64,000 nucleotides of DNA, from NCBI GenBank assembly GCA_011089965.1, contig JAANAU010000006.1, positions 62,001 to 126,000 of the forward strand, read 5' to 3'. Of the stretch, positions 1 to 64,000 are shown in pieces (positions within the stretch are counted from its first letter, which is position 1; every line of letters starts with the position of its first letter). This stretch comes from Magnetococcales bacterium. GTDB taxonomy: Bacteria; Pseudomonadota; Magnetococcia; Magnetococcales; Magnetaquicoccaceae. Under the pieces are notes generated by a model. It had not been told where the DNA came from. It did not search any database and saw only the letters and a list, made by a program, of their open reading frames with translations. Both the position numbers and the translations under genes were made by a program.

Positions 1-1902
1 CACCTGGCCGATGCCACCTCGGTGGAACTGACAGCCTCGCTCTTCGAGTCGGTCAAGCAGGCCCCGATCCTGATGCTGCTGCTGATGCGCCCGCTCCCGG
101 ATCATCCCTCCAGCAAACTCCCTTTGATCGCCGACAAAGAGCTGGATGAACTGGCCATCGAAATCCACTTCAAACAGCTCACCCCTGCCGAATGCGACGA
201 ATTGACCCGGCGGCTGCTCAATGCCGAAGAGGTTCCGGAGGCGGTGTTGCACCTGATCCGCAATCGCGGCGATGGCAACCCGATGTTCATCGAAGAGATC
301 ATCCGCAACCTGGTGGACGAAGGGATCGTGGAACTTGTCCCCGGAGAGTCCCCACGGGTGGTCAAAAACCTCGATGAGGTGACCATCCCCTCCTCGATCC
401 AGGGGATGTTCATTGCCCGCATCGACAAACTGCCCGTGGAACTGAAAGAGATCCTGCTCACCGCTGCGGTCATCGGTCCCAACTTCCGCATGTCGCTTCT
501 GGCCCGGCTCTTTCCCAACAGCGAACTCGATGCCAAACTGATCCGACTGGTGGAGATGGGGCTGATCTTTGAATCCAAATCGTTCCCGGAGGTGGAGTAC
601 AGCTTCCGCAACATCATGATTCAAGAGGCGATCTACTCCACGCTGCTCCACAAGAAACGACGGGAACTGCATGCCGAAGTGGCTGCGGAAATCGAGGCAC
701 TCTACTCCACCCGTCTGGACGACCATTTTGAGATTCTGGCCCAACACTATCTGCGCGCCGACCACCCGGAACGGGCCTATCTCTATCTGGTACGCAGCGG
801 CCAGAAGGCCAAGGCCAGCTATGCCAACAGTGCAGCCCTGGCTGCACTCGACAAGGCTGCCGAACTGGGTCGCACCCTGCCCGCCCCTCCGGTGCCACTG
901 CTGGAAACCCTGATTTTCCTGTCAGACGTACAGGAACTGTGCGGCGAATTTCAGGCCGCGATAGCCACCCGTCGCGAGGTGATCGCCGCCATCCACACCC
1001 CGTTGACCCGTATCGATCACATGCGACGCATTGGTCGTCTGCACGAGAAACTGGAAAATTATGATCAGGCCATGGAGGTCTACGGCGAAGCCCATGGAGA
1101 ACTGGCTGCCTTCCCGGACTCCATCCAGATGGGGCTGCTGTTGATGAACGAAAGCTGGATCCTCAACCGTCTGGGACAGCGCCGCGACGAAGCCGAGATG
1201 CGCGCCCGCCGCGCTTTGGAAATCTTTGAAATCCACCAGGCCAAAGAGCAGATCGCCATGGTCTGCAACAACCTCGGGGTGATCCTGGAGCATCGGGGCG
1301 ATTTGCAGCAGGCCTTGGAATTCAATGAAAAAAGCCTGCAACTCTTCTCCGAACTCGGAGACAAACGCCAAACCGCCAATCTCTATCTTTCCATGGGATT
1401 TTTGCACGAAAAGACCGGCGCATTGAGCGAAGCCCTCAAGTTCTTTGAACTCTCCCACGAGATCATGCAGCGTATCGAAAACCCGTTCGGGGCCGGAACC
1501 GCCCTGATGCGCAAAGGGATCTGTCTGAACCGGCTCAACCGGTTGGGAGATGCGGAAAAATCCCTCAAGGAGGCGTTGCGCATCCACCGGCAACTCAATC
1601 TGACCCGCAAGGTGGTCTCAAATCTCTGGACCTTGTGCGAGTTGTATCTGGCTTTGGGTTCGGCCTCCAAGGCGCGCAAACACATGGAAGAGGCCAAAGC
1701 CATTGCCGCAGCCCGGGAGGACACCCCGGATCTGGCCCAATGCTCCCTGCTGGAAGCGCGCATCCTGATCCAGGAACGCCGCCTGCCCGACAACGCCTTT
1801 GAAGAGGCGATACGCCTGTTCCGGCTCTGTGGTCGCCAGACCGCTGCCGAAGCCGCAGAGTTGGAGTTGACCCGGTTGCGCCAGGAGAAAAGCACCCCAT
1901 GA
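1..1902 (+). CDS. AAA-type ATPase / TPR signalling protein (5' truncated)
   Basis: The reading frame is open to the left edge, so the start is missing; the GTG at 22 is not a convincing start. The first ~170 residues look like the end of the STAND/AAA_16-type ATPase module found behind adenylate cyclase or Ser/Thr kinase domains: a helical segment, the motif GDGNPMFIEEIIRNL, then a winged-helix-like stretch (IPSSIQGMFIARIDKLP). The remaining ~400 residues are alpha-helical TPR repeats (for example NNLGVILEHRGDLQQALEF). Known relatives act as signalling scaffolds or nucleotide-regulated switches. The catalytic N-terminus, possibly a cyclase or kinase, would lie upstream. The stop overlaps the next gene by 4 bp, so the two are co-transcribed and probably translationally coupled. 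Confidence 0.75.
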   Translation, partial: HLADATSVELTASLFESVKQAPILMLLLMRPLPDHPSSKLPLIADKELDELAIEIHFKQLTPAECDELTRRLLNAEEVPEAVLHLIRNRGDGNPMFIEEIIRNLVDEGIVELVPGESPRVVKNLDEVTIPSSIQGMFIARIDKLPVELKEILLTAAVIGPNFRMSLLARLFPNSELDAKLIRLVEMGLIFESKSFPEVEYSFRNIMIQEAIYSTLLHKKRRELHAEVAAEIEALYSTRLDDHFEILAQHYLRADHPERAYLYLVRSGQKAKASYANSAALAALDKAAELGRTLPAPPVPLLETLIFLSDVQELCGEFQAAIATRREVIAAIHTPLTRIDHMRRIGRLHEKLENYDQAMEVYGEAHGELAAFPDSIQMGLLLMNESWILNRLGQRRDEAEMRARRALEIFEIHQAKEQIAMVCNNLGVILEHRGDLQQALEFNEKSLQLFSELGDKRQTANLYLSMGFLHEKTGALSEALKFFELSHEIMQRIENPFGAGTALMRKGICLNRLNRLGDAEKSLKEALRIHRQLNLTRKVVSNLWTLCELYLALGSASKARKHMEEAKAIAAAREDTPDLAQCSLLEARILIQERRLPDNAFEEAIRLFRLCGRQTAAEAAELELTRLRQEKSTP

Positions 1903-3131
1903 ACCCGTTCCGCAGCGCCCTGGCCATCGACGATGATCCGGCCACCCTTGCCCTGATCCGCTCCCTGCTGGAAAAGGGCGGCTACCGCTTTCTGGAAGAG
2001 AGTGACAGCATGCGGGCCATGGCACGCATCGAACAGGAACGACCGGATCTGATTCTTCTGGACATCATGATGCCAGGCATCGATGGGCTGCAACTGTGTC
2101 GCATGATCCGCGAGCGCCAGGAGTTCGACCGTTGCAAAGTGGTCATCGTCACGGCCAAACCCTATGAATATGACCGGCAACGCGCCATCCAGTTCGGAGC
2201 CGACGCCTACTTCACCAAGCCCATCACGCCGGGTACGTTTCTGGAGAGTCTGGAACAGGTGTTTCTGGATGCCATGCAGTTGCGTTTCTGGGGGGTGCGT
2301 GGCACCTTGCCGGTTCCGGGGCCAGAGAGTGTCCGTTATGGCGGCAACACCAACTGCATCACCCTGCATCTGACCAAAGGGCCGTTTTTCATCTTCGATG
2401 CAGGCAGCGGCATCCGGAATCTGTCGGACCATCTGTTGGCCAGCCGGACCTTTCCAATTGCAGCCAAGATTCTCATCTCCCACCCCCACTGGGATCACAT
2501 CAACGGTCTGCCGTTCTTCGTGCCGCTCTATATGAAAGGCAATGAATTCGAGATCTGTTGTGTCACCCAACATGGTGTCAGTACGCGCCAGATGATCTCC
2601 GACCAGATGGATGGCGTATATTTTCCTATCAAGATCAAGGAATTCAGTGCACGAGTCTATTTTCGTGACCTGCAAGAGGAGTGTTGGGATGTGGGGCATG
2701 GCGCCACGGTGTCAACGCTGCTTCTGAACCATCCCGGGGCCTGTCTGGGGTATCGGATCGACTATGGCGGACGCAAGGTGGCCTATGTCACGGATCAGGA
2801 GTTGTATCCAGCCGACCATCCCCATCACCATCCAATGCAGGAACAAAAACTGTTGCGTTTTCTGGATGGGGTGGATGTGGCGATTCTGGATGCCACCTAC
2901 AGCGAGGCCGAGGTGCGGCAGAAGCGGGGTTGGGGTCACTCCAGCGCGCGTCAGGCTGCCGGGTTGGCCCATCAGGCCGGGGTCAAGACCCTCTGTCTGC
3001 ATCATCACGATCCGGATCAAACCGATGATCAGATCGCAGCCAAACTGGCCGAAGCAGAGGCCCATCTGGCAGCATTGCGCTCCTCCACCCGCTGCCTGGC
3101 CCCGGCAGAAGGGGAGAGCCTGACCGTGTGA
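1899..3131 (+). CDS. Response regulator receiver fused to metallo-beta-lactamase hydrolase
   Basis: 410 residues. Residues 1-125 are a CheY-like receiver with acidic pocket DDD at 11-13, phospho-acceptor D55 (LILLDIMMPG) and the conserved lysine in FTKPI. From about residue 130 an MBL-fold domain begins with the WGVRG...RYGGNTNC entry typical of RNase Z/PhnP-like MBL proteins and carries the metal motif HPHWDH plus later histidines and aspartates. The sequence thus shows a phosphorylation-controlled hydrolase; the substrate is unknown. It overlaps the AAA/TPR gene by ATGA, so the partner is likely a sensor or regulator acting through that protein. No histidine kinase is adjacent. Confidence 0.85.
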   Translation: MNPFRSALAIDDDPATLALIRSLLEKGGYRFLEESDSMRAMARIEQERPDLILLDIMMPGIDGLQLCRMIRERQEFDRCKVVIVTAKPYEYDRQRAIQFGADAYFTKPITPGTFLESLEQVFLDAMQLRFWGVRGTLPVPGPESVRYGGNTNCITLHLTKGPFFIFDAGSGIRNLSDHLLASRTFPIAAKILISHPHWDHINGLPFFVPLYMKGNEFEICCVTQHGVSTRQMISDQMDGVYFPIKIKEFSARVYFRDLQEECWDVGHGATVSTLLLNHPGACLGYRIDYGGRKVAYVTDQELYPADHPHHHPMQEQKLLRFLDGVDVAILDATYSEAEVRQKRGWGHSSARQAAGLAHQAGVKTLCLHHHDPDQTDDQIAAKLAEAEAHLAALRSSTRCLAPAEGESLTV

Positions 3132-3438
3132 CACGTCAGGCAAGCCATTCTCCGAACAGACACCTGCTTCATGAACACCGCCAATATGGCATCAACTCCG
3201 ATTCGTCAAAGGCCAGCAAAGCCACGATCCCCTTGGGCAGCACTCCCGCAGCAAAGCACCAGAGGTCTCGGGATGAGAGACCAGGAGCCTTGAACAGCCG
3301 GTCATGGGGTTGGAAAAGATCCGTCATCAGCTTCTGTTCCATGATTGGGATGCGTCACAAACGCCTGAACGTATCCCAGCAGCGATCCTGGCGATGCAAC
3401 CTGGTCTGAATGCCTGTCCGCCGCTCCGCCTCTTCTTC
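3132..3438. other. Intergenic stretch between convergent genes
   Basis: 307 bp between the convergent receiver-MBL gene and the free-standing FGE gene. No convincing gene. It holds a weak hairpin (ggtctc/gagacc, about 3269-3288). At 3412-3430 a 19-base segment is identical to one arm plus loop of the large inverted repeat at 6233-6281. That makes the right end of this stretch homologous to the 3' flank of the other FGE module. Confidence 0.6.
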
Positions 3439-4275
3439 CTACTGGCTGGCTGTATTCACCTGAACTCGGGCACAACGGAAGCCCACGTTGTGGTTATGAT
3501 GCGACTGGTGGTCCCAGTAACGGTCAGAGGAACGCACATAGCGCGCATTGCTGGTCCAGGCACCGCCGCGCAGCACACGCTGCTCGTCAGCCTCATCGAT
3601 CCAGGCCGTTCCATCCACAGGAGCGCCAATATAAGTTTTATTCTGAGTATCCTGGCACCACTCCCACACATTGCCATGCATCTCAAACAACCCCCACGGA
3701 TTGGCGGGCAGGCTGGCTACCGGGACGCTCTGCCCGCGATATTCCCCTTTTGGATCATCCGGGAGATAGGGAAAATGACCATTAAAATTCACCTGGGCCG
3801 AGGTGATCGTATGGCCAAAACTGAATGGAGTCGTGGTTCCAGCCCGACAGGCATACTCCCATTGCGCTTCACTGGGCAGAGTCAAGGCCAAGCCAGGAAT
3901 GAGCGCATTGATTTTTTTTATGAATTCCTGAACCATCTCAAAATCCACCTGCTCAACGGGATGATCCGGTGATTGGAAATGACTCGGATTCTCCCCCATC
4001 ACCGCCTGCCACAACGCCTGGGTGCAGGCAGTATCGAACAGCCAAAAGCCGGATTGAAAAGTCACCCGATGTTGCGGCCCTTCATCATCCAATCGACCAT
4101 GCTCCTCCTCAGGCGACCCCATCATGAAACTGCCTGGAGGGATCCAGCGCATGCGTTGCGTCACCGCCTGAATCGTGAACTCCACAAAAACCCCATACCC
4201 ATCCTGCCCCCACCCCGAAGCCCAGGAGGGAGGATGACCCGATACCAGAGGATGCCATGCGTATTTGGTGATCAA
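3439..4275 (-). CDS. Free-standing FGE-sulfatase / C-type-lectin-fold module protein
   Basis: 278 residues from a TTG start (4275); no good ATG lies further upstream, so the N-terminus is uncertain. Nearly the whole protein is one FGE-sulfatase (SUMF1/EgtB/PvdO) module: MRWIPPGSFMMG, LPSEAQWEYACRAG, MHGNVWEWCQD and a C-terminal RGGAW...VGFRCARV. It is a close paralogue of the two modules in the 1152-residue protein at 5330-8788, including the short lead-in (PPSWASGWGQDGYG). In DGR targets this fold is a ligand-binding display scaffold rather than an enzyme, and the hypervariable C-terminus fits that role. It could be a second display protein or a duplicated, detached fragment of the large protein. 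Confidence 0.8.
   Translation of the reverse strand: MITKYAWHPLVSGHPPSWASGWGQDGYGVFVEFTIQAVTQRMRWIPPGSFMMGSPEEEHGRLDDEGPQHRVTFQSGFWLFDTACTQALWQAVMGENPSHFQSPDHPVEQVDFEMVQEFIKKINALIPGLALTLPSEAQWEYACRAGTTTPFSFGHTITSAQVNFNGHFPYLPDDPKGEYRGQSVPVASLPANPWGLFEMHGNVWEWCQDTQNKTYIGAPVDGTAWIDEADEQRVLRGGAWTSNARYVRSSDRYWDHQSHHNHNVGFRCARVQVNTASQ
3462..3561 (-). other. DGR-like variable region, copy A
   Basis: In the coding direction a 74 bp hypervariable block (3561-3488) is followed by a 26 bp segment (3487-3462) identical in all three FGE modules. Most variable codons end in C or T and differ at positions 1 and 2 (acc, agc, aat, tat, gac, tac, cac, cat), as expected if AAY template codons were randomised at adenines. 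The encoded stretch runs AWTSNARYVRSSDRY. The identical segment is where an 'initiation of mutagenic homology' element would lie. The template repeat itself is not in the window, so adenine specificity cannot be shown directly. Confidence 0.5.
3842..4029. repeat. 188 bp segment identical to 5718-5905
   Basis: This part of the free-standing FGE gene is base-for-base identical to 5718-5905 in the last FGE module of the large protein. Flanking sequence is clearly diverged on both sides. It codes for the IPGLALTLPSEAQWEYACRA region and the helix before it. A sharply bounded identical block suggests gene conversion or very recent copying. Confidence 0.9.
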
Positions 4276-4401
4276 TGCAGAAACAAACCTTCAGATTAAA
4301 TGCTCGCCAAACATGGGTCAAGGGGATGACGTTCACGACGCATTAACAGCTCTTCCAAAATGCCATGGTCAATCGCAGGAAAGTGGATTCACTCAAGCAG
4401 T

Positions 4402-4830
4402 TCACGTTGCGGGAATGTTCCATGGATTGAGAATCTGCGCACCGGTTGGTTCAAAATCGGCAACATTGCGCGTGACAACAGTCAGACCGTATACCAGTGC
4501 AGTCGCCGCCATGAGACCGTCACGGACCGGACGAGGGTCTGGCACATGGAGTCGTGCGCTGCGTTGGGCCACCACCGTATCAACGGGCAAAATGCGACCA
4601 GAAAAGGCTGGCAGGACGTGATTGTTCAACCAGGAGCGAAAAATCATTCCCTGGGATGCGTCTCGGCGTTCGGCGAGCAAAACGCCGATTTCCAATTCCT
4701 GGATGGTGATCACGGACAGGTACAAATCGAAGGCCTCCACACTGTCGGCCCACTTTGCAACCTGACGATCCGCTTTGCCCAGACGAATTTTTCGCAGCTC
4801 GGAGACGACGTTGGTATCGAGCAGATACAT
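4402..4830 (-). CDS. PIN-domain toxin (VapC/FitB-like)
   Basis: 142 residues from ATG at 4830; a TTG just before it is less likely. The PIN-domain acidic residues are visible: D5 in YLLDTNVVSELR, E in ITIQELEIG, then D in VRDGLMAATAL and D in NVADFEP. Family members are Mg-dependent RNases that cleave tRNA or other RNA until bound by their antitoxin. The start codon overlaps the antitoxin stop by one base (TGATG), the usual coupling in type II modules. It sits between two related FGE genes, which is typical of toxin-antitoxin cargo in defence islands. Confidence 0.9.
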   Translation of the reverse strand: MYLLDTNVVSELRKIRLGKADRQVAKWADSVEAFDLYLSVITIQELEIGVLLAERRDASQGMIFRSWLNNHVLPAFSGRILPVDTVVAQRSARLHVPDPRPVRDGLMAATALVYGLTVVTRNVADFEPTGAQILNPWNIPAT

Positions 4831-5084
4831 CAAAGGAGATCTGCCGGTTGAGCCATGTCGCGCAATGGCGGAATCTCCAATTCCATATCTTCCATGCCGG
4901 GCATAGCCAACAAATCAGCGATTTTCGTACGATCACCCGTCATTTTCTTGTATTCGTCGAACGTCAACAGCACATGTGCAGGTTTGCCGCGATCTGTAAT
5001 GAACACCGGACCAGATTGTGCCGCTTTTTTGGCCTTGCTGGCGTCCTGATTGAACTGTCGGCTTGAAAAGGTCGTGATACTCAT
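4830..5084 (-). CDS. Phd/YefM-type antitoxin
   Basis: 84 residues. The N-terminus (ITTFSSRQFNQDASKAKKAAQSGPVFITDRGKPAHVLLTFDEY, about residues 3-46) is the Phd/YefM fold that dimerises, binds the operator and represses the operon. The C-terminal ~35 residues are acidic and proline-rich (MEDMELEIPPLRDM), as expected for the disordered tail that blocks the toxin active site. It is the first gene of the pair, upstream of and coupled to the PIN toxin. Conditional autoregulation is expected from the family. Confidence 0.88.
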   Translation of the reverse strand: MSITTFSSRQFNQDASKAKKAAQSGPVFITDRGKPAHVLLTFDEYKKMTGDRTKIADLLAMPGMEDMELEIPPLRDMAQPADLL

Positions 5085-5107
5085 GGTCCACCTCGCATGT
5101 ATGAATC

Positions 5108-5124
5108 ATGTAGGTACGTTACAT
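5108..5124. promoter_or_regulatory. Possible autoregulatory operator of the toxin-antitoxin pair
   Basis: An imperfect palindrome, atgta-N7-tacat, lies 24-40 bp upstream of the antitoxin start. Phd/YefM proteins bind short palindromes overlapping their own promoter. The position is right, but the assignment rests on symmetry alone. Confidence 0.3.
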
Positions 5125-5329
5125 CAAACCATGCCTTGCGTAAAGGGAATGTCAGGCTGACAATATAGAATTCGCCCAAATCTGGAGTCATGGATGCCCA
5201 CAGTACTGGTCATGGGGTGAACCACGGGGTTGGTCGACCCATTTCACGCCATCATGGGATCTTGCGAATGGTCAAACCCCAGTGCCGATAACTGCTGAAA
5301 ACCTGCTGGAACGGCTCCGCCGTCTTGGC

Positions 5330-8300
5330 TCACCACTGAACTCGGGCACAACGGAAGCCCACGTTGCGGTCGAGGGACGACTGCTGGGACCAGAAGCGGC
5401 AAGCGGAGCGCACGTGACGCGCGATGTTGCCCCAGGAACCGCCGCGCAACACACGCAGCCCGTCAGCCTCGTCGATCCAGGCCGTTCCATCCGTGGGAGC
5501 GCCATCATAAGAATCATGCCTGGTATCCGCACACCACTCCCACACATTGCCATGCATTTCAAACAAACCCCACGGATTGACGGGCAGGGTGGCTACCGGG
5601 ACAGTCTTCTCACGATACTCACCTTTTGGATCCTCTGGTTGATAAGGGGAATTACCATTAAAATTCACCTGGTCCGAGGTGATGGTGTGGCCGAAGCTGA
5701 ATGGAGTCGTGGTCCCGGCCCGACAGGCATACTCCCATTGCGCTTCACTGGGCAGAGTCAAGGCCAAGCCAGGAATGAGCGCATTGATTTTTTTTATGAA
5801 TTCCTGAACCATCTCAAAATCCACCTGCTCAACGGGATGATCCGGTGATTGGAAATGACTCGGATTCTCCCCCATCACCGCCTGCCACAACGCCTGGGTG
5901 CAGGCGGTATCGAACAGCCAATAACCGGATGAGAGGGTCACCAGATGTTGCGGTCCCTCACGATCCATCCGGTCATGCTCCTCCTCAGGCGATCCCATCA
6001 TGAAACTGCCCGGCGGGATCCAGCGCATCTTCTGGGTGACCGGTCCAATGGTGAAAGTGGCCCATAATCCATAGGGATCCCGACCCATGCCACTGGCCCA
6101 GGCCGGCTTGATGGTACGCTTGAAAGTGACGATTTCACAATCGCTGCGGATCTGAAAGGCCTCCACTTCTGGCATGCTGCACGCAGCCTGACCAGACGAC
6201 TTGTTCAGATCCAGGATCTCTGCCTGGTCTGTGTCTGCCCGGCCTGTCCGCCGCTCCGCCAGGCGGACAGGCCGGGCAGACCGAGGCTCCGCATCACCCT
6301 GCTGCCGGCTGACTGTGCTCACCTGAACTCGGGCACAACGGAAGCCCACGGCGGAACTGTTGCCATATATCCGATGCTCCCAGAAACGACAAGCAGAGCG
6401 CGTGTAACGCGCAGCGAGGCTCCAGAAACCGCCGCGCTGCACACGCCGCCCGTCAGTCTCGTCGATCCAGGCCGCTCCATCCAAAGGAGCGCCCTTATAA
6501 GAGTCATGCCAACTGTCTTGACACCACTCCCACACATTGCCATGCATTTCAAACAAACCCCACGGATTGGCGGGCAGGCTGGCTACCGGGACGCTCTCCT
6601 CGCGATATTCCCCTTTTGGATCATCCGGGAGATAGGGAAAATTGCCATCAAAATTCACCTGGGCCGAGGTGATGGTATGGCCAAAACTGAATGGGGTCGT
6701 GGTCCCGGCCCGACAGGCATACTCCCACTGCGCTTCACTGGGCAGAGTCAAGGCCAAGCCTGGGATAAGCGCATTGATTTTTCTTATAAATTCCTGAACC
6801 ATCGCAAAATCCACCTGCTCCACGGGACAATCCAGTAATTGGAACCCACTCGGATTCTCCCCCATCACCGCCTGCCACAACTCCTGGGTGCAGGCGGTAT
6901 CAAACAACCAATAACCGGATGAGATCGTTACCCGATGTTGCGGACCTTCATCATCATACCGGTCATGCTCATCCTCAGGGGATCCCATCATGAAACTGCC
7001 CGGCGGAATCCAGCGCATGCGCTGACGCACCCCCCCCACGACAAACTCCACCCACGCCCCGTACCCATCCCATCCCCAGGTGTCGGCCCAGGAGGGGGGG
7101 GAACCGGATTGCCAGAAGTGATCTCGCTCACCGGCAAGATCAACTTCAGAAACCTGGATCAAACCAATATGCGTCGTCATGGAGGTCAACAGGCTGCCGC
7201 TCTGACCATGGCCCGCCTCGATACGAGCACCACGTTGCCGCAACAGCACGGTTTGAGGATTGGACATTGACCCAACGGAAATCCTGGATATGTCCATGCC
7301 AGAAGGTACAGGCAACGATGCATCTTTCTGATAAGCGTAATACCAATACAAGGTTAACGCAGACAATACATGACGATCATGCCAGGCAGTTTCGGGGATG
7401 CGCCGGATTGTCCGCTCCCCCATGGCCAGAATCGCCCGCATTTCCGGCCCGCCAACACCTGACTCAATCAATCGGCCCACCTGTTCCAGATCGGCACGCG
7501 CCGCCTGCAACAAATCCCAAGGCACCAGACTCTGAGAACCAACCCCCAGACTGATCAACTCTTCGTAACAAATTTCCCTTGGCAGGGCAGACCTCCACTT
7601 CAGCACTCTTTCCAAAACCGCACGTCGCAATGTCTCCGGTTCGTCTTCAAAGGCTTGACGGTAACGCTTGGCGACATCTGAATGCATGGTCGCCGCCACG
7701 GCGTGATTGCTTGACAAGGCCGGATGTTGCCACACGTCGGCTTCCACACCGGCATCTGCACCTCCTGCCCCCGAACAAAGACGTATATCCCGCAACAGGC
7801 CCGGCTCGATACGGATCGCTGGTGCCACCAGACGCAACAAACGCTCAGTCAATTCCACTGGAGAAACCATCCGTGACCGGGACAGTGCCGGACGTTCCCA
7901 CTCCATCAGGGTCCAATGGCGCAGCCAGGCCACCGGCCAACGACGCCGGGCAGCAGGCATCAGAGCAACGGTACGGCAGCCTGCGGCCTGCAACCGGACG
8001 CCCAACAACTCCCATTTACGGATCACCCACTCCGGGCCAGCCGCCAGTGATCCGAGATCTCCCAGGACGATCACCAGTGTTCCAGGAGACGGCACCACAT
8101 AAGGGGCAAGGCCGTGACGGGTCAACATAACCGGCCCGGCCCCACCTTCAAACAGGCGGGCATACGTGATACTCTCGTGGGGAAACAACCGACCGAGCCG
8201 TGCAGCAAGCAGATCCTGGTCACGCCAGAATGGGGTCAGCCGTCTGCTGCGATCATCGATGATCTGCACACCAGCGCCCCACCGCAATATCTTCTTGCGG

Positions 8301-8788
8301 GGCAAACGGCGCACAAACCGCCCCTGACTGAAAGCCTGTACCAGTCGGCCCACATCCAGCACTCCACTCTCTGCCGCCTGCGCAGCAACACGACGCAAAC
8401 GGGGCAACAGTTCACGCCAGGTGGCCAAAGGACGGAAGGCAGGAACCTCACCCGGCATCCGATTCCCGGTCAGATTCTCCGGTGCAGGCAGAGACTGCAT
8501 GTCTGGTGCAATCTTGCGGGCCACCAGCTCATAATTTGTCGGTATCAGGAAGGGGACCGGAGCCATTTCACAAGATACAGGATCTTGCAATTCTGATAAA
8601 TGTAATAACGAATCCTCATATTCATCCTCTCCTGGCGCTTTATCCGGATCGCGCTTGCCTCCTCTCCCCTCGCTCTTCCTCTGACCGGGCTGTTTCGTAT
8701 AACCGATCAACCGCGCCATGACAGACAACCCTTCCGGACCCAGAGCCAGGGCGCGGACGAGATCAGCACGTCCGCACTGGAGTCTCAT
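5330..8788 (-). CDS. Large conflict-system protein: ~560-residue N-terminal region plus two tandem FGE/C-type-lectin modules
   Basis: 1152 residues. The first ~560 have no domain I can name with confidence. They contain strand-helix patterns resembling a degenerate von Willebrand A fold (VQIIDDRSRRLTPFW; TLVIVLGDLGSLAAG; CRTVALMP) but no clear MIDAS DxSxS. Residues ~565-825 and ~890-1152 are two FGE-sulfatase modules, each with MRWIPPGSFMMG, LPSEAQWEYACRAG, MHGNVWEWC and a variable C-terminus ending VGFRCARVQ. The linker (~825-890) encodes a 20 bp inverted repeat. The gene overlaps the MoxR ATPase by ATGA, so the two are coupled. In MoxR-based ternary systems a vWA or vWA-like protein partners the ATPase and hypervariable modules recognise the target. 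That role is inferred here. Confidence 0.8.
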   Translation of the reverse strand: MRLQCGRADLVRALALGPEGLSVMARLIGYTKQPGQRKSEGRGGKRDPDKAPGEDEYEDSLLHLSELQDPVSCEMAPVPFLIPTNYELVARKIAPDMQSLPAPENLTGNRMPGEVPAFRPLATWRELLPRLRRVAAQAAESGVLDVGRLVQAFSQGRFVRRLPRKKILRWGAGVQIIDDRSRRLTPFWRDQDLLAARLGRLFPHESITYARLFEGGAGPVMLTRHGLAPYVVPSPGTLVIVLGDLGSLAAGPEWVIRKWELLGVRLQAAGCRTVALMPAARRRWPVAWLRHWTLMEWERPALSRSRMVSPVELTERLLRLVAPAIRIEPGLLRDIRLCSGAGGADAGVEADVWQHPALSSNHAVAATMHSDVAKRYRQAFEDEPETLRRAVLERVLKWRSALPREICYEELISLGVGSQSLVPWDLLQAARADLEQVGRLIESGVGGPEMRAILAMGERTIRRIPETAWHDRHVLSALTLYWYYAYQKDASLPVPSGMDISRISVGSMSNPQTVLLRQRGARIEAGHGQSGSLLTSMTTHIGLIQVSEVDLAGERDHFWQSGSPPSWADTWGWDGYGAWVEFVVGGVRQRMRWIPPGSFMMGSPEDEHDRYDDEGPQHRVTISSGYWLFDTACTQELWQAVMGENPSGFQLLDCPVEQVDFAMVQEFIRKINALIPGLALTLPSEAQWEYACRAGTTTPFSFGHTITSAQVNFDGNFPYLPDDPKGEYREESVPVASLPANPWGLFEMHGNVWEWCQDSWHDSYKGAPLDGAAWIDETDGRRVQRGGFWSLAARYTRSACRFWEHRIYGNSSAVGFRCARVQVSTVSRQQGDAEPRSARPVRLAERRTGRADTDQAEILDLNKSSGQAACSMPEVEAFQIRSDCEIVTFKRTIKPAWASGMGRDPYGLWATFTIGPVTQKMRWIPPGSFMMGSPEEEHDRMDREGPQHLVTLSSGYWLFDTACTQALWQAVMGENPSHFQSPDHPVEQVDFEMVQEFIKKINALIPGLALTLPSEAQWEYACRAGTTTPFSFGHTITSDQVNFNGNSPYQPEDPKGEYREKTVPVATLPVNPWGLFEMHGNVWEWCADTRHDSYDGAPTDGTAWIDEADGLRVLRGGSWGNIARHVRSACRFWSQQSSLDRNVGFRCARVQW
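5338..5437 (-). other. DGR-like variable region, copy C (second module of the large protein)
   Basis: Same layout as copy A: a 74 bp variable block (5437-5364) followed by the invariant 26 bp segment (5363-5338) at the very end of the gene. The variable codons ggc aac atc, cac, tgc, ttc, tcc and tcc ctc gac cgc aac almost all end in C, as randomised AAC codons would. Against copy A, 14 of 25 residues differ here, while the 188 bp shared segment upstream is identical. The stop follows two codons after the invariant segment. Confidence 0.5.
5718..5905. repeat. 188 bp segment identical to 3842-4029
   Basis: Partner of the identical block in the free-standing FGE gene. The corresponding part of the middle module (about 6705-6895) has several substitutions, so the identity is specific to this pair. 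Confidence 0.9.
6233..6281. repeat. 20 bp perfect inverted repeat with 9-base loop, inside coding sequence
   Basis: Arms 6233-6252 and 6262-6281 are perfectly complementary and GC-rich; the loop is gctccgcca. It begins 43 bp downstream (in the coding direction) of the invariant segment of variable region B and encodes the linker between the two FGE modules. One arm plus loop recurs downstream of copy A (3412-3430), and gctccgcc also recurs downstream of copy C (5314-5321). DGR targets carry a hairpin or cruciform just downstream of the variable region that stimulates retrohoming; this could be such an element captured by an in-frame fusion. Confidence 0.85.
6325..6427 (-). other. DGR-like variable region, copy B (first module of the large protein)
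   Basis: A 77 bp variable block (6427-6351), one codon longer than the other two copies, followed by the same 26 bp invariant segment (6350-6325). The residues differ widely from both other copies (FWSLAARYTRSACRFWEHR). Some codons (gag, cgg, ata, acg) do not end in C/T, so this copy may be an older, drifted version. It lies in the middle of the gene rather than at its 3' end, which is unusual for a DGR target. Confidence 0.45.
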
Positions 8789-9765
8789 ACCCTGGCCTCA
8801 GGATGCTTGCGCAACACATAGCGCCCGATCTGCCGCAAAACCCGACGTTGCCCACGCAGGTCGTCCGGATGCAAGGCCAGCACCGCCCGCACCAGATCCA
8901 GATACTCGGCCTGTCCAGGCAAGGGAAACCACTGATTTCTCTTAGCCTCTGCCCGATCCTGTGCCAACTGGATGGCAGCTTCTTTCAGAATCTCCGGCTT
9001 CGCCTGTGGGAAATGGCGCCGGGCGCGGGCGCTCAACAAAGCAACCAGTTCCGCTTCATCGGCAGGCAACTCCAGAAACAGAACCAGACAACGCCGCAAG
9101 AATGCATCCGGCAGCGCCCGCTCCTCATTGGTGGTGATCACCACCAATGGCGATGTCTTGTGCATCCGGATCGGCTCCGTCATGCCAGAAGGGGTAAAAC
9201 GCCCAATTCCCAAGGCCTCCAGAAGGCTGTTCGGAACATCGGATTCAGCCTTGTCAATCTCATCAATGAGCAAAACCGTACCATCAGCAACCTGCCACTC
9301 CTCCGGTTCAGCATACATCCCCGAATTTCCCGGATTGGCCCTGCCCTTGGCATCGTCCCAATCAAACGCCCACCACAATGGTCCTGGACGCAGATAACGG
9401 GTAACGGCCAACCGTGCTCCGATCTGCTCGGGTTTGAGTCCCAGGGAGGCCGCAAGCTGGGCTTCGGCCAACCGCTCAACCGCATCGAAACGCCACATCA
9501 GATCACCAGGTTCAGTACGGGCATCGACAACACAGGAGATAAAAGCACGCTTGAGTTGGATGGCCACCGCATGCGCCAGTTGACTCTTGCCAGTTCCAGG
9601 CTCACCCCGCACCAACAGTGGACGACGGGCCGCCAAAGCGGCATTGACCGCTTCGATGCTCTGGGCATCAAAAACATGTACCTGCTCCGGCATCCCATCC
9701 TGAGTCGGCAACTCCGTGAAATCCCCAGGCTTACACTTCAAAAACAGGGAATGGCTCATCTGCAC
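8785..9765 (-). CDS. MoxR-type AAA+ ATPase
   Basis: 326 residues. Walker A GEPGTGKS at 54-61, Walker B VLLIDE at 164-169, sensor 1 in VVITTNEERALPD and an arginine-finger region AFLRRC at ~221-226. The ITTNEE...LPDAFLRRC signature is that of MoxR/AAA_5 ATPases, which remodel or load partners, usually vWA proteins. It overlaps the upstream kinase/trypsin gene by 10 bp and the downstream FGE protein by 4 bp, so the three form one translationally coupled unit. Expected role: the NTP-dependent switch of the conflict system. Confidence 0.9.
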   Translation of the reverse strand: MQMSHSLFLKCKPGDFTELPTQDGMPEQVHVFDAQSIEAVNAALAARRPLLVRGEPGTGKSQLAHAVAIQLKRAFISCVVDARTEPGDLMWRFDAVERLAEAQLAASLGLKPEQIGARLAVTRYLRPGPLWWAFDWDDAKGRANPGNSGMYAEPEEWQVADGTVLLIDEIDKAESDVPNSLLEALGIGRFTPSGMTEPIRMHKTSPLVVITTNEERALPDAFLRRCLVLFLELPADEAELVALLSARARRHFPQAKPEILKEAAIQLAQDRAEAKRNQWFPLPGQAEYLDLVRAVLALHPDDLRGQRRVLRQIGRYVLRKHPEARV

Positions 9766-12536
9766 GCCGTCAACATATCAACAGGAATGGTTACATGGAA
9801 TTTTTCATCATCATCCTGGAGCCTGTTGACCGTTGTTGACAAGGTGATGAAAAACATATTTTGATAACTCTCCCGAAACGCCGAGAATCGCCGCATCATC
9901 ACTTCATCCTTGGAGTTAATCTCTTCCGAGATGATAAAATACCAAATATTTTTCACAGAACTTTCAAACATACCTCTTGGTTGATTCAGCCTTGCACGAA
10001 CTCTGTTCAACATCTCATGGCGTTTACCTTCTTTGTCCAGCCCTGTCATTTTATCAACAATATTACGAATATTATTATCAAGAATCTCCTCAATCATCTG
10101 ATCTTCAATGCTGCTAAAAAAGACATCCACGATATCGACTCTGCCAGATTCCGGACCCAGAGGAACGGCTGTGCGACCAGAGGCATGAGTATCGCCCGCT
10201 GATTGGCGAAAAGAGGCCTCTCGCTCCATGACACCAGCCATGATGAATTCCGCAACCGTCTTGCTGGCTGTATTCAAGGCAATCAACACCTTCTCTGGAT
10301 CCGCCATCTGCGCACGCACATCATGAAGATCCTGATGGGGCAACCGGATCGGCACCATGAGACATAAAATCTGACTTGCCACTTTGGACACATCCGGCAT
10401 TATAAGCTTATGGTTGTTATACAAATTGACAAGCAGTTGAATCAAATCAATCAGCTCCAATCCAAGCAGACGCTCCTCTAAAAAAGCTCCATTGCGAAAG
10501 CCTACCTTATTCAATTGGTCATTAAGATAAGTCGATACTGCCTTGTGATGCAGACAGACCCGTAATTGCTGCTTGACATCCTCCAGCCGCTTTTGACGAC
10601 GCAGCTCCTCCTGCCAATAGCACGCAACCATAAACCCAGGTATTTTGAAAAGATGGGCCACTGGGACCATGGCCCGCACTTGACCAGAAGACACCCCCAA
10701 CACCCCAACAACCACGCCATCCGCATTGTAGACCGGACTCCCTACCCCTCCTCGAAAGTCCTGGAGGCCAAAAGGGTCTAAACGCGACATAACGGTTTGT
10801 CCCTTCAACTCCAGTGCCGCTCCAGAAATCGGGAACAACGAACAGGGTTCCAGGAGTGCCGCAGAGTCCAAACGGTCCGGAAATGCACATCCTGACCATC
10901 TGGCTCCAAGGATCGGAATGTCATCCGCAAACTTCCGGGCATATCGCTGCCCATGCGTTTTGGGAAACGAGCAGTCGATCAAGGCAACATCAAGATCACC
11001 CTCCCCTTGCCAGACAACTTTACGAATCGAAAACCATTCACCATCATCACACCATCGAACCTGAATCTTTTCCGGACAATTGATCCCGGGCGACAACAGA
11101 TCCCGACAGGTCAATATCCGCTCTTTCTCCACCACAAGACCCATGGCCACACGCCCTGTATGCACAACCCGGATCTGCACCAACACACGCGCATCATGAC
11201 ACGTTTCGGCATGAGTACTGAAAAACTGTTCCGGGTTGTCGGAAGAAGGCGCACTGTCAAGGCTCTCAGGAATCCAGGTCGTCTCCACGGGACGGACACC
11301 ACCCGATGCCACTCCAGTACCGTCTGATGCAGATATCCATTGATTAAACAATTCAGGCTCTTTCAACTTTAAATATTGTGTTGCATAATATCCTGCATAA
11401 TATAATGCTAATTTTCTATTCTCGTCATTATCCAATGGTTTGTTGGCCCAGTTCAATCCGGCAGCCACCCGGCTCAACAAATTTTGACGCTCCAAATCTG
11501 CATCCATATGTTGCATATGAGCCTGTTTTTTCCAACGCCCCCATCCATTGCGCAATTTTGTGATTGTATTATGAATATGCGACTCTTCATGCTTCAAAAC
11601 AATTATTTTTGTTATGTCTAACCCCTTCAAAACCTCCATAAGAGCAACAGGCGCAAGATCCTTTTTCTGTTCCAGATTCTTCAAACAAAGAAACACTTCC
11701 AGATATGCATGATCAAAACCAACAGGAGCAACACGGGAGAGTGAAAAGTCAATGACATAAAATGGTGTTTTTCGAATCGCTTCCTGCAACAACAAGATGT
11801 TGTCCCCATGGAAATCCATATGCAGATTTCCCGTGACAACTTGCAACTTTTGACAGTCACTGGCATGCGATTTCAAGAAGTCATAAAACCAGAAAGGATT
11901 GACCAAACGGTCAGTTCCACAACTGATTCCTTTTGTATTACATGAGACTTCAGTTGCCAAAACTGCCAGACGCGAATCTGGATCAAGGCGATACTCAAGC
12001 CACTGATTCAATAACTCATGAGGATCATACTGACGCGCTTCTGGTTCACGATGAGACCAGCTATCCAATATGGTTTTCGCCAAGGAAGTGGCCTTTGCCT
12101 GCAAAACCATATCCGACGGCTTGCCCGCAGGGGCATATTGATCAAAATTGCCGGCAACCCCCATCAGCATGGCCGTACATTTCTGCGCCCCCTCTCTGCA
12201 ATAATGAACAACTTTTAATTCCGGAACATGTTTTTTAAAAAAATTCACTTTAATATTGTTGACACGGTTCCTGACCGCATCAAAAACTTCTTTCTCGCCA
12301 TGACGCTCTGATTCGTCACATATGAACAATTTCAGGACATATTGTCCCGGAACGACCTGGGCAGCCAGACCTGCCTGCAACAACTTAATCCGAAAAAGGG
12401 CTGCCCCGGAAAAACCTGGTTTCAATGCAACCAGATCGTCCCATTTCCCGTGTGGTGCCCAGGTCGCAAGAGCCTCTTGTCGACATCTCTCCAAAAGGCT
12501 CTCTGCGGCAGATGGCATGCCATCGGTTGCGCTCAT
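9756..12536 (-). CDS. APH-type kinase + inactive trypsin-like domain protein of the MoxR ternary system
   Basis: 926 residues. Residues ~25-300 form an aminoglycoside-phosphotransferase-like kinase: glycine loop GFSGA 41-45, lysine K69 in YVLKL, Brenner motif H239-x-D241-x-H243-x-x-N246 and D263 in VIDFS. All key residues are present. Residues ~450-640 are a trypsin-like domain: ILTCRD puts D479 at the usual histidine, DVALI keeps the aspartate (D516), and GGVGSPV puts V598 at the nucleophilic serine, so peptidase activity is unlikely. The C-terminal ~280 residues are helical and unassigned. Kinase-like and trypsin-like modules joined to MoxR are reported in the NTP-dependent conflict systems described by the Aravind group. 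It is first in the three-gene unit and starts 3 bp after the lysR stop. Confidence 0.8.
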   Translation of the reverse strand: MSATDGMPSAAESLLERCRQEALATWAPHGKWDDLVALKPGFSGAALFRIKLLQAGLAAQVVPGQYVLKLFICDESERHGEKEVFDAVRNRVNNIKVNFFKKHVPELKVVHYCREGAQKCTAMLMGVAGNFDQYAPAGKPSDMVLQAKATSLAKTILDSWSHREPEARQYDPHELLNQWLEYRLDPDSRLAVLATEVSCNTKGISCGTDRLVNPFWFYDFLKSHASDCQKLQVVTGNLHMDFHGDNILLLQEAIRKTPFYVIDFSLSRVAPVGFDHAYLEVFLCLKNLEQKKDLAPVALMEVLKGLDITKIIVLKHEESHIHNTITKLRNGWGRWKKQAHMQHMDADLERQNLLSRVAAGLNWANKPLDNDENRKLALYYAGYYATQYLKLKEPELFNQWISASDGTGVASGGVRPVETTWIPESLDSAPSSDNPEQFFSTHAETCHDARVLVQIRVVHTGRVAMGLVVEKERILTCRDLLSPGINCPEKIQVRWCDDGEWFSIRKVVWQGEGDLDVALIDCSFPKTHGQRYARKFADDIPILGARWSGCAFPDRLDSAALLEPCSLFPISGAALELKGQTVMSRLDPFGLQDFRGGVGSPVYNADGVVVGVLGVSSGQVRAMVPVAHLFKIPGFMVACYWQEELRRQKRLEDVKQQLRVCLHHKAVSTYLNDQLNKVGFRNGAFLEERLLGLELIDLIQLLVNLYNNHKLIMPDVSKVASQILCLMVPIRLPHQDLHDVRAQMADPEKVLIALNTASKTVAEFIMAGVMEREASFRQSAGDTHASGRTAVPLGPESGRVDIVDVFFSSIEDQMIEEILDNNIRNIVDKMTGLDKEGKRHEMLNRVRARLNQPRGMFESSVKNIWYFIISEEINSKDEVMMRRFSAFRESYQNMFFITLSTTVNRLQDDDEKFHVTIPVDMLTACR

Positions 12537-12539
12537 CCC

Positions 12540-13457
12540 TCACCCCTCCGGCAACCCCTCCAGGATGGTTTTGACCTGCTCCCGCAGCCAGATGTTGGGC
12601 GGGCTTTTTTCGGTGCGGGGGTGCCAGGCAATGGCCATGCGCAACGGCGGGGTGCTGACCGGAACCGGGGCAAACCCCAATCCCAACGGCTTGGCAATCT
12701 GACGGGCCACCCGATCCGGCAACACGGCCATGAGATCGCTCTGGGCCACCATGAACGGTATCACTCCCAACGAATACATGCGCGCCTTGATCGAACGGGA
12801 ACGCCCCAGATTGGCCAATGCCTCATCCACCACCGTGCTGGTCATGCCGCGCGGGTAGAAATGGACATGATCCGCATCCAGGAACGCATCCAACGTCAAT
12901 TTTCCGTCCGGAACCAACGGATGATCCTGCCGGAAAATACAGACAAACTGCATCTGAAACACCCGATGCAACAGGATGTTGGGCGGCACCCACTGAAACC
13001 GGCTGAACACCAGATCCGCTGCCCCGCTCTCCAGAACCGTGCGCTCGTCCTCGCCGCCAATATCCACCAGCTCCAACGCCACACCCGGTGCCTTGACGCG
13101 CAACAGCTCCACCAAGGGTGCCAACAACAATACCGAAGCATAATCCACCATGCCAATGCGAAACAGATGTTGCGCATGACTCGGATCAAACCGCTCCTGA
13201 TTGAGCGCCTGCCGCACCTCACGCAAGGCACGCTCCACCGGACCCGCCAACTCCAGGGCACGGGCCGTCGGCTCCATGCGCAACCCGATCTTGACAAACA
13301 ACGGATCATCAAAAATGTCCCGCAACCGCCGCAACGTATTGCTCATCGCTGCCTGGGTGATCCCCAAACGCCGACCCGCGCGCGTCACGCCCCGCTCGGT
13401 CATCAAAACATCAAACGCAACCAACAGATTCAGATCAAACCGAACCAGATCATGCAT
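12540..13457 (-). CDS. LysR-family transcriptional regulator
   Basis: 305 residues. An N-terminal winged HTH (LVAFDVLMTERGVTRAGRRLG, about 10-30, and SNTLRRLRDIFDDPLFVK) is followed by a LysR substrate-binding domain from ~90. The DLNLL opening and DPLFVK resemble the NodD/NahR subgroup, which respond to small aromatic or signal ligands. It is full length. Its stop is 3 bp before the start of the kinase/trypsin gene on the same strand, so it may be co-transcribed with the conflict operon and regulate it. Alternatively it is an older neighbour. The ligand is unknown. Confidence 0.9.
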   Translation of the reverse strand: MHDLVRFDLNLLVAFDVLMTERGVTRAGRRLGITQAAMSNTLRRLRDIFDDPLFVKIGLRMEPTARALELAGPVERALREVRQALNQERFDPSHAQHLFRIGMVDYASVLLLAPLVELLRVKAPGVALELVDIGGEDERTVLESGAADLVFSRFQWVPPNILLHRVFQMQFVCIFRQDHPLVPDGKLTLDAFLDADHVHFYPRGMTSTVVDEALANLGRSRSIKARMYSLGVIPFMVAQSDLMAVLPDRVARQIAKPLGLGFAPVPVSTPPLRMAIAWHPRTEKSPPNIWLREQVKTILEGLPEG

Positions 13458-13629
13458 GGGGGCACCCCCTCTCGTCTCTCTATGAATACTACCGGTTCAG
13501 AAAGAAAATTTGCGACCTTTCCATTTTCCAATATAATTGATCTTGCAAATCGGATCAATTTTTCCTGAATACACACCACATCTTTTGCGAATCAGACAGC
13601 ACCAGGCGACTTTGTCACCCCGTGCTGTC

Positions 13630-13687
13630 ACGGGTCGGTCACCCCATTGGTCTCTCCATGTCACAGGCCAGCTTGTGACCGACCCGT
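13630..13687. terminator. 13 bp inverted repeat downstream of the lipoprotein gene
   Basis: acgggtcggtcac (13630-13642) pairs perfectly with 13675-13687 across a 32-base spacer, and the spacer contains a competing 6 bp hairpin (gtcaca/tgtgac). It lies between the stop of the transglycosylase-like gene and the start of lysR, both minus strand. It could end the upstream transcript or be a regulatory site for lysR. There is no T-run, so a simple intrinsic terminator is not certain. Confidence 0.45.
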
Positions 13688-13701
13688 CCACCGCACTCCC
13701 G

Positions 13702-14325
13702 TCAAAAGGGCCACAACCGCCACCCCCCGGATTCCCCTTCAGGCCGACACCTGGCCAACTGCTCCCGATACCGTTCCGCATTCCGCTCCACCCGCAGCGC
13801 CACTTCCAACAACCATTTCTTGTTCTTGTAGCTTTTCCGGTTATACCCCTGCTGTCCTTCATGATAGGCCAGATACTGCAAACGGGCATCCGACTTGGCA
13901 ATCCCGCACTTCCGATGACTCACATCCACATACCAGCCGATAAAATCCACGGCATCGGCAAAATCATCCCGATCCGCCCACCGTGAACCGGTATTTTTCT
14001 TGTAGCTCTCCCAGGTCTCATCCAAAGCCTGGGCATACCCGAAGGCCGAAGAGGGGCGCGGTCCGGGAATGAACCAGAAAAGACGGGAACGGGCCGGCTT
14101 GGCATCATGCTTGAACCGGGATTCCTGATGAATGATGGCCAACTGCACCGGAATCGGCACCCCCCACTTCTTCCATGCCTTGCGGGTCGCCTCATACCAA
14201 CCGCCCTGATCCTGAAAGATCGCACAGGCATTGTCCGGCTGCTGCACCACCGGAGCCGACGCACATCCGGTCAACCCAACGCACACCCAACCCCACCACA
14301 CAACCCGCCACCAGAAACGGCCCAT
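13702..14325 (-). CDS. Lipoprotein with lytic-transglycosylase (SLT) domain
   Basis: 207 residues from ATG 14325, 3 bp after the stop of the upstream gene; a longer frame to 14496 would add an unrelated leader. The N-terminus is a lipoprotein signal (VWWGWVCVGLTGCAS) with the lipobox cysteine in LTGC. The mature part matches the SLT family: VQLAIIHQESRFKHDA with a putative catalytic E in HQES, SSAFGYAQALDETWESYK, and a C-terminal YLAYHEGQQGY. It probably cleaves peptidoglycan glycan strands from the periplasmic face of the outer membrane. It is last in an operon with two cyclic-nucleotide-binding proteins. Confidence 0.85.
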   Translation of the reverse strand: MGRFWWRVVWWGWVCVGLTGCASAPVVQQPDNACAIFQDQGGWYEATRKAWKKWGVPIPVQLAIIHQESRFKHDAKPARSRLFWFIPGPRPSSAFGYAQALDETWESYKKNTGSRWADRDDFADAVDFIGWYVDVSHRKCGIAKSDARLQYLAYHEGQQGYNRKSYKNKKWLLEVALRVERNAERYREQLARCRPEGESGGWRLWPF

Positions 14326-14327
14326 GC

Positions 14328-15260
14328 TCAACCACCAAACCACATCTTCCCTTCCATATGCTCCAGCTTGATCCGGGCCACATTGATCGGTGCCAAACGG
14401 TTGATCAAGGTCAAAGCCATGCGCCAGTAAAGCTTCAACCGAAACACCGGATCCAATGCCAGAAATTCCGCCAAACCAATGCGAATCCCCTCGCACGTCT
14501 CCACAGCCACATGGTTGGCACCATGCACCCCATCCCGAAACAAACTGTCCAACCCCAACAACCGCTCGGCTCCCAGATTGACCAAAGCCAACGCCGGATC
14601 TCTGAGCACCGTGACCTTCACACTCCCCTTGAGCAACAGAAACATCGTATCGTAACGTTCCCCCTCCCGGAACAGATACCCCCCCGGACGTATGAACTCC
14701 ACACCCGGCGGCAACGCGCGCAAAACACCCGCCTCCTCGGGCGTCAACCCCTCAAACATCGAAAAACCTCGCAAAAACCCCACCGGACTGCCCGTCACCC
14801 CACCCCCGTACCGTTCGCGCTCCAAAGAGGCCAACCGGAACAAGGTGTCATGCAACACCTCTTTGCGGTTGATGACATCCGCCAGAACATTATGATAGAT
14901 CTTCAGCATAAGCCCGGCTGGATAGTTGTCAATATCGTCAAAACTCAACCGCAACGCCAAACCCGGTTCAAAAGCCACCACACTGGCAGTGCGCGCGTGA
15001 CCGGTAAACCAGGCGATCTCACCGCAAAAACTGCCTGGTCCCAACGTCCCAAGGGGCAGATTGGGCTGCATCCGCTTCACCACATGACACCCACCCTGCA
15101 CCACCAGCCACATATCCCGGTCGCGCGCCCCTTCCCGGATCAACACATCTCCGGCTTCCATGCGCTGCACACCCTGGCCGGCACACAACAGCGCACTCTC
15201 CTGCTCGGAAAACGGCTGGGGAAATGCCAATGCCTCCAGTATCAATTGACAGTTGCTCAT
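14328..15260 (-). CDS. Tandem cyclic-nucleotide-binding-domain protein
   Basis: 310 residues from ATG 15260, chosen because AGGGGAGAGG precedes it; a TTG at 15302 would add 14 residues overlapping the upstream stop. Two CNB (cAMP/cGMP-receptor-like) beta-roll domains: residues ~20-125 (VLIREGARDRDMWLVVQGG, GSFCGEIAWF) and ~180-290 (YLFREGERYDTMFLLLKGS). The first phosphate-binding cassette (FCGEIAWFTGHARTASV) is well preserved and the second weaker. No HTH or enzymatic domain, so it is not a CRP transcription factor. It is probably a cytoplasmic second-messenger receptor acting on a partner protein. Confidence 0.8.
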   Translation of the reverse strand: MSNCQLILEALAFPQPFSEQESALLCAGQGVQRMEAGDVLIREGARDRDMWLVVQGGCHVVKRMQPNLPLGTLGPGSFCGEIAWFTGHARTASVVAFEPGLALRLSFDDIDNYPAGLMLKIYHNVLADVINRKEVLHDTLFRLASLERERYGGGVTGSPVGFLRGFSMFEGLTPEEAGVLRALPPGVEFIRPGGYLFREGERYDTMFLLLKGSVKVTVLRDPALALVNLGAERLLGLDSLFRDGVHGANHVAVETCEGIRIGLAEFLALDPVFRLKLYWRMALTLINRLAPINVARIKLEHMEGKMWFGG

Positions 15261-15298
15261 CCCCTCTCCCCTGCTCTCCCGACACCATGCCCACACCT

Positions 15299-15790
15299 TC
15301 AAAACTTGAACACGTTATCCCATTCGGTGCTGGCGCGATATTTCAAAAAAGTCCAGGTCAAACGCCGGGCCACAGTCACGGCGATCCGCTTCCAAAAGAG
15401 AGCGGCAATCTCTGTGTGGTTCTCCAGAAAGCTCTCCAACTGCACGCCATCAATCCGCAACAAAACCACACGCGAGTTGGCATGGATATCGCTCAGATGT
15501 CTTTGTTTCAACATCCAGGCGATCTCCCCGTACACCTCATCCTCCAAGGCATCGACTTTCTTGTAAAAAGCCACACCCTTGAAATTCAACTCCTTGTTGA
15601 GAGTCACCTCGCCGGATAAAATCAGGTACAAATCCGGTCCGCTCAGATCCGCCTCGGAGAAAATCAACGTGTCTTCGCCAACTCTCGGCTCATACACGGC
15701 GCGCGTGGTAAAACCGGCAATCTCCTCCAACGCCGCAGGATCGATGCCGGCAAACAATTGTGTCTTGGCCAACAGATGGACGAGATTCAT
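15299..15790 (-). CDS. Single cyclic-nucleotide-binding-domain protein
   Basis: 163 residues from ATG 15790; the frame stays open to 16162, but that extension overlaps the divergent efflux gene and looks non-coding. One CNB domain covers residues ~10-125 (LFAGIDPAALEEI, DLYLILSGEVTLNKE, VYGEIAWMLKQRHLSDIHANS), ending in a basic helix (WKRIAVTVARRLTWTFLK). The phosphate-binding cassette GEIAWMLKQRHLSDI lacks the usual R-A-A pattern, so nucleotide binding is not assured. It is first of a three-gene operon with the tandem CNB protein and the transglycosylase-like lipoprotein. Confidence 0.78.
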   Translation of the reverse strand: MNLVHLLAKTQLFAGIDPAALEEIAGFTTRAVYEPRVGEDTLIFSEADLSGPDLYLILSGEVTLNKELNFKGVAFYKKVDALEDEVYGEIAWMLKQRHLSDIHANSRVVLLRIDGVQLESFLENHTEIAALFWKRIAVTVARRLTWTFLKYRASTEWDNVFKF

Positions 15791-15974
15791 AACCGTGTAC
15801 TCACATACAGAAAGCGTGAACGAACACCACTTTTTATCACACAATTCCGCAGAAAATGCAATGGATAACCAAACCGCGTCAACATAACCTTTTGGACATT
15901 GCTTTTTGTCCACCGATTCACCAAACTGAATGTTTATGTATCTGACAGGGAGGAATACTCCTTTATTTTGGAGC

Positions 15975-16997
15975 ATGATTTTGAAAACAATCCACTTCTT
16001 GATCTGTCTGACCCTGTTGGCATCTCTGGATGCACAAGGGGCAGAGGCAATGCGCGTCACGACCAGGCCTTTGGAGCAGCTGGTGATCTTTCCCAGCGAG
16101 GAGGCACCAGCAGAGTCCCGGTCTTTGCATGATGCCTTGATCACTGCCCAGGTGGCGGCCACGATTCAGGAGTTGACCGTACAGGTTGGAGATCGGGTTC
16201 AGAGTGGTGCGTTGTTGGTGCGACTGGATCCTTGGGCTTATCGATTGGCCGAGCGGCGTGCCAATGCCGAGTTGGAGGGGTTGCGCGCCCGTCTTGAAAC
16301 CGTACGCAAGCGTTCCCAGAGGGCTGTGGCGTTGCAGCAACAAAAGCAGGCATCGGATGAACGGGTAGAACAAAGTGCCAGCGAGGTCAAAGAGTTGGCC
16401 GCGCAGATCCGGGTGGTTGAGACCTCTTTGGAGGAGGCGCGCATTCAGGCGGACAAATGTCTGGTGCGTGCTCCTTTTTCCGGCATTGTGGTGCAGCGTC
16501 CGGCCCGCATCGGGGTCAATGCCACTCCTGGCACCCCTTTGGTGCAGTTGGTGAACACGGAAGAGGTGGAATTGATGGCCACCTTGCCCGCAGGTCGCGT
16601 ATCGAGTTTCAATCGTGCCACCTCTTGGGTTTTCCAGCACGAAGGGGGGTCTCATCCGGTCACATTGCGCGCCCTGATCCCTGTTGTGGATCCTGCCACG
16701 CGCACGCGCGAGGCGCGGTTCCTGTTCACCGACACCAAACCTGTACCCGGAGCCACGGGACGTTTGGTATGGTCGGATCCGCGTCCGCATTTGCCGCCCT
16801 GGTTGGTTTCGTGGCGGGATCACAAGCCCGGGGTGTTTCTGGTGACAGGAGAGACGGCCAGATTTCATGCGCTTCCCGGGGCTTTGGAGGGTCATCCCGC
16901 CTTGCTGGATCCGTTGCCGGAGGGTGCGGCAGTCCTCTCCGGTCGCGAGTCTCTCAAGGATCAGACCGCAGTCAAGATCATTCCATCGTCGCCATAG
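15975..16997 (+). CDS. RND efflux periplasmic adaptor (HlyD/MFP family)
   Basis: 340 residues if started at ATG 15975, which gives a textbook signal peptide (ILKTIHFLICLTLLASLDAQG); an upstream ATG at 15930 would precede it with 15 polar residues. The mature protein shows the biotinyl/lipoyl half-motifs (ATIQELTVQVGDRVQSGALLV and APFSGIVVQRPARIGVNA, quoted in part), a coiled coil between them (~85-155), and a beta-barrel end (VDPATRTREARFLF). It bridges an inner-membrane RND pump to an outer-membrane channel. The RND pump follows 80 bp downstream on the same strand. No outer-membrane factor is in the window. Confidence 0.88.
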   Translation: MILKTIHFLICLTLLASLDAQGAEAMRVTTRPLEQLVIFPSEEAPAESRSLHDALITAQVAATIQELTVQVGDRVQSGALLVRLDPWAYRLAERRANAELEGLRARLETVRKRSQRAVALQQQKQASDERVEQSASEVKELAAQIRVVETSLEEARIQADKCLVRAPFSGIVVQRPARIGVNATPGTPLVQLVNTEEVELMATLPAGRVSSFNRATSWVFQHEGGSHPVTLRALIPVVDPATRTREARFLFTDTKPVPGATGRLVWSDPRPHLPPWLVSWRDHKPGVFLVTGETARFHALPGALEGHPALLDPLPEGAAVLSGRESLKDQTAVKIIPSSP

Positions 16998-17077
16998 CAT
17001 GGAAATGACAACGCATGAACCACGCATCCCGTAACGGGTGCGGTTGAAACATTCACCGAAAAGGACCAACCCTCTCC

Positions 17078-20000
17078 ATGATCCGGACATTTCTGGGCAA
17101 TCACGTCCTGGCCAACCTCGCCTTTGCACTGGTGCTGCTGCTGGGTTTCATGGCCTATGACCAACTGCCACGCCAACAGGATCCGGATATGAACTTCAAC
17201 TGGATCAGTATCGTCACCACCATGCCCGGCGCTGCCGCCGAAGATGTGGAACGACTGATCACCGATCCTCTGGAAGAGGCTTTGCAAAACATCCCGGATG
17301 TGCGCTTCGTCATGTCCAGCAGCAGTGATGCCACCTCCAGCATCCTGGTCCGTTTCCACGAACTCAATGAACGGGAGTTCGACCGCCGCATCACCGACCT
17401 GCGCCGCGAAATCAGCAACAAACAACGGGAATTGCCCCCGGAAATCGAGGATCCGTTCATCCTGGAGATCACCAGCGCCAATGGCTGGCCAACGGTCATG
17501 GCCGTGGTCACAGGCGAAGCCGATGACGAAAACCTGCGCCAACAAGCCCGCCACATCCAAAAAGATCTGGAAGGAATCCAGGGGGTGGATTCGGTGATTC
17601 CACTCGGTCTGCGCGACCCGGAAATCCAGATCCGCTTCGACCCGTTCCAACTGGCCCACTACGGCCTCGACCCCACCCGCCTGGCCAACCAGGTCACGAC
17701 ACGCTTTCGCGACCTGGCCGGCGGATCCGTGGCCATGGGCGAAGGCAACCGCCTGCTGCGCTACCAGGGCACCACACCCGATCCTGCGGAACTGGCCTCC
17801 TGGAGCCTGGCCGGACGCGAAGGGGAACTCCCTTTGAATCAGGTGGCCGAAGTGCTCCGGGCACGCAAAAAGGCCGAACGGGCCGTGCGCTATCAAGGCA
17901 AACCCGCCATTCTCCTCACCGTCACCAAACGCCCGGGAGTCAATACCCTGGAACTGACGGCACGCATCCAAGCCTATCTGAACCACCGTGACACCCTGAA
18001 AGAACAAACCGGCGTCTCTGCCCTGCTGGCCGACGACCAAACCCCCATGGTCCAAAACGCCCTGACCGTCATGGAAAGCAATGCCCTCATGGGCCTGGGC
18101 CTGGTCTTTGTCACTGCCTGGTTGTTCCTGGGACTGCGCATCTCCATCCTGGTCAGCCTGGGCATCCCCTTTGCCCTGGCCGGATGCTTCATTCTGCTGT
18201 ACGCCTTTGGCCATACCCTGAATGTCATGGCCCTGCTCGGCGTGGTGATCGCTCTGGGTATGCTGGTGGATGATGCCGTGGTCGTGGTGGAGTCGATCTC
18301 CCAGCACCTGGCCCACAAAATGGAAGCCATGGAGGCTGCCATCTCCGGATTGCGGGAGGTGATGATTCCCGTGGGATCCTCCTCACTCACCACCATGGCC
18401 GCCTTTCTCCCCCTGATGCTCTTGCCCGGTATTCTGGGAAAATTCATGCGGGAGATCCCCATGGTGGTCTCGCTGGCCCTGGCGATCAGCCTGGTGGAAG
18501 CGTTCTGGATGCTGCCAGCCCACGTGGCCGCCATCCGCTGGCACACGGACCGCCCGCCCAACCGCATGCAACGCTGGCGCGCACGCTGGATGCACCGCAT
18601 CCGCATCCGCTATGTCCAGGTATTGATTCCGGTGTTGCGCCGCCCGCGACTCTCTTTGACCCTCGCACTGATCGGTGTGGTCGCAGCCATCGGCGTCGTG
18701 GCCTCGGGACGGCTGAAAATGGACTTCTTTGCCATGGACCCGATGCCGCTGTTCTATGTCAACATCCAGATGCCTGCCGGATCCTCTCTGGATCGCACCA
18801 TGCAAACCACCCTGGAGGTGGAAAAACGGGTTCGGGCCAACATGCAACCCCACGAAATACGCTCCGTGGTCCCCTATGCCGGCCAGATGATGACCGATAC
18901 CGCCCCCTTTTTCGGCGACCGCTTTGGCCAGATCCTGATCAGCCTGAACCCGGACAATAGTGCCCGCCGCCCGGTGGCCGACATCATCGCCAGCATGCGC
19001 ACCGAAGTCCTGGCCACCCCAGGCCCGGATCAGATCACCTTCATGCCCATGTCCGGAGGCCCGCCAGTCACACGCCCCATCAGCGTCAAGGTGCGCGGCA
19101 CGGATCTGGAACAACTGCGCGCAGCCGTGGCCGCCATACGCAAAATCCTGGAACAAATGCCCGAAGTCAGCGACATCAGCGACAACTTTGCCATGGGCAG
19201 CCGGGAGTTGGTGCTGCGCCCGAATGACGACGCCCTGCGACGCTCCGGACTGGACACCTCCACCGTCACCCGCCTGACCCGCCTGCTGGCCGATGGGGAA
19301 ATCGTCGCCACCTTCCAACATCAAGGCGAATCGGTCAAAGTGCGGGTCATGGCCAAACCCGACCATCCCCAAGGCGTCAACGGCATCCTCAATCTTCCGG
19401 TGGCCCTCCCCAACGGCACCACCACCACACTGGGCACCCTGACCCATCACGAAACCCGCCAAGGGGTGGATACGATCCATCATTACAACTTCAGACGATC
19501 CATCACGGTCGAAGCTGACCTGGATCGGCTGCGCAAGGATGTGGTCACGGCCAACAACCACCTGAAACAGGAGTGGAACAACATCCGCACCCGGTTTCCA
19601 GGGGTGGACCTGGATTTCTCCGGCATCCTCGACGATATCCAGGAGGCCATGGATGCCATTTTGATGTTGTTTCTGTTTGGCTTCGGCCTGCTCTATCTGA
19701 TCCTGGGCACCCAGTTCAACAGCTATTTCCAACCGCTGCTGATTCTGAGTACCGTGATCATGGCCTTTGTGGGGGTGGTGTGCGGTCTGCTGATCACCGG
19801 CCATCCGTTGAGCCTCTATACCCTGTATGGGGTGGTGGCTCTGTCCGGCATTGCGGTCAACTCCGCCATTGTGTTGATCGATGCGGCCAACGAACGCCGC
19901 CGCGCTGGGATGAGTCCCATGCATGCCATAATCTTTGCCGCACGCCGCCGGGTCATACCGATTCTCATCACCTCGATCACAACCATTGCCGGACTGATGT

Positions 20001-20161
20001 CGCTGGCCATGGGCCTGTTGGGCAAATCCCTGCTCTGGGGACCGGTGGCCACCTCCATTGTCTGGGGCCTGGCCTTCTCCACACTGTTGACGCTGTTGTT
20101 GATTCCGCTGCTTTATCTGATATTCATGAACAGACACAAAACCCGCGAAATCACCCGCTAA
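17078..20161 (+). CDS. RND-family efflux transporter (AcrB/HAE-like)
   Basis: 1027 residues, the usual RND length, with a first membrane helix at ~10-28, a large periplasmic loop, a block of helices ~335-520, a second loop and helices ~850-1015. TM4 has the proton-relay pair in GMLVDDAVVVVESI, and SGIAVNSAIVLIDAANERR marks the second half. Starts at ATG 17078. It probably exports hydrophobic or amphiphilic compounds by proton antiport together with the adaptor upstream. Substrate cannot be read from sequence. Its stop overlaps the stop of the convergent Sel1 gene by 3-4 bp. Confidence 0.92.
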   Translation: MIRTFLGNHVLANLAFALVLLLGFMAYDQLPRQQDPDMNFNWISIVTTMPGAAAEDVERLITDPLEEALQNIPDVRFVMSSSSDATSSILVRFHELNEREFDRRITDLRREISNKQRELPPEIEDPFILEITSANGWPTVMAVVTGEADDENLRQQARHIQKDLEGIQGVDSVIPLGLRDPEIQIRFDPFQLAHYGLDPTRLANQVTTRFRDLAGGSVAMGEGNRLLRYQGTTPDPAELASWSLAGREGELPLNQVAEVLRARKKAERAVRYQGKPAILLTVTKRPGVNTLELTARIQAYLNHRDTLKEQTGVSALLADDQTPMVQNALTVMESNALMGLGLVFVTAWLFLGLRISILVSLGIPFALAGCFILLYAFGHTLNVMALLGVVIALGMLVDDAVVVVESISQHLAHKMEAMEAAISGLREVMIPVGSSSLTTMAAFLPLMLLPGILGKFMREIPMVVSLALAISLVEAFWMLPAHVAAIRWHTDRPPNRMQRWRARWMHRIRIRYVQVLIPVLRRPRLSLTLALIGVVAAIGVVASGRLKMDFFAMDPMPLFYVNIQMPAGSSLDRTMQTTLEVEKRVRANMQPHEIRSVVPYAGQMMTDTAPFFGDRFGQILISLNPDNSARRPVADIIASMRTEVLATPGPDQITFMPMSGGPPVTRPISVKVRGTDLEQLRAAVAAIRKILEQMPEVSDISDNFAMGSRELVLRPNDDALRRSGLDTSTVTRLTRLLADGEIVATFQHQGESVKVRVMAKPDHPQGVNGILNLPVALPNGTTTTLGTLTHHETRQGVDTIHHYNFRRSITVEADLDRLRKDVVTANNHLKQEWNNIRTRFPGVDLDFSGILDDIQEAMDAILMLFLFGFGLLYLILGTQFNSYFQPLLILSTVIMAFVGVVCGLLITGHPLSLYTLYGVVALSGIAVNSAIVLIDAANERRRAGMSPMHAIIFAARRRVIPILITSITTIAGLMSLAMGLLGKSLLWGPVATSIVWGLAFSTLLTLLLIPLLYLIFMNRHKTREITR

Positions 20162-20619
20162 CGATCCTGGCCTGCATCCAGTTTCATCCGTTCCCGGGTG
20201 ATTTTCTGCGCCCTTTCGATCTGCTCCAGCGTCATGCGACGCGCCAAGGCATCGCGATTTTCCTCGGCAGCCTTGTCCCCCTTCAAGGCGGCAATATTAT
20301 AAAAGACATAAGACTCAACCAGATTGGGGGCAACGCCCTTACCTTTTTCCAACAAAATCCCTAAACGGACCTGCGCTTCGGAGTGTCCCTGATCTGCCGC
20401 TGCCCGATACCAGGACAAAGCCTGCCTGTTCGCCGACAGTCCGCTCTGTTTTTCAAAAAGCAAACCCAACTGATACTGGGCATCCGACATACCCAACTCA
20501 GCCCCGATCCGATAAACCACCCAATCCAACCACTCGGCAGCGTGCCCCTCCCTGCCAACAGGAAAAACCAGCAACACCAGAACAACTGCCATGACCTCAA
20601 GCCGTTTCACGACAGTCAT
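20158..20619 (-). CDS. Sel1-repeat secreted protein
   Basis: 153 residues. N-terminal signal peptide (RLEVMAVVLVLLVFPVGREGHA). Then two to three Sel1-like repeats of ~36 residues (SDAQYQLGLLFEKQSGL; SEAQVRLGILLEKGKG), which form TPR-like superhelices for protein binding, and a charged C-terminal helix. Likely periplasmic. It lies 3 bp downstream of the hypoxanthine phosphoribosyltransferase gene on the same strand, so they share a transcript although no functional link is evident. Confidence 0.8.
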   Translation of the reverse strand: MTVVKRLEVMAVVLVLLVFPVGREGHAAEWLDWVVYRIGAELGMSDAQYQLGLLFEKQSGLSANRQALSWYRAAADQGHSEAQVRLGILLEKGKGVAPNLVESYVFYNIAALKGDKAAEENRDALARRMTLEQIERAQKITRERMKLDAGQDR

Positions 20620-20622
20620 CGA

Positions 20623-21168
20623 TCACCCACTGGCAACATCCGGAGTCCACCAGGTATAGACGGCTGGCAAACCACGGAAACGCTGCTCCTCATCCATGCC
20701 ATACCCGACCAGTCGCACATCCGGCACTTCATACCCCAGATAATCCAGAACCAATGGCTCCGGATCCATGACGGTCTTGTGCAACAACACGGCCACCCGA
20801 ATGGAAGCCGGATGACATTCGCTCATCAACCAGCGATGCAGACGCTTCAGACTGCCTCCGCTGTCCATCAGCACATCCACCAGAATCAGATGCCGATTGC
20901 GAATGAACGCCTGATCCTCCAGAGTCATCATGACCCGGGCATCGCTGGAACGGGCATGGGCAAAAACCACCGGAACCGGTCTGGAAAGCGCACGCAACAG
21001 ATCGCTGCCAAACAAAAAGCCCCCCTTCAACACCACAACCAGCACCGGTTCATCATCACGGGTTGCATCCAGGATCCATTCCCGGTCCATGCGCCTGGCC
21101 ATCTCCTCCACTGCCTCGCGAATCCGGTTGGCATCGATCAACAGGGTCAAGTGATCCAATGGCTCCAT
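20623..21168 (-). CDS. hpt: Hypoxanthine phosphoribosyltransferase
   Basis: 181 residues, type I PRTase. The PRPP-binding loop is LILVDVLMDSGGSL (usual form VEDIIDTGxT), the flexible-loop region is LKGGFLFGSDLLR, and the C-terminal nucleobase pocket is DYLGYEVPDVRLVGYGMD. It converts hypoxanthine (and often guanine) plus PRPP to IMP/GMP in purine salvage. The second acidic residue of the PRPP loop is shifted, but the fold is clear. It sits between accC and the Sel1 gene on the minus strand, downstream of the acc genes by about 20 bp. Confidence 0.88.
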   Translation of the reverse strand: MEPLDHLTLLIDANRIREAVEEMARRMDREWILDATRDDEPVLVVVLKGGFLFGSDLLRALSRPVPVVFAHARSSDARVMMTLEDQAFIRNRHLILVDVLMDSGGSLKRLHRWLMSECHPASIRVAVLLHKTVMDPEPLVLDYLGYEVPDVRLVGYGMDEEQRFRGLPAVYTWWTPDVASG

Positions 21169-21187
21169 GCTCCCAGCTCCCGGACCG

Positions 21188-22537
21188 TCAGCCGTCCCGT
21201 TTCAGGAAACGGCTCAAGAAATTCAGATCATATCGGCCACGGACAAAGGCCCCGTCGCGCAACACCCGCTGATGCAACGGCAACGTGGTCTTGATGCCAC
21301 CGATCACATATTCGTCCAAGGCGCGTCGCATGCGGGCCACGGCCTCGGAACGATCCGCACCGTGCACGATCAGTTTGCTGATGAGGGAATCATAATAGGG
21401 TGGAATGCGATACCCGGCATAGGCCGCAGAATCGACCCGCACGCCCCCCCCGCCCGGAGGATGATATTCGGTGATCAGACCAGGGGAAGGGATGAAACGC
21501 TCCGGATCCTCGGCATTGATGCGGCACTCGATGGCATGCCCGGTAAACCGCACCTGCTCCTGGGTGATGGCCAGGGGCAGACCGGCTGCCACACGAATCT
21601 GCTCTTTGACCAGATCCAATCCGGTCACCATTTCGGTCACCGGATGTTCCACCTGAATCCGGGTGTTGACCTCAATGAAGTAATACTTGCCCTCGGACTG
21701 AAGAAACTCAAAGGTTCCAGCCCCGGTATAACCCACGGCCAAAGCCGCCTTGGTGGCCAGACGCCCCAGGTGATCGCGCTCTTCGGGCGTGACCATCGGG
21801 GAAGGGGACTCCTCCAGAATTTTCTGATGACGCCTTTGCAATGAACAGTCCCGTTCGCCAAGGTGAATGGCATGACCATGCTTGTCGGCCAGGATCTGGA
21901 TTTCCACGTGACGGGGATTTTTCAGAAACTTTTCGATATAGACTTCATTGTTCTTGAAATACTGCTGGGCCTCGTTGCGGGCCACGGTATAGCTGTTGAT
22001 CAGGGCAGCATCGGTATGCACCACCTTCATGCCGCGACCGCCACCGCCGCCTGCGGCCTTGATGATCACCGGGAAACCGATTTCGCGTGCGGTTTTCAGG
22101 GCCATCTCTTCATTCGGGATGGCGGTTGAAGAGCCTTGCACCACCGGCACACCCGACTCGATCATGGCCTGTCTGGCGCGCACCTTGTCGCCCAGCAACC
22201 GGATCACATCCGGTTCCGGACCGATGAAGGTCAAACCCGAGGCCTGGATGATCTCGGCAAAAGCGGCGTTCTCGGACAAAAATCCATAACCCGGATGGAT
22301 GGCCTGGGTATCGGTGATTTCTGCTGCGGCCATGATGGCGGCCATGTTGAGATAAGAGTCGCAGGAGGGGGGTGGCCCAATGCATACCGATTCGTCGGCC
22401 AGCTTGACATGCATGGCTTCGGCATCGGCAGAGGAGTGGACCGCCACGGTCTGAATCCCCAGCTCCTTGCAGGCGCGATGCACCCGCAAGGCGATTTCGC
22501 CGCGATTGGCAATCAGGATTTTATTGAACATGGGCAT
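21188..22537 (-). CDS. accC: Biotin carboxylase subunit of acetyl-CoA carboxylase
   Basis: 449 residues, standard length. Opens with [23 protein letters not shown]-grasp with the glycine-rich loop [13 protein letters not shown], metal-binding [14 protein letters not shown], and the C-terminal domain with [15 protein letters not shown]. It carboxylates the biotin on AccB with bicarbonate and ATP, the first step of fatty-acid synthesis. It is 6 bp downstream of accB in the usual accB-accC operon. Confidence 0.97.
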
Positions 22538-22543
22538 GGGTCA

Positions 22544-23029
22544 TCAACCTGGCTCAACCAGAAACATCTCTTCCCCATACTCGACCGGTGTGGCATTCTC
22601 CTTGAGAATGCTGACCACACGGCCACTCACTTCGGATTCGATTTCGTTCATGAGTTTCATGGCCTCGATGATGCAGACCACCTGTCCTTTTTTCACCATG
22701 TCCCCGAGTTTGACAAAGGGTGCCGACTCGGGAGAGGCGGCCTTGTAGAAGGTGCCGACCATGGGAGCCGTGATGGCTATCGTGGTTTCGCGCATCTCTT
22801 CTGCCGAAGAGGCCGGGACGAACTGGGCTGGCGACGGCAAGGCCACTGCCGGAACCGCCATGGCCGGACGGGAGGCCAGAGGGGCCGTGGCCGTCAGCAC
22901 CGGAGGGGGGGCGGGCTGGGTGCGGGTGATCCGCAACGAACGCCCCTCCTCTTTGATCTCGACCTCGGCCACGTCCGTATCGGACAGAAACCGGATGAAC
23001 TGACGAATCTCTCTCAAGTCGAAGGCCAT
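22544..23029 (-). CDS. accB: Biotin carboxyl carrier protein
   Basis: 161 residues. N-terminal docking part (MAFDLREIRQFIRFLSD), an Ala/Pro-rich flexible linker (about 45-85), then the biotinyl domain with the biotinylation motif EAMKLMNEI near residue 123. Accepts carboxyl groups from AccC and delivers them to the carboxyltransferase. First gene of the accBC unit. One copy of the intergenic repeat lies about 70 bp upstream of its start. Confidence 0.96.
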   Translation of the reverse strand: MAFDLREIRQFIRFLSDTDVAEVEIKEEGRSLRITRTQPAPPPVLTATAPLASRPAMAVPAVALPSPAQFVPASSAEEMRETTIAITAPMVGTFYKAASPESAPFVKLGDMVKKGQVVCIIEAMKLMNEIESEVSGRVVSILKENATPVEYGEEMFLVEPG

Positions 23030-23097
23030 ATAACCATACCCTTGTTGCTAAGAGGCTGTTTGGTGATTTTCGTCAACCAATGAGGAACACACCATTA

Positions 23098-23215
23098 TCA
23101 GGGGTCCAGGGGGGTTACCCCCCTGGTGGGGTCCAGGGGCGAAGCCCCTGGGACTTTAATCTTTTAATCTTTTGACTTTCAAACAAAAAAATTAATAAAT
23201 CATTTTTTAAACATC
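23098..23215 (-). repeat. Intergenic GC-hairpin/AT repeat, copy 1 (inverted, truncated)
   Basis: Starts with the two GC-rich hairpins of the family in inverse orientation (arms ccagggggg/ccccccctgg-like at 23106-23126; ccaggggc/gcccctgg at 23133-23151) followed by an AT-rich stretch. The opposite end with the gagggggtctggggg hairpin is missing, so this copy is partial. It lies between aroQ and accB, both minus strand. Confidence 0.85.
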
Positions 23216-23263
23216 ATAACCTTTGAATATTTTCTTAATGACTCAGCAACCACCGAACAGCCT

Positions 23264-23734
23264 TTAGGGTTCACCCCTGGCAGACAGACGCGCTGTCGCT
23301 GCCTCCAGGGCATACAAATATCCATCCGCACCCAATCCGGTGATCACACCCACGGCAATATCACTCACATAGGAGTGATGCCGGAACGACTCGCGACGAT
23401 GCACATTGCTCAGATGCACCTCGATGACCGGAATGTTCACAGCCAACAGCGCATCGCGAATGGCCACCGACGTATGGGTATAGGCAGCAGGATTGATGAT
23501 GATCCAATCGATCCTGCCCATGGCAGCCTGAATCCGCTCCACCAACCCCCCTTCATGGTTGGATTGAAAAGACTCGACCGTGACACCCAGCTCGGCAGCC
23601 TTGCGTTGACAGGCCCGGTCGATATCGGCCAGAGTCATGGCACCATAAATGCCGGTCTCCCTCTGTCCCAACAGGTTGAGATTGGGACCATGGATCACCA
23701 GGATGGTCAATTGGTTCCTTGTGGTGTGGGTCAT
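23264..23734 (-). CDS. aroQ: 3-dehydroquinate dehydratase, type II
   Basis: 156 residues. All type II signatures: [19 protein letters not shown] near the N-terminus (catalytic tyrosine in GIYG), [33 protein letters not shown], and [11 protein letters not shown]. Dodecameric shikimate-pathway enzyme converting 3-dehydroquinate to 3-dehydroshikimate. Its start overlaps the stop of an upstream uncharacterised gene by ATGA. Confidence 0.96.
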
Positions 23735-24276
23735 TGTTCCCAGGCCCTCCGCAAGGCTGTCAGCCGGGCCACGATGCGCTCAATGCGGACATCGCGACAC
23801 GGAGGGTGTGCCAGACGCTCGGCCAACCGCTCCAGCCGCATCACCTGCCGCTCCGCTCCATCCAGACGCCACAGGGCACGCCGGGCGTGCAACGCCATGC
23901 TCCATGAACGCAACGTCTCCACCCAGTGGGGTTGCACAGGCAATGCCACAGCCCCGCCGTTCCAGGCCGCGGACCAGGCGTGCAACCGTTCCATGGCCTG
24001 ATCATTGGCGCGACGGTCGTCCAATACCCGCATGGCACGTCGATAGGCCGCAAGCGGTGCCCCACCGAATTGACCCAGGGCGCTCTGCATCTCCCGATCC
24101 CACCGCTCCGGCTCCAAGGCAACGAACCGCGCCAATACCAGAACACGCGCCGCCAGCTCCGGAGATGCGGCGATCAGACCATCCAGCAGGGAGGCGGCAT
24201 CATCCAGCCGCCGCTCACGCACCAGACGCGGCAAGGCAGTCAATCTGCTCTCCCAGGACTCCCAATCTGCGGCCAT
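23731..24276 (-). CDS. Uncharacterised helical protein upstream of aroQ
   Basis: 181 residues from ATG 24276 (an alternative ATG four codons earlier at 24288). Ala/Leu/Arg-rich and predicted all-helical ([30 protein letters not shown]), resembling TPR-like or scaffold helices. I do not recognise a family. No signal peptide or membrane segment. Translationally coupled to aroQ (4 bp overlap), so it is a real gene, but nothing in the sequence gives its function. Confidence 0.6.
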
Positions 24277-24431
24277 GTCCCTCCCCACAATTCACCCCTT
24301 GCACCCATTCGCGACACAGTCGAGAATATCGCACGGTGCAGTTTATCGAAAATCTTTCCGGAACAGCAACCGATCATAAACGATTGTGTGGCCAGACGCC
24401 ATTGCAGATGTTTGACCAGAGGAAAATACGC

Positions 24432-25415
24432 ATGCATATTCAGTTGAATGGCGAAAACCGGGAGTTGGAGCGCGCCACGAGCGTGACGGAGCTGTTGACC
24501 GGACTGGGATTTGACCCGCAGCGCGTGGCCGTGGAGCGCAATCTGGAGGTGGTGGCGCGGGATCGGTTTGCCGACACCTGGTTGCAGTCCGGGGACCAGG
24601 TGGAGATCGTTCATTTCATCGGGGGTGGTATGGAACAGAAGATACAAGATCCATTGATCATTGCCGGACGCACGTTTGCCAGCCGTCTGTTGGTGGGAAC
24701 CGGCAAATACAAGGATTTCGAGGAGACGGCCCTGGCCGTGGCGGCCTCGGGCGCCGAGATCGTGACCGTGGCCGTACGCCGGGTGAATGTCAGCGACCCC
24801 AAAGCCCCGATGCTGACCGATCATCTGGATCCGAAGAAATATCTCTACCTGCCCAACACAGCCGGCTGCTACACCGCAGACGAAGCAGTGCGCACCCTGC
24901 GGCTGGCACGGGAGGCCGGAGGGTGGAACCTGGTCAAACTGGAGGTGTTGTCCGATCCCAAATATCTCTGGCCAAACAATCCCGAAACTCTGGTGGCTGC
25001 CGAACGGTTGATTGCCGAAGGGTTTGAGGTGATGGTCTATACCACGGACGATCCCTATCTGTGCAAACGGTTTGAAGAGATGGGGTGCGTGGCCGTGATG
25101 CCGTTGGCTGCCCCGATCGGTTCAGGCCTGGGGGTGCGCAACCCGTACACCATCAAAATCATCATCGAAGAGGCCAAGGTGCCGATTCTGGTCGATGCCG
25201 GGGTGGGATGCGCTTCGGACGCAGCCTATGCCATGGAACTGGGGTGCGACGGTGTCCTGATGAACACAGCCATTGCCGGTGCCCAAAACCCGATCCTCAT
25301 GGCCACGGCCATGAAACATGCCGTGACTGCCGGACGGGCCTCCTATCTGGCCGGACGCATTCCGCGCAAACTGTATGCCTCGGCATCCAGCCCGCTGGAT
25401 GGACTCTTCTTCTGA
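24432..25415 (+). CDS. thiSG: Fused sulfur carrier ThiS - thiazole synthase ThiG
   Basis: 327 residues from ATG 24432. Residues 1-66 are ThiS, a ubiquitin-like carrier ending in the functional Gly tail (HFIGGG). With no stop codon the frame continues at M67 into a complete ThiG TIM barrel ([18 protein letters not shown]; Schiff-base lysine in [49 protein letters not shown]). Together they make the thiazole phosphate of thiamine. Such fusions are known in proteobacteria. A possible internal start at ATG 24630, preceded by ggggg, could also give free ThiG. A longer frame from 23649 is ignored because it reads through the antisense aroQ region. Confidence 0.93.
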
Positions 25416-25429
25416 ATCAAGGGGACACC

Positions 25430-25972
25430 ATGGAAGAGGAGTCTGGACCGGTCTGGGACTGCCGCTGGCCTGATCCCGTGGCCTTGAAGGTCAGCGCCAC
25501 CCGCATCCTGCGCAACCTGCCGGAAAAAAGCCCGGAGCTGAACCGCAATCTGGCCATCACCGTGGAAATGGAGCTGAACGACGACTACTCCGGCGACGTG
25601 CGGGCGCTGCTGGTCACACCCTGGGCCGTGGAACGGATCTACTGGCACTCCCCGACCCGGGGCAACGACCCGCCGATCCGCCATGCCATGGCCCTGGAAG
25701 CAGATGGCGCCGGACGGGTCGCGGCTGGCCAGGGGGTGTTGCTGGAACTGGAGGACCGCCAACTGGTCCCGGTGGTCACGGCCTGGGAGCCGGAAACCGG
25801 TCACTACTTTGTCGAAACCCTGCTCCACCATACCCAGGGATTTGATACGGCACAATCGGCACTGGATCGCGCCCTGGGCAAACCTTTGACCCGTCCAACC
25901 AGGCAATCGGTCTCTTCCACCATGCAGCGCAATGTCAGTCGACGCGGATTATTGAAATTCTGGAATAGTTGA
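25430..25972 (+). CDS. Uncharacterised protein, weakly HybE/HupJ-like
   Basis: 180 residues from ATG 25430 with an SD-like AAGGGG 5 bp upstream; a longer frame to 25085 overlaps thiSG and is ignored. The core ALLVTPWAVERIYWH recalls the [NiFe]-hydrogenase chaperone HybE/HupJ (LVTPWFMNL-type), and the end SRRGLLKFW recalls the C-terminal SRR-hydrophobic tail of that family. The N-terminal LPEKSPELNRNLAITVEM also lines up loosely. No hydrogenase genes are nearby, so the name is tentative. It lies 14 bp after thiSG on the same strand. Confidence 0.5.
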   Translation: MEEESGPVWDCRWPDPVALKVSATRILRNLPEKSPELNRNLAITVEMELNDDYSGDVRALLVTPWAVERIYWHSPTRGNDPPIRHAMALEADGAGRVAAGQGVLLELEDRQLVPVVTAWEPETGHYFVETLLHHTQGFDTAQSALDRALGKPLTRPTRQSVSSTMQRNVSRRGLLKFWNS

Positions 25973-26104
25973 TTATCAAAAGCGTATTTTTTCAACAACC
26001 AGCAACTATTCATAAAACAAAGAATAAATCGTGTTCGGTTTTTTAATGCACTATGCATGCCATATTGCAAAACAAAAAAAACCGGACAGAAATGAATTTT
26101 TCAT

Positions 26105-26133
26105 GAGACATTTCGCCAACTTTACGGTATGAT
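26105..26133 (+). promoter_or_regulatory. Probable sigma-70 promoter of the Lpp-like gene
   Basis: -35 gagaca (26105-26110), 17 bp spacer, -10 tatgat (26128-26133), followed by the lipoprotein start 60 bp downstream. The preceding ~100 bp are AT-rich, as for strong promoters. An AAAGGAG ribosome-binding site lies just before the gene. Confidence 0.5.
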
Positions 26134-26193
26134 AGACAAAATGTGGTTCAACCATTATTGCGCCTTAAATCAGTCAGCAAAGGAGACTTAATC

Positions 26194-26454
26194 ATGAAGG
26201 GTTACAAAATCTTCCCGGTTCTGCTGCTCGCTGGGGTTCTCGGCAGTACCCTGCCCGGCTGTGCCACCCAACCCGACACAGACGTGCAAGCCGCTGAAGC
26301 CGCCCGCAACGCACGCCTCGAAGCCGAACGGGCCGACGCCGCACGCATGAAAGCCGAGCGCGACGCCGAAGCCGCACGTCAAGAGGCCGAAGCCGCACGT
26401 CAAGAGGCCGAGCGGGTCAAGAAGACCTTCCGCAAGAGCCTGAACAAGAAGTAA
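26194..26454 (+). CDS. Small Lpp-like coiled-coil outer-membrane lipoprotein
   Basis: 86 residues from ATG 26194 (RBS aaaggag; an upstream in-frame GTG at 26143 is ignored). Lipoprotein signal VLLLAGVLGSTLPGCATQ with the modified cysteine in LPGC. The mature ~62 residues are one Ala/Glu/Arg coiled coil with heptads (AEAARNARLEAERADAARM) and a lysine-ending tail (KSLNKK), the arrangement of murein lipoprotein Lpp/OprI, whose C-terminal lysine is cross-linked to peptidoglycan. The ends match, but covalent anchoring is inferred. A 21 bp in-frame duplication adds one heptad. Confidence 0.8.
   Translation: MKGYKIFPVLLLAGVLGSTLPGCATQPDTDVQAAEAARNARLEAERADAARMKAERDAEAARQEAEAARQEAERVKKTFRKSLNKK
26371..26412. 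repeat. Two tandem 21 bp units inside the lipoprotein gene
   Basis: Units 26371-26391 and 26392-26412 differ by one base. Each encodes one heptad (AARQEAE). Slippage here would lengthen or shorten the coiled coil by one heptad without breaking frame. Confidence 0.9.
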
Positions 26455-26606
26455 TCCATACGGATTCCTGCTTTTCAGGTCAAGCGTGGTATCCAGATGG
26501 TGACGGAGTCCATCCGTCACACCTGGATGTTACGCGCCACAACACATTGATGTCCAATTCATTCCTTGGACACCCAATGCTGCCGAATCACAAGACGGCC
26601 CCTCTG

Positions 26607-26644
26607 CCATGGTTTGCCTGCAATTCCCTTCAGGCAAACCATGG
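26607..26644. terminator. 14 bp perfect hairpin between convergent genes
   Basis: ccatggtttgcctg (26607-26620) pairs perfectly with 26631-26644 across a 10-base loop. It lies between the lipoprotein gene (+) and the GmhB-like gene (-), where a bidirectional terminator is expected. No long T-run follows on either side, so it may instead stabilise the 3' end of the abundant lipoprotein mRNA. Confidence 0.55.
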
Positions 26645-26696
26645 TGGATGCTAAGTCGTTTTGACAGAAAATAACTTATATTTTAAATTGCTGGAT

Positions 26697-27236
26697 TCAC
26701 AAATAGGGCAGCGCAGCGTGCAATGTCGCAATGATATGACACCCCTCTATGGATGAGTCGGCAACCGGCTGCGGCTGATACCACAAATTGCACCCCACCC
26801 CGGCAGCCATGCCAGCCTGCATGTCGGAGATCCGATCCCCAATCAAAACCGAAGCAGCCAGATCCACATCCAACTCTTGGCGTGCCTGCAATATCATGCC
26901 AGGAGCCGGCTTGCGGGAAGGATCCTCCCGTCGGTAGATGCCAATCCCCTCGGTGGGATGACAAGGGGAGAAGTAGACCCGTTCCACCGGCACGCCCTGA
27001 TGCGCAAACTCGGCCACCATCCAGGCCGTCAAATGGTGAAACTGCGCTTCGGTATAATAGCCACGGGCAATGCCTGCCTGATTGGTGACCACCACCACAC
27101 CATATCCCAGCCGGACTGCGTGTCGGGTCAGATCAAAGATCCCCTCCATGAAATGAAAGGTCTCGATCTGATGGACATAGCCGTAATCGATATTGATCAC
27201 GCCATCCCGATCCAGGAACAACACCCGTCTTCCCAT
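26697..27236 (-). CDS. gmhB: GmhB-like HAD phosphatase (heptose bisphosphate phosphatase family)
   Basis: 179 residues from ATG 27236; an upstream frame extension to 27326 is not credible. HAD motifs in order: FLDRDGVINIDYGYV, VVTNQAGIARGYY, SRKPAPGM and LIGDRISDMQAG. This pattern is D,D-heptose 1,7-bisphosphate 7-phosphatase, which feeds ADP-heptose for LPS core. The family's zinc knuckle (Cys/His cluster before the RKP lysine) is reduced here to a single CHP with no following CxC, so the metal site is degenerate and the substrate may differ. A methyltransferase gene lies 43 bp upstream. Confidence 0.82.
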   Translation of the reverse strand: MGRRVLFLDRDGVINIDYGYVHQIETFHFMEGIFDLTRHAVRLGYGVVVVTNQAGIARGYYTEAQFHHLTAWMVAEFAHQGVPVERVYFSPCHPTEGIGIYRREDPSRKPAPGMILQARQELDVDLAASVLIGDRISDMQAGMAAGVGCNLWYQPQPVADSSIEGCHIIATLHAALPYL

Positions 27237-27279
27237 ACCCACTCCTTGCATCCAGGCGATCCGGCAGTTTGGTTCAAGA

Positions 27280-27945
27280 TCAGGTTCCCAACACCACAGC
27301 ATGGGAAAAGGGGTTGTGCAACGCACGATGCAGGCTCACCACCCGCACCGTCAGACCCAACCGGGTCAGTTGCGCCCCATACCAGGTACTGGACTGGTGG
27401 AACAGTCGCTGATGGCTGGAAACCGACAGTCGCAACACCCGGTAGACCAGTTCCGATACCAACCGGGAAAAGAGAAATTTCGCCCGTGGCGTGGTATCCA
27501 TGATCTTCAAGAGCAAGGTTCCGGGTCGGGCCAAAACACGCACGCTTTCGGTCAGAATCCGCTCTTGCAGTTCCACGGGATTGCTGGCCAGGGTATCGGC
27601 CAGAATCACACAATCCACGGAGTGGTCCGGGATGGTGGCCAGAAAGGTGAGAATGTCTGCCTGTTCAATGGTCACCCCCGGCAAGCCGCGACACAACTGC
27701 TCCCTGGCCATGGTGCATTTGCGTGCGTCATAGTCCACACCGGTGATCCGGGGAATGCGCGGGGCCAATTTGCGGATCAGGATCCCTTGTCCGCACCCCA
27801 ATTCCAGCACGTGATCGCACTTCGGAACCAATGCTGCCACATGATCCAATGGAGCGATCCACTCCCGGATACGGGTTTGAGCATGATCGATCCAGTGGCC
27901 CAGAGAGCGGCTGGCAGAGTGATCCTCAGTAGACAATGACGACAT
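27280..27945 (-). CDS. Class I SAM-dependent methyltransferase
   Basis: 221 residues. Motif I HVLELGCGQGILIRKLA, acidic end of beta-2 in ITGVDYDARKC, motif II-like DCVILADTLASN, and motif III region LARPGTLLLKIMD. The Rossmann-type methyltransferase fold is clear, but the acceptor is not. It is in tandem with the GmhB-like gene, so a glycan or lipid acceptor in envelope synthesis is possible, though unproven. The other flank is an intergenic repeat. Confidence 0.8.
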   Translation of the reverse strand: MSSLSTEDHSASRSLGHWIDHAQTRIREWIAPLDHVAALVPKCDHVLELGCGQGILIRKLAPRIPRITGVDYDARKCTMAREQLCRGLPGVTIEQADILTFLATIPDHSVDCVILADTLASNPVELQERILTESVRVLARPGTLLLKIMDTTPRAKFLFSRLVSELVYRVLRLSVSSHQRLFHQSSTWYGAQLTRLGLTVRVVSLHRALHNPFSHAVVLGT

Positions 27946-28074
27946 TGCAAGCTCCGTGGGGATCCTCTGGAACGAAAAGCAGTGGTGATCATCGATGGAT
28001 GCGATCTTGCCAAAACCGTATCAAAGCTGTCAAGATGCCGCAGCCTGATCACTCTTCAGCCACGCAGCAAGATC

Positions 28075-28270
28075 CAATCATTGAAAAAAAGAGGGGGTCT
28101 GGGGGATTCATCCCCCAGGGTTTTAATCTTTAAATCTTTAAATCTTTAAATCTTTAAAAAAAATAATTTTTTAATATTTTTTTAATATTAAAAGATTAAA
28201 AGATTTAAAATCCCAGGGGCTTTGCCCCTGGACCCCACCAGGGGGGTAACCCCCCTGGACCCCTGATCAT
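28075..28270 (+). repeat. Intergenic GC-hairpin/AT repeat, copy 2
   Basis: Complete copy. Left hairpin ctggggga/tcccccag, an AT-rich middle with repeated ttaaatctt units, then hairpins ccaggggc/gcccctgg and ccagggggg/ccccccTGG. The outer ends (gagggggtctggggg and its near-complement ccccctggacccct) form imperfect terminal inverted repeats. Lies upstream of the cheC-like gene. The rest of the 440 bp gap (27946-28385) shows no gene. Confidence 0.9.
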
Positions 28271-28385
28271 GGTACGCTTCTCTGATGATCGTGATGGTGT
28301 ATTTCTCTAACTCAACAACCATTGACCGATTGGACAGCCTGGTCTGTACCATGCCCTTTTCAATCCCGCAACAAGGCGGAAACGG

Positions 28386-29012
28386 ATGATCTCCATACTT
28401 TCAGAGCTGGAACAGGATGCTTTGCTGGAGGTGCTGAACCTGGGCATGGGACAGGCGGCAGATGCCTTGTCAGGCATGGTGGCGGAGGAGATCCTTCTGT
28501 CCGTACCCAGACTCTATTTCCTCCCCTGGGAAGAGGCTGCCGAAATGATCGGACCAGGCCCCACAACCCGCATGTCCGCAGTCCGACAACGGTTCACCGG
28601 TCCGTTTCACGGCTCGACCATGCTGATCTACCCGCGGGAACGCAGCCTGGAATTGGTGCGCGCCCTGCTGCGCGAGGAGATCCCCCTGGAAGAGTGCCAG
28701 GAGCTGGAACAAGAAAGCTTGACCGAAGTGGGCAATATCCTGCTGAACGCCTGCCTCGGCAGCCTGGCCAACATCATGGGGGTGGAAATCCTGTGCGACC
28801 TGCCAGCCTTTTTGCAAGGCACCCGGGACGCTCTGCTGGCCAGCGAACGCGCACTCAATGCCGACAACGGGATCGTGCTTCTCCTGTTTATTGATTTCAC
28901 AACCAAAGAAGAGACGGTCAAAGGACATGTGGTCCTTTTGTTTGACGCCTGGTCGATCTCACGGCTCAAACGGGAGCTGGCTGCTGTGATACGCCGTTTT
29001 GAAGGACCGTAA
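28386..29012 (+). CDS. CheC-family CheY-P phosphatase
   Basis: 208 residues. Two copies of the CheC/CheX/FliY helix signature: ELEQDALLEVLNLGMGQAAD at ~8-27 and ELEQESLTEVGNILLNACLG at ~105-124, each with the E..N pair that positions the water attacking CheY phosphate. Known proteins dephosphorylate receiver domains. The gene is 3 bp upstream of a hybrid histidine kinase with a receiver, which is the likely partner. Frame is full length, starting at ATG 28386. Confidence 0.85.
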   Translation: MISILSELEQDALLEVLNLGMGQAADALSGMVAEEILLSVPRLYFLPWEEAAEMIGPGPTTRMSAVRQRFTGPFHGSTMLIYPRERSLELVRALLREEIPLEECQELEQESLTEVGNILLNACLGSLANIMGVEILCDLPAFLQGTRDALLASERALNADNGIVLLLFIDFTTKEETVKGHVVLLFDAWSISRLKRELAAVIRRFEGP

Positions 29013-29015
29013 CCC

Positions 29016-30581
29016 ATGGATACTGCACCCACCGCATCGCTGGATGCAGATCTGGCCTGGACCGTCATTCAAGAGGCAGCCATCGGTTTGATCCTGCTCG
29101 ATCACCAGGAGCGGGTCATCACGTGGAACGGCTGGATGGAACAAAGTTCCGGCATCCCACGGGAACGGATTCTGGGACTGCCGTTAAACGGTTTCTTTCC
29201 AACCCTGCCCCACTCCCGCATGGAACGGGCCATCCGCGATGCCTTGCAACGCGGTCTGTCAGCCCTGCTCACCCCCAAACTGAACACCTGCCTGTTGCCA
29301 TTGCGCGATCTCAATCAACAGCCCATGGAGCTGCTCATCCAGATCAAACCGTTACAGCCTGCGAACCGCTCCCGTCATTGTGTCATTCAGATTCAGGATG
29401 TCACCCATGCGGTGCAACGGGATCAACGCCTGCGGGAGAACAGTCGTGCCCTGCTGCGCGCCAAAGGTCTGGCTGACGCCAAAAATGCAGCCAACCAACT
29501 CTTTCTGGCTGACATCGGTCATGCCCTGCGCACCCCTCTGAACACCCTTCTGGGCCTGGTAGAACTCCTCACCGAGACCGATGATCTGCACAAGGCACGC
29601 CGTCAGGCCACGATGATGCAGGATGCAGCCCAGACACTACGCACGCTCGTGGATGATCTGCGTGATTACTCTCAGCTTGCAACCGATCCTTTGCCCTTTC
29701 AACCAGGCCCCTTTGATCTGGCCAGCGTATTGGCCGAGGTGCGCGACACCACGGCAGCGGCTGCCCGCACACGCCCTGTGGATTTTCTGTGCGATCTGCC
29801 GGTGGAGCTGCCAACGCCACTGATCGGGGATCCCATCCATACCCGGCAGGCATTGCATCATCTATTGACCGATCTTTTGCGCGCCACCACACGGGGCGAA
29901 ATCCGGTTGACCGTCCAACGGCTCGACACGGAGACCACGGGAGTACGCATCGGCTGCACCATCCACGCCACCGGACTGCTGCAACCGCTCCTGCCACCCC
30001 AACACTCCACAGACACTCCCGGCCTGCATGCCAGAAGCAGATTGGGCACAACCATTGCCCGCATGCTGATCGGGCGCATGGGCGGAACCTTCAACGAGCA
30101 CGGAACCCCGGGGCGCGACCACACCGTGCAGCTCACCTTGCCGTTTGCTCTGGCGTCCGATGCGTCAACCCCACCCGTCCACCCCATGCCAGCCGGTTCC
30201 GGCTTGCGGGAGGTCAACATTCTGGTGGTGGAAGACGATGAAGTGAATCGGGAAGTGACCCGTGGCATGCTCAAACGGATCGGCATCGTTCCTGACATGG
30301 CCAACAATGGTCAGGAGGCGCTGACCCGTCTGGCCACCAAATCGTACGATCTGGTATTCATGGATTGTCAGATGCCGACCATGGACGGCTTGACCGCCTG
30401 TCGGCTTTTTCGCAACTCGGAACACACCTCTGACCGGCACACTCCCATCGTGGCCCTGACCGCACATGCCATGAAAGGAGATCGGGAACGCTGCATGGAG
30501 GCTGGCATGGACGACTATCTGACCAAGCCGGTCCGGGGCGACACCCTGCGTCGCACCATCCAACGCTGGGTCACCCGCTGA
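29016..30581 (+). CDS. PAS - HisKA - (degenerate ATPase) - receiver hybrid sensor kinase
   Basis: 521 residues, no membrane segment, so cytoplasmic. PAS domain ~15-130 (GLILLDHQERVITWNGWMEQ), dimerisation helix with phospho-histidine H169 (ADIGHALRTPLNTLLGLVE), an ATPase-like region ~275-385, and a receiver at ~400-520 with D450 (LVFMDCQMPTMDG) and K in YLTKPV. The ATPase region lacks the N-box asparagine (RQALHHLLTDLLRAT) and the G1 DxGxG, while GTTIARMLIGRMGG survives. Autokinase activity is therefore doubtful. It may be a phosphorelay or scaffold protein working with the adjacent CheC phosphatase. Confidence 0.85.
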   Translation: MDTAPTASLDADLAWTVIQEAAIGLILLDHQERVITWNGWMEQSSGIPRERILGLPLNGFFPTLPHSRMERAIRDALQRGLSALLTPKLNTCLLPLRDLNQQPMELLIQIKPLQPANRSRHCVIQIQDVTHAVQRDQRLRENSRALLRAKGLADAKNAANQLFLADIGHALRTPLNTLLGLVELLTETDDLHKARRQATMMQDAAQTLRTLVDDLRDYSQLATDPLPFQPGPFDLASVLAEVRDTTAAAARTRPVDFLCDLPVELPTPLIGDPIHTRQALHHLLTDLLRATTRGEIRLTVQRLDTETTGVRIGCTIHATGLLQPLLPPQHSTDTPGLHARSRLGTTIARMLIGRMGGTFNEHGTPGRDHTVQLTLPFALASDASTPPVHPMPAGSGLREVNILVVEDDEVNREVTRGMLKRIGIVPDMANNGQEALTRLATKSYDLVFMDCQMPTMDGLTACRLFRNSEHTSDRHTPIVALTAHAMKGDRERCMEAGMDDYLTKPVRGDTLRRTIQRWVTR

Positions 30582-30674
30582 CAGCCCACCAAAGCCATCA
30601 TGGCAATTCTTGCCAGAAAAATCGGCAAACTTGGCACCCTCCCTTTACCCTCGGATGCTGGCCTCTGATCTGCC

Positions 30675-30700
30675 AACTCCTGACAATGGCAGGAGTTTCC
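30675..30700 (+). terminator. Weak hairpin after the hybrid kinase gene
   Basis: aactcctg (30675-30682) pairs with caggagtt (30690-30697) across 7 bases, followed by a short T stretch. It lies in the gap between the hybrid kinase and the diguanylate cyclase genes and may end the cheC-kinase transcript. Stem and T-run are short. Confidence 0.35.
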
Positions 30701-30821
30701 CTGCCATCAAGTGAATTGGCATAAACTTGGCAACGGGGCTTGGCAAGACCGATCCGATCCAATCCGGTCATTCGGTCCAAACGTTGCACACCTCTGCTGC
30801 CTCCAGTGCTTGGAGAAGGAA

Positions 30822-31844
30822 ATGGGTATCAGTATCTCGCTGGAAAATCGCCGTAAACTGATGATCGATCCCGCGCTGTTCGCGCAAAAGCCACGCGCCC
30901 TCATCGAAGAGATCGAAGAGTATCGCAAAGAGACCGAACGGCTGGGCCGTATTTATGAGCTGCACCGTCAATTGGGCACCACGTTGGATCTGGATTCGAT
31001 GATCGATGCCTTTTCCCGGTGGCTCATTCCGGTGATGCCGCACAATCTCGTGGCCTATCGACGCTTTGGACGGCGCATGCATACGGCCTGCTCCTGCCAC
31101 GGCCCGGACCGGCAACTGTTGCAGGAGTTGGCCCAGGAACTCCTCAACCAGCCGATCACCGACAAACGGTCCGGAGATCTTCCGTCTGTAGACCGCTATT
31201 ATCACCTTTGGCCTTTGGATCCCCATCACGAAGATTGCCTGCTGGTGATCCACCCCTGTCCGGAGATCTCCACAGCCCCCTTTCTCCATCTGGAAGAGGA
31301 GATCCTGGAGGAGCTGCGCGGCCCTCTGGAACGGGCACTGGCGTACGAGGATCTGTATGATCAGGCGCGACGCGATGCCTTGACCGGACTGGTCAACCGC
31401 CGGGTCTTTGAAGAACGGGCGGCCATGGAGATGGCCCATGCCCATCGGGATGGACGGCCTTTGGCCCTGGCCTGTCTGGATCTGGACCACTTCAAGGCGA
31501 TCAACGACCGTTTGGGCCATGGGGAGGGGGATGCGGTGTTGCAGACCGTTTCCAGAACCTTTGCCCGCATTGTGCGCGACTCGGATCTGCTGGCGCGCAT
31601 CGGCGGCGATGAGTTTGCCATGATCCTGCCCAACACCCCCCTCGACAAAGCCAACCTGTTGATGGAACGGCTCTGCAATGCCGTGCGCGCCCTGGATATC
31701 CACGCCCCTGGTTCGGCTCCTTTGGGGGTGAGTGTGGGTCTGGCCCTCTGGCAACCCCATCAGTCGTTGCAACTCTGGTGGGAAAGCGCCGATGCCGCAC
31801 TCTATCGCGCCAAGGCTGCCGGACGCAGTCAGGTCAGTTATTGA
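30822..31844 (+). CDS. Diguanylate cyclase (GGDEF)
   Basis: 340 residues from ATG 30822, preceded by ggagaagga; a longer frame from 30711 is less likely. The N-terminal ~190 residues include a coiled coil (about 20-45) and a divergent GAF-like region (LGTTLDLDSMIDAFSRW onward). C-terminal GGDEF domain has LTGLVNRRVF, LDLDHFKAINDRLGH, ARIGGDEFAM and an RDSD inhibitory I-site exactly five residues before GGDEF. It should make c-di-GMP with product inhibition. Cytosolic. Confidence 0.92.
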   Translation: MGISISLENRRKLMIDPALFAQKPRALIEEIEEYRKETERLGRIYELHRQLGTTLDLDSMIDAFSRWLIPVMPHNLVAYRRFGRRMHTACSCHGPDRQLLQELAQELLNQPITDKRSGDLPSVDRYYHLWPLDPHHEDCLLVIHPCPEISTAPFLHLEEEILEELRGPLERALAYEDLYDQARRDALTGLVNRRVFEERAAMEMAHAHRDGRPLALACLDLDHFKAINDRLGHGEGDAVLQTVSRTFARIVRDSDLLARIGGDEFAMILPNTPLDKANLLMERLCNAVRALDIHAPGSAPLGVSVGLALWQPHQSLQLWWESADAALYRAKAAGRSQVSY

Positions 31845-31893
31845 ATCACCCGTCAACCGGCAACCAGCCCCCCCTGGTTGCCGGTTGGCTCTT

Positions 31894-32751
31894 TCAGGCA
31901 AACAACAAAGCCGACAACCGTTGCCGGAATTTGGGAATCAACGGATGACCCGGTCCCAGCAGGTCAAACACCCGCACCAGCGCCTTGCGTCCGGCATCCT
32001 CCCCGTACCCCCGATCCCGTCGCACCACCTCCAGAAACCGCTCCATCCCCTCGGCATACCGCTCCCGCGCCACCAGCGCCTCACCCAGACCCATCAGCGC
32101 CTCCAGATCCTCCGGGTGATGCGCCACCCGTTCCAGCCACTGTTCCAGATCACTCTCGGCAGCCCCAAAGGCCAACCGGGCAGCCAGCGTCCTGGCCTCG
32201 ACACGGTCGCGATCATGGGGTTTCAGACGATTCAGGGTCAACTGGGCCTCTTCATTCTGACCCAACTCCAGCAAGCCGCGACTCAATCCCAGCAACGCCG
32301 CCACATGTTCGGCATCATGATCCAACGCCTCCCGGTAGAACGCCACGGCCTGCTCCCATGATCCACCCTCTTCGGCCTGACGGCCCACGCCCACCAACTT
32401 GTCCGCCGGACCTGGCAGGGCCTGATCCAGAAAACGCCGCACCTGACTCTCCGGCAAGGCACCGGTGAACTCATCCACCACAGCCCCGTCCACAAACAGC
32501 TTCACCGCCGGAATCCCCCGCACCCCATAACGCCGCGCCAGCTCCGGATCCCGATCCGAATCGATCTTGGCCAGGTAGAATCGTCCCTGCATCTCCAGAG
32601 CCAGTTTCTCCAATACCGGCCCCAACGTGCGGCAGGGACCGCACCAGACCGCCCAGAAGTCCACCAGCACCGGCATACGCCGGGAACGCTCCAAAACCTC
32701 GCGTCCGAACGTGGATTCATCCACGTTTCCAATCCATTGACTCACACTCAT
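31894..32751 (-). CDS. Thioredoxin-TPR protein (CnoX/YbbN-like)
   Basis: 285 residues from ATG 32751. Residues ~1-110 are a thioredoxin fold with active site W36-CGPC (37-40), cis-proline GIPAVKLFVDG. Residues ~115-285 are TPR-like helices (WEQAVAFYREALDHDAEHVAALLGL). This is the YbbN/CnoX architecture: a chaperedoxin that protects clients from oxidation and passes them to GroEL. Unlike E. coli CnoX it retains the redox-active CGPC. groESL is also in this window (60.7 kb). Confidence 0.88.
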   Translation of the reverse strand: MSVSQWIGNVDESTFGREVLERSRRMPVLVDFWAVWCGPCRTLGPVLEKLALEMQGRFYLAKIDSDRDPELARRYGVRGIPAVKLFVDGAVVDEFTGALPESQVRRFLDQALPGPADKLVGVGRQAEEGGSWEQAVAFYREALDHDAEHVAALLGLSRGLLELGQNEEAQLTLNRLKPHDRDRVEARTLAARLAFGAAESDLEQWLERVAHHPEDLEALMGLGEALVARERYAEGMERFLEVVRRDRGYGEDAGRKALVRVFDLLGPGHPLIPKFRQRLSALLFA

Positions 32752-32829
32752 ACCCACTCTCCGCATAGGGTCTGCAACAAAAAACATTGCCAACCATAAA
32801 AGCCTCTGCTAGGCTTGAATGTCAAGAGG

Positions 32830-32914
32830 GCGGATATGGTGGAATTGGTAGACACGCTGTCTTGAGGGGGCAGTGGTTAGCGCCGTGCCAGTTCAAATCT
32901 GGCTATCCGCACCA
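32830..32914 (+). tRNA. tRNA-Leu (anticodon GAG)
   Basis: 85 bases including encoded CCA. Acceptor gcggata pairs with tatccgc, anticodon stem ctgtc/ggcag closes loop ttgaggg with anticodon GAG, there is a long variable arm typical of class II tRNAs, and the T-arm is gccag-ttcaaat-ctggc. D-loop contains ggtagac. Reads CUC/CUU. Confidence 0.95.
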
Positions 32915-32915
32915 A

Positions 32916-32960
32916 AAACAAAGAGGGTCCGAAGCGTGTTGTTCGGACCCTCTTTGTTTG
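32916..32960 (+). terminator. Intrinsic terminator of tRNA-Leu
   Basis: Immediately after the tRNA: a ~16-17 bp stem aaagagggtccgaa / ttcggaccctcttt with an 8-base loop, flanked by A-rich and T-rich tracts, so it works in both directions. Confidence 0.85.
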
Positions 32961-33015
32961 TGTATCCTCCCACCAACCGACCGCAAACCGCAACCACACG
33001 GTCACACCTCATCCA

Positions 33016-33672
33016 TCAGGCAGCAGCACGCTGCTCATCTGCCCCGACCCCGCGACAGAAATAACTCCATGTCATTGCCATATCTGTTATCGGTGATACG
33101 GTAAAACCGCTGATTACAAAACGCAGTGTTGCAGCCTGCATCAAACCAACATAAAATTGCGCAGCCGACTCCGGATCCACCCCGGCAGGCAACTCCCCCT
33201 GCTCTTGTGCCCGGACAACGATCTGACGAATCTGCTGGCCATACGCCCGCACCATCTCACTCATGGCCAAGCTCTCGACCCGGGTCATCACCCCTTCGAC
33301 CAGAAAAATCCGACACAATCCCGGATTGTCCGCAAAAAACTTCAACTGCTGCTCCATCACCATCCGCAACCGCCGCAACGACGAATCCGAATCCAATGCC
33401 GACGACTGCTCCAACGGCATCATCAGATGCTCACGCAGATATTCGGTCAAGGCCTGAAAAATGGCACTCATGCCGGTAAAATGGCGATAAAGCGCAGCTT
33501 CGGACAATCCAACCTCGGCAGCCAACTCAGCCGTGGTCACCCGTCGATTGCCCTTTTCCAGCAGGGTCATCACCGCCTTCAGGATCTCAACCCGCCGTTC
33601 CGGGCGACGCCGACGATCCACCTTCATTTCATCATGGTTCTTGTTGGCCGCAGGTTCATCAGTGAGGGACAT
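33016..33672 (-). CDS. TetR-family regulator, SlmA-like
   Basis: 218 residues. N-terminal HTH: RRVEILKAVMTLLEKGNRRV, then TTAELAAEVGLSEAALYRHF (about residues 26-65), very close to the nucleoid-occlusion factor SlmA (ITTAxLAxEVGVSEAALYRHF). The C-terminal part is a TetR ligand/dimer domain. SlmA binds scattered chromosomal sites and blocks FtsZ rings over the nucleoid. The first 20 residues are a basic extension. It may instead be an ordinary TetR repressor; the C-terminal residues of SlmA that contact FtsZ cannot be judged by eye. Confidence 0.75.
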   Translation of the reverse strand: MSLTDEPAANKNHDEMKVDRRRRPERRVEILKAVMTLLEKGNRRVTTAELAAEVGLSEAALYRHFTGMSAIFQALTEYLREHLMMPLEQSSALDSDSSLRRLRMVMEQQLKFFADNPGLCRIFLVEGVMTRVESLAMSEMVRAYGQQIRQIVVRAQEQGELPAGVDPESAAQFYVGLMQAATLRFVISGFTVSPITDMAMTWSYFCRGVGADEQRAAA

Positions 33673-33902
33673 GGAAACTCCACATGAAGATCAAGAGAAA
33701 CAAAACAATACGAAAACGCATCCTGCAATTTCCGCATACCCTTCAATGCACATCTCCCCCGTGTATTTGCATAACACACCTGAGATCGGTATTGCAATTC
33801 ATTTGCGCTCCCTATACCGTTCGTGCTAGAGTATATCTCAGAAATCCGAGAATTATCACTAATACGTTGACAACCGTGCCAACAGACTTCGGAGCTTAAA
33901 CC

Positions 33903-34586
33903 ATGTTAAACGATCAAAAATACTCCACCCAGGATTCCCCATGGGCTGCCATGCAACCAAAAACCATGGTTTCAGCCGATGTGACAACCTATCTCAAACA
34001 GATCTATGCCATGCTGGCCGCCAGCCTGATCGTGGCCGTGGCCGCCGGATATGTGGGCATGTCCCTGCCGTTTGCCCGGGAACATCCCATCATCCTGCTG
34101 TTGCTGATGTTTGGTGCCCTGTTTCTGGCGTTCAAAGTGCAGAATGCCGTCACTCTGTTTCTGTTTACCGGCCTGTCCGGACTCTCTCTGGGACCGGTGA
34201 TCGCCCACTATGTCGGTGCCGGCATGTCGCATATCGTGGGTCAGGCCGCTTTTCTGACCGGTGCGGTCTTTACCGGTCTGTCGGTCTACTCCCTGACCAC
34301 CAAACGCGATCTTTCGATGATGGGCGGCATGCTCTTTGCCGGTTTGATCGTGATCGTGGTGGGGGGATTGATCAATCTGTTCGTCCAATCCTCGGCGGTT
34401 TCGTTCGCCATCTCCGGATTGGGTTCGGTGATCTTTGCCGGGTATATTCTCTTCGAGACCCAGCAACTCAAAGAGAATCCGTGGGCCATGGCTCCTTCCG
34501 TGGCTGCGCTCTCCATGTATCTCAACGTGGTCAATCTGTTCACCAGCCTGCTGCGTCTCTTGGGCTTTCTGGGAGGAGATGAGTAA
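33903..34586 (+). CDS. BAX inhibitor-1 / YccA family membrane protein
   Basis: 227 residues with seven hydrophobic helices (for example IYAMLAASLIVAVAAGYVG, HPIILLLLMFGALFLAF, VAALSMYLNVVNLFTSLLRL, each quoted in part). The C-terminal YLNVVNLFTSLLRLLG signature is that of the BI-1/TMBIM family; bacterial members are pH-sensitive Ca leak channels or modulate the FtsH protease (YccA). A TetR gene lies divergently upstream. The last codons overlap the start of an L,D-transpeptidase-like gene. Confidence 0.88.
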   Translation: MLNDQKYSTQDSPWAAMQPKTMVSADVTTYLKQIYAMLAASLIVAVAAGYVGMSLPFAREHPIILLLLMFGALFLAFKVQNAVTLFLFTGLSGLSLGPVIAHYVGAGMSHIVGQAAFLTGAVFTGLSVYSLTTKRDLSMMGGMLFAGLIVIVVGGLINLFVQSSAVSFAISGLGSVIFAGYILFETQQLKENPWAMAPSVAALSMYLNVVNLFTSLLRLLGFLGGDE

Positions 34587-35142
34587 AAAGCTTTTGAAAC
34601 AGGCAGCTGCACGTCTGATCCAGGCGGGCTGGGACACGATCCAGCCCGCCATTGTCGTTCTTGGGGAGTACCAGCGTCTCCATCTGCTGGGAAGCACGGC
34701 TCCGGACGGCACGCCACTGCCTCCCAAAAAACAGCGCATCTGGTCGATCTCCACAGGCAAGGCCGGTTTTGGCTGTCAACAGGAGAGCGGTTGCACACCC
34801 ACGGGTCTGCATCGTGTTTGCGCCACTTTTGGGGCCGATGCACCGGCGGGTACGGTCTTCAAGAGTCGACAGCCCACAGGCGAAATCATCGCCCCAGACT
34901 CCCAACCGGATCAGGATTACATCACCACCCGCATCCTCTGGCTGGAAGGATTGGAAGAGGGGCACAACCGTGGCCATGGCATCGACAGTCGTGAACGCTA
35001 TATTTATATTCACGGCACACCCCATGCCAGCCGCATCGGCCAACCGGTTTCGGCAGGGTGCATTCGCATGCGGGATCAGGATGTGATCCGTCTGTTCCCG
35101 TGGGTCATGCTCGGCACACTGGTATGGATTCCGCCCCCGTGA
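34579..35142 (+). CDS. YkuD-family L,D-transpeptidase-like protein without signal peptide
   Basis: 187 residues from ATG 34579, overlapping the BI-1 stop by 8 bp (ATGAGTAA). YkuD catalytic motif is complete: H145 in YIYIHGTPH and C161 in SAGCIRM. The family forms 3-3 cross-links or attaches lipoproteins to peptidoglycan. No signal peptide or membrane helix precedes the domain, whereas a periplasmic substrate would require export. Either export is unconventional or it acts on cytoplasmic muropeptides. Confidence 0.85.
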   Translation: MSKKLLKQAAARLIQAGWDTIQPAIVVLGEYQRLHLLGSTAPDGTPLPPKKQRIWSISTGKAGFGCQQESGCTPTGLHRVCATFGADAPAGTVFKSRQPTGEIIAPDSQPDQDYITTRILWLEGLEEGHNRGHGIDSRERYIYIHGTPHASRIGQPVSAGCIRMRDQDVIRLFPWVMLGTLVWIPPP

Positions 35143-35175
35143 CCTCCAACCCTCCAACCCAAAAAACTGTCTGGT

Positions 35176-35365
35176 GATTCCTGAGCCATGAACAGGTATC
35201 CAATTATTGAAAAAAAAGAGGGGGTCTGGGGGATTCATCCCCCAGGGTTTTCATGTTTTAAACAAATAAATTTGTTAATATTTTCTGTTTAAAAGATTAA
35301 AATCCCAGGGTGGCTCTGCCCCTGGACCCCACCAGGGGGGGTACCCCCCCCTGGACCCATGATCA
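35176..35365 (+). repeat. Intergenic GC-hairpin/AT repeat, copy 3
   Basis: Complete copy with a short AT middle. The 3' hairpins are slightly degenerate (ggtggctctgcc; ggggggggtaccccccccc). The flank from 35176 (gattcctgagccatg, then acaggtatccaattatt) is shared with copy 4, so those two have an extended left end. The 305 bp gap 35143-35447 is otherwise empty. Confidence 0.88.
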
Positions 35366-35447
35366 TGTCGTATTGACTCTCGGCAGAACAATGATCAGGG
35401 CATTACCAAACAGCCAAAATCACCACCTCCAAAAGGTTCATCGCTCC

Positions 35448-36515
35448 ATGTCATCCCTGCTCGCCGGGTATCTGCACAAATTCCACAACCCCCAGATCAT
35501 GGGACTTTTCGTAGCCCTTCTGGCTGCCATACTCACGGTCGGACTCTTCGGATCCGCCCTGGCCCCCTATTTCACCGCCGTGATCATGGCCTATCTTCTG
35601 GAAGGGATGGTCCGACCCATGGAACGGATCGGCATTCCGCGCCTGTTGTCCGTGGTGCTGGTTTTCAGCCTGTTCATCCTCATCGGAGTGGCCTTTTTCT
35701 TCATTCTCACCCCGGCTTTGATCCGGGAACTCTCACGGGTCTCCAACGAGATTCCCAGGATCACCATCACCTTGAAAACCCTGATGCAGCAACTCACCCA
35801 ATCGGCCTCGGGCTGGATCGACTCCCCCTTTGCCGAAAGCATGTTGCTGGGTTTGGTGGAGAAGTCCCAGGGCTGGATTGCCGAATCGCTCTCTATGATT
35901 CTGAAAGGGGGGCTGCCGGGTTTGGTATCGGTGATGATCTATCTGCTTCTGGTGCCGTTTCTGATTTTTTTCTTCATGAAGGACAAGGAGGCCTTGCTGA
36001 CCGCCTTCAGCCGCTATCTGCCCAAAGAGCGCACCCTGCTGAAACGGGTGCTGCACGAGGTGAACGCGGGAGTGGGCGGCTATATTCGCGGCAAATTCTG
36101 GGAGATGCTGTTGCTGGGATCAGCCAGTTATCTGGGGTTTGTGCTGATCGGCTTCCAGTACGCCTTTCTGGTGGCGGTTTTGACCGGTCTGTCGGTGTTG
36201 ATCCCCTTTCTGGGATTGGCCGTCGTAACCATCCCTGTCGTGGTGCTGGGCGTCCTGCAATGGGGCATCACCTGGGACGCCACCCATCCGCTCATCATCT
36301 ATGGCATTCTGCAACTGGTTGATGGCAATCTGATCGCACCCATGATCCTGGGCGAAACCGTCCAGGTCCACCCCACCACGATCATGCTGGCCGTACTCTT
36401 TTTCGGCTACCTGTGGGGGGTGGCCGGGGTCTTTTTCGCCGTGCCGCTGGCGGTTCTGGTGAAAAGCGTGCTGGAAGTCACCGTCACCACCGACTCAGAA
36501 ACCACTTTGGCATGA
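35448..36515 (+). CDS. AI-2E/PerM family membrane permease
   Basis: 355 residues from ATG 35448; a longer frame to 35310 reads through the intergenic repeat and is rejected. About eight hydrophobic helices with the central amphipathic region of the family (SYLGFVLIGFQYAFLVAVLTG, quoted in part) and C-terminal signatures DGNLIAPMILGETVQVHP and LWGVAGVFFAVPLAVLVKSVL. Members include the TqsA autoinducer-2 exporter and Na/H antiporters, so the substrate is open. Overlaps rsmB by ATGA. Confidence 0.88.
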   Translation: MSSLLAGYLHKFHNPQIMGLFVALLAAILTVGLFGSALAPYFTAVIMAYLLEGMVRPMERIGIPRLLSVVLVFSLFILIGVAFFFILTPALIRELSRVSNEIPRITITLKTLMQQLTQSASGWIDSPFAESMLLGLVEKSQGWIAESLSMILKGGLPGLVSVMIYLLLVPFLIFFFMKDKEALLTAFSRYLPKERTLLKRVLHEVNAGVGGYIRGKFWEMLLLGSASYLGFVLIGFQYAFLVAVLTGLSVLIPFLGLAVVTIPVVVLGVLQWGITWDATHPLIIYGILQLVDGNLIAPMILGETVQVHPTTIMLAVLFFGYLWGVAGVFFAVPLAVLVKSVLEVTVTTDSETTLA

Positions 36516-37711
36516 ACCCAGACCCCACGACCCTCCGTCTGACCGTGGCTCTTCTTGAAGAGGTGCTCGACCACGCCATCCCGGCAGATGTGGCCTTGCG
36601 ACGCCTGGTGCAACAACGACGCTCCGGCCCCGCAGAACGGACGCGGATCGGTGATCTGCTTTTCACCGTGTTGCGCCATCGACATCTTTTGGCCAGTCGC
36701 AGCCTCACACCCAACCCCAGCCTCTCCGAACTGGTCGCCCTGGCCAGTCACCCAGAAGCTCTGACACCCGCTTCCGACCTCCCGGGCCGGATCCAGGCCT
36801 CATTGCCGGAGTGGCTCTGGAACGCCTGGGTCGCCCAATGGGGGGCCGATGCAACCCATCGACTCGGCCAGGCCCTGAACCAACCCGCACCCACAGACCT
36901 GCGCGTCAACCGCCAACGCCTTGACCGCACCCAATTGCAAGCCCTTCTGGCCTCCCGCGCCATCCAGGCCGAACCAATCCCTGCCACTCCGGACGGATTG
37001 CGCCTCACCGGTCATCCCCCTGTCACCACCCTTGACTGGCATCGCCAGGGGTTGTTTGAAATCCAGGATGCCGGCAGCCAATGGATCGCACCGCTGCTCA
37101 ACGTACCTCCCGGTGCCACCGTGTTCGACCTGTGCGCAGGGGGTGGCGGCAAGACCGCCCATCTGATCAGCCTCCTGGGACGCGCAAGCCAGATCATCGC
37201 CACCGATACCGATGCCAGACGCCTGCACCAACTCACCCAAAGGGTGCGCCGCCTCCAGCCCCACCGGGTGAAAATCCTGCCCGCACTGCGTCACGAAGGC
37301 GATCCACTCCTGAAACCCTGGACCGGCAAATGTGATGCGGTCCTGGTGGATGCCCCATGCAGTGGCACCGGCACCCTGCGCCGCCACCCGGAGATCAAAT
37401 GGCACCTGACCCCGGAAAAAATCTCCGCCTTCCACGAACGCCAATGCGCCCTGCTCGCAGCCGCTGCCCGCCTGTTGCGTCCAGGCGGACGCATGGTCTA
37501 CGCCACCTGCTCCCTGCTCCACCAGGAAAACCAGGCCGTTGCAGAAAGTTTCCTTAATGAAAATCCTGACTTTCAACGGCTTGACCCCATGCCGTCCCTG
37601 GCGGCGCAAGGGTTTTCCGGAGTATACTGTCATGACTCTTTTCTGACACTTTTGCCACATGTGGCCCAATGCGACGGCTTTTTTGCCGCCCTTTTTCAGA
37701 GGAACCGATAA
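36512..37711 (+). CDS. rsmB: 16S rRNA m5C967 methyltransferase RsmB (Sun/NOP2 family)
   Basis: 399 residues from ATG 36512 (overlaps the permease stop). N-terminal NusB-like helical domain (~1-130), then the RNA m5C methyltransferase: motif I FDLCAGGGGKTAHLI, motif IV DAPCSGTGTLRRHPEIKW (with the product-release cysteine) and motif VI YATCSLLHQEN (catalytic cysteine). Methylates 16S rRNA C967. Confidence 0.92.
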   Translation: MNPDPTTLRLTVALLEEVLDHAIPADVALRRLVQQRRSGPAERTRIGDLLFTVLRHRHLLASRSLTPNPSLSELVALASHPEALTPASDLPGRIQASLPEWLWNAWVAQWGADATHRLGQALNQPAPTDLRVNRQRLDRTQLQALLASRAIQAEPIPATPDGLRLTGHPPVTTLDWHRQGLFEIQDAGSQWIAPLLNVPPGATVFDLCAGGGGKTAHLISLLGRASQIIATDTDARRLHQLTQRVRRLQPHRVKILPALRHEGDPLLKPWTGKCDAVLVDAPCSGTGTLRRHPEIKWHLTPEKISAFHERQCALLAAAARLLRPGGRMVYATCSLLHQENQAVAESFLNENPDFQRLDPMPSLAAQGFSGVYCHDSFLTLLPHVAQCDGFFAALFQRNR

Positions 37712-37726
37712 CGGTTGCACACTTCC

Positions 37727-39337
<1,611 letters not shown>

Positions 39338-39356
39338 AATCAGGAGTCGGACCATC

Positions 39357-40646
39357 ATGGGCATGAAGGTATTGCTGGTGGGCGGGGGTGGGCGGGAACA
39401 CGCTCTGGCGTGGAAGATCGCCCAATCCCCTCTGGTGGAGACCATTTGGTGTGCTCCGGGCAATCCGGGCATCGCCGCTCACGCCCATTGCGTGCCGATT
39501 CAGGCCGAAGCGTTGGATGAACTGGTGGCCTTTGCCATCGAACATCAGATCGATCTGGCTGTGATCGGACCTGAAGCCCCGTTGACCCTGGGGTTGGCTG
39601 ACCGGTTGCGTCGGCACGACATTGCGGTTTTCGGTCCCTCTCAGGGGGCTGCCCGTTTGGAAGGTTCCAAGGCGTTCATGAAGGATCTTCTGGCTCGTCA
39701 CGCCATTCCCACAGCGGCATATCGCACCTTTACCGAACCGGAACCAGCCTGGGAGTATATCCAGCAACAAGGGACTCCCATCGTGGTCAAGACCTCGGGT
39801 CTGGCAGCCGGCAAAGGGGCCATTGTTTGTCAAACCCTGGAGGAGGCACGCCAGGCCATTGACCGCATCATGATCCAGCGGGAGTTCGGTTCTGCCGGGG
39901 ATGAGGTGGTGGTGGAGGGCTTCCTGAAAGGGGAAGAGGCGTCGTTGCTGGTGTTTGTGGATGGGGAGCGGGTGTTACCCCTGGCGGGTGCGCAGGATCA
40001 CAAGGCGATCTGGGATCAGGATCGCGGACCCAACACCGGCGGCATGGGTGCCTATTCTCCGGCTCCGGCTCTGACCGAGGCCATGGTGCAGAGGGCCATT
40101 CAAACCATCATCCTGCCCACGGTCCGCGCCATGGCCAGCGAGGGTCATCCCTACCGGGGCATTCTCTATGCCGGTCTGATGATCGATGGGGAGGATCTTC
40201 AGATCCTCGAATACAATGTGCGTTTTGGTGATCCGGAGTGTCAACCGCTGCTCATGCGCATGCGTTCGGATATCGTACCCTTTTTGTTGGCTTGCGCTCA
40301 CGGATCCCTGGATGGAATGGAGATCGATTGGGATCCCCGTGCTGCCTTGTGTGTGGTGATGGCTGCGCACGGCTATCCGGGCAGCTATCCCAAGGGGGAT
40401 GTCATTCATGGACTCGATCAGGCGGCAACCCATTCGGATACCCAGGTTTTTCATGCCGGCACCAGACAACACCAACAACAGATCGTGACTGCGGGTGGTC
40501 GCGTTCTGGGTGTGACGGCTCTGGGAGATGGTGTGGCCGATGCCCAGCGTCGCGCCTATGCAGCTCTGCATGCCATCACCTGGAACGGTGTGCAATTCCG
40601 TCGTGATATCGGCTATCGGGCGGTCGCGCGCGAAAGGGATTCCTGA
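39357..40646 (+). CDS. purD: Phosphoribosylamine-glycine ligase
   Basis: 429 residues. GARS signatures: KVLLVGGGGREHALAWKI, APGNPGIA, VIGPEAPLTLGLAD, ATP-grasp VVKTSGLAAGKGA, GPNTGGMGAYSPAP and EYNVRFGDPECQPLL. Second step of purine synthesis. The last two sense codons and the stop lie in sequence shared with the extended flank of the intergenic repeat (copies 3 and 4), so the extreme C-terminus may have been set by insertion of that element. Confidence 0.96.
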   Translation: MGMKVLLVGGGGREHALAWKIAQSPLVETIWCAPGNPGIAAHAHCVPIQAEALDELVAFAIEHQIDLAVIGPEAPLTLGLADRLRRHDIAVFGPSQGAARLEGSKAFMKDLLARHAIPTAAYRTFTEPEPAWEYIQQQGTPIVVKTSGLAAGKGAIVCQTLEEARQAIDRIMIQREFGSAGDEVVVEGFLKGEEASLLVFVDGERVLPLAGAQDHKAIWDQDRGPNTGGMGAYSPAPALTEAMVQRAIQTIILPTVRAMASEGHPYRGILYAGLMIDGEDLQILEYNVRFGDPECQPLLMRMRSDIVPFLLACAHGSLDGMEIDWDPRAALCVVMAAHGYPGSYPKGDVIHGLDQAATHSDTQVFHAGTRQHQQQIVTAGGRVLGVTALGDGVADAQRRAYAALHAITWNGVQFRRDIGYRAVARERDS

Positions 40647-40854
40647 GCCATGTACAGGTATCCAATTATTGAAAAAAAAGAGGGGGTCTGGGGGATTCAT
40701 CCCCCAGGGTTTTAATGTTTTAATGTTTTAAAAAAACAATTTATTAATATTTTTTATTTTAAAGATTAAAAGATTAAAAGATTAAAAGATCAAAATCCCA
40801 GGGGCGTTGCCCCTGGACCCCACCAGGGGGGTAACCCCCCTGGACCCCTGATGA
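40638..40854 (+). repeat. Intergenic GC-hairpin/AT repeat, copy 4
   Basis: Complete copy between purD and purE, with left flank gattcctgagccatg, hairpins, an AT middle of agattaaa units and the distal GC hairpins. It overlaps the last bases of purD. Confidence 0.9.
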
Positions 40855-40913
40855 TGGTGTCTTTCTCTTGGAATACGGAGATCACCACACAACCTCTTAA
40901 GGAGCAATCACAG

Positions 40914-41432
40914 ATGAATTCGACGGCTGCCCCCCTGGTTGGCATCCTCATGGGATCCGATTCAGACTGGGAGGTCATGAAAGAGGCCGGCAAAGTGTTG
41001 CGCGATTTCAACATCCCCTTTGAAATGACCGTCACTTCCGCACACCGCACCCCAACCCGCACCCATGACTACACCCAATCCGCACCCGAACGGGGGATTC
41101 AGGTATTGATCGTGGGCGCAGGCGCTGCGGCTCACCTGGCAGGCGTGGTCGCCTCCATCACCGATCTACCGGTCATCGGCGTCCCACTCCCGGCCACAGA
41201 ATTGCAAGGGATGGACGCTTTGTTGTCCACCGTGCAAATGCCCGGCGGCATCCCGGTCGCCACCATGGCCATCGGCAAGGCAGGCGCCAAAAATGCCGCC
41301 TTGATGGCCGTACGCATCCTGGCCTTGAACCATCCAGTTCTCGCAAATCAATACCAACTTTATAAAACCAACATGGTCAACGAAGTCACCGCCAAACACG
41401 AGGCCCTCCAAAACCGTTTGCAAGATCTATGA
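40914..41432 (+). CDS. purE: N5-carboxyaminoimidazole ribonucleotide mutase
   Basis: 172 residues from ATG 40914, preceded by aaggagc; upstream frame into the repeat ignored. Class I PurE motifs: [46 protein letters not shown] and [15 protein letters not shown]. No purK follows. The stop overlaps the tsaC-like start by ATGA. The fourth and fifth residues of the SAHR motif are standard. Confidence 0.96.
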
Positions 41433-42067
41433 CATGCTGTCACACACTGTACCAGGCTGTTGCCGCCCTGCAACGGGGCGAAGTGATCGGTCTGCCTACC
41501 GAAACCCTGTTCGGCCTGGCCGCTGACCCCTGGCATCCCAGAGCACTGACCCAACTGATCCGCATGAAAGAACGCCCGGTCACCAAAGGGTTCATTCTGC
41601 TCATTCCCGGTCCGGAGAGCCTCCAGGAACTCACCCTGCCCCCCTGTTGCCTGGCCCAACTCCTCATGGAACAATTCTGGCCCGGCCCCTTGACCCTGGC
41701 ACTCCCGGCCCGCCCCGATCTTCCCGAACCGCTGACCGGTGCCACCGGTTTCGTGGCCGTCCGTCACTCCCCAGCCCCGCAGGTGCAATCCTTGCTTGCA
41801 CTCTGGCAACGCCCCCTCATCTCCACCAGTGCCAACCGCGCCGGAGCACCTCCCCCCAATACCACCCGGGAGGTCCAAAACATCTGGCAACACGAACAAC
41901 TCCTGGTCATCGATGGCACCATCCAACCCAACGCCCTTCCATCCACCCTGCTGCGCGTGGAACAGAATCATGCCACCCTGTTGCGCCCAGGAGCCATTGC
42001 CCTGCCTCTCCTGCAACAAACCATCGCCCCCCACGGCTTCTCCATCTCCAATCCAAACCTTCTGTAA
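41429..42067 (+). CDS. Sua5/YciO/YrdC-type threonylcarbamoyl-AMP synthase
   Basis: 212 residues. YrdC-fold signatures: GEVIGLPTETLFGLAADPW, IRMKERPVTKGFILLI, FWPGPLTLALPA and ISTSANRAGAPP. Makes threonylcarbamoyl-AMP for the t6A37 tRNA modification (TsaC). No Sua5 extension. Coupled to purE. Confidence 0.9.
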   Translation: MTCCHTLYQAVAALQRGEVIGLPTETLFGLAADPWHPRALTQLIRMKERPVTKGFILLIPGPESLQELTLPPCCLAQLLMEQFWPGPLTLALPARPDLPEPLTGATGFVAVRHSPAPQVQSLLALWQRPLISTSANRAGAPPPNTTREVQNIWQHEQLLVIDGTIQPNALPSTLLRVEQNHATLLRPGAIALPLLQQTIAPHGFSISNPNLL

Positions 42068-42156
42068 ATAAAAAATTTCATTGTCTGTCCAACCAGACCA
42101 TGGCACATTATATTCTTTTCCAACATAGGGTATTACTGCCACTTGCGAGCATTTCC

Positions 42157-43995
42157 ATGCCGATCCCCCATCTCCCCCTCCCAAATATGCTCACAGGCCG
42201 TGAACCTGATCCCATGGCACGAGAACACGCCCTGGAAATCGCACCGCGCATCTGGTGGGTCGGACACCACTTTGACGATGACCCGTTCCAGTGCCACTCC
42301 TACCTGATCGAAAACGGGGATCAGTCGATCCTGCTGGATCCCGGATCTGTGCTGACCTTTGAATCCACCCTGAAGAAAGTCGAAGAGGTGGTCCCGCTCT
42401 CCGCAATCCGCTACTTCATCTGTCACCACCAGGATCCGGACATCACCGGCATCCTGCCCCACCTGGATGCCCGTATCACCCGTGACGATGCCATGGTCCT
42501 CAGCCACTGGCGCGCCAATGCCCTGATCAAACATCTGGGATTGAAAAATCTGCCTCTGATATGCGTGGAACAACAAGATTGGCAGCTCGATCTGGGAGCC
42601 GGACGCACACTCCAATTCATTTTCACCCCATATCTGCACTTCAGCGGGGCCTTTTGCACGTTTGATCCCACAACCGGTACACTCTTTTCCAGCGACCTGT
42701 TTGGCGGCATCTCGGACAACACCCCCCTCTATGCCCGTGATGAACAGGATTTCGAGGCCATTCAATTCTTTCATGAACACTACATGCCCAGCCAGGAGAT
42801 CCTGCGCCACGGCATCTCCAACCTGGAAACCCTCCCCATCCGCCTGATTGCTCCCCAACACGGCTCACTGATTCCAGGACATCTGATTGATTATATTTTT
42901 AATCGCCTGAAAAATCTGGATTGCGGACTTTTCCTGCTGACACGCACCAACTCCAACTATCAACGGCTCTCCAATCTCAACCGCATGCTGCGGGAGATGA
43001 TGCGCACCCTGATGGTGCAACGCGACTTCAGCTCTGTGGCCAACCGCATTCTGGAACTGGCCCAACCCCTGATTCCCGTGGTGGGTCTGGAGTTCTATGC
43101 CCTGACCGACACCGATGAAACCCTCCATTTGGCTCCGGAGAACAGTTTTCGCGGCCAGATTACCCCAGCCCCCGTCGAATGCCGGGTCTTTCTGGGCATG
43201 GATCGCCACCACTGGAGTCTCGACCACTCTGGCCCCTACCTCATCACCCCCTATCCCGGAACCGCTCTCACACCCACAGGGGAACCCATTGAACAGGGGT
43301 TGATCCTGCCGCTCTTCTCCCCGCAAAACGATCTGATTCAGGCAGTCGTGCTGTTTCGTCTCTCTTCACCTTTGCACATTGACGACGAAATGGCCAACAT
43401 CCTCACCCAGTTGAGCATCCCCCTGGGCGTGGCCGTGGAACGGGAGATCATCCTCCACATGATGGAGTTGGAAAAAAAACGCTCCTACGAACGCTCCATC
43501 CGCGACCCTCTGACCGGTCTCTTCACCCGTTACTACATGCATGAGGCCCTGCACCGACTCAGCCGCATCCATGACCGCGATCCCCAGGCATCCATTGCCA
43601 TTCTTGCCTACGATATCGATCATTTCAAATCGATCAACGACAATTTTGGTCATGCCATGGGAGATGTCACCCTGCGCGTGGTGGCTCACATCCTGATGGA
43701 CAGCATCCGGGGCGTGGATATCCCGGTGCGGCTCGGGGGTGAGGAGTTTCTGGTCTTTTTGATCGGTACACCGGAAAAAACCACCCGTGAAGTGGCGGAA
43801 CGGATCCGCCTGCGGGTGCAGCATCAACAGTTCGATCCGCCCATGCAGGAACGCACGGTCACGATCAGTTGCGGCATTGCCTTTCGCAAGGCGGAAGAAC
43901 CCATCGAAACCGCCATTGAACGGGCCGATCTGGCACTCTATCAGGCCAAGAGCAGCGGACGCAACAAAGTGGTCGTATGCAGCGGACACCCGTGA
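42157..43995 (+). CDS. ODP-like diiron metallo-beta-lactamase - GAF-like - GGEEF protein
   Basis: 612 residues from ATG 42157; ATGs at 42187 and 42214 are alternatives, and the frame open from 41647 overlaps tsaC. N-terminal MBL domain with flavodiiron-type ligands: HHQDPDITG (HxDxD), PYLHFSGAF, SSDLFGG and APQHGSL, matching ODP oxygen-binding diiron sensors. Then a helical linker, a GAF-like stretch (~300-430) and a GGDEF domain with DPLTGLFTRYYM, YDIDHFKSINDNFGH and LGGEEFLVF. It is likely a c-di-GMP synthase controlled by O2 or NO. No signal or membrane segment. Confidence 0.85.
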   Translation: MPIPHLPLPNMLTGREPDPMAREHALEIAPRIWWVGHHFDDDPFQCHSYLIENGDQSILLDPGSVLTFESTLKKVEEVVPLSAIRYFICHHQDPDITGILPHLDARITRDDAMVLSHWRANALIKHLGLKNLPLICVEQQDWQLDLGAGRTLQFIFTPYLHFSGAFCTFDPTTGTLFSSDLFGGISDNTPLYARDEQDFEAIQFFHEHYMPSQEILRHGISNLETLPIRLIAPQHGSLIPGHLIDYIFNRLKNLDCGLFLLTRTNSNYQRLSNLNRMLREMMRTLMVQRDFSSVANRILELAQPLIPVVGLEFYALTDTDETLHLAPENSFRGQITPAPVECRVFLGMDRHHWSLDHSGPYLITPYPGTALTPTGEPIEQGLILPLFSPQNDLIQAVVLFRLSSPLHIDDEMANILTQLSIPLGVAVEREIILHMMELEKKRSYERSIRDPLTGLFTRYYMHEALHRLSRIHDRDPQASIAILAYDIDHFKSINDNFGHAMGDVTLRVVAHILMDSIRGVDIPVRLGGEEFLVFLIGTPEKTTREVAERIRLRVQHQQFDPPMQERTVTISCGIAFRKAEEPIETAIERADLALYQAKSSGRNKVVVCSGHP

Positions 43996-44020
43996 TCCAA
44001 GCGGCAACAGGCAATCATGG

Positions 44021-45850
44021 TTATTCCACGGTGACGCTTTTGGCCAGATTGCGCGGCTGATCCACATCCGTTCCTTTCAGCACCGCAATATGGTATGCCA
44101 GGAGTTGCAACGGAACCACATACAAAATCGGGGCGGCAAACATGCCACACTCGGGCATGGGAATGACATGATCGGCCTGAAAGGGAGTCTCTTCCGAAGC
44201 ACGCCCGGAGGTGATCACCACCAGTCGTCCACCTCTGGCTCTGGCCTCTTCCAGATTGCTGACCAGTTTGTCAAACAGAGGATCGCGCGGGGCCACGGCC
44301 ACCACCGGCAAATGGGCATCGATCAGGGCAATGGGGCCATGTTTCATCTCGCCTGCCGCATACCCTTCGGCATGGATGTAGGAGATCTCTTTGAGTTTCA
44401 GGGCACCTTCCAGGGCAATGGGATAACAGGTTCCACGTCCCATGAACAGAAAGCCTTTGGCATTGGTGAAACGACCGGCAATGCGATGCAGGATCTCGTC
44501 ATGCAACAACACCTGCTCGACACGCGCCGGAATACGCATCAACTCCTCCACCCAGCGTTTCTCCTGGTCGTCGGTCAAACGCCCCTTGGCACGGGCCAAA
44601 GCCAGAGTCAGGCAGGCCAACACCATCAACTGTGTGGTGAACGCCTTGGTCGAGGCCACACCGATCTCCGGGCCGGCCTGGGTATAGAGTACCCCATCGG
44701 CCTCACGGGCAATCGAGGATTCCGGCACATTGACAATCGCCAACACCTTTTGCCCTTGAGAGCGGCAATAACGCAGGGCTGCCAGGGTATCGGCAGTTTC
44801 GCCACTTTGGGAAATCACCACCGTGATGGTACCGGGCATGGAAGGCGGTTCGCGGTAACGAAATTCGGAGGCAATATGCACGCCCACGGGCAGGCGTGCC
44901 AGATGTTCGATCCAGTAGCCTGCCACCATGCCGGAATGATACGAAGTGCCGCAGGCAATGATTTGGACAGCGGCCACGGCATTCAGATCGATTTGCCCAT
45001 CGAGTTCCGGCAATTGAATGGTCTGTTCGGCACCATTCAGCAACCCTTTCAGGGTTTCACCCAGGACCGTGGGTTGCTCGAAGATCTCTTTTTGCATGTA
45101 ATGGCGATAGGGCCATTTATCGGTCAAATCTGCGCTCACATGAGAGATTTTGACGGACCGGTCTACGGCATGCCCTTGCAGATCTGTAATCCGTACGGCG
45201 GTGCGTGTCAGCACGGCCAGGTCATCATCGTGCAGATAGATCATGCGTCGGGTATAAGGAACCAGCGGTGTGGCATCCGAGGCAATAAAGTTCTCCCCTT
45301 CTCCCAGACCGAGGATCAAGGGACTGCCGCGTCGCACGGCAATCAGCAGGTCGGCACCCTGGATCAGGATTCCCAGGGCATAGGCCCCTTGCAGGTGTTT
45401 AATGGCAACGCGCACGGCCTCGGTCGGTTGCAGACCGCGCTCCAGTTCCCTCTCAATCAGGTGTGGGATCACTTCCGTATCGGTATCCGACAGAAATGTG
45501 ACTCCAACGGCAGTCAATTCACGCCGCAGTTCCTGATAATTTTCAATGATGCCATTATGGACAACGGCCACGCGGCGTGACAGATGGGGATGGGCATTTT
45601 GTTCAGTGGGTGGGCCATGTGTTGCCCAGCGGGTATGACCGATGCCCACCAGACCGGTACGCGGGGTTTCCGCCAGGCGATTTTCCAGGTGGATCAATTT
45701 GCCCTTGGAGCGGGAGATCTGGATCTCCCCGGCATGATTCAGCACGGCGATTCCTGCCGAGTCATATCCCCGGTATTCCAGGCGTTTCAGACCTTCCACC
45801 AGGATGGGAGTGGCATTGCGTTCACCGATGACCCCGATAATCCCGCACAT
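44021..45850 (-). CDS. glmS: Glutamine-fructose-6-phosphate aminotransferase
   Basis: 609 residues. Cys1-type glutaminase domain (CGIIGVIGERN; RWATHGPPTEQNAHPH) followed by two SIS domains (CGTSYHSGMVAGYW; SQSGETADTLAAL; STKAFTTQLMVL) and the invariant tail DQPRNLAKSVTVE. Makes glucosamine-6-phosphate for peptidoglycan and LPS. The start is preceded by a tandem of SD-like heptamers. glmU lies about 290 bp further on in the same direction, separated by a repeat. Confidence 0.97.
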   Translation of the reverse strand: MCGIIGVIGERNATPILVEGLKRLEYRGYDSAGIAVLNHAGEIQISRSKGKLIHLENRLAETPRTGLVGIGHTRWATHGPPTEQNAHPHLSRRVAVVHNGIIENYQELRRELTAVGVTFLSDTDTEVIPHLIERELERGLQPTEAVRVAIKHLQGAYALGILIQGADLLIAVRRGSPLILGLGEGENFIASDATPLVPYTRRMIYLHDDDLAVLTRTAVRITDLQGHAVDRSVKISHVSADLTDKWPYRHYMQKEIFEQPTVLGETLKGLLNGAEQTIQLPELDGQIDLNAVAAVQIIACGTSYHSGMVAGYWIEHLARLPVGVHIASEFRYREPPSMPGTITVVISQSGETADTLAALRYCRSQGQKVLAIVNVPESSIAREADGVLYTQAGPEIGVASTKAFTTQLMVLACLTLALARAKGRLTDDQEKRWVEELMRIPARVEQVLLHDEILHRIAGRFTNAKGFLFMGRGTCYPIALEGALKLKEISYIHAEGYAAGEMKHGPIALIDAHLPVVAVAPRDPLFDKLVSNLEEARARGGRLVVITSGRASEETPFQADHVIPMPECGMFAAPILYVVPLQLLAYHIAVLKGTDVDQPRNLAKSVTVE

Positions 45851-45853
45851 ATA

Positions 45854-45874
45854 GCTCCCTGCTCCCTGCTCCCT
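45854..45874 (-). repeat. Three tandem SD-like heptamers just upstream of glmS
   Basis: gctccct repeated three times on the plus strand, i.e. AGGGAGC x3 on the glmS strand, ending 3-4 bp before the ATG. Each unit contains a Shine-Dalgarno-like AGGGAG. Confidence 0.85.
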
Positions 45875-45893
45875 GCTGCTTGGAAGGGTTTTA

Positions 45894-46090
45894 CTATTAA
45901 AAAAAAGAGGGGGTCTGGGGGATTCATCCCCCAGGGTTTTAATGTTTTAATGTTTTAATGTTTAAAAAATAAATTTTAAATATTATTTGTTTAAAAGATT
46001 TAAAAGCTTTAAAAGATTTAAAAGATTTAAAGTCCCAGGGGCTTCGCCCCTGGACCCCACCAGGGGGGTAACCCCCCTGGACCCTTGATC
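45894..46090 (+). repeat. Intergenic GC-hairpin/AT repeat, copy 5
   Basis: Complete copy between glmU and glmS. Same hairpins and AT middle (ttaatgtttt units; taaaagatt units). It lies downstream of glmU's antisense and could terminate or insulate the glmU-glmS intergenic region. Confidence 0.9.
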
Positions 46091-46140
46091 GTTGTACATA
46101 AACTCTTAGTTTCGATGATACCTATCAATCAAATAACTTT

Positions 46141-47517
46141 TTATATGCGCGTCTTTCTCTTCTCAGACCAACCCATCACATGCGTCTGATGCGCACGCGA
46201 AATGGCCAGCGAATCCGCCGGAACATCCTTGGTCACCGTCGTCCCCGCCCCAATCGTCGCACCACTGCCAATCTGTACCGGAGCCACAAACTGCACATCC
46301 GACCCAACAAATACCTGATCCCCAATCACGGTCCGATGCTTGTGAACCCCATCATAATTGCACGTAATGGTCCCAGCCCCCACATTGACGCCACTCCCAA
46401 TCTGCGCATCCCCGATATAACTCAAATGATTCACCTTGGAACCCATACCCACAGACGACTTTTTGATCTCACAAAAATTACCAACCCTGACCTTGCGCGC
46501 CAAACGACACCCTGGCCGCAAACGGGCATAGGGTCCGATATCACATTCCGCATCCACCTCAGCCCCATCCAGATGACTGAAAGGCAAAACACGACACTCC
46601 GGACCAATCACACTCTCCTGAATCACACAATAAGGCCCAATGCTGCACCCCTCGCCAATCACCGTACCCGGCCCCAATACAACATTCGACTCAATACACG
46701 TATCCGCACCAATCTGCACATCCGCTGCCAACCAACACGTCGCAGGATCCACAAACGTCACCCCACGCTCCATCCAACCAGCCACCAGCCGATCCCGAAA
46801 ACACCGCTCCAAAACCGCCAACTGCATCCGATCATTGATGCCAGACAAAGCCTCTGCATCTTCGGCAATCCAGGCAGAGGCCTCCCCTGACGCCATGGCC
46901 ATGGGAACAATATCGGTCAAATAATACTCATTCTGAGCATTGCGATTGTCGAGTCGAGCCAACCACCCGGCCAACCGATCCACAGCCAAACAATACATGC
47001 CCGTATTGACCTCACGAACCGTGCGCTCCACAGGGGTGGCATCCCTCTCTTCCACAATCCGCACCAACGCACCACGCTCGTCACGCAACACCCGCCCATA
47101 GCCAGCCGGTTGCTCCAAACAGGTGGACATCACCGTCAATGCCCGACCCGTGCCACGATGATACTGAACAAAGGATTCCAGAATGGAGGTCGTGATCAGC
47201 GGGTGATCGCCGTTGAGAATCAACAGCTCCCCACTCAACCCCTTGAGCGCGGACATGGCACACTGGACCGCATGTCCAGTACCCTTGCGCTCATACTGTC
47301 TGACCCAGTGAATGTCAGAAGCAGCCAAACTCTGCTCCACTGCTTCCGCCTGATACCCGGTCACCACCACCAACCGCTCTGGCTGCAAACCGCGCACCGC
47401 ACGCAGAATGTGCCATAACAAAGGACGACCGGCCAAAGAGTGCAATACCTTCGGCAAACGCGAACGCATGCGTGTTCCCTGACCGGCAGCCAGAACCAAA
47501 ACCGAGCAATGATTCAT
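46141..47517 (-). CDS. glmU: Bifunctional GlcN-1-P acetyltransferase / GlcNAc-1-P uridyltransferase
   Basis: 458 residues from ATG 47517 (an upstream in-frame start at 47547 is ignored). N-terminal nucleotidyltransferase VLVLAAGQGTRMRSRLPKVLH (quoted in part), LNGDHPLI; C-terminal left-handed beta-helix acyltransferase with ARLRPGCRL, GNFCEIKKS, NHLSYIGDA and GTITCNYDG. Produces UDP-GlcNAc from glucosamine-1-phosphate. Near the F1-ATPase genes. Confidence 0.97.
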   Translation of the reverse strand: MNHCSVLVLAAGQGTRMRSRLPKVLHSLAGRPLLWHILRAVRGLQPERLVVVTGYQAEAVEQSLAASDIHWVRQYERKGTGHAVQCAMSALKGLSGELLILNGDHPLITTSILESFVQYHRGTGRALTVMSTCLEQPAGYGRVLRDERGALVRIVEERDATPVERTVREVNTGMYCLAVDRLAGWLARLDNRNAQNEYYLTDIVPMAMASGEASAWIAEDAEALSGINDRMQLAVLERCFRDRLVAGWMERGVTFVDPATCWLAADVQIGADTCIESNVVLGPGTVIGEGCSIGPYCVIQESVIGPECRVLPFSHLDGAEVDAECDIGPYARLRPGCRLARKVRVGNFCEIKKSSVGMGSKVNHLSYIGDAQIGSGVNVGAGTITCNYDGVHKHRTVIGDQVFVGSDVQFVAPVQIGSGATIGAGTTVTKDVPADSLAISRAHQTHVMGWSEKRKTRI

Positions 47518-47565
47518 AAAGCAACCACTTCTTAAGGTCACCAGCAAACGATTTGTTTGTAATGA

Positions 47566-47979
47566 CTAAGCAAGTTGTTTTTTGAGCAGTTCCTGACAAA
47601 CCTGAGCAAATTCGATCCGATTTTGCCAAAAGGCACTGGCAGAGGGTTCCAGATCCGGATCTGCCAGCTTGAGATGCGCCTCTTTCAACTCGCTCTGAAT
47701 CTGCTGCTCGGTGATCTGATCACGTGGCAAGGCACGTTCGGTGAGAATGATCATCTTGTCGGGCATCACTTCCACAAAGCCGCCAGCCACGACAAAAACC
47801 TTGGCATCTTCATCCTCGCCCAACGAGAGTACACCCGGCTTGAGCAGGGTCACGAACGGGGCATGGCCCGACATGACCCCGAAATAGCCTTCAACTCCCG
47901 GAGCAGTGACCAGCATGAACTCCTCGGAAAGGACCAGAGCCTCGGGTGTGACCAGTTCCGTTCTGATGACGATGGACAT
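47566..47979 (-). CDS. atpC: F1-ATPase epsilon subunit
   Basis: 137 residues. Beta-sandwich domain (LVTPEALVLSEEFMLVTAPGVEGYFGVMSGH, in parts) plus C-terminal helical hairpin. Coupling/inhibitory subunit. Last of the atpHAGDC operon; 25 bp after atpD. Confidence 0.95.
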   Translation of the reverse strand: MSIVIRTELVTPEALVLSEEFMLVTAPGVEGYFGVMSGHAPFVTLLKPGVLSLGEDEDAKVFVVAGGFVEVMPDKMIILTERALPRDQITEQQIQSELKEAHLKLADPDLEPSASAFWQNRIEFAQVCQELLKKQLA

Positions 47980-48003
47980 GGATGCTCCTTGTTTCCTTAG
48001 GAA

Positions 48004-50395
<2,392 letters not shown>

Positions 50396-50414
50396 GCGCC
50401 CGTCCCTCGCCCGC

Positions 50415-51950
50415 TCAGACCTGTGCCCGTTCGACAAACCCGTTGATGCAGCGGGTCAGGATCGAGGTCAGGTTGTCTTCCATCTCCTTGGTGAGTTTCT
50501 CTTCCTGCTTGATGGTATCCAGAACCGATTTATGCTGGGAACGCATATGTTCCAGAATGGTCTGTTCCGCAGCCGAAATCTTCTTGACATCCACATGGTC
50601 CAGCAGACCGCGCGTTCCCGCAAACAACACCACAGCCTGCTCTTCCATGGAGAGGGGTTGGTATTGGGGCTGTTTCAGAAGTTCCATGAGCCGCTCACCC
50701 CGGTGCAGAAGCTTTTGGGTCGAGGCATCGAGGTCTGAGCCGAACTGGGCAAAAGCCGCCATTTCCCGGAACTGGGCCAGATCAAGACGCAAGGAGCCAG
50801 CCACCTGTTTCGTGGCCTTCACCTGGGCAGAGCCACCCACCCGCGACACCGACAAACCCACCGAAATGGCGGGCCGCATGCCCGAATAGAAGAGTTCCGA
50901 CTCCAGAAAGATCTGACCATCGGTGATGGAGATCACATTGGTCGGGATGTAGGCCGACACGTCACCGCCCTGGGTTTCGATGATCGGCAGAGCGGTCAAA
51001 GAGCCGCTGCCATTGGCCTCGTTGAATTTGCAGGCCCGTTCCAAAAGGCGCGAGTGGATATAAAACACATCGCCCGGATAGGCTTCACGGCCCGGAGGAC
51101 GACGCAGAATCAACGACATCTGACGATAGGCCACGGCCTGCTTGGAGAGATCATCATAGACGATCAAGGCATGCATGCCATTGTCGCGGAAATATTCCCC
51201 CATGGCGCATCCGGAATAGGGTGCCAGGAACTGCATGGGTGCCGGATCCGAGGCTGTGGCGGAAACCACAATGGTATAGGCCATGGCACCATGTTTTTCC
51301 AAGGTTTTGACCACCTTGGCCACTGTGGAACGCTTTTGACCGATGGCCACATAGACACAAAAGACCGGCTTGTCGGTTTCGTGGGTGCGACGCTGGTTGA
51401 TGATGGCATCGATGGCCACAGCCGTTTTCCCGGTTTGCCGGTCACCGATGATCAACTCGCGTTGTCCGCGTCCAATCGGCACCAGAGCATCCAGCGCCTT
51501 CAACCCCGTATAGAGCGGCTCGTGCACGGATTTGCGCGGAATGATACCCGGAGCCACCACCTCGACCATGGAGCGGTGCGGGGTGTCAATGGCTCCCTTG
51601 CCGTCAATCGGGGCACCCAGTGCATCGACCACGCGACCCAGCAAGGCCTTGCCTACCGGAACGTCCACGATGCGTTTGGTCCGTTTGACCGTGCTTCCCT
51701 CCTTGATGTTGCGGTCGTCGCCAAAGATCACGACGCCGACATTGTCCTCTTCCAGGTTCAGGGCCATGCCCTGGGTGCCATCCTGGAAGGTGACCATCTC
51801 GCTGGCCATGACCTGGTCGAGTCCGTGGACACGGGCAATACCGTCTCCAACGGCGATCACCTGTCCCACTTCGGAGACCTCAGCCTCAAGGCCGTAGTTG
51901 GCAATCTGTTTTTTCAGGATTCCGCTGATTTCGGCGACGCTGATTTGCAT
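50415..51950 (-). CDS. atpA: F1-ATPase alpha subunit
   Basis: 511 residues. P-loop [37 protein letters not shown] (quoted in part), and [18 protein letters not shown]. Non-catalytic nucleotide-binding subunit. The start follows atpH by 6 bp. Confidence 0.98.
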
Positions 51951-51956
51951 CGGCTG

Positions 51957-52496
51957 TTATCCTCTCATTTGTGCTTTGAGCCGGTTCAAATGGTTGCGTA
52001 CGGAGTAATCCATCATCAGGCTTCCGATCCGCACAACGATACCACCCAGGAGTTCAGGTTCCACGCGGCTGTCCAGAGTGACCTCTTTGCCGGTCAGTTT
52101 GGCAAGCGTGGTTTGCAGGGTTTTGGATTGATTCTTTTCCAGAGGCTGAGCCGATTGGATCTGAATGGTAATCCGTCCGCCACGCAGCTCCATCTCTTTA
52201 TGATACGCCGCAATGATGGCATCAACAAGATCCATGCGCCGTTTATCCACGAGCAGCTTCAGAAAATTTCCCAGAATCCGCGCCGGGGCTGCATGCTGGA
52301 TGAAAGCATCCAGTGCCGCATGCTTGTCAGCAGCAGGGGCTGTGGGACTGGTGAGCAGAAAACGCAGACCAGGCGTGCTCTTCAACAATTCGGCAAAACC
52401 GGCCAGATCTGCGCCAATCGCCTCCAACTGCTTTTCCTCGGTCGCCAGATCCGCCAATGCGGTTGCATAGCGTTTGGCCAGGGCTGGATTCAACAC
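51957..52496 (-). CDS. atpH: F1-ATPase delta subunit
   Basis: 179 residues. Helical OSCP-type domain (NPALAKRYATALADLATEEK) and C-terminal signature VTLDSRVEPELLGGIVVRIG. Connects F1 to the peripheral stalk. First gene of the operon; F0 genes (atpBEF) are not nearby, as usual in Alphaproteobacteria. Confidence 0.96.
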   Translation of the reverse strand: MLNPALAKRYATALADLATEEKQLEAIGADLAGFAELLKSTPGLRFLLTSPTAPAADKHAALDAFIQHAAPARILGNFLKLLVDKRRMDLVDAIIAAYHKEMELRGGRITIQIQSAQPLEKNQSKTLQTTLAKLTGKEVTLDSRVEPELLGGIVVRIGSLMMDYSVRNHLNRLKAQMRG

Positions 52497-52714
52497 GATG
52501 GTTCCTCGACCTGTCTGAATGATTTGGGACTGGAAAAATCGTTTATGTCACGAATGGCGGAATGAATACCACACCTTGTCAGACGGTTCAACGGTTTCCG
52601 ATCATCTCCCTGACGATTTCGCACCAGCGAAAGAAAAGCCAACGCTTGGGTTTCCGCCTGTTGCTCTGGTATAGTGGATCAATCACAGTTATCACGTTGC
52701 CGCAAGGAGAACGC

Positions 52715-53167
52715 ATGGCCCGCATTCCGATCCTGATGTTGGTGGTTCTGCCCTTTGTCGAGATCTGGCTGATGATCTGGGTCGGACAAATGTTCGGGGC
52801 CGGAACCGTGGTTTTGGCCTTGCTGACAGCCGGGGTGATGGGTTGGTGGCTCTTTCAGCAGGCCGGGAGCGGAACTTTGCTGGCTGCCCATGCCTGTCTG
52901 CGCTGCGGCGAAAGTCCGGGCCGCGAATTGTTGCATGGTGCCTTGCGCATGCTTGGGGCACTGCTGTTGATGATTCCCGGCTTTCTGTCGGACGGAATCG
53001 GTCTCCTTCTCCTGATCCCCTGGTTCCGCCTCCTCATTGCCGGAGTGATCCTCTCCGCGTTCCAGCCCGCACCGGATGACACCATCATCGAAGGCGAAGT
53101 TCTGCAAAAACAACACCACAAGGGGTCCGATGATGTCGTTCTCCTGCCGCGTACCGATGCAGACTGA
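52715..53167 (+). CDS. fxsA: FxsA-family inner-membrane protein
   Basis: 150 residues from ATG 52715 with AAGGAG 7 bp upstream; the frame open from 52562 is ignored. Four hydrophobic helices with the FxsA opening VLPFVEIWLMIWVG, the centre GWWLFQQAG and LMIPGFLSDGIGLLLLIP. E. coli FxsA blocks phage T7 exclusion by F plasmid PifA when overproduced; its normal role is unclear. Divergent from atpH across a 218 bp promoter region. Confidence 0.9.
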   Translation: MARIPILMLVVLPFVEIWLMIWVGQMFGAGTVVLALLTAGVMGWWLFQQAGSGTLLAAHACLRCGESPGRELLHGALRMLGALLLMIPGFLSDGIGLLLLIPWFRLLIAGVILSAFQPAPDDTIIEGEVLQKQHHKGSDDVVLLPRTDAD

Positions 53168-53223
53168 ATGGTCATGATGCTGTCGATTGTCCTGGACTGA
53201 ATCATGATCTGGCACGGTCAACC

Positions 53224-54318
53224 ATGAAAAAGAAAATCTGGTGTGCGGTTTCAGGCCATGGATTCGGTCATTGGGGACAACTGGTACCGGTTCTGACCGT
53301 TCTGCTCCAGCAGTGGCCCGATCTGGTCGTGCATGTGACCGGAAATATACCGAGCGATTTGATTGCCAGAACCTTGCGTCATCCCTGCACTCATGACCCG
53401 ATCAACCGGGATGTGGGTCTGATCCAGCCCGATCCTCTGGTGACAGATCTGAAGGCCACGGCAGCAGCGTTGCGGCGGTTGCACGACCGTTGGGAGGAGA
53501 AAATCCACCATGAGATGCAGCTCATGCAGGAGTGGCAGCCTGACCTGATGTTGGGGGATATCCCCTATCTGCCCATGGAAGCTGCCAATCGTCTGGGGAT
53601 CCCCAGCGCAGCCCTCACCTCATTGACCTGGGACGAGATCATCCAGGCCTATTTCCCCCTCTCTGACCCCGAATGCCAGGCATGGCTTGCCACCATGCGC
53701 ACGGCCTATGGCCAGGCCACCCTCGCCCTGCGCATCACTCCAGCCTTGCCCCACCACCCGTTTTCACGTTCTATCGACATCCCACCAGTTGTAACCAAAG
53801 GGACAAAGACACCGCAAAAAATCCGCACCGCTCTTGCCATCCCCATGCACGATCAGCGCCCGTTGATTCTGGTCACTCTGGGCGGCATTCCCACCCAAGC
53901 CTTGCCGATTGCCGCTTTGATCCGGCACAAAGCGTACCATTGGCTTGTGGATGGGGATCTGGACTCAACCGAATGCGATCACCTTCATCCTTTACGTTGT
54001 TTGTCGCAGTGGGCCTTTGCCGATGTGATCGCCTCTGTGGATGGGGTGGTCAGCAAGCCTGGTTACGGCACAGCCCTGGCAGCCACCACCCAGGGGATCC
54101 CGTTTCTCTATGTGCGGCGGGGCATCTTCCCGGACGAACTCCCCATCGGTCACTGGTGCATGCAACATGGCCGCGCCACCGAGATCACGCAGGAGGCCTT
54201 TTTCACCGGTCAATTCCTTGATCCGCTTCAAAGAATGCTCACCTGTCCCGCCCCATCCCTGCCCGCAGCCAACGGTGCCGAAGTGGCGGCCCGGATCCTG
54301 AGCGAACGGTTTTTGTGA
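53224..54318 (+). CDS. GT-B glycosyltransferase-like protein
   Basis: 364 residues. Opens with CAVSGHGFGHWGQLVPVL, the GHG(F)GH loop of MurG/UGT-like and L-arabinokinase-type GT-B proteins. Centre DLMLGDIPYLPMEAANRLGIP; C-terminal donor-site-like ADVIASVDGVVSKPGYGTALAA and GIPFLYVRRGIFPDELPIG. Enzyme class is fairly clear, donor and acceptor unknown. Cytosolic, no signal. Directly downstream of fxsA by about 56 bp. Confidence 0.7.
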   Translation: MKKKIWCAVSGHGFGHWGQLVPVLTVLLQQWPDLVVHVTGNIPSDLIARTLRHPCTHDPINRDVGLIQPDPLVTDLKATAAALRRLHDRWEEKIHHEMQLMQEWQPDLMLGDIPYLPMEAANRLGIPSAALTSLTWDEIIQAYFPLSDPECQAWLATMRTAYGQATLALRITPALPHHPFSRSIDIPPVVTKGTKTPQKIRTALAIPMHDQRPLILVTLGGIPTQALPIAALIRHKAYHWLVDGDLDSTECDHLHPLRCLSQWAFADVIASVDGVVSKPGYGTALAATTQGIPFLYVRRGIFPDELPIGHWCMQHGRATEITQEAFFTGQFLDPLQRMLTCPAPSLPAANGAEVAARILSERFL

Positions 54319-54326
54319 TGCCTGGT

Positions 54327-54573
54327 ATTCAATGATTAAAAAAAAGAGGGGGTCTGGGGGATTCATCCCCCAGGGTTTTAATGCTTTAATGCTTTAATGT
54401 TTTAATGTTTTAATGTTTTTTAAAAATAATTTATAATTTTTTTTGTTTAAAAAATTTAAAAAATTTAAAAAATTTAAAAAATTTAAAAAATTTAAAAAAT
54501 TTAAAAGATTAAAGTCCCAGGGGTTTCACCCCTGGACCCCACCAGGGGGGTAACCCCCCTGGACCCCTGATCA
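54327..54573 (+). repeat. Intergenic GC-hairpin/AT repeat, copy 6 (expanded centre)
   Basis: Longest copy: the AT middle contains about five ttaatgc/tttt units followed by six to seven aaaaaattt units in tandem, flanked by the standard GC hairpins. Lies between the glycosyltransferase-like gene (+) and the zinc-ribbon gene (-), i.e. at convergent ends. Confidence 0.9.
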
Positions 54574-54623
54574 TTACATATGACTCCTGCAAAACGACTC
54601 GACGAAAACCACCAAACGAACGC

Positions 54624-54926
54624 TCAATCTTCGATAATATCCCCGCGCAACGCCTCCCTGTGAGCCACAGGCAACACCCCTTCATCCCCATCATCCGGAT
54701 TGTAAAAAGCCCGTACCGAACCAATCCGCCCCATGGAGTTGAACAGGGAATTCCACCCCCTGACATACATGGAACACTCATCATTGAAACAAACAAACAT
54801 GAAATCACTGACAAATCCCATGCCATCTCCACAAAAGTTGTGGCCGGCAGCCGCCCACTTCTTCATCGCCACCCCACAATGGGGACAATCAAACTGAGTC
54901 GCACCAATCACCTTCGCCTTTTTCAT
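54624..54926 (-). CDS. Small zinc-ribbon-like protein
   Basis: 100 residues. Two cysteine knuckles, CPHC near residue 14 and C..(5)..C in FVCFNDECSMYV, suggest a zinc ribbon of the Ogr/Delta-like kind, with a conserved aromatic-rich middle and acidic tail (HREALRGDIIED). I do not recognise a named family. The start overlaps the alaS stop by ATGA, so it is co-translated with alaS. Confidence 0.65.
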   Translation of the reverse strand: MKKAKVIGATQFDCPHCGVAMKKWAAAGHNFCGDGMGFVSDFMFVCFNDECSMYVRGWNSLFNSMGRIGSVRAFYNPDDGDEGVLPVAHREALRGDIIED

Positions 54927-57577
54927 GCCAACCGCTCCTCGATCCAGGTCATGGCCACAGCCAATGCCTCGTTCAATGCCTCAGGGCGTGTTCCGCCCCC
55001 CATTGCCATGTCCGGACGGCCCCCACCCTTGCCCCCGACCACAGGTGCCACGGCCTGAATCCACGCTCCAGCCTGACACCTCCCGGTCACATCCCTGGTG
55101 ACACCGGCCAACAGACTCACCTTGCCCTCTTCAGGCAATCCCAAAAAGATGGCACCCGATCCCAGGCGATCCCGCAACCGGTCGGCCAGATCCCGCAACC
55201 CCTTGGCATCGACATCAGCAACCGCCGCCACCAGATAACGCACCCCCCCTTTTTCCCGCACCCGACCCATCAGCTCATCCACCGCAGATCCGGCCAGAAC
55301 GGCCTTGGATCTCTCCAACTCCCGCTCCAACTCGGCCCGCCGCGCCAACAGCCGCTCCACCCCCACCATCGCCTCGCCAGGCGGAACCTTCAACACCCCG
55401 GCCACCTGATGCAAAATCCGCGCATCGGCCAGAAAACTCTCACGGGCAAAAACACCACACACCGCCTCGATGCGACGTACACCCGCTGCCACTGCGGCAT
55501 CCGCCACAATGCGCATCAACCCGATATCCCCGGTCCGCTCCACATGGGTGCCGCCACACAGCTCCAACGACCCACCCAATCGTACCACCCATCTCAGATC
55601 CCCGTATTTCTCCCCAAACAACGCCATGGCCCCGGCACGCATCGCCTCTTCCGGACGCATCACCTCGGTCACGCGCGCCTCATTGGCCAGAATCGCATCA
55701 TTCACCAGAGATTCGACCTGCTCCAACTCCGCAACCGTCATGGCCTGATAATGGGAGTAGTCAAAACGCAACCGCTCGGGTCCAACCAACGACCCGGCCT
55801 GTTTGACATGCTCGCCCAACACCTTCTTCAATGCCCAATGCAACAGATGGGTGGCCGAATGGTGCCACTGCACTGCCCGCCGCCGCGCCCCATCCACACG
55901 CAACTCCACCACATCCCCAACCGTCACGCTCCCGGAATCGATCCGAACCTGATGCACGATCAAATCGGCCAACGGCTTGCGGGCATCCTGCACCGTGGCA
56001 CGCAGGTCAGCACCCATCATCCAACCCGCATCCCCAACCTGACCGCCCGACTCCCCATAAAACGGAGTGCGGTCGCACACCACCATCCCCTCTTCCCCGG
56101 CCTGCAACACCTTGACCTGCTCGCGTCCACGAACCAACGCCCGCACCTGAGCCGTGATCCCCTCGGTCTCATAACCGACAAACTCCACAACACCATGATC
56201 CGTGACGATCTCATGATAGACCTGCGCAGTTCCCTCATCTCCGGAACCGGCCCAGGCTGCCCGAGCCATGGCCTTCTGACGCGCCATGCGCTCCTCAAAA
56301 CCAACCATGTCCAACGCAATGCCCCGATCCCGCAAAATGTCTGCCGTCAGATCCACCGGAAAGCCATAGGTGTCATACAGGGTAAAAACCACCTCTCCAT
56401 CCAGCCGATCCCCGGCCATCATCCCAGCGGTCGCACTTTCGAGCAGCTTCATGCCTGCACCCAACGTGGTGACGAAACGACGCTCCTCGTTCTCGACCAC
56501 AGCCATGATCGCCTGCTGCTGGGCCACCAGCTCCGGATAGGCCCGTCCCATCCTGGCCACCAAAGTCGGCACCAACCGATACAAAAACGGCTCTTCCATG
56601 CCCAACATGCGACCATGACGCATGGCACGCCGCATGATGCGCCGCAATACATAACCGCGCCCCTCATTGGAGGGAAGCACCCCGTCGGCAATCAGAAAAC
56701 CAACCGCACGAATATGATCGGCAATCACCTGCAACGAAATGGTGGCACGAGACCAGTGACCGGCACTGCCTCCGCCTGCCACGGCTCCGCTCTGTCCGGT
56801 CAGCTCGGCTGCCACCTGCATCAACGGCTGAAACAGATCCGAATCATAGTTGTTGGTCCGCCCCTGCAACACCACAGCCAACCGTTCCAAACCGGCTCCC
56901 GTATCAATGCACGGACGAGGCAACGGGACCAGGGTGCCATCGGCACTGCGATCAAACTGCATGAACACCAGATTCCAAATCTCGACAAAACGGTCACCAT
57001 CCTGCTCCGGCGAGCCGGGCGGACCACCCGCTATCGTCGGGCCATGGTCATAAAAGATCTCAGAACACGGACCGCACGGACCGGTTGGCCCCATGGACCA
57101 GAAGTTGTCGCTGGTGGCAATGCGGATGATCCGCTCTTCCGGCAGCCCCACCTGATCGCGCCAAATGGTGTAAGCCTCCTGATCCTCGGCATACACCGTG
57201 ACCAGCAACCGCTCCAAAGGCAATCCCAACTCCCGGGTCACAAACTCCCAGGCCAAAGGAATGGCCTGTTCTTTGAAATAATCTCCGAACGAGAAGTTCC
57301 CCAGCATCTCGAAAAAGGTGTGATGCCGGGCGGTTCGTCCCACATTTTCCAGGTCATTGTGCTTGCCGCCTGCGCGCACGCACTTCTGCACGCTCACCGC
57401 ACGGGGATTGACCCGCCGCTCCAATCCCAGAAAGGCTCCCTTGAATTGATTCATGCCAGCATTGGTAAACAACAACGTGGGATCGTTGTGCGGCACCAGA
57501 CTGGATGAGACCACGGCCTCATGGCCATTACGCTGGAAAAACGACACAAAGCGGTCGCGAATGTCATCTGCCGTCAT
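54923..57577 (-). CDS. alaS: Alanyl-tRNA synthetase
   Basis: 884 residues from ATG 57577; the frame extends 45 codons further but without homology. Class II core (PHNDPTLLFTNAGMNQFKGAF in parts; EGRGYVLRRIMRRAMRHGR), editing domain HSATHLLHWALKKVLGEHV and zinc/editing CGGTHVERTGDI, then the C-Ala domain. Charges tRNA-Ala and removes misacylated serine or glycine. Confidence 0.97.
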   Translation of the reverse strand: MTADDIRDRFVSFFQRNGHEAVVSSSLVPHNDPTLLFTNAGMNQFKGAFLGLERRVNPRAVSVQKCVRAGGKHNDLENVGRTARHHTFFEMLGNFSFGDYFKEQAIPLAWEFVTRELGLPLERLLVTVYAEDQEAYTIWRDQVGLPEERIIRIATSDNFWSMGPTGPCGPCSEIFYDHGPTIAGGPPGSPEQDGDRFVEIWNLVFMQFDRSADGTLVPLPRPCIDTGAGLERLAVVLQGRTNNYDSDLFQPLMQVAAELTGQSGAVAGGGSAGHWSRATISLQVIADHIRAVGFLIADGVLPSNEGRGYVLRRIMRRAMRHGRMLGMEEPFLYRLVPTLVARMGRAYPELVAQQQAIMAVVENEERRFVTTLGAGMKLLESATAGMMAGDRLDGEVVFTLYDTYGFPVDLTADILRDRGIALDMVGFEERMARQKAMARAAWAGSGDEGTAQVYHEIVTDHGVVEFVGYETEGITAQVRALVRGREQVKVLQAGEEGMVVCDRTPFYGESGGQVGDAGWMMGADLRATVQDARKPLADLIVHQVRIDSGSVTVGDVVELRVDGARRRAVQWHHSATHLLHWALKKVLGEHVKQAGSLVGPERLRFDYSHYQAMTVAELEQVESLVNDAILANEARVTEVMRPEEAMRAGAMALFGEKYGDLRWVVRLGGSLELCGGTHVERTGDIGLMRIVADAAVAAGVRRIEAVCGVFARESFLADARILHQVAGVLKVPPGEAMVGVERLLARRAELERELERSKAVLAGSAVDELMGRVREKGGVRYLVAAVADVDAKGLRDLADRLRDRLGSGAIFLGLPEEGKVSLLAGVTRDVTGRCQAGAWIQAVAPVVGGKGGGRPDMAMGGGTRPEALNEALAVAMTWIEERLA

Positions 57578-57615
57578 GCTCACCTCACCACGGTTAACGA
57601 TCCCATACCCAAAAA

Positions 57616-58071
57616 TCACGCCAAGGCCGCAGCAATCACATCGGCCTCGAAACCCCGCCGGGCCAGAAAGGCATAACGCCTCCCCCGCTCCCGGAAATCT
57701 TCCCGGTTCCACTCTGCCCCAAAACGTTTGTTCAATACGGCCCGTGCCCGCTCCACCGGATCCGGCTGCTCCTCATCGACCTGATCCAACAGTTCGACCA
57801 TCAGCTCCGCGTCCACCCCCAAGGAACGCAGCTCGGCCCGAATCCGCACCTCGCCCCAGCCCCGCGCCCGACGCACCCGGATGCGGGCGCGGACAAATTC
57901 CCAATCATTCAGATAACCCAACGCACGACAACGGGTCAATACCCTTTCCACACAATCCGCATCCGCACCGGCACGCAGCAAACGTTCCGCCAACTCCCGT
58001 TCCCCATACGCCCGTTGCGCCAACCAGCGCAAAGCCTGTCCATACCACGGCTCGTCCAATGGGTCACTCAC
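57616..58071 (-). CDS. recX: RecX-family regulatory protein
   Basis: 151 residues. Repeats of three-helix RecX modules: ALRWLAQRAYGERELAERLL, CRALGYLNDWEFVRARI and RARGWGEVRIRAELRSLGV. RecX blocks RecA filament growth. recA is not adjacent. Coupled to flhB by a 4 bp overlap, and 38 bp before alaS. Confidence 0.88.
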   Translation of the reverse strand: MSDPLDEPWYGQALRWLAQRAYGERELAERLLRAGADADCVERVLTRCRALGYLNDWEFVRARIRVRRARGWGEVRIRAELRSLGVDAELMVELLDQVDEEQPDPVERARAVLNKRFGAEWNREDFRERGRRYAFLARRGFEADVIAAALA

Positions 58072-59138
58072 CGTCTCAGTCCGCGCAAACCGTACACATA
58101 GGCCAACACCTCGGCCACTGCCTTGAACAACTCGTGCGGAATCGCCCGTTCCAGATCCACATCCTTGAACAGAGTGCGCGCCAACGGCGGATTCTCCACC
58201 AACGGCACGCCATGACTTTTGGCCACCTCACGAATCCGTTGCGCCACCAGTCCGCGCCCTTTGGCCGTCACCTTGGGCGCGCTCATCTTGCCCTGTTGAT
58301 ACAACAAGGCCACGGCCACATGGGTCGGGTTGGTGATCACCACATCGGCCTTGGGCACCTCGGCCATCATGCGACGCTGGGCCATCTCGCGCTGAATCTG
58401 ACGAATGCGGCTCTTGACCAGCGGATCGCCTTCCATCTGCTTCAGCTCATCCTTGACCTCCTGTTTGGTCATGCGCAGAGCCTTCATATGCTCATACTTT
58501 TGATACAAAAAATCAAACAAGGCAAAGGCCAGGAAGGCCATGGTCACATTCCAAAGCACGGCCAGTGAGTCCTTGCCCAAGGTCACGGTCACATGCTCAA
58601 TCGAGGTGGCGGTCCATCCCATGATCTCCGGCATGCTGGTACTGATGGCCTGATACACCACCAGTGAAATCACCCCCATCTTCAACACCGACTTGAACAG
58701 GTCCACCAGGGAACGCTTGGAAAAAAGGCGTTTGAAACCGGTCCAGGGATTCAATTTGGAGAATTTCGGCTTCAACGGATCCAGACTGAACAGAAAACCG
58801 TGCTGCACCATGGATCCGAACAGAGCCATGAAAATGAACACCGCCAGAAAAGGGGCCATATCCACCAGCATGCCGGTCAACACCCCATCGACCAGCACTG
58901 CCACCCCCTGGCTGGTCAAATCATCGCTGATCGCCCCGCCCAGGAAAAATCGCATTTTTTCCTGCAAGGCGTTCCAGAAGGTGGGACCGTGAAAATAAAA
59001 CACGCCGGTCGCCCCCAGCAGCAACAGTGCCGTCCCCACCTCACGGGAGTTGGCCACCTGTCCCTTGTTGCGGGCATCCCCCAACCGTTTGCCGGTCGGG
59101 TCTTCGGTTTTGGATTCGTTGTCGGCATCTTCGGCCAT
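58068..59138 (-). CDS. flhB: Flagellar type III export switch protein FlhB
   Basis: 356 residues. N-terminal membrane domain with four helices (about 30-215), then the cytosolic domain with the self-cleaving motif NPTH (VVITNPTHVAVALLY) and C-terminal GVPLVENPPLARTLFKDVDL. It gates the export apparatus and switches substrate class after autocleavage between N and P. Shows the organism is flagellated. Upstream of recX, divergent from larE. Confidence 0.96.
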   Translation of the reverse strand: MAEDADNESKTEDPTGKRLGDARNKGQVANSREVGTALLLLGATGVFYFHGPTFWNALQEKMRFFLGGAISDDLTSQGVAVLVDGVLTGMLVDMAPFLAVFIFMALFGSMVQHGFLFSLDPLKPKFSKLNPWTGFKRLFSKRSLVDLFKSVLKMGVISLVVYQAISTSMPEIMGWTATSIEHVTVTLGKDSLAVLWNVTMAFLAFALFDFLYQKYEHMKALRMTKQEVKDELKQMEGDPLVKSRIRQIQREMAQRRMMAEVPKADVVITNPTHVAVALLYQQGKMSAPKVTAKGRGLVAQRIREVAKSHGVPLVENPPLARTLFKDVDLERAIPHELFKAVAEVLAYVYGLRGLRR

Positions 59139-59436
59139 CAGGCAACGGCTCCTTCAAGCTCAGGTCAATGAACAGGCACCTCTTCTGTCGGTCCAATGTC
59201 ACCTGCACGATGACCAACAGACAAGAAGGCATCAATTATTGTAACCTCTTTGCCCACAGATCGAAAGGGCAGGTGCGGTGATTTGCTGTGTTGCCATACC
59301 TGTCGAAAGTCCGGTTCTCCCAGATCCGACAGCCCGGCTTGATGTCTGGTTCAGAGTGCCACACAATGTTCCTTTTGATGACTCAACAACGCCACATGGC
59401 CAACCACCCTCTCAGCCTCTGTTGGATCACGCCATC

Positions 59437-60258
59437 ATGACCCAGCCGGTCCCCGATACCCTGAATGCCAAATACCACGCCTTGCTGACGGCATTGCGCG
59501 GATCGGAAAGCCTCCTGGTGGCCTTTTCCGGCGGAGTGGACAGCACCTTTCTGCTGCTGGCCGTGCAGGAGTCGGGCATCCGGTATCTGGCGGTCACGGC
59601 CCGCTCGCCCACCATGCCGCAACACGATCTGCACGATGTCGAACGGATCGTATCCGCGTTCCGCTGTCACCACCGCTTCATCGACAGCGCAGAAATCTCG
59701 GATCCCGACTTTGTCCGCAACGCACCTGACCGTTGTTTTCACTGTAAAAGCGATCTGTTCGGACGCTTGACCGCACTGGCTGGCATCGAAGGGTATGCCC
59801 GGGTGGTGGATGGCAGCACCACAGATGATCTCCACGACTATCGCCCCGGCATGCAGGCCAAACAGAGATATGCAGTGGCCAGCCCGTTGCTGGAGGCCGG
59901 TTTGAACAAAGAGGAGATCCGGCTGTTGTCCCGTTCCAAAGGATTGCCCACATGGGACAAACCGGCCTCGCCCTGTCTGTCGTCGCGCATCGTGTATGGC
60001 GAACCGATCCGCATCGAGTCACTGCGCATGGTGGAACAGGCCGAAACCGCGCTCAGGAGTTTGGGCTTTGCCCCGTTGCGCGTGCGCAAACAGGGGGAAA
60101 CCGCCCGCATCGAAGTGACCACAACCCAGATGGAACGGCTGTTGGCTCCTGATCTGCGCCAGATGGTGGTGGACAAGGTGCGCGGTTGCGGGTTCAAGTT
60201 CGTCACTCTGGATCTGGAGGGGTTCCAAAGTGGCAAACTCAACCGGATGCACGCCTGA
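59437..60258 (+). CDS. larE: ATP-dependent sacrificial sulfur transferase LarE
   Basis: 273 residues from ATG 59437; the frame open from 59278 is ignored. PP-loop FSGGVDSTFLL, then GSTTDDLHDYRPGM, RYAVASPLLEAGLNKEEIR and the sacrificial-cysteine region PASPCLSSRIVYG. Adenylates and sulfurates the nickel-pincer cofactor precursor using its own cysteine (or an alternative via a cluster). larB and larC are not in the window. Confidence 0.92.
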   Translation: MTQPVPDTLNAKYHALLTALRGSESLLVAFSGGVDSTFLLLAVQESGIRYLAVTARSPTMPQHDLHDVERIVSAFRCHHRFIDSAEISDPDFVRNAPDRCFHCKSDLFGRLTALAGIEGYARVVDGSTTDDLHDYRPGMQAKQRYAVASPLLEAGLNKEEIRLLSRSKGLPTWDKPASPCLSSRIVYGEPIRIESLRMVEQAETALRSLGFAPLRVRKQGETARIEVTTTQMERLLAPDLRQMVVDKVRGCGFKFVTLDLEGFQSGKLNRMHA

Positions 60259-60261
60259 AAC

Positions 60262-60435
60262 TCACTCCGGGCCGGGTTCGGTCTGCCGGTGCGTTTCCGG
60301 CGCGCTGCCCGAGTCAGCTGCGGCCACCAACACGGCACGCAGATAATCCTCCACCTCCATCCCCTTGGCATCGGCCTGCTGCATCAACCGTTCGATCACC
60401 GCGTCGTCCACATGACGAATCCGCACATGTCCCAT
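60262..60435 (-). CDS. Small ribbon-helix-helix protein (FitA-like), apparently solitary
   Basis: 57 residues from ATG 60435; longer frame to 60546 is ignored. HVRIRHVDDAVIERLMQQADAKGMEVEDYLRAVL fits a FitA-type RHH DNA-binding domain (partly quoted segments of the beta strand and two helices), followed by a short polar tail. FitA-like proteins normally precede a PIN toxin; none follows here, so it could be an orphan antitoxin or a plain repressor. Its gene ends 3 bp from the larE stop (convergent). Confidence 0.6.
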   Translation of the reverse strand: MGHVRIRHVDDAVIERLMQQADAKGMEVEDYLRAVLVAAADSGSAPETHRQTEPGPE

Positions 60436-60513
60436 CTTCACATCCCCTTGTTTGCTGTTGGGTTCAACACCCCGGAAAAAACCGCAACGCCCATTTTTTT
60501 TCGATCCGCCCTC

Positions 60514-60541
60514 TTGACGCCTTCCGGCGAGTGCATACATT
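60514..60541 (+). promoter_or_regulatory. Probable promoter of groES-groEL
   Basis: ttgacg (60514-60519), 16 bp spacer, tacatt (60536-60541), about 145 bp upstream of the groES ATG. The preceding ctcttgac also resembles a sigma-32 -35 region, but the -10 does not fit CCCCAT. No CIRCE inverted repeat is present. Confidence 0.45.
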
Positions 60542-60684
60542 ACCACTCGGAAAGCTTAACATCCAAACCGTAAACGTTATCTGCCAAAGTTCCGATGGTT
60601 GTGTACCCAACGCACCAGCCCGGCATGGCGTTCACCCTGGGATCAACCAGACAAACCGTAGCACGTTTTTGTGGAGAAATCAGC

Positions 60685-60981
60685 ATGCTGAAAACGAAAT
60701 TGCGTCCGCTTCATGATCGGGTCGTGGTCAAACGCACCGAAGAGGAGAAAAAAACCGCTGGTGGCATCATCATTCCCGATACAGCCAAGGAAAAACCCAT
60801 TCAGGGCGAAGTGCTGGCCGTAGGCAAAGGTGCGATCCAGGAGAACGGTTCCATCCGTCCCATGGATGTGAAAGTGGGCGATATCGTCCTGTTTGCCAAA
60901 TATGCCGGAACCGAAGTCAAGCTGGACGGCGAGGAACTGGTGATCATGCGGGAAACCGACATCATGGGCGTCATCGGCTGA
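60685..60981 (+). CDS. groES: Co-chaperonin GroES
   Basis: 98 residues from ATG 60685 (the frame open from 60595 is ignored). [33 protein letters not shown] in overlapping pieces marks the mobile loop, and [20 protein letters not shown] the base. Heptameric lid for GroEL. groEL follows 67 bp downstream. Confidence 0.98.
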
Positions 60982-61042
60982 TACGCCCCTTTGATTTAAC
61001 CGGTTCCAATTCACACGAACTCCCTATCCATCGAGAAGGTGA

Positions 61043-62695
<1,653 letters not shown>

Positions 62696-62702
62696 AAAAA
62701 AT

Positions 62703-62744
62703 TCACCCCCGGTTGCATTGTCGCCGGGGGTGATTTATTATTTT
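62703..62744 (+). terminator. Intrinsic terminator after groEL
   Basis: tcacccccgg (62703-62712) pairs perfectly with ccgggggtga (62724-62733) across an 11-base loop, followed by a T-rich tail (tttattatttt). It starts 7 bp after the groEL stop. Confidence 0.85.
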
Positions 62745-62792
62745 AGAATTTCCATATCGTTCGGGCCATATCATCCCAGGGAGTGCGCATAC

Positions 62793-62963
62793 ATGACCAT
62801 CTTCAACCTCATCGTGGTGGGATTTGTCATCTGGGTCTTTGCCCGTGCCATTGCTGCCGGTATGCGTCACGACGATACCGACCGCTACTTCCAGACCGTC
62901 AGAGTCAAAACCGGCAAAAAATTTCATAATTTCTTCGGTGTGCCGAACTCCAACTTCAAATAA
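62793..62963 (+). CDS. Small single-helix membrane protein, unknown
   Basis: 56 residues from ATG 62793 (longer frame to 62655 overlaps groEL and is ignored). One hydrophobic helix (FNLIVVGFVIWVFARAIAAG) and a basic, polar C-terminus (VKTGKKFHNFFG). No recognised family. An SD-like CAGGGAG precedes it by about 12 bp. Lies between the groEL terminator and the M24 peptidase gene; frame integrity and RBS suggest it is real. Confidence 0.5.
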   Translation: MTIFNLIVVGFVIWVFARAIAAGMRHDDTDRYFQTVRVKTGKKFHNFFGVPNSNFK

Positions 62964-62980
62964 TCTCCACATTCATTGCC

Positions 62981-64000
62981 ATGGACTCTGCCCGCCTGAT
63001 TTATGCTGCCAGCGAATCATCGGCAGATCTCTATTATGCGACCCGCTTTTTCGCACCAGACCCGTTTCTGTACCTGCGTACATCAACGGGCACCAGCCAT
63101 ATCGTGGTCACGGCTCTGGAAATCGACCGGGCCAAACGCACCGCGCGCGTGGACCAGGTCCATGAATGGAACGATCTGAAACAACGCTGGCTGGCAGACC
63201 ACCCGGAACAAACCCCCACCACCATCACCCTGACCCTCCGCTTTCTGCAAGAACAAAACATCACGGACATCACAACACCTGCGGAGTTTCCGGTTCTGAT
63301 GGCCGACCAACTGCGCCAGGCCGGTATCACGCTCACCCCGCTGCCTGACCCGTTCTGGCCGGAACGGGCCACCAAAAGCGTGGAAGAGATTGCCCAGATC
63401 GCTGTGGCCGTGGCTGTGACGGGCATGGGCATGGAGGCCGGGATCGAACTGATCCGACAGGCCACCATCGGCGAAAACGACATGCTCATGTTGGAGGATG
63501 TTCCGCTGACCAGCGAACGGGTACGCGCCGAGATTCATGCCCGCCTGGTACGCGACGGGGCTGCCCCGCATCATACCATTGTGGCCGGAGGCACCCAAAG
63601 CGCTGATCCCCATGAAACCGGACACGGCATTCTGTATGCCCACCAGCCCATCATCCTGGACATCTTTCCGCGCATGGAGAACAACGGCTACTGGGGAGAC
63701 ATGACCCGCACCGTCTGCAAGGGAACACCCCCGGACCGGCTGGCAGCCATGTGGCAGGCTGTGGCCGATGCCCAGGAGGTGGCATTCGGAATGATCCGGG
63801 ATCAAGCTTCGGGTGGTGCCATTCATCAGGCTGTCACCGACAGTCTGACCCGGGCCGGTTTTGCCACAGGTCTGGATGAGAGTGGCCGCCAAAGCGGTTT
63901 TTTTCACGGGACCGGTCATGGTCTGGGTCTGGAGATCCACGAGGCACCGCGCATCGGTGGCAAGGATCAACGACTGGTCAAGGGCCATGTGGTGACCGTG
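62981..64000 (+). CDS. M24-family metallopeptidase (Xaa-Pro aminopeptidase-like), 3' truncated
   Basis: 340 codons to the right edge, no stop. N-terminal creatinase-like domain (~1-130), then the pita-bread fold with metal ligands D in ILDIFPR, D in WGDMTRT and H in FFHGTGHGLGLEIHEAPR; the last two acidic ligands would lie beyond the edge. Probably cleaves X-Pro N-terminal residues. Starts at ATG 62981, 17 bp after the small membrane protein. Confidence 0.88.
   Translation, partial: MDSARLIYAASESSADLYYATRFFAPDPFLYLRTSTGTSHIVVTALEIDRAKRTARVDQVHEWNDLKQRWLADHPEQTPTTITLTLRFLQEQNITDITTPAEFPVLMADQLRQAGITLTPLPDPFWPERATKSVEEIAQIAVAVAVTGMGMEAGIELIRQATIGENDMLMLEDVPLTSERVRAEIHARLVRDGAAPHHTIVAGGTQSADPHETGHGILYAHQPIILDIFPRMENNGYWGDMTRTVCKGTPPDRLAAMWQAVADAQEVAFGMIRDQASGGAIHQAVTDSLTRAGFATGLDESGRQSGFFHGTGHGLGLEIHEAPRIGGKDQRLVKGHVVTV

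Follow-up and report, generated by a model that had tools for sequence, protein, structure and literature searches.

The gene described in this study is located on the forward strand of a stretch of 64,000 nucleotides from the genome of a Magnetococcales bacterium, in the following referred to as the window, where it occupies positions 42157 to 43995. A preliminary description of this DNA had proposed the fusion of an ODP-type domain to a diguanylate cyclase at this place. Our analysis has confirmed this observation by profile matches and the conservation of ligands, and it has added a GAF domain, a long helix and residue Q234 to the picture. The domain composition of the protein, its ligand and catalytic residues, the folds, their conservation and the exchange of output domains were established by computation. 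The features of the locus are as follows:

42157..43995, + strand: whole gene, encoding an ODP-GAF-GGEEF protein of 612 amino acids followed by a stop codon (open reading frame and Pfam)
42244..42942, + strand: ODP-type diiron metallo-beta-lactamase (MBL) domain, residues about 30-262 (Pfam, PDB sequence match, model alignment)
42427..42441, + strand: motif HQDPD, residues 91-95, with predicted ligands H91, D93 and D95 (in 66 of 66 aligned fusions)
42637..42639, + strand: H161, predicted iron ligand (66 of 66)
42694..42696, + strand: D180, predicted bridging ligand (66 of 66)
42772..42774, + strand: H206 of FHEHYM, invariant, perhaps second shell (66 of 66)
42856..42861, + strand: Q234-H235 of APQHG, H235 being a predicted ligand (66 of 66)
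42922..42924, + strand: C256 of the DCGL motif, invariant (66 of 66)
42958..43371, + strand: GAF-fold domain including the helix ahead of it, residues about 268-405, of low sequence conservation (AF2 and structural matches)
43384..43500, + strand: long helix, residues 410-448, between the GAF and GGDEF domains, presumably a coiled coil for signalling (AF2/DSSP)
43492..43980, + strand: GGDEF diguanylate cyclase domain, residues about 446-608 (Pfam, TIGR00254)
43708..43719, + strand: I-site RxxD, R518-D521, putative product-inhibition site (both residues in 66 of 66)
43735..43749, + strand: GGEEF signature, residues 527-531 (alignment of 66 fusions)

Alternative in-frame ATG codons are found at positions 42157, 42187 and 42214 (+ strand), and the local alignments to fused relatives that were listed start at query residues 1 to 28; we are unsure about the true start codon. 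A scan for promoters and terminators, which was set aside, detected three promoter-like sites compared to 1.1 expected, all of them within the gene, and two terminator-like sites compared to 1.9 expected.

Properties of the ODP domain

Judging from its sequence and its ligand set (HxDxD/H/D/QH), we assign the N-terminal domain to the ODPs of known structure and not to flavodiiron proteins. Residues 44-236 match the Pfam profile ODP (PF19583) with an E-value of 5.7e-60 and a score of 202.9 bits (cut-off 27.2), and the profile is covered in full (1-194 of 194). In a sequence search of the PDB, ODPs come first (6qrq, E 6e-29; 6qnm, E 2.6e-21) and the best flavodiiron protein (6h0d, E 5.5e-11) ranks below both, values which rule out chance matching. 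The curated cut-off of PF19583 is unspecific, as illustrated by 14 control genomes, of which 12 contain matches at E 0.001, nine contain matches over the cut-off and two contain matches at E 1e-30. The match of the window protein exceeds both thresholds by a wide margin. Only strong matches were thus taken to signify an ODP, and our genome counts of this domain use E 1e-30 or stricter.

The preliminary description had listed the ligands HxDxD, H, D and H of an MBL domain, which are found as H91, D93 and D95, H161, D180 and H235 in each of the 66 aligned fusions (a sample that in all conservation counts includes the window protein). The HQDPD motif is common to the window protein and to both ODP chains that were aligned from the PDB. 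D180 presumably bridges the two metals, a role that we have taken over from flavodiiron proteins. At the position which we take to be equivalent to the second histidine of the flavodiiron HxExDH motif, all 66 fusions contain an aligned Ile. In the ODP from T. maritima, a glutamine at motif 5 is described, in part of the text of PMC7785958, to take the place of the third histidine of motif 2. The protein of the window contains this glutamine (Q234), and an Ile at the position that we assign to the histidine.

The AlphaFold model of the full protein (pLDDT 92.6, pTM 0.72) finds its top structural match in the ODP from T. maritima (6qwo), with a Z-score of 28.8 and an rmsd of 2.9 for 243 aligned residues. 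Below this entry, ODPs and flavodiiron proteins are intermixed (6r9n, Z 27.6; 1e5d, 27.5; 2q9u, 27.3; 6qrq, 26.9), and the ODP from T. denticola (6qnm, Z 25.5) ranks under many flavodiiron rows. The predicted fold alone would thus hardly separate the two groups, and it is the profile, the absent FMN domain and the ligands that settle the distinction. Flavodiiron proteins, whose diiron MBL fold is close to the ODP of the window in the structural alignment, carry an FMN domain and reduce O2 or NO. In the window protein, no flavodoxin or FMN domain was detected by Pfam up to E 1, which agrees with the preliminary description, and the NCBIfam flavorubredoxin models cover residues 47-247 alone with scores far under their cut-off. 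Hemerythrin and globin domains were equally not detected by Pfam up to E 1. The domain resembles the ODPs of T. denticola (6qnm/6r9n) and T. maritima (6qrq/6qwo) in Pfam family, motifs and the lack of a flavodoxin domain, and also in its predicted fold, to which flavodiiron proteins are almost as close.

Features of the GAF domain and the cyclase

The region between both terminal domains (residues 260-440) is without Pfam assignment. When folded separately by AF2 (residues 262-436), it was predicted with a pLDDT of 87.6 and its best structural match, which spans 156 residues, has a Z-score of 13.3. Among the 50 structural rows, titles naming a GAF domain, a phytochrome or a GAF-bearing phosphodiesterase predominate, and the exceptions include DosP and a LuxR-type protein. 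By sequence, the profile GAF_2 is matched in nine of the 66 fusions at E 0.1 and it is not matched at this threshold by the middle segment of the window protein itself, for which the model predicts a GAF fold. The sequential arrangement of ODP, GAF domain, helix and GGEEF domain would conform to the layout expected for a dimeric sensor cyclase.

The C-terminal GGEEF domain mentioned in the preliminary description is matched by Pfam (GGDEF, residues 448-604, E 2e-40) and by TIGR00254 (147.5 bits against a cut-off of 37.4), and in the predicted structure this half of the protein superposes on PleD, DosC and others. Residues D486, N494, D503 and E530 are identical in all 66 fusions, and we take them to bind metal and GTP by assigning roles after PleD, whereas R518-D521 presumably constitutes the I-site of product inhibition. 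Within the GGEEF signature, G527, G528 and E530 are invariant (66/66), E529 is found in 62 sequences (replaced by D in four) and F531 likewise in 62 (replaced by L in four). The domain thus has the features of what is apparently a competent cyclase. Matches to the palm domain of Cas10/Cmr2 were put down to the cyclase-like fold that both have in common.

The ODP and GGDEF profiles of Pfam were both matched in 66 of 66 aligned fusions, whose mean pairwise identity is 0.63 in the ODP domain, 0.27 in the GAF domain, 0.43 in the helix and 0.49 in the GGDEF domain, with the ODP value inflated by the choice of loci based on ODP similarity. In the ODP domain, 42 of 233 residues are invariant, compared to 1 of 116 in the GAF domain. 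The conservation of the GGDEF domain and of its I-site is free of the described bias.

Distribution of the architecture and exchange of the output

In the order Magnetococcales, 35 of 48 genomes contain an ODP at E 1e-30, and the 13 genomes without a match at this threshold include incomplete ones. The 54 ODP matches of the order comprise 16 in short frames and 38 in frames of at least 400 amino acids; the latter are spread over 31 genomes and were defined as fusions by their length, with a domain check on some. Across the phylum, 102 of 398 genomes (including the 35 of the order) contain an ODP at E 1e-40, and the strongest matches in this set are short stand-alone proteins.

To identify relatives, species genomes were scanned with peptide patterns derived from an alignment made mostly of fusions, and the scan thus favours the fusion branch. 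Among the best 80 of 400 relatives, all of them named loci, 76 contain ODP, middle part and GGDEF domain in one frame (with L113 ended by the end of its contig). The remaining four comprise L100 (contig end), L137 (a frame of 297 amino acids), and L127 and L151, which encode a class III cyclase and coincide in position with L077 and L076, respectively. The 76 fusions include sequences from Mariprofundus, Desulfuromusa, Desulfobacteraceae, three Nitrospirota MAGs, Chromatiaceae isolates, Competibacteraceae and Spirochaetota MAGs. Cultured organisms with a homolog include Thiocystis minor and Marichromatium gracile. By sequence, the architecture is thus widespread in several phyla and not special to the organism of the window. 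Membership of Planctomycetota relies on one MAG, and the label Myxococcota on three MAGs titled merely 'Deltaproteobacteria bacterium'. A membership of Chloroflexota was discarded, since the corresponding Anaerolineae MAG (L129) has a very short branch in the tree and an 'Alphaproteobacteria' MAG (L132) as its neighbour, which makes mis-binning likely. None of the 5000 plasmid records listed in a tblastn search contained a single place covering 80% of the query.

A Pfam architecture check on nine relatives has revealed that the ODP domain precedes different outputs. It is found ahead of GGDEF (L063, L073, L075), PAS-GAF-GGDEF (L081), a class III cyclase (L076, L077), the hybrid histidine kinase arrangement HisKA-HATPase-REC-REC-Hpt (L078, L079) and GAF-PAS-HATPase (L080). 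The occurrence in front of class III cyclases and histidine kinases illustrates that the ODP behaves as a modular sensor.

A quick tree was calculated from 122 ODP domains, without bootstrap and with a warning on long branches. In it, the class III cyclase pair and L078/L079 nest within the GGDEF rows, a placement that output swaps would produce. Given the limits of such a tree, we rely solely on the nesting of L127/L151 (fork support 95) and, with less weight, on that of L078/L079 (82). L080 forms a lone long branch near the base of the GGDEF group. Of the 38 rows labelled as stand-alone, which include L100 and L137, 31 are located in a separate clade. On plasmids of Fusobacteria bacterium ZRK30 (L083, L193), a gene coding for an ODP-like MBL protein is directly followed by one or more GGDEF genes, whose GGDEF part is divided between two annotated frames on one of the plasmids; as judged from their sequences, these genes represent a split form of the ODP/GGDEF pairing.

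Genomic context

The genome of the window contains 42 profile matches to GGDEF, 12 to PilZ, seven to flagellin, 33 to MCP-signal (two of them sharing one frame) and one to cbb3 ccoN over the cut-off. Its gene content thus portrays the host as motile, equipped with an oxidase for low oxygen and rich in components of c-di-GMP signalling, and the earlier proposal that the protein would suit a motile organism living at low oxygen is consistent with the flagellin, MCP-signal and ccoN matches. Beyond the scope of that proposal, and in addition to the wide spread of the architecture, a second ODP-GGDEF protein with 50% identity is encoded on another contig of the same genome. A third ODP match (contig C50, 32.3 bits and thus over the cut-off) was rejected, as this 316-residue reading frame contains the motif HVHLDH and looks like an ordinary MBL hydrolase.

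Seven neighbours of the fusion gene were scanned, namely purH, purD, purE, a TsaC-like gene (whose match is under the curated cut-offs), glmS, glmU and atpD. Unlike in chemotaxis-coupled ODPs, there is no chemoreceptor gene among them. An interpretation of the locus by operon or partner logic was dropped, since the neighbours are housekeeping genes without a pointer to oxygen, and the context is thus silent on function. Parts of the order purD-purE-TsaC-like-ODP/DGC-glmS were found in seven of 33 loci checked, some of which are short or ended by contig ends. These are L064, L065, L084, L085, L086 (TsaC-like alone), L088 and L089. Whereas L064 and L065 are assigned to the genus of the window, we infer the same for L084, L085, L086, L088 and L089 from sequence identities of 71-79%. 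As far as the flanks reach, the gene order around the fusion is thus kept in close relatives only. The nearest named relative is L084 from the MAG 'Magnetococcales bacterium isolate nW5bin1' of the window's genus, and 'Ca. Magnetaquicoccus inordinatus' UR-1 belongs to the same family as the window genome.

Several other reading frames were observed in the window. Positions 1899-3131 (+) encode a fusion of Response_reg and Lactamase_B_2, a second MBL signalling fusion that belongs to another family. Positions 28386-31844 (+) contain a cluster in which a hybrid kinase (PAS-HisKA-HATPase-REC) and another GGDEF protein accompany a protein with a weak resemblance to CheC/CheX. A Phd/YefM antitoxin (4830-5084, -) is located near two FGE-sulfatase (PF03781) proteins (3439-4275, -, and 5330-8788, -), one of which has 1152 residues. 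A frame of 926 residues (9756-12536, -) shows a weak match to APH alone and another of 364 residues (53224-54318, +) no Pfam match at E 0.001.

Discussion

The domain organization of the protein described in this study suggests that it is most likely an O2- or Fe(II)-responsive cyclase. We consider it probable that it acts as a one-component cyclase of the ODP-GAF-GGEEF type, which senses O2 and passes the signal via its GAF domain and helix. In this mechanism, a soluble protein would bind O2 at a non-heme diiron site of the ODP domain in dependence on the iron supply. Within a dimer, the resulting change of state would be transmitted via the GAF domain and the long helix, presumably a coiled coil, to the GGEEF domains, thus setting the rate of c-di-GMP synthesis, with the RxxD I-site capping the product. 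In its Magnetococcales host, the protein would tie a motile-to-sessile signal to the local oxygen concentration. Metal content, O2 binding, dimerization, signal path and cyclase activity are predictions in this case. Since no experimental work on any ODP-GGDEF protein was recognized in the open-licence literature, the regulation by O2 draws on the homology to the stand-alone chemotaxis protein. A second and even dominant signal could enter through the GAF domain.

Similar diiron control of a GGDEF domain is found in Bhr-DGC from V. cholerae, whose sensor is a hemerythrin domain instead of the MBL-fold ODP of the window protein. The hemerythrin fold is unrelated to MBL. For Bhr-DGC, the literature in excerpts describes a diferrous form that is about 10 times more active than the diferric form, and by analogy we lean slightly, with little more than even chances, towards a higher activity of the iron(II), O2-free form in the protein of the window.

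A different assignment of the signal, which we regard as unlikely although it is the strongest of the alternatives, would be that the ODP domain mainly reports the availability of iron(II) or NO and that metal loading or an iron-nitrosyl alters the dimer as well as the rate of the cyclase. Magnetotactic bacteria handle much iron, and nitric oxide reductases are found, by their PDB names, among the flavodiiron relatives. Likewise, the ODP is termed an 'Fe[II] and oxygen sensor' in the title of Muok et al., 2019. In contrast, the title of entry 6r9n describes one ODP as a peroxy-diiron species. We see little probability for a mechanism where a small ligand is sensed by the GAF domain instead, with the ODP just tuning dimerization. 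Although GAF domains bind ligands in many cyclases, here it is the least conserved part of the protein (with an identity of 0.27 compared to an ODP value of 0.63 that is biased by the ODP-based choice of loci). The recurrence of the ODP in front of cyclases and kinases provides the best argument for the ODP as the sensor. Finally, it is very improbable that the MBL domain is an enzyme, either an O2/NO reductase or a hydrolase, that was fused by chance or whose turnover is sensed, since despite the common flavodiiron fold (Z 27.5 with 1e5d), the protein lacks an FMN domain, contains the ligand set of ODPs with Ile at the aligned flavodiiron histidine, and shares a domain that recurs ahead of several signalling outputs.

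With O2 sensing by the ODP as the preferred reading, the protein can be related to known systems. The role of the ODP as O2 sensor in chemotaxis, which the preliminary description had invoked, is in line with excerpts of the literature, where the protein is described as O2/iron sensor for chemotaxis that can bind iron and oxygen. In these excerpts, the T. denticola ODP is a stand-alone protein genetically coupled to a chemoreceptor homolog, whereas in the window the ODP is covalently fused to GAF and GGEEF domains with c-di-GMP as presumed output. According to a passage of PMC7319448 which does not name the domains, Muok et al., 2019, described ODPs fused with signal transduction domains. The window protein, with its ODP and signalling domain, is of the same kind, which is thus not new; the protein is real and its type of fusion was known before, and it is the function proposed here that derives from sequence comparison. 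Excerpts of PMC12889525 and PMC12654446 cite Muok et al., 2019, and the term 'ODP' was not found in either or in PMC13401364. The ODP is listed among oxygen-sensing domains in a section of PMC9665402, and a flavin-based receptor in Magnetospirillum gryphiswaldense is the subject of PMC12442639. In a 2022 review of c-di-GMP stimuli (PMC8846402), a term search found no ODP, lactamase, diiron or non-heme; the consulted part of its oxygen/redox table contains PAS, protoglobin and hemerythrin sensors, with protoglobins or hemerythrin as the sensors of O2-sensing diguanylate cyclases.

A parallel to the described exchange of outputs is offered by the globin-coupled cyclases (E. coli DgcO, BpeGReg, PccGCS), which in the consulted excerpts also sense O2 and have exchangeable outputs, although they do so with a heme protoglobin instead of the predicted non-heme diiron site of the ODP. 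We moderately favour the view that ODP-coupled sensors form a general modular class of O2-sensing enzymes, which parallels the globin-coupled sensors without the use of heme, in which an ODP(-GAF) front end drives diguanylate cyclases of several phyla, that would add a third class of O2-sensing diguanylate cyclases to those containing globin and hemerythrin, and whose outputs have been swapped to class III cyclases and histidine kinases. If true, O2-sensing cyclases would use a third, unrelated iron site besides protoglobin and hemerythrin, in carriers that include purple sulfur bacteria, Mariprofundaceae, sulfate-reducer MAGs, spirochaete MAGs and Magnetococcales. Such proteins would permit a one-protein assay of signalling from the ODP site, which should be easier than the study of a chemoreceptor array. 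For the magnetotactic cocci, to which the source organism is related, they would provide a concrete and testable link between oxygen and c-di-GMP.

A separate observation concerns L076 and L077, which both originate from MAG nCLbin10, one Magnetococcales genome. Among PDB entries, adenylate cyclases (6fht, E 1.7e-68; 2w01, E 2.7e-60) are nearest to the cyclase part of L076, and the two loci possibly encode a diiron-regulated producer of cAMP.
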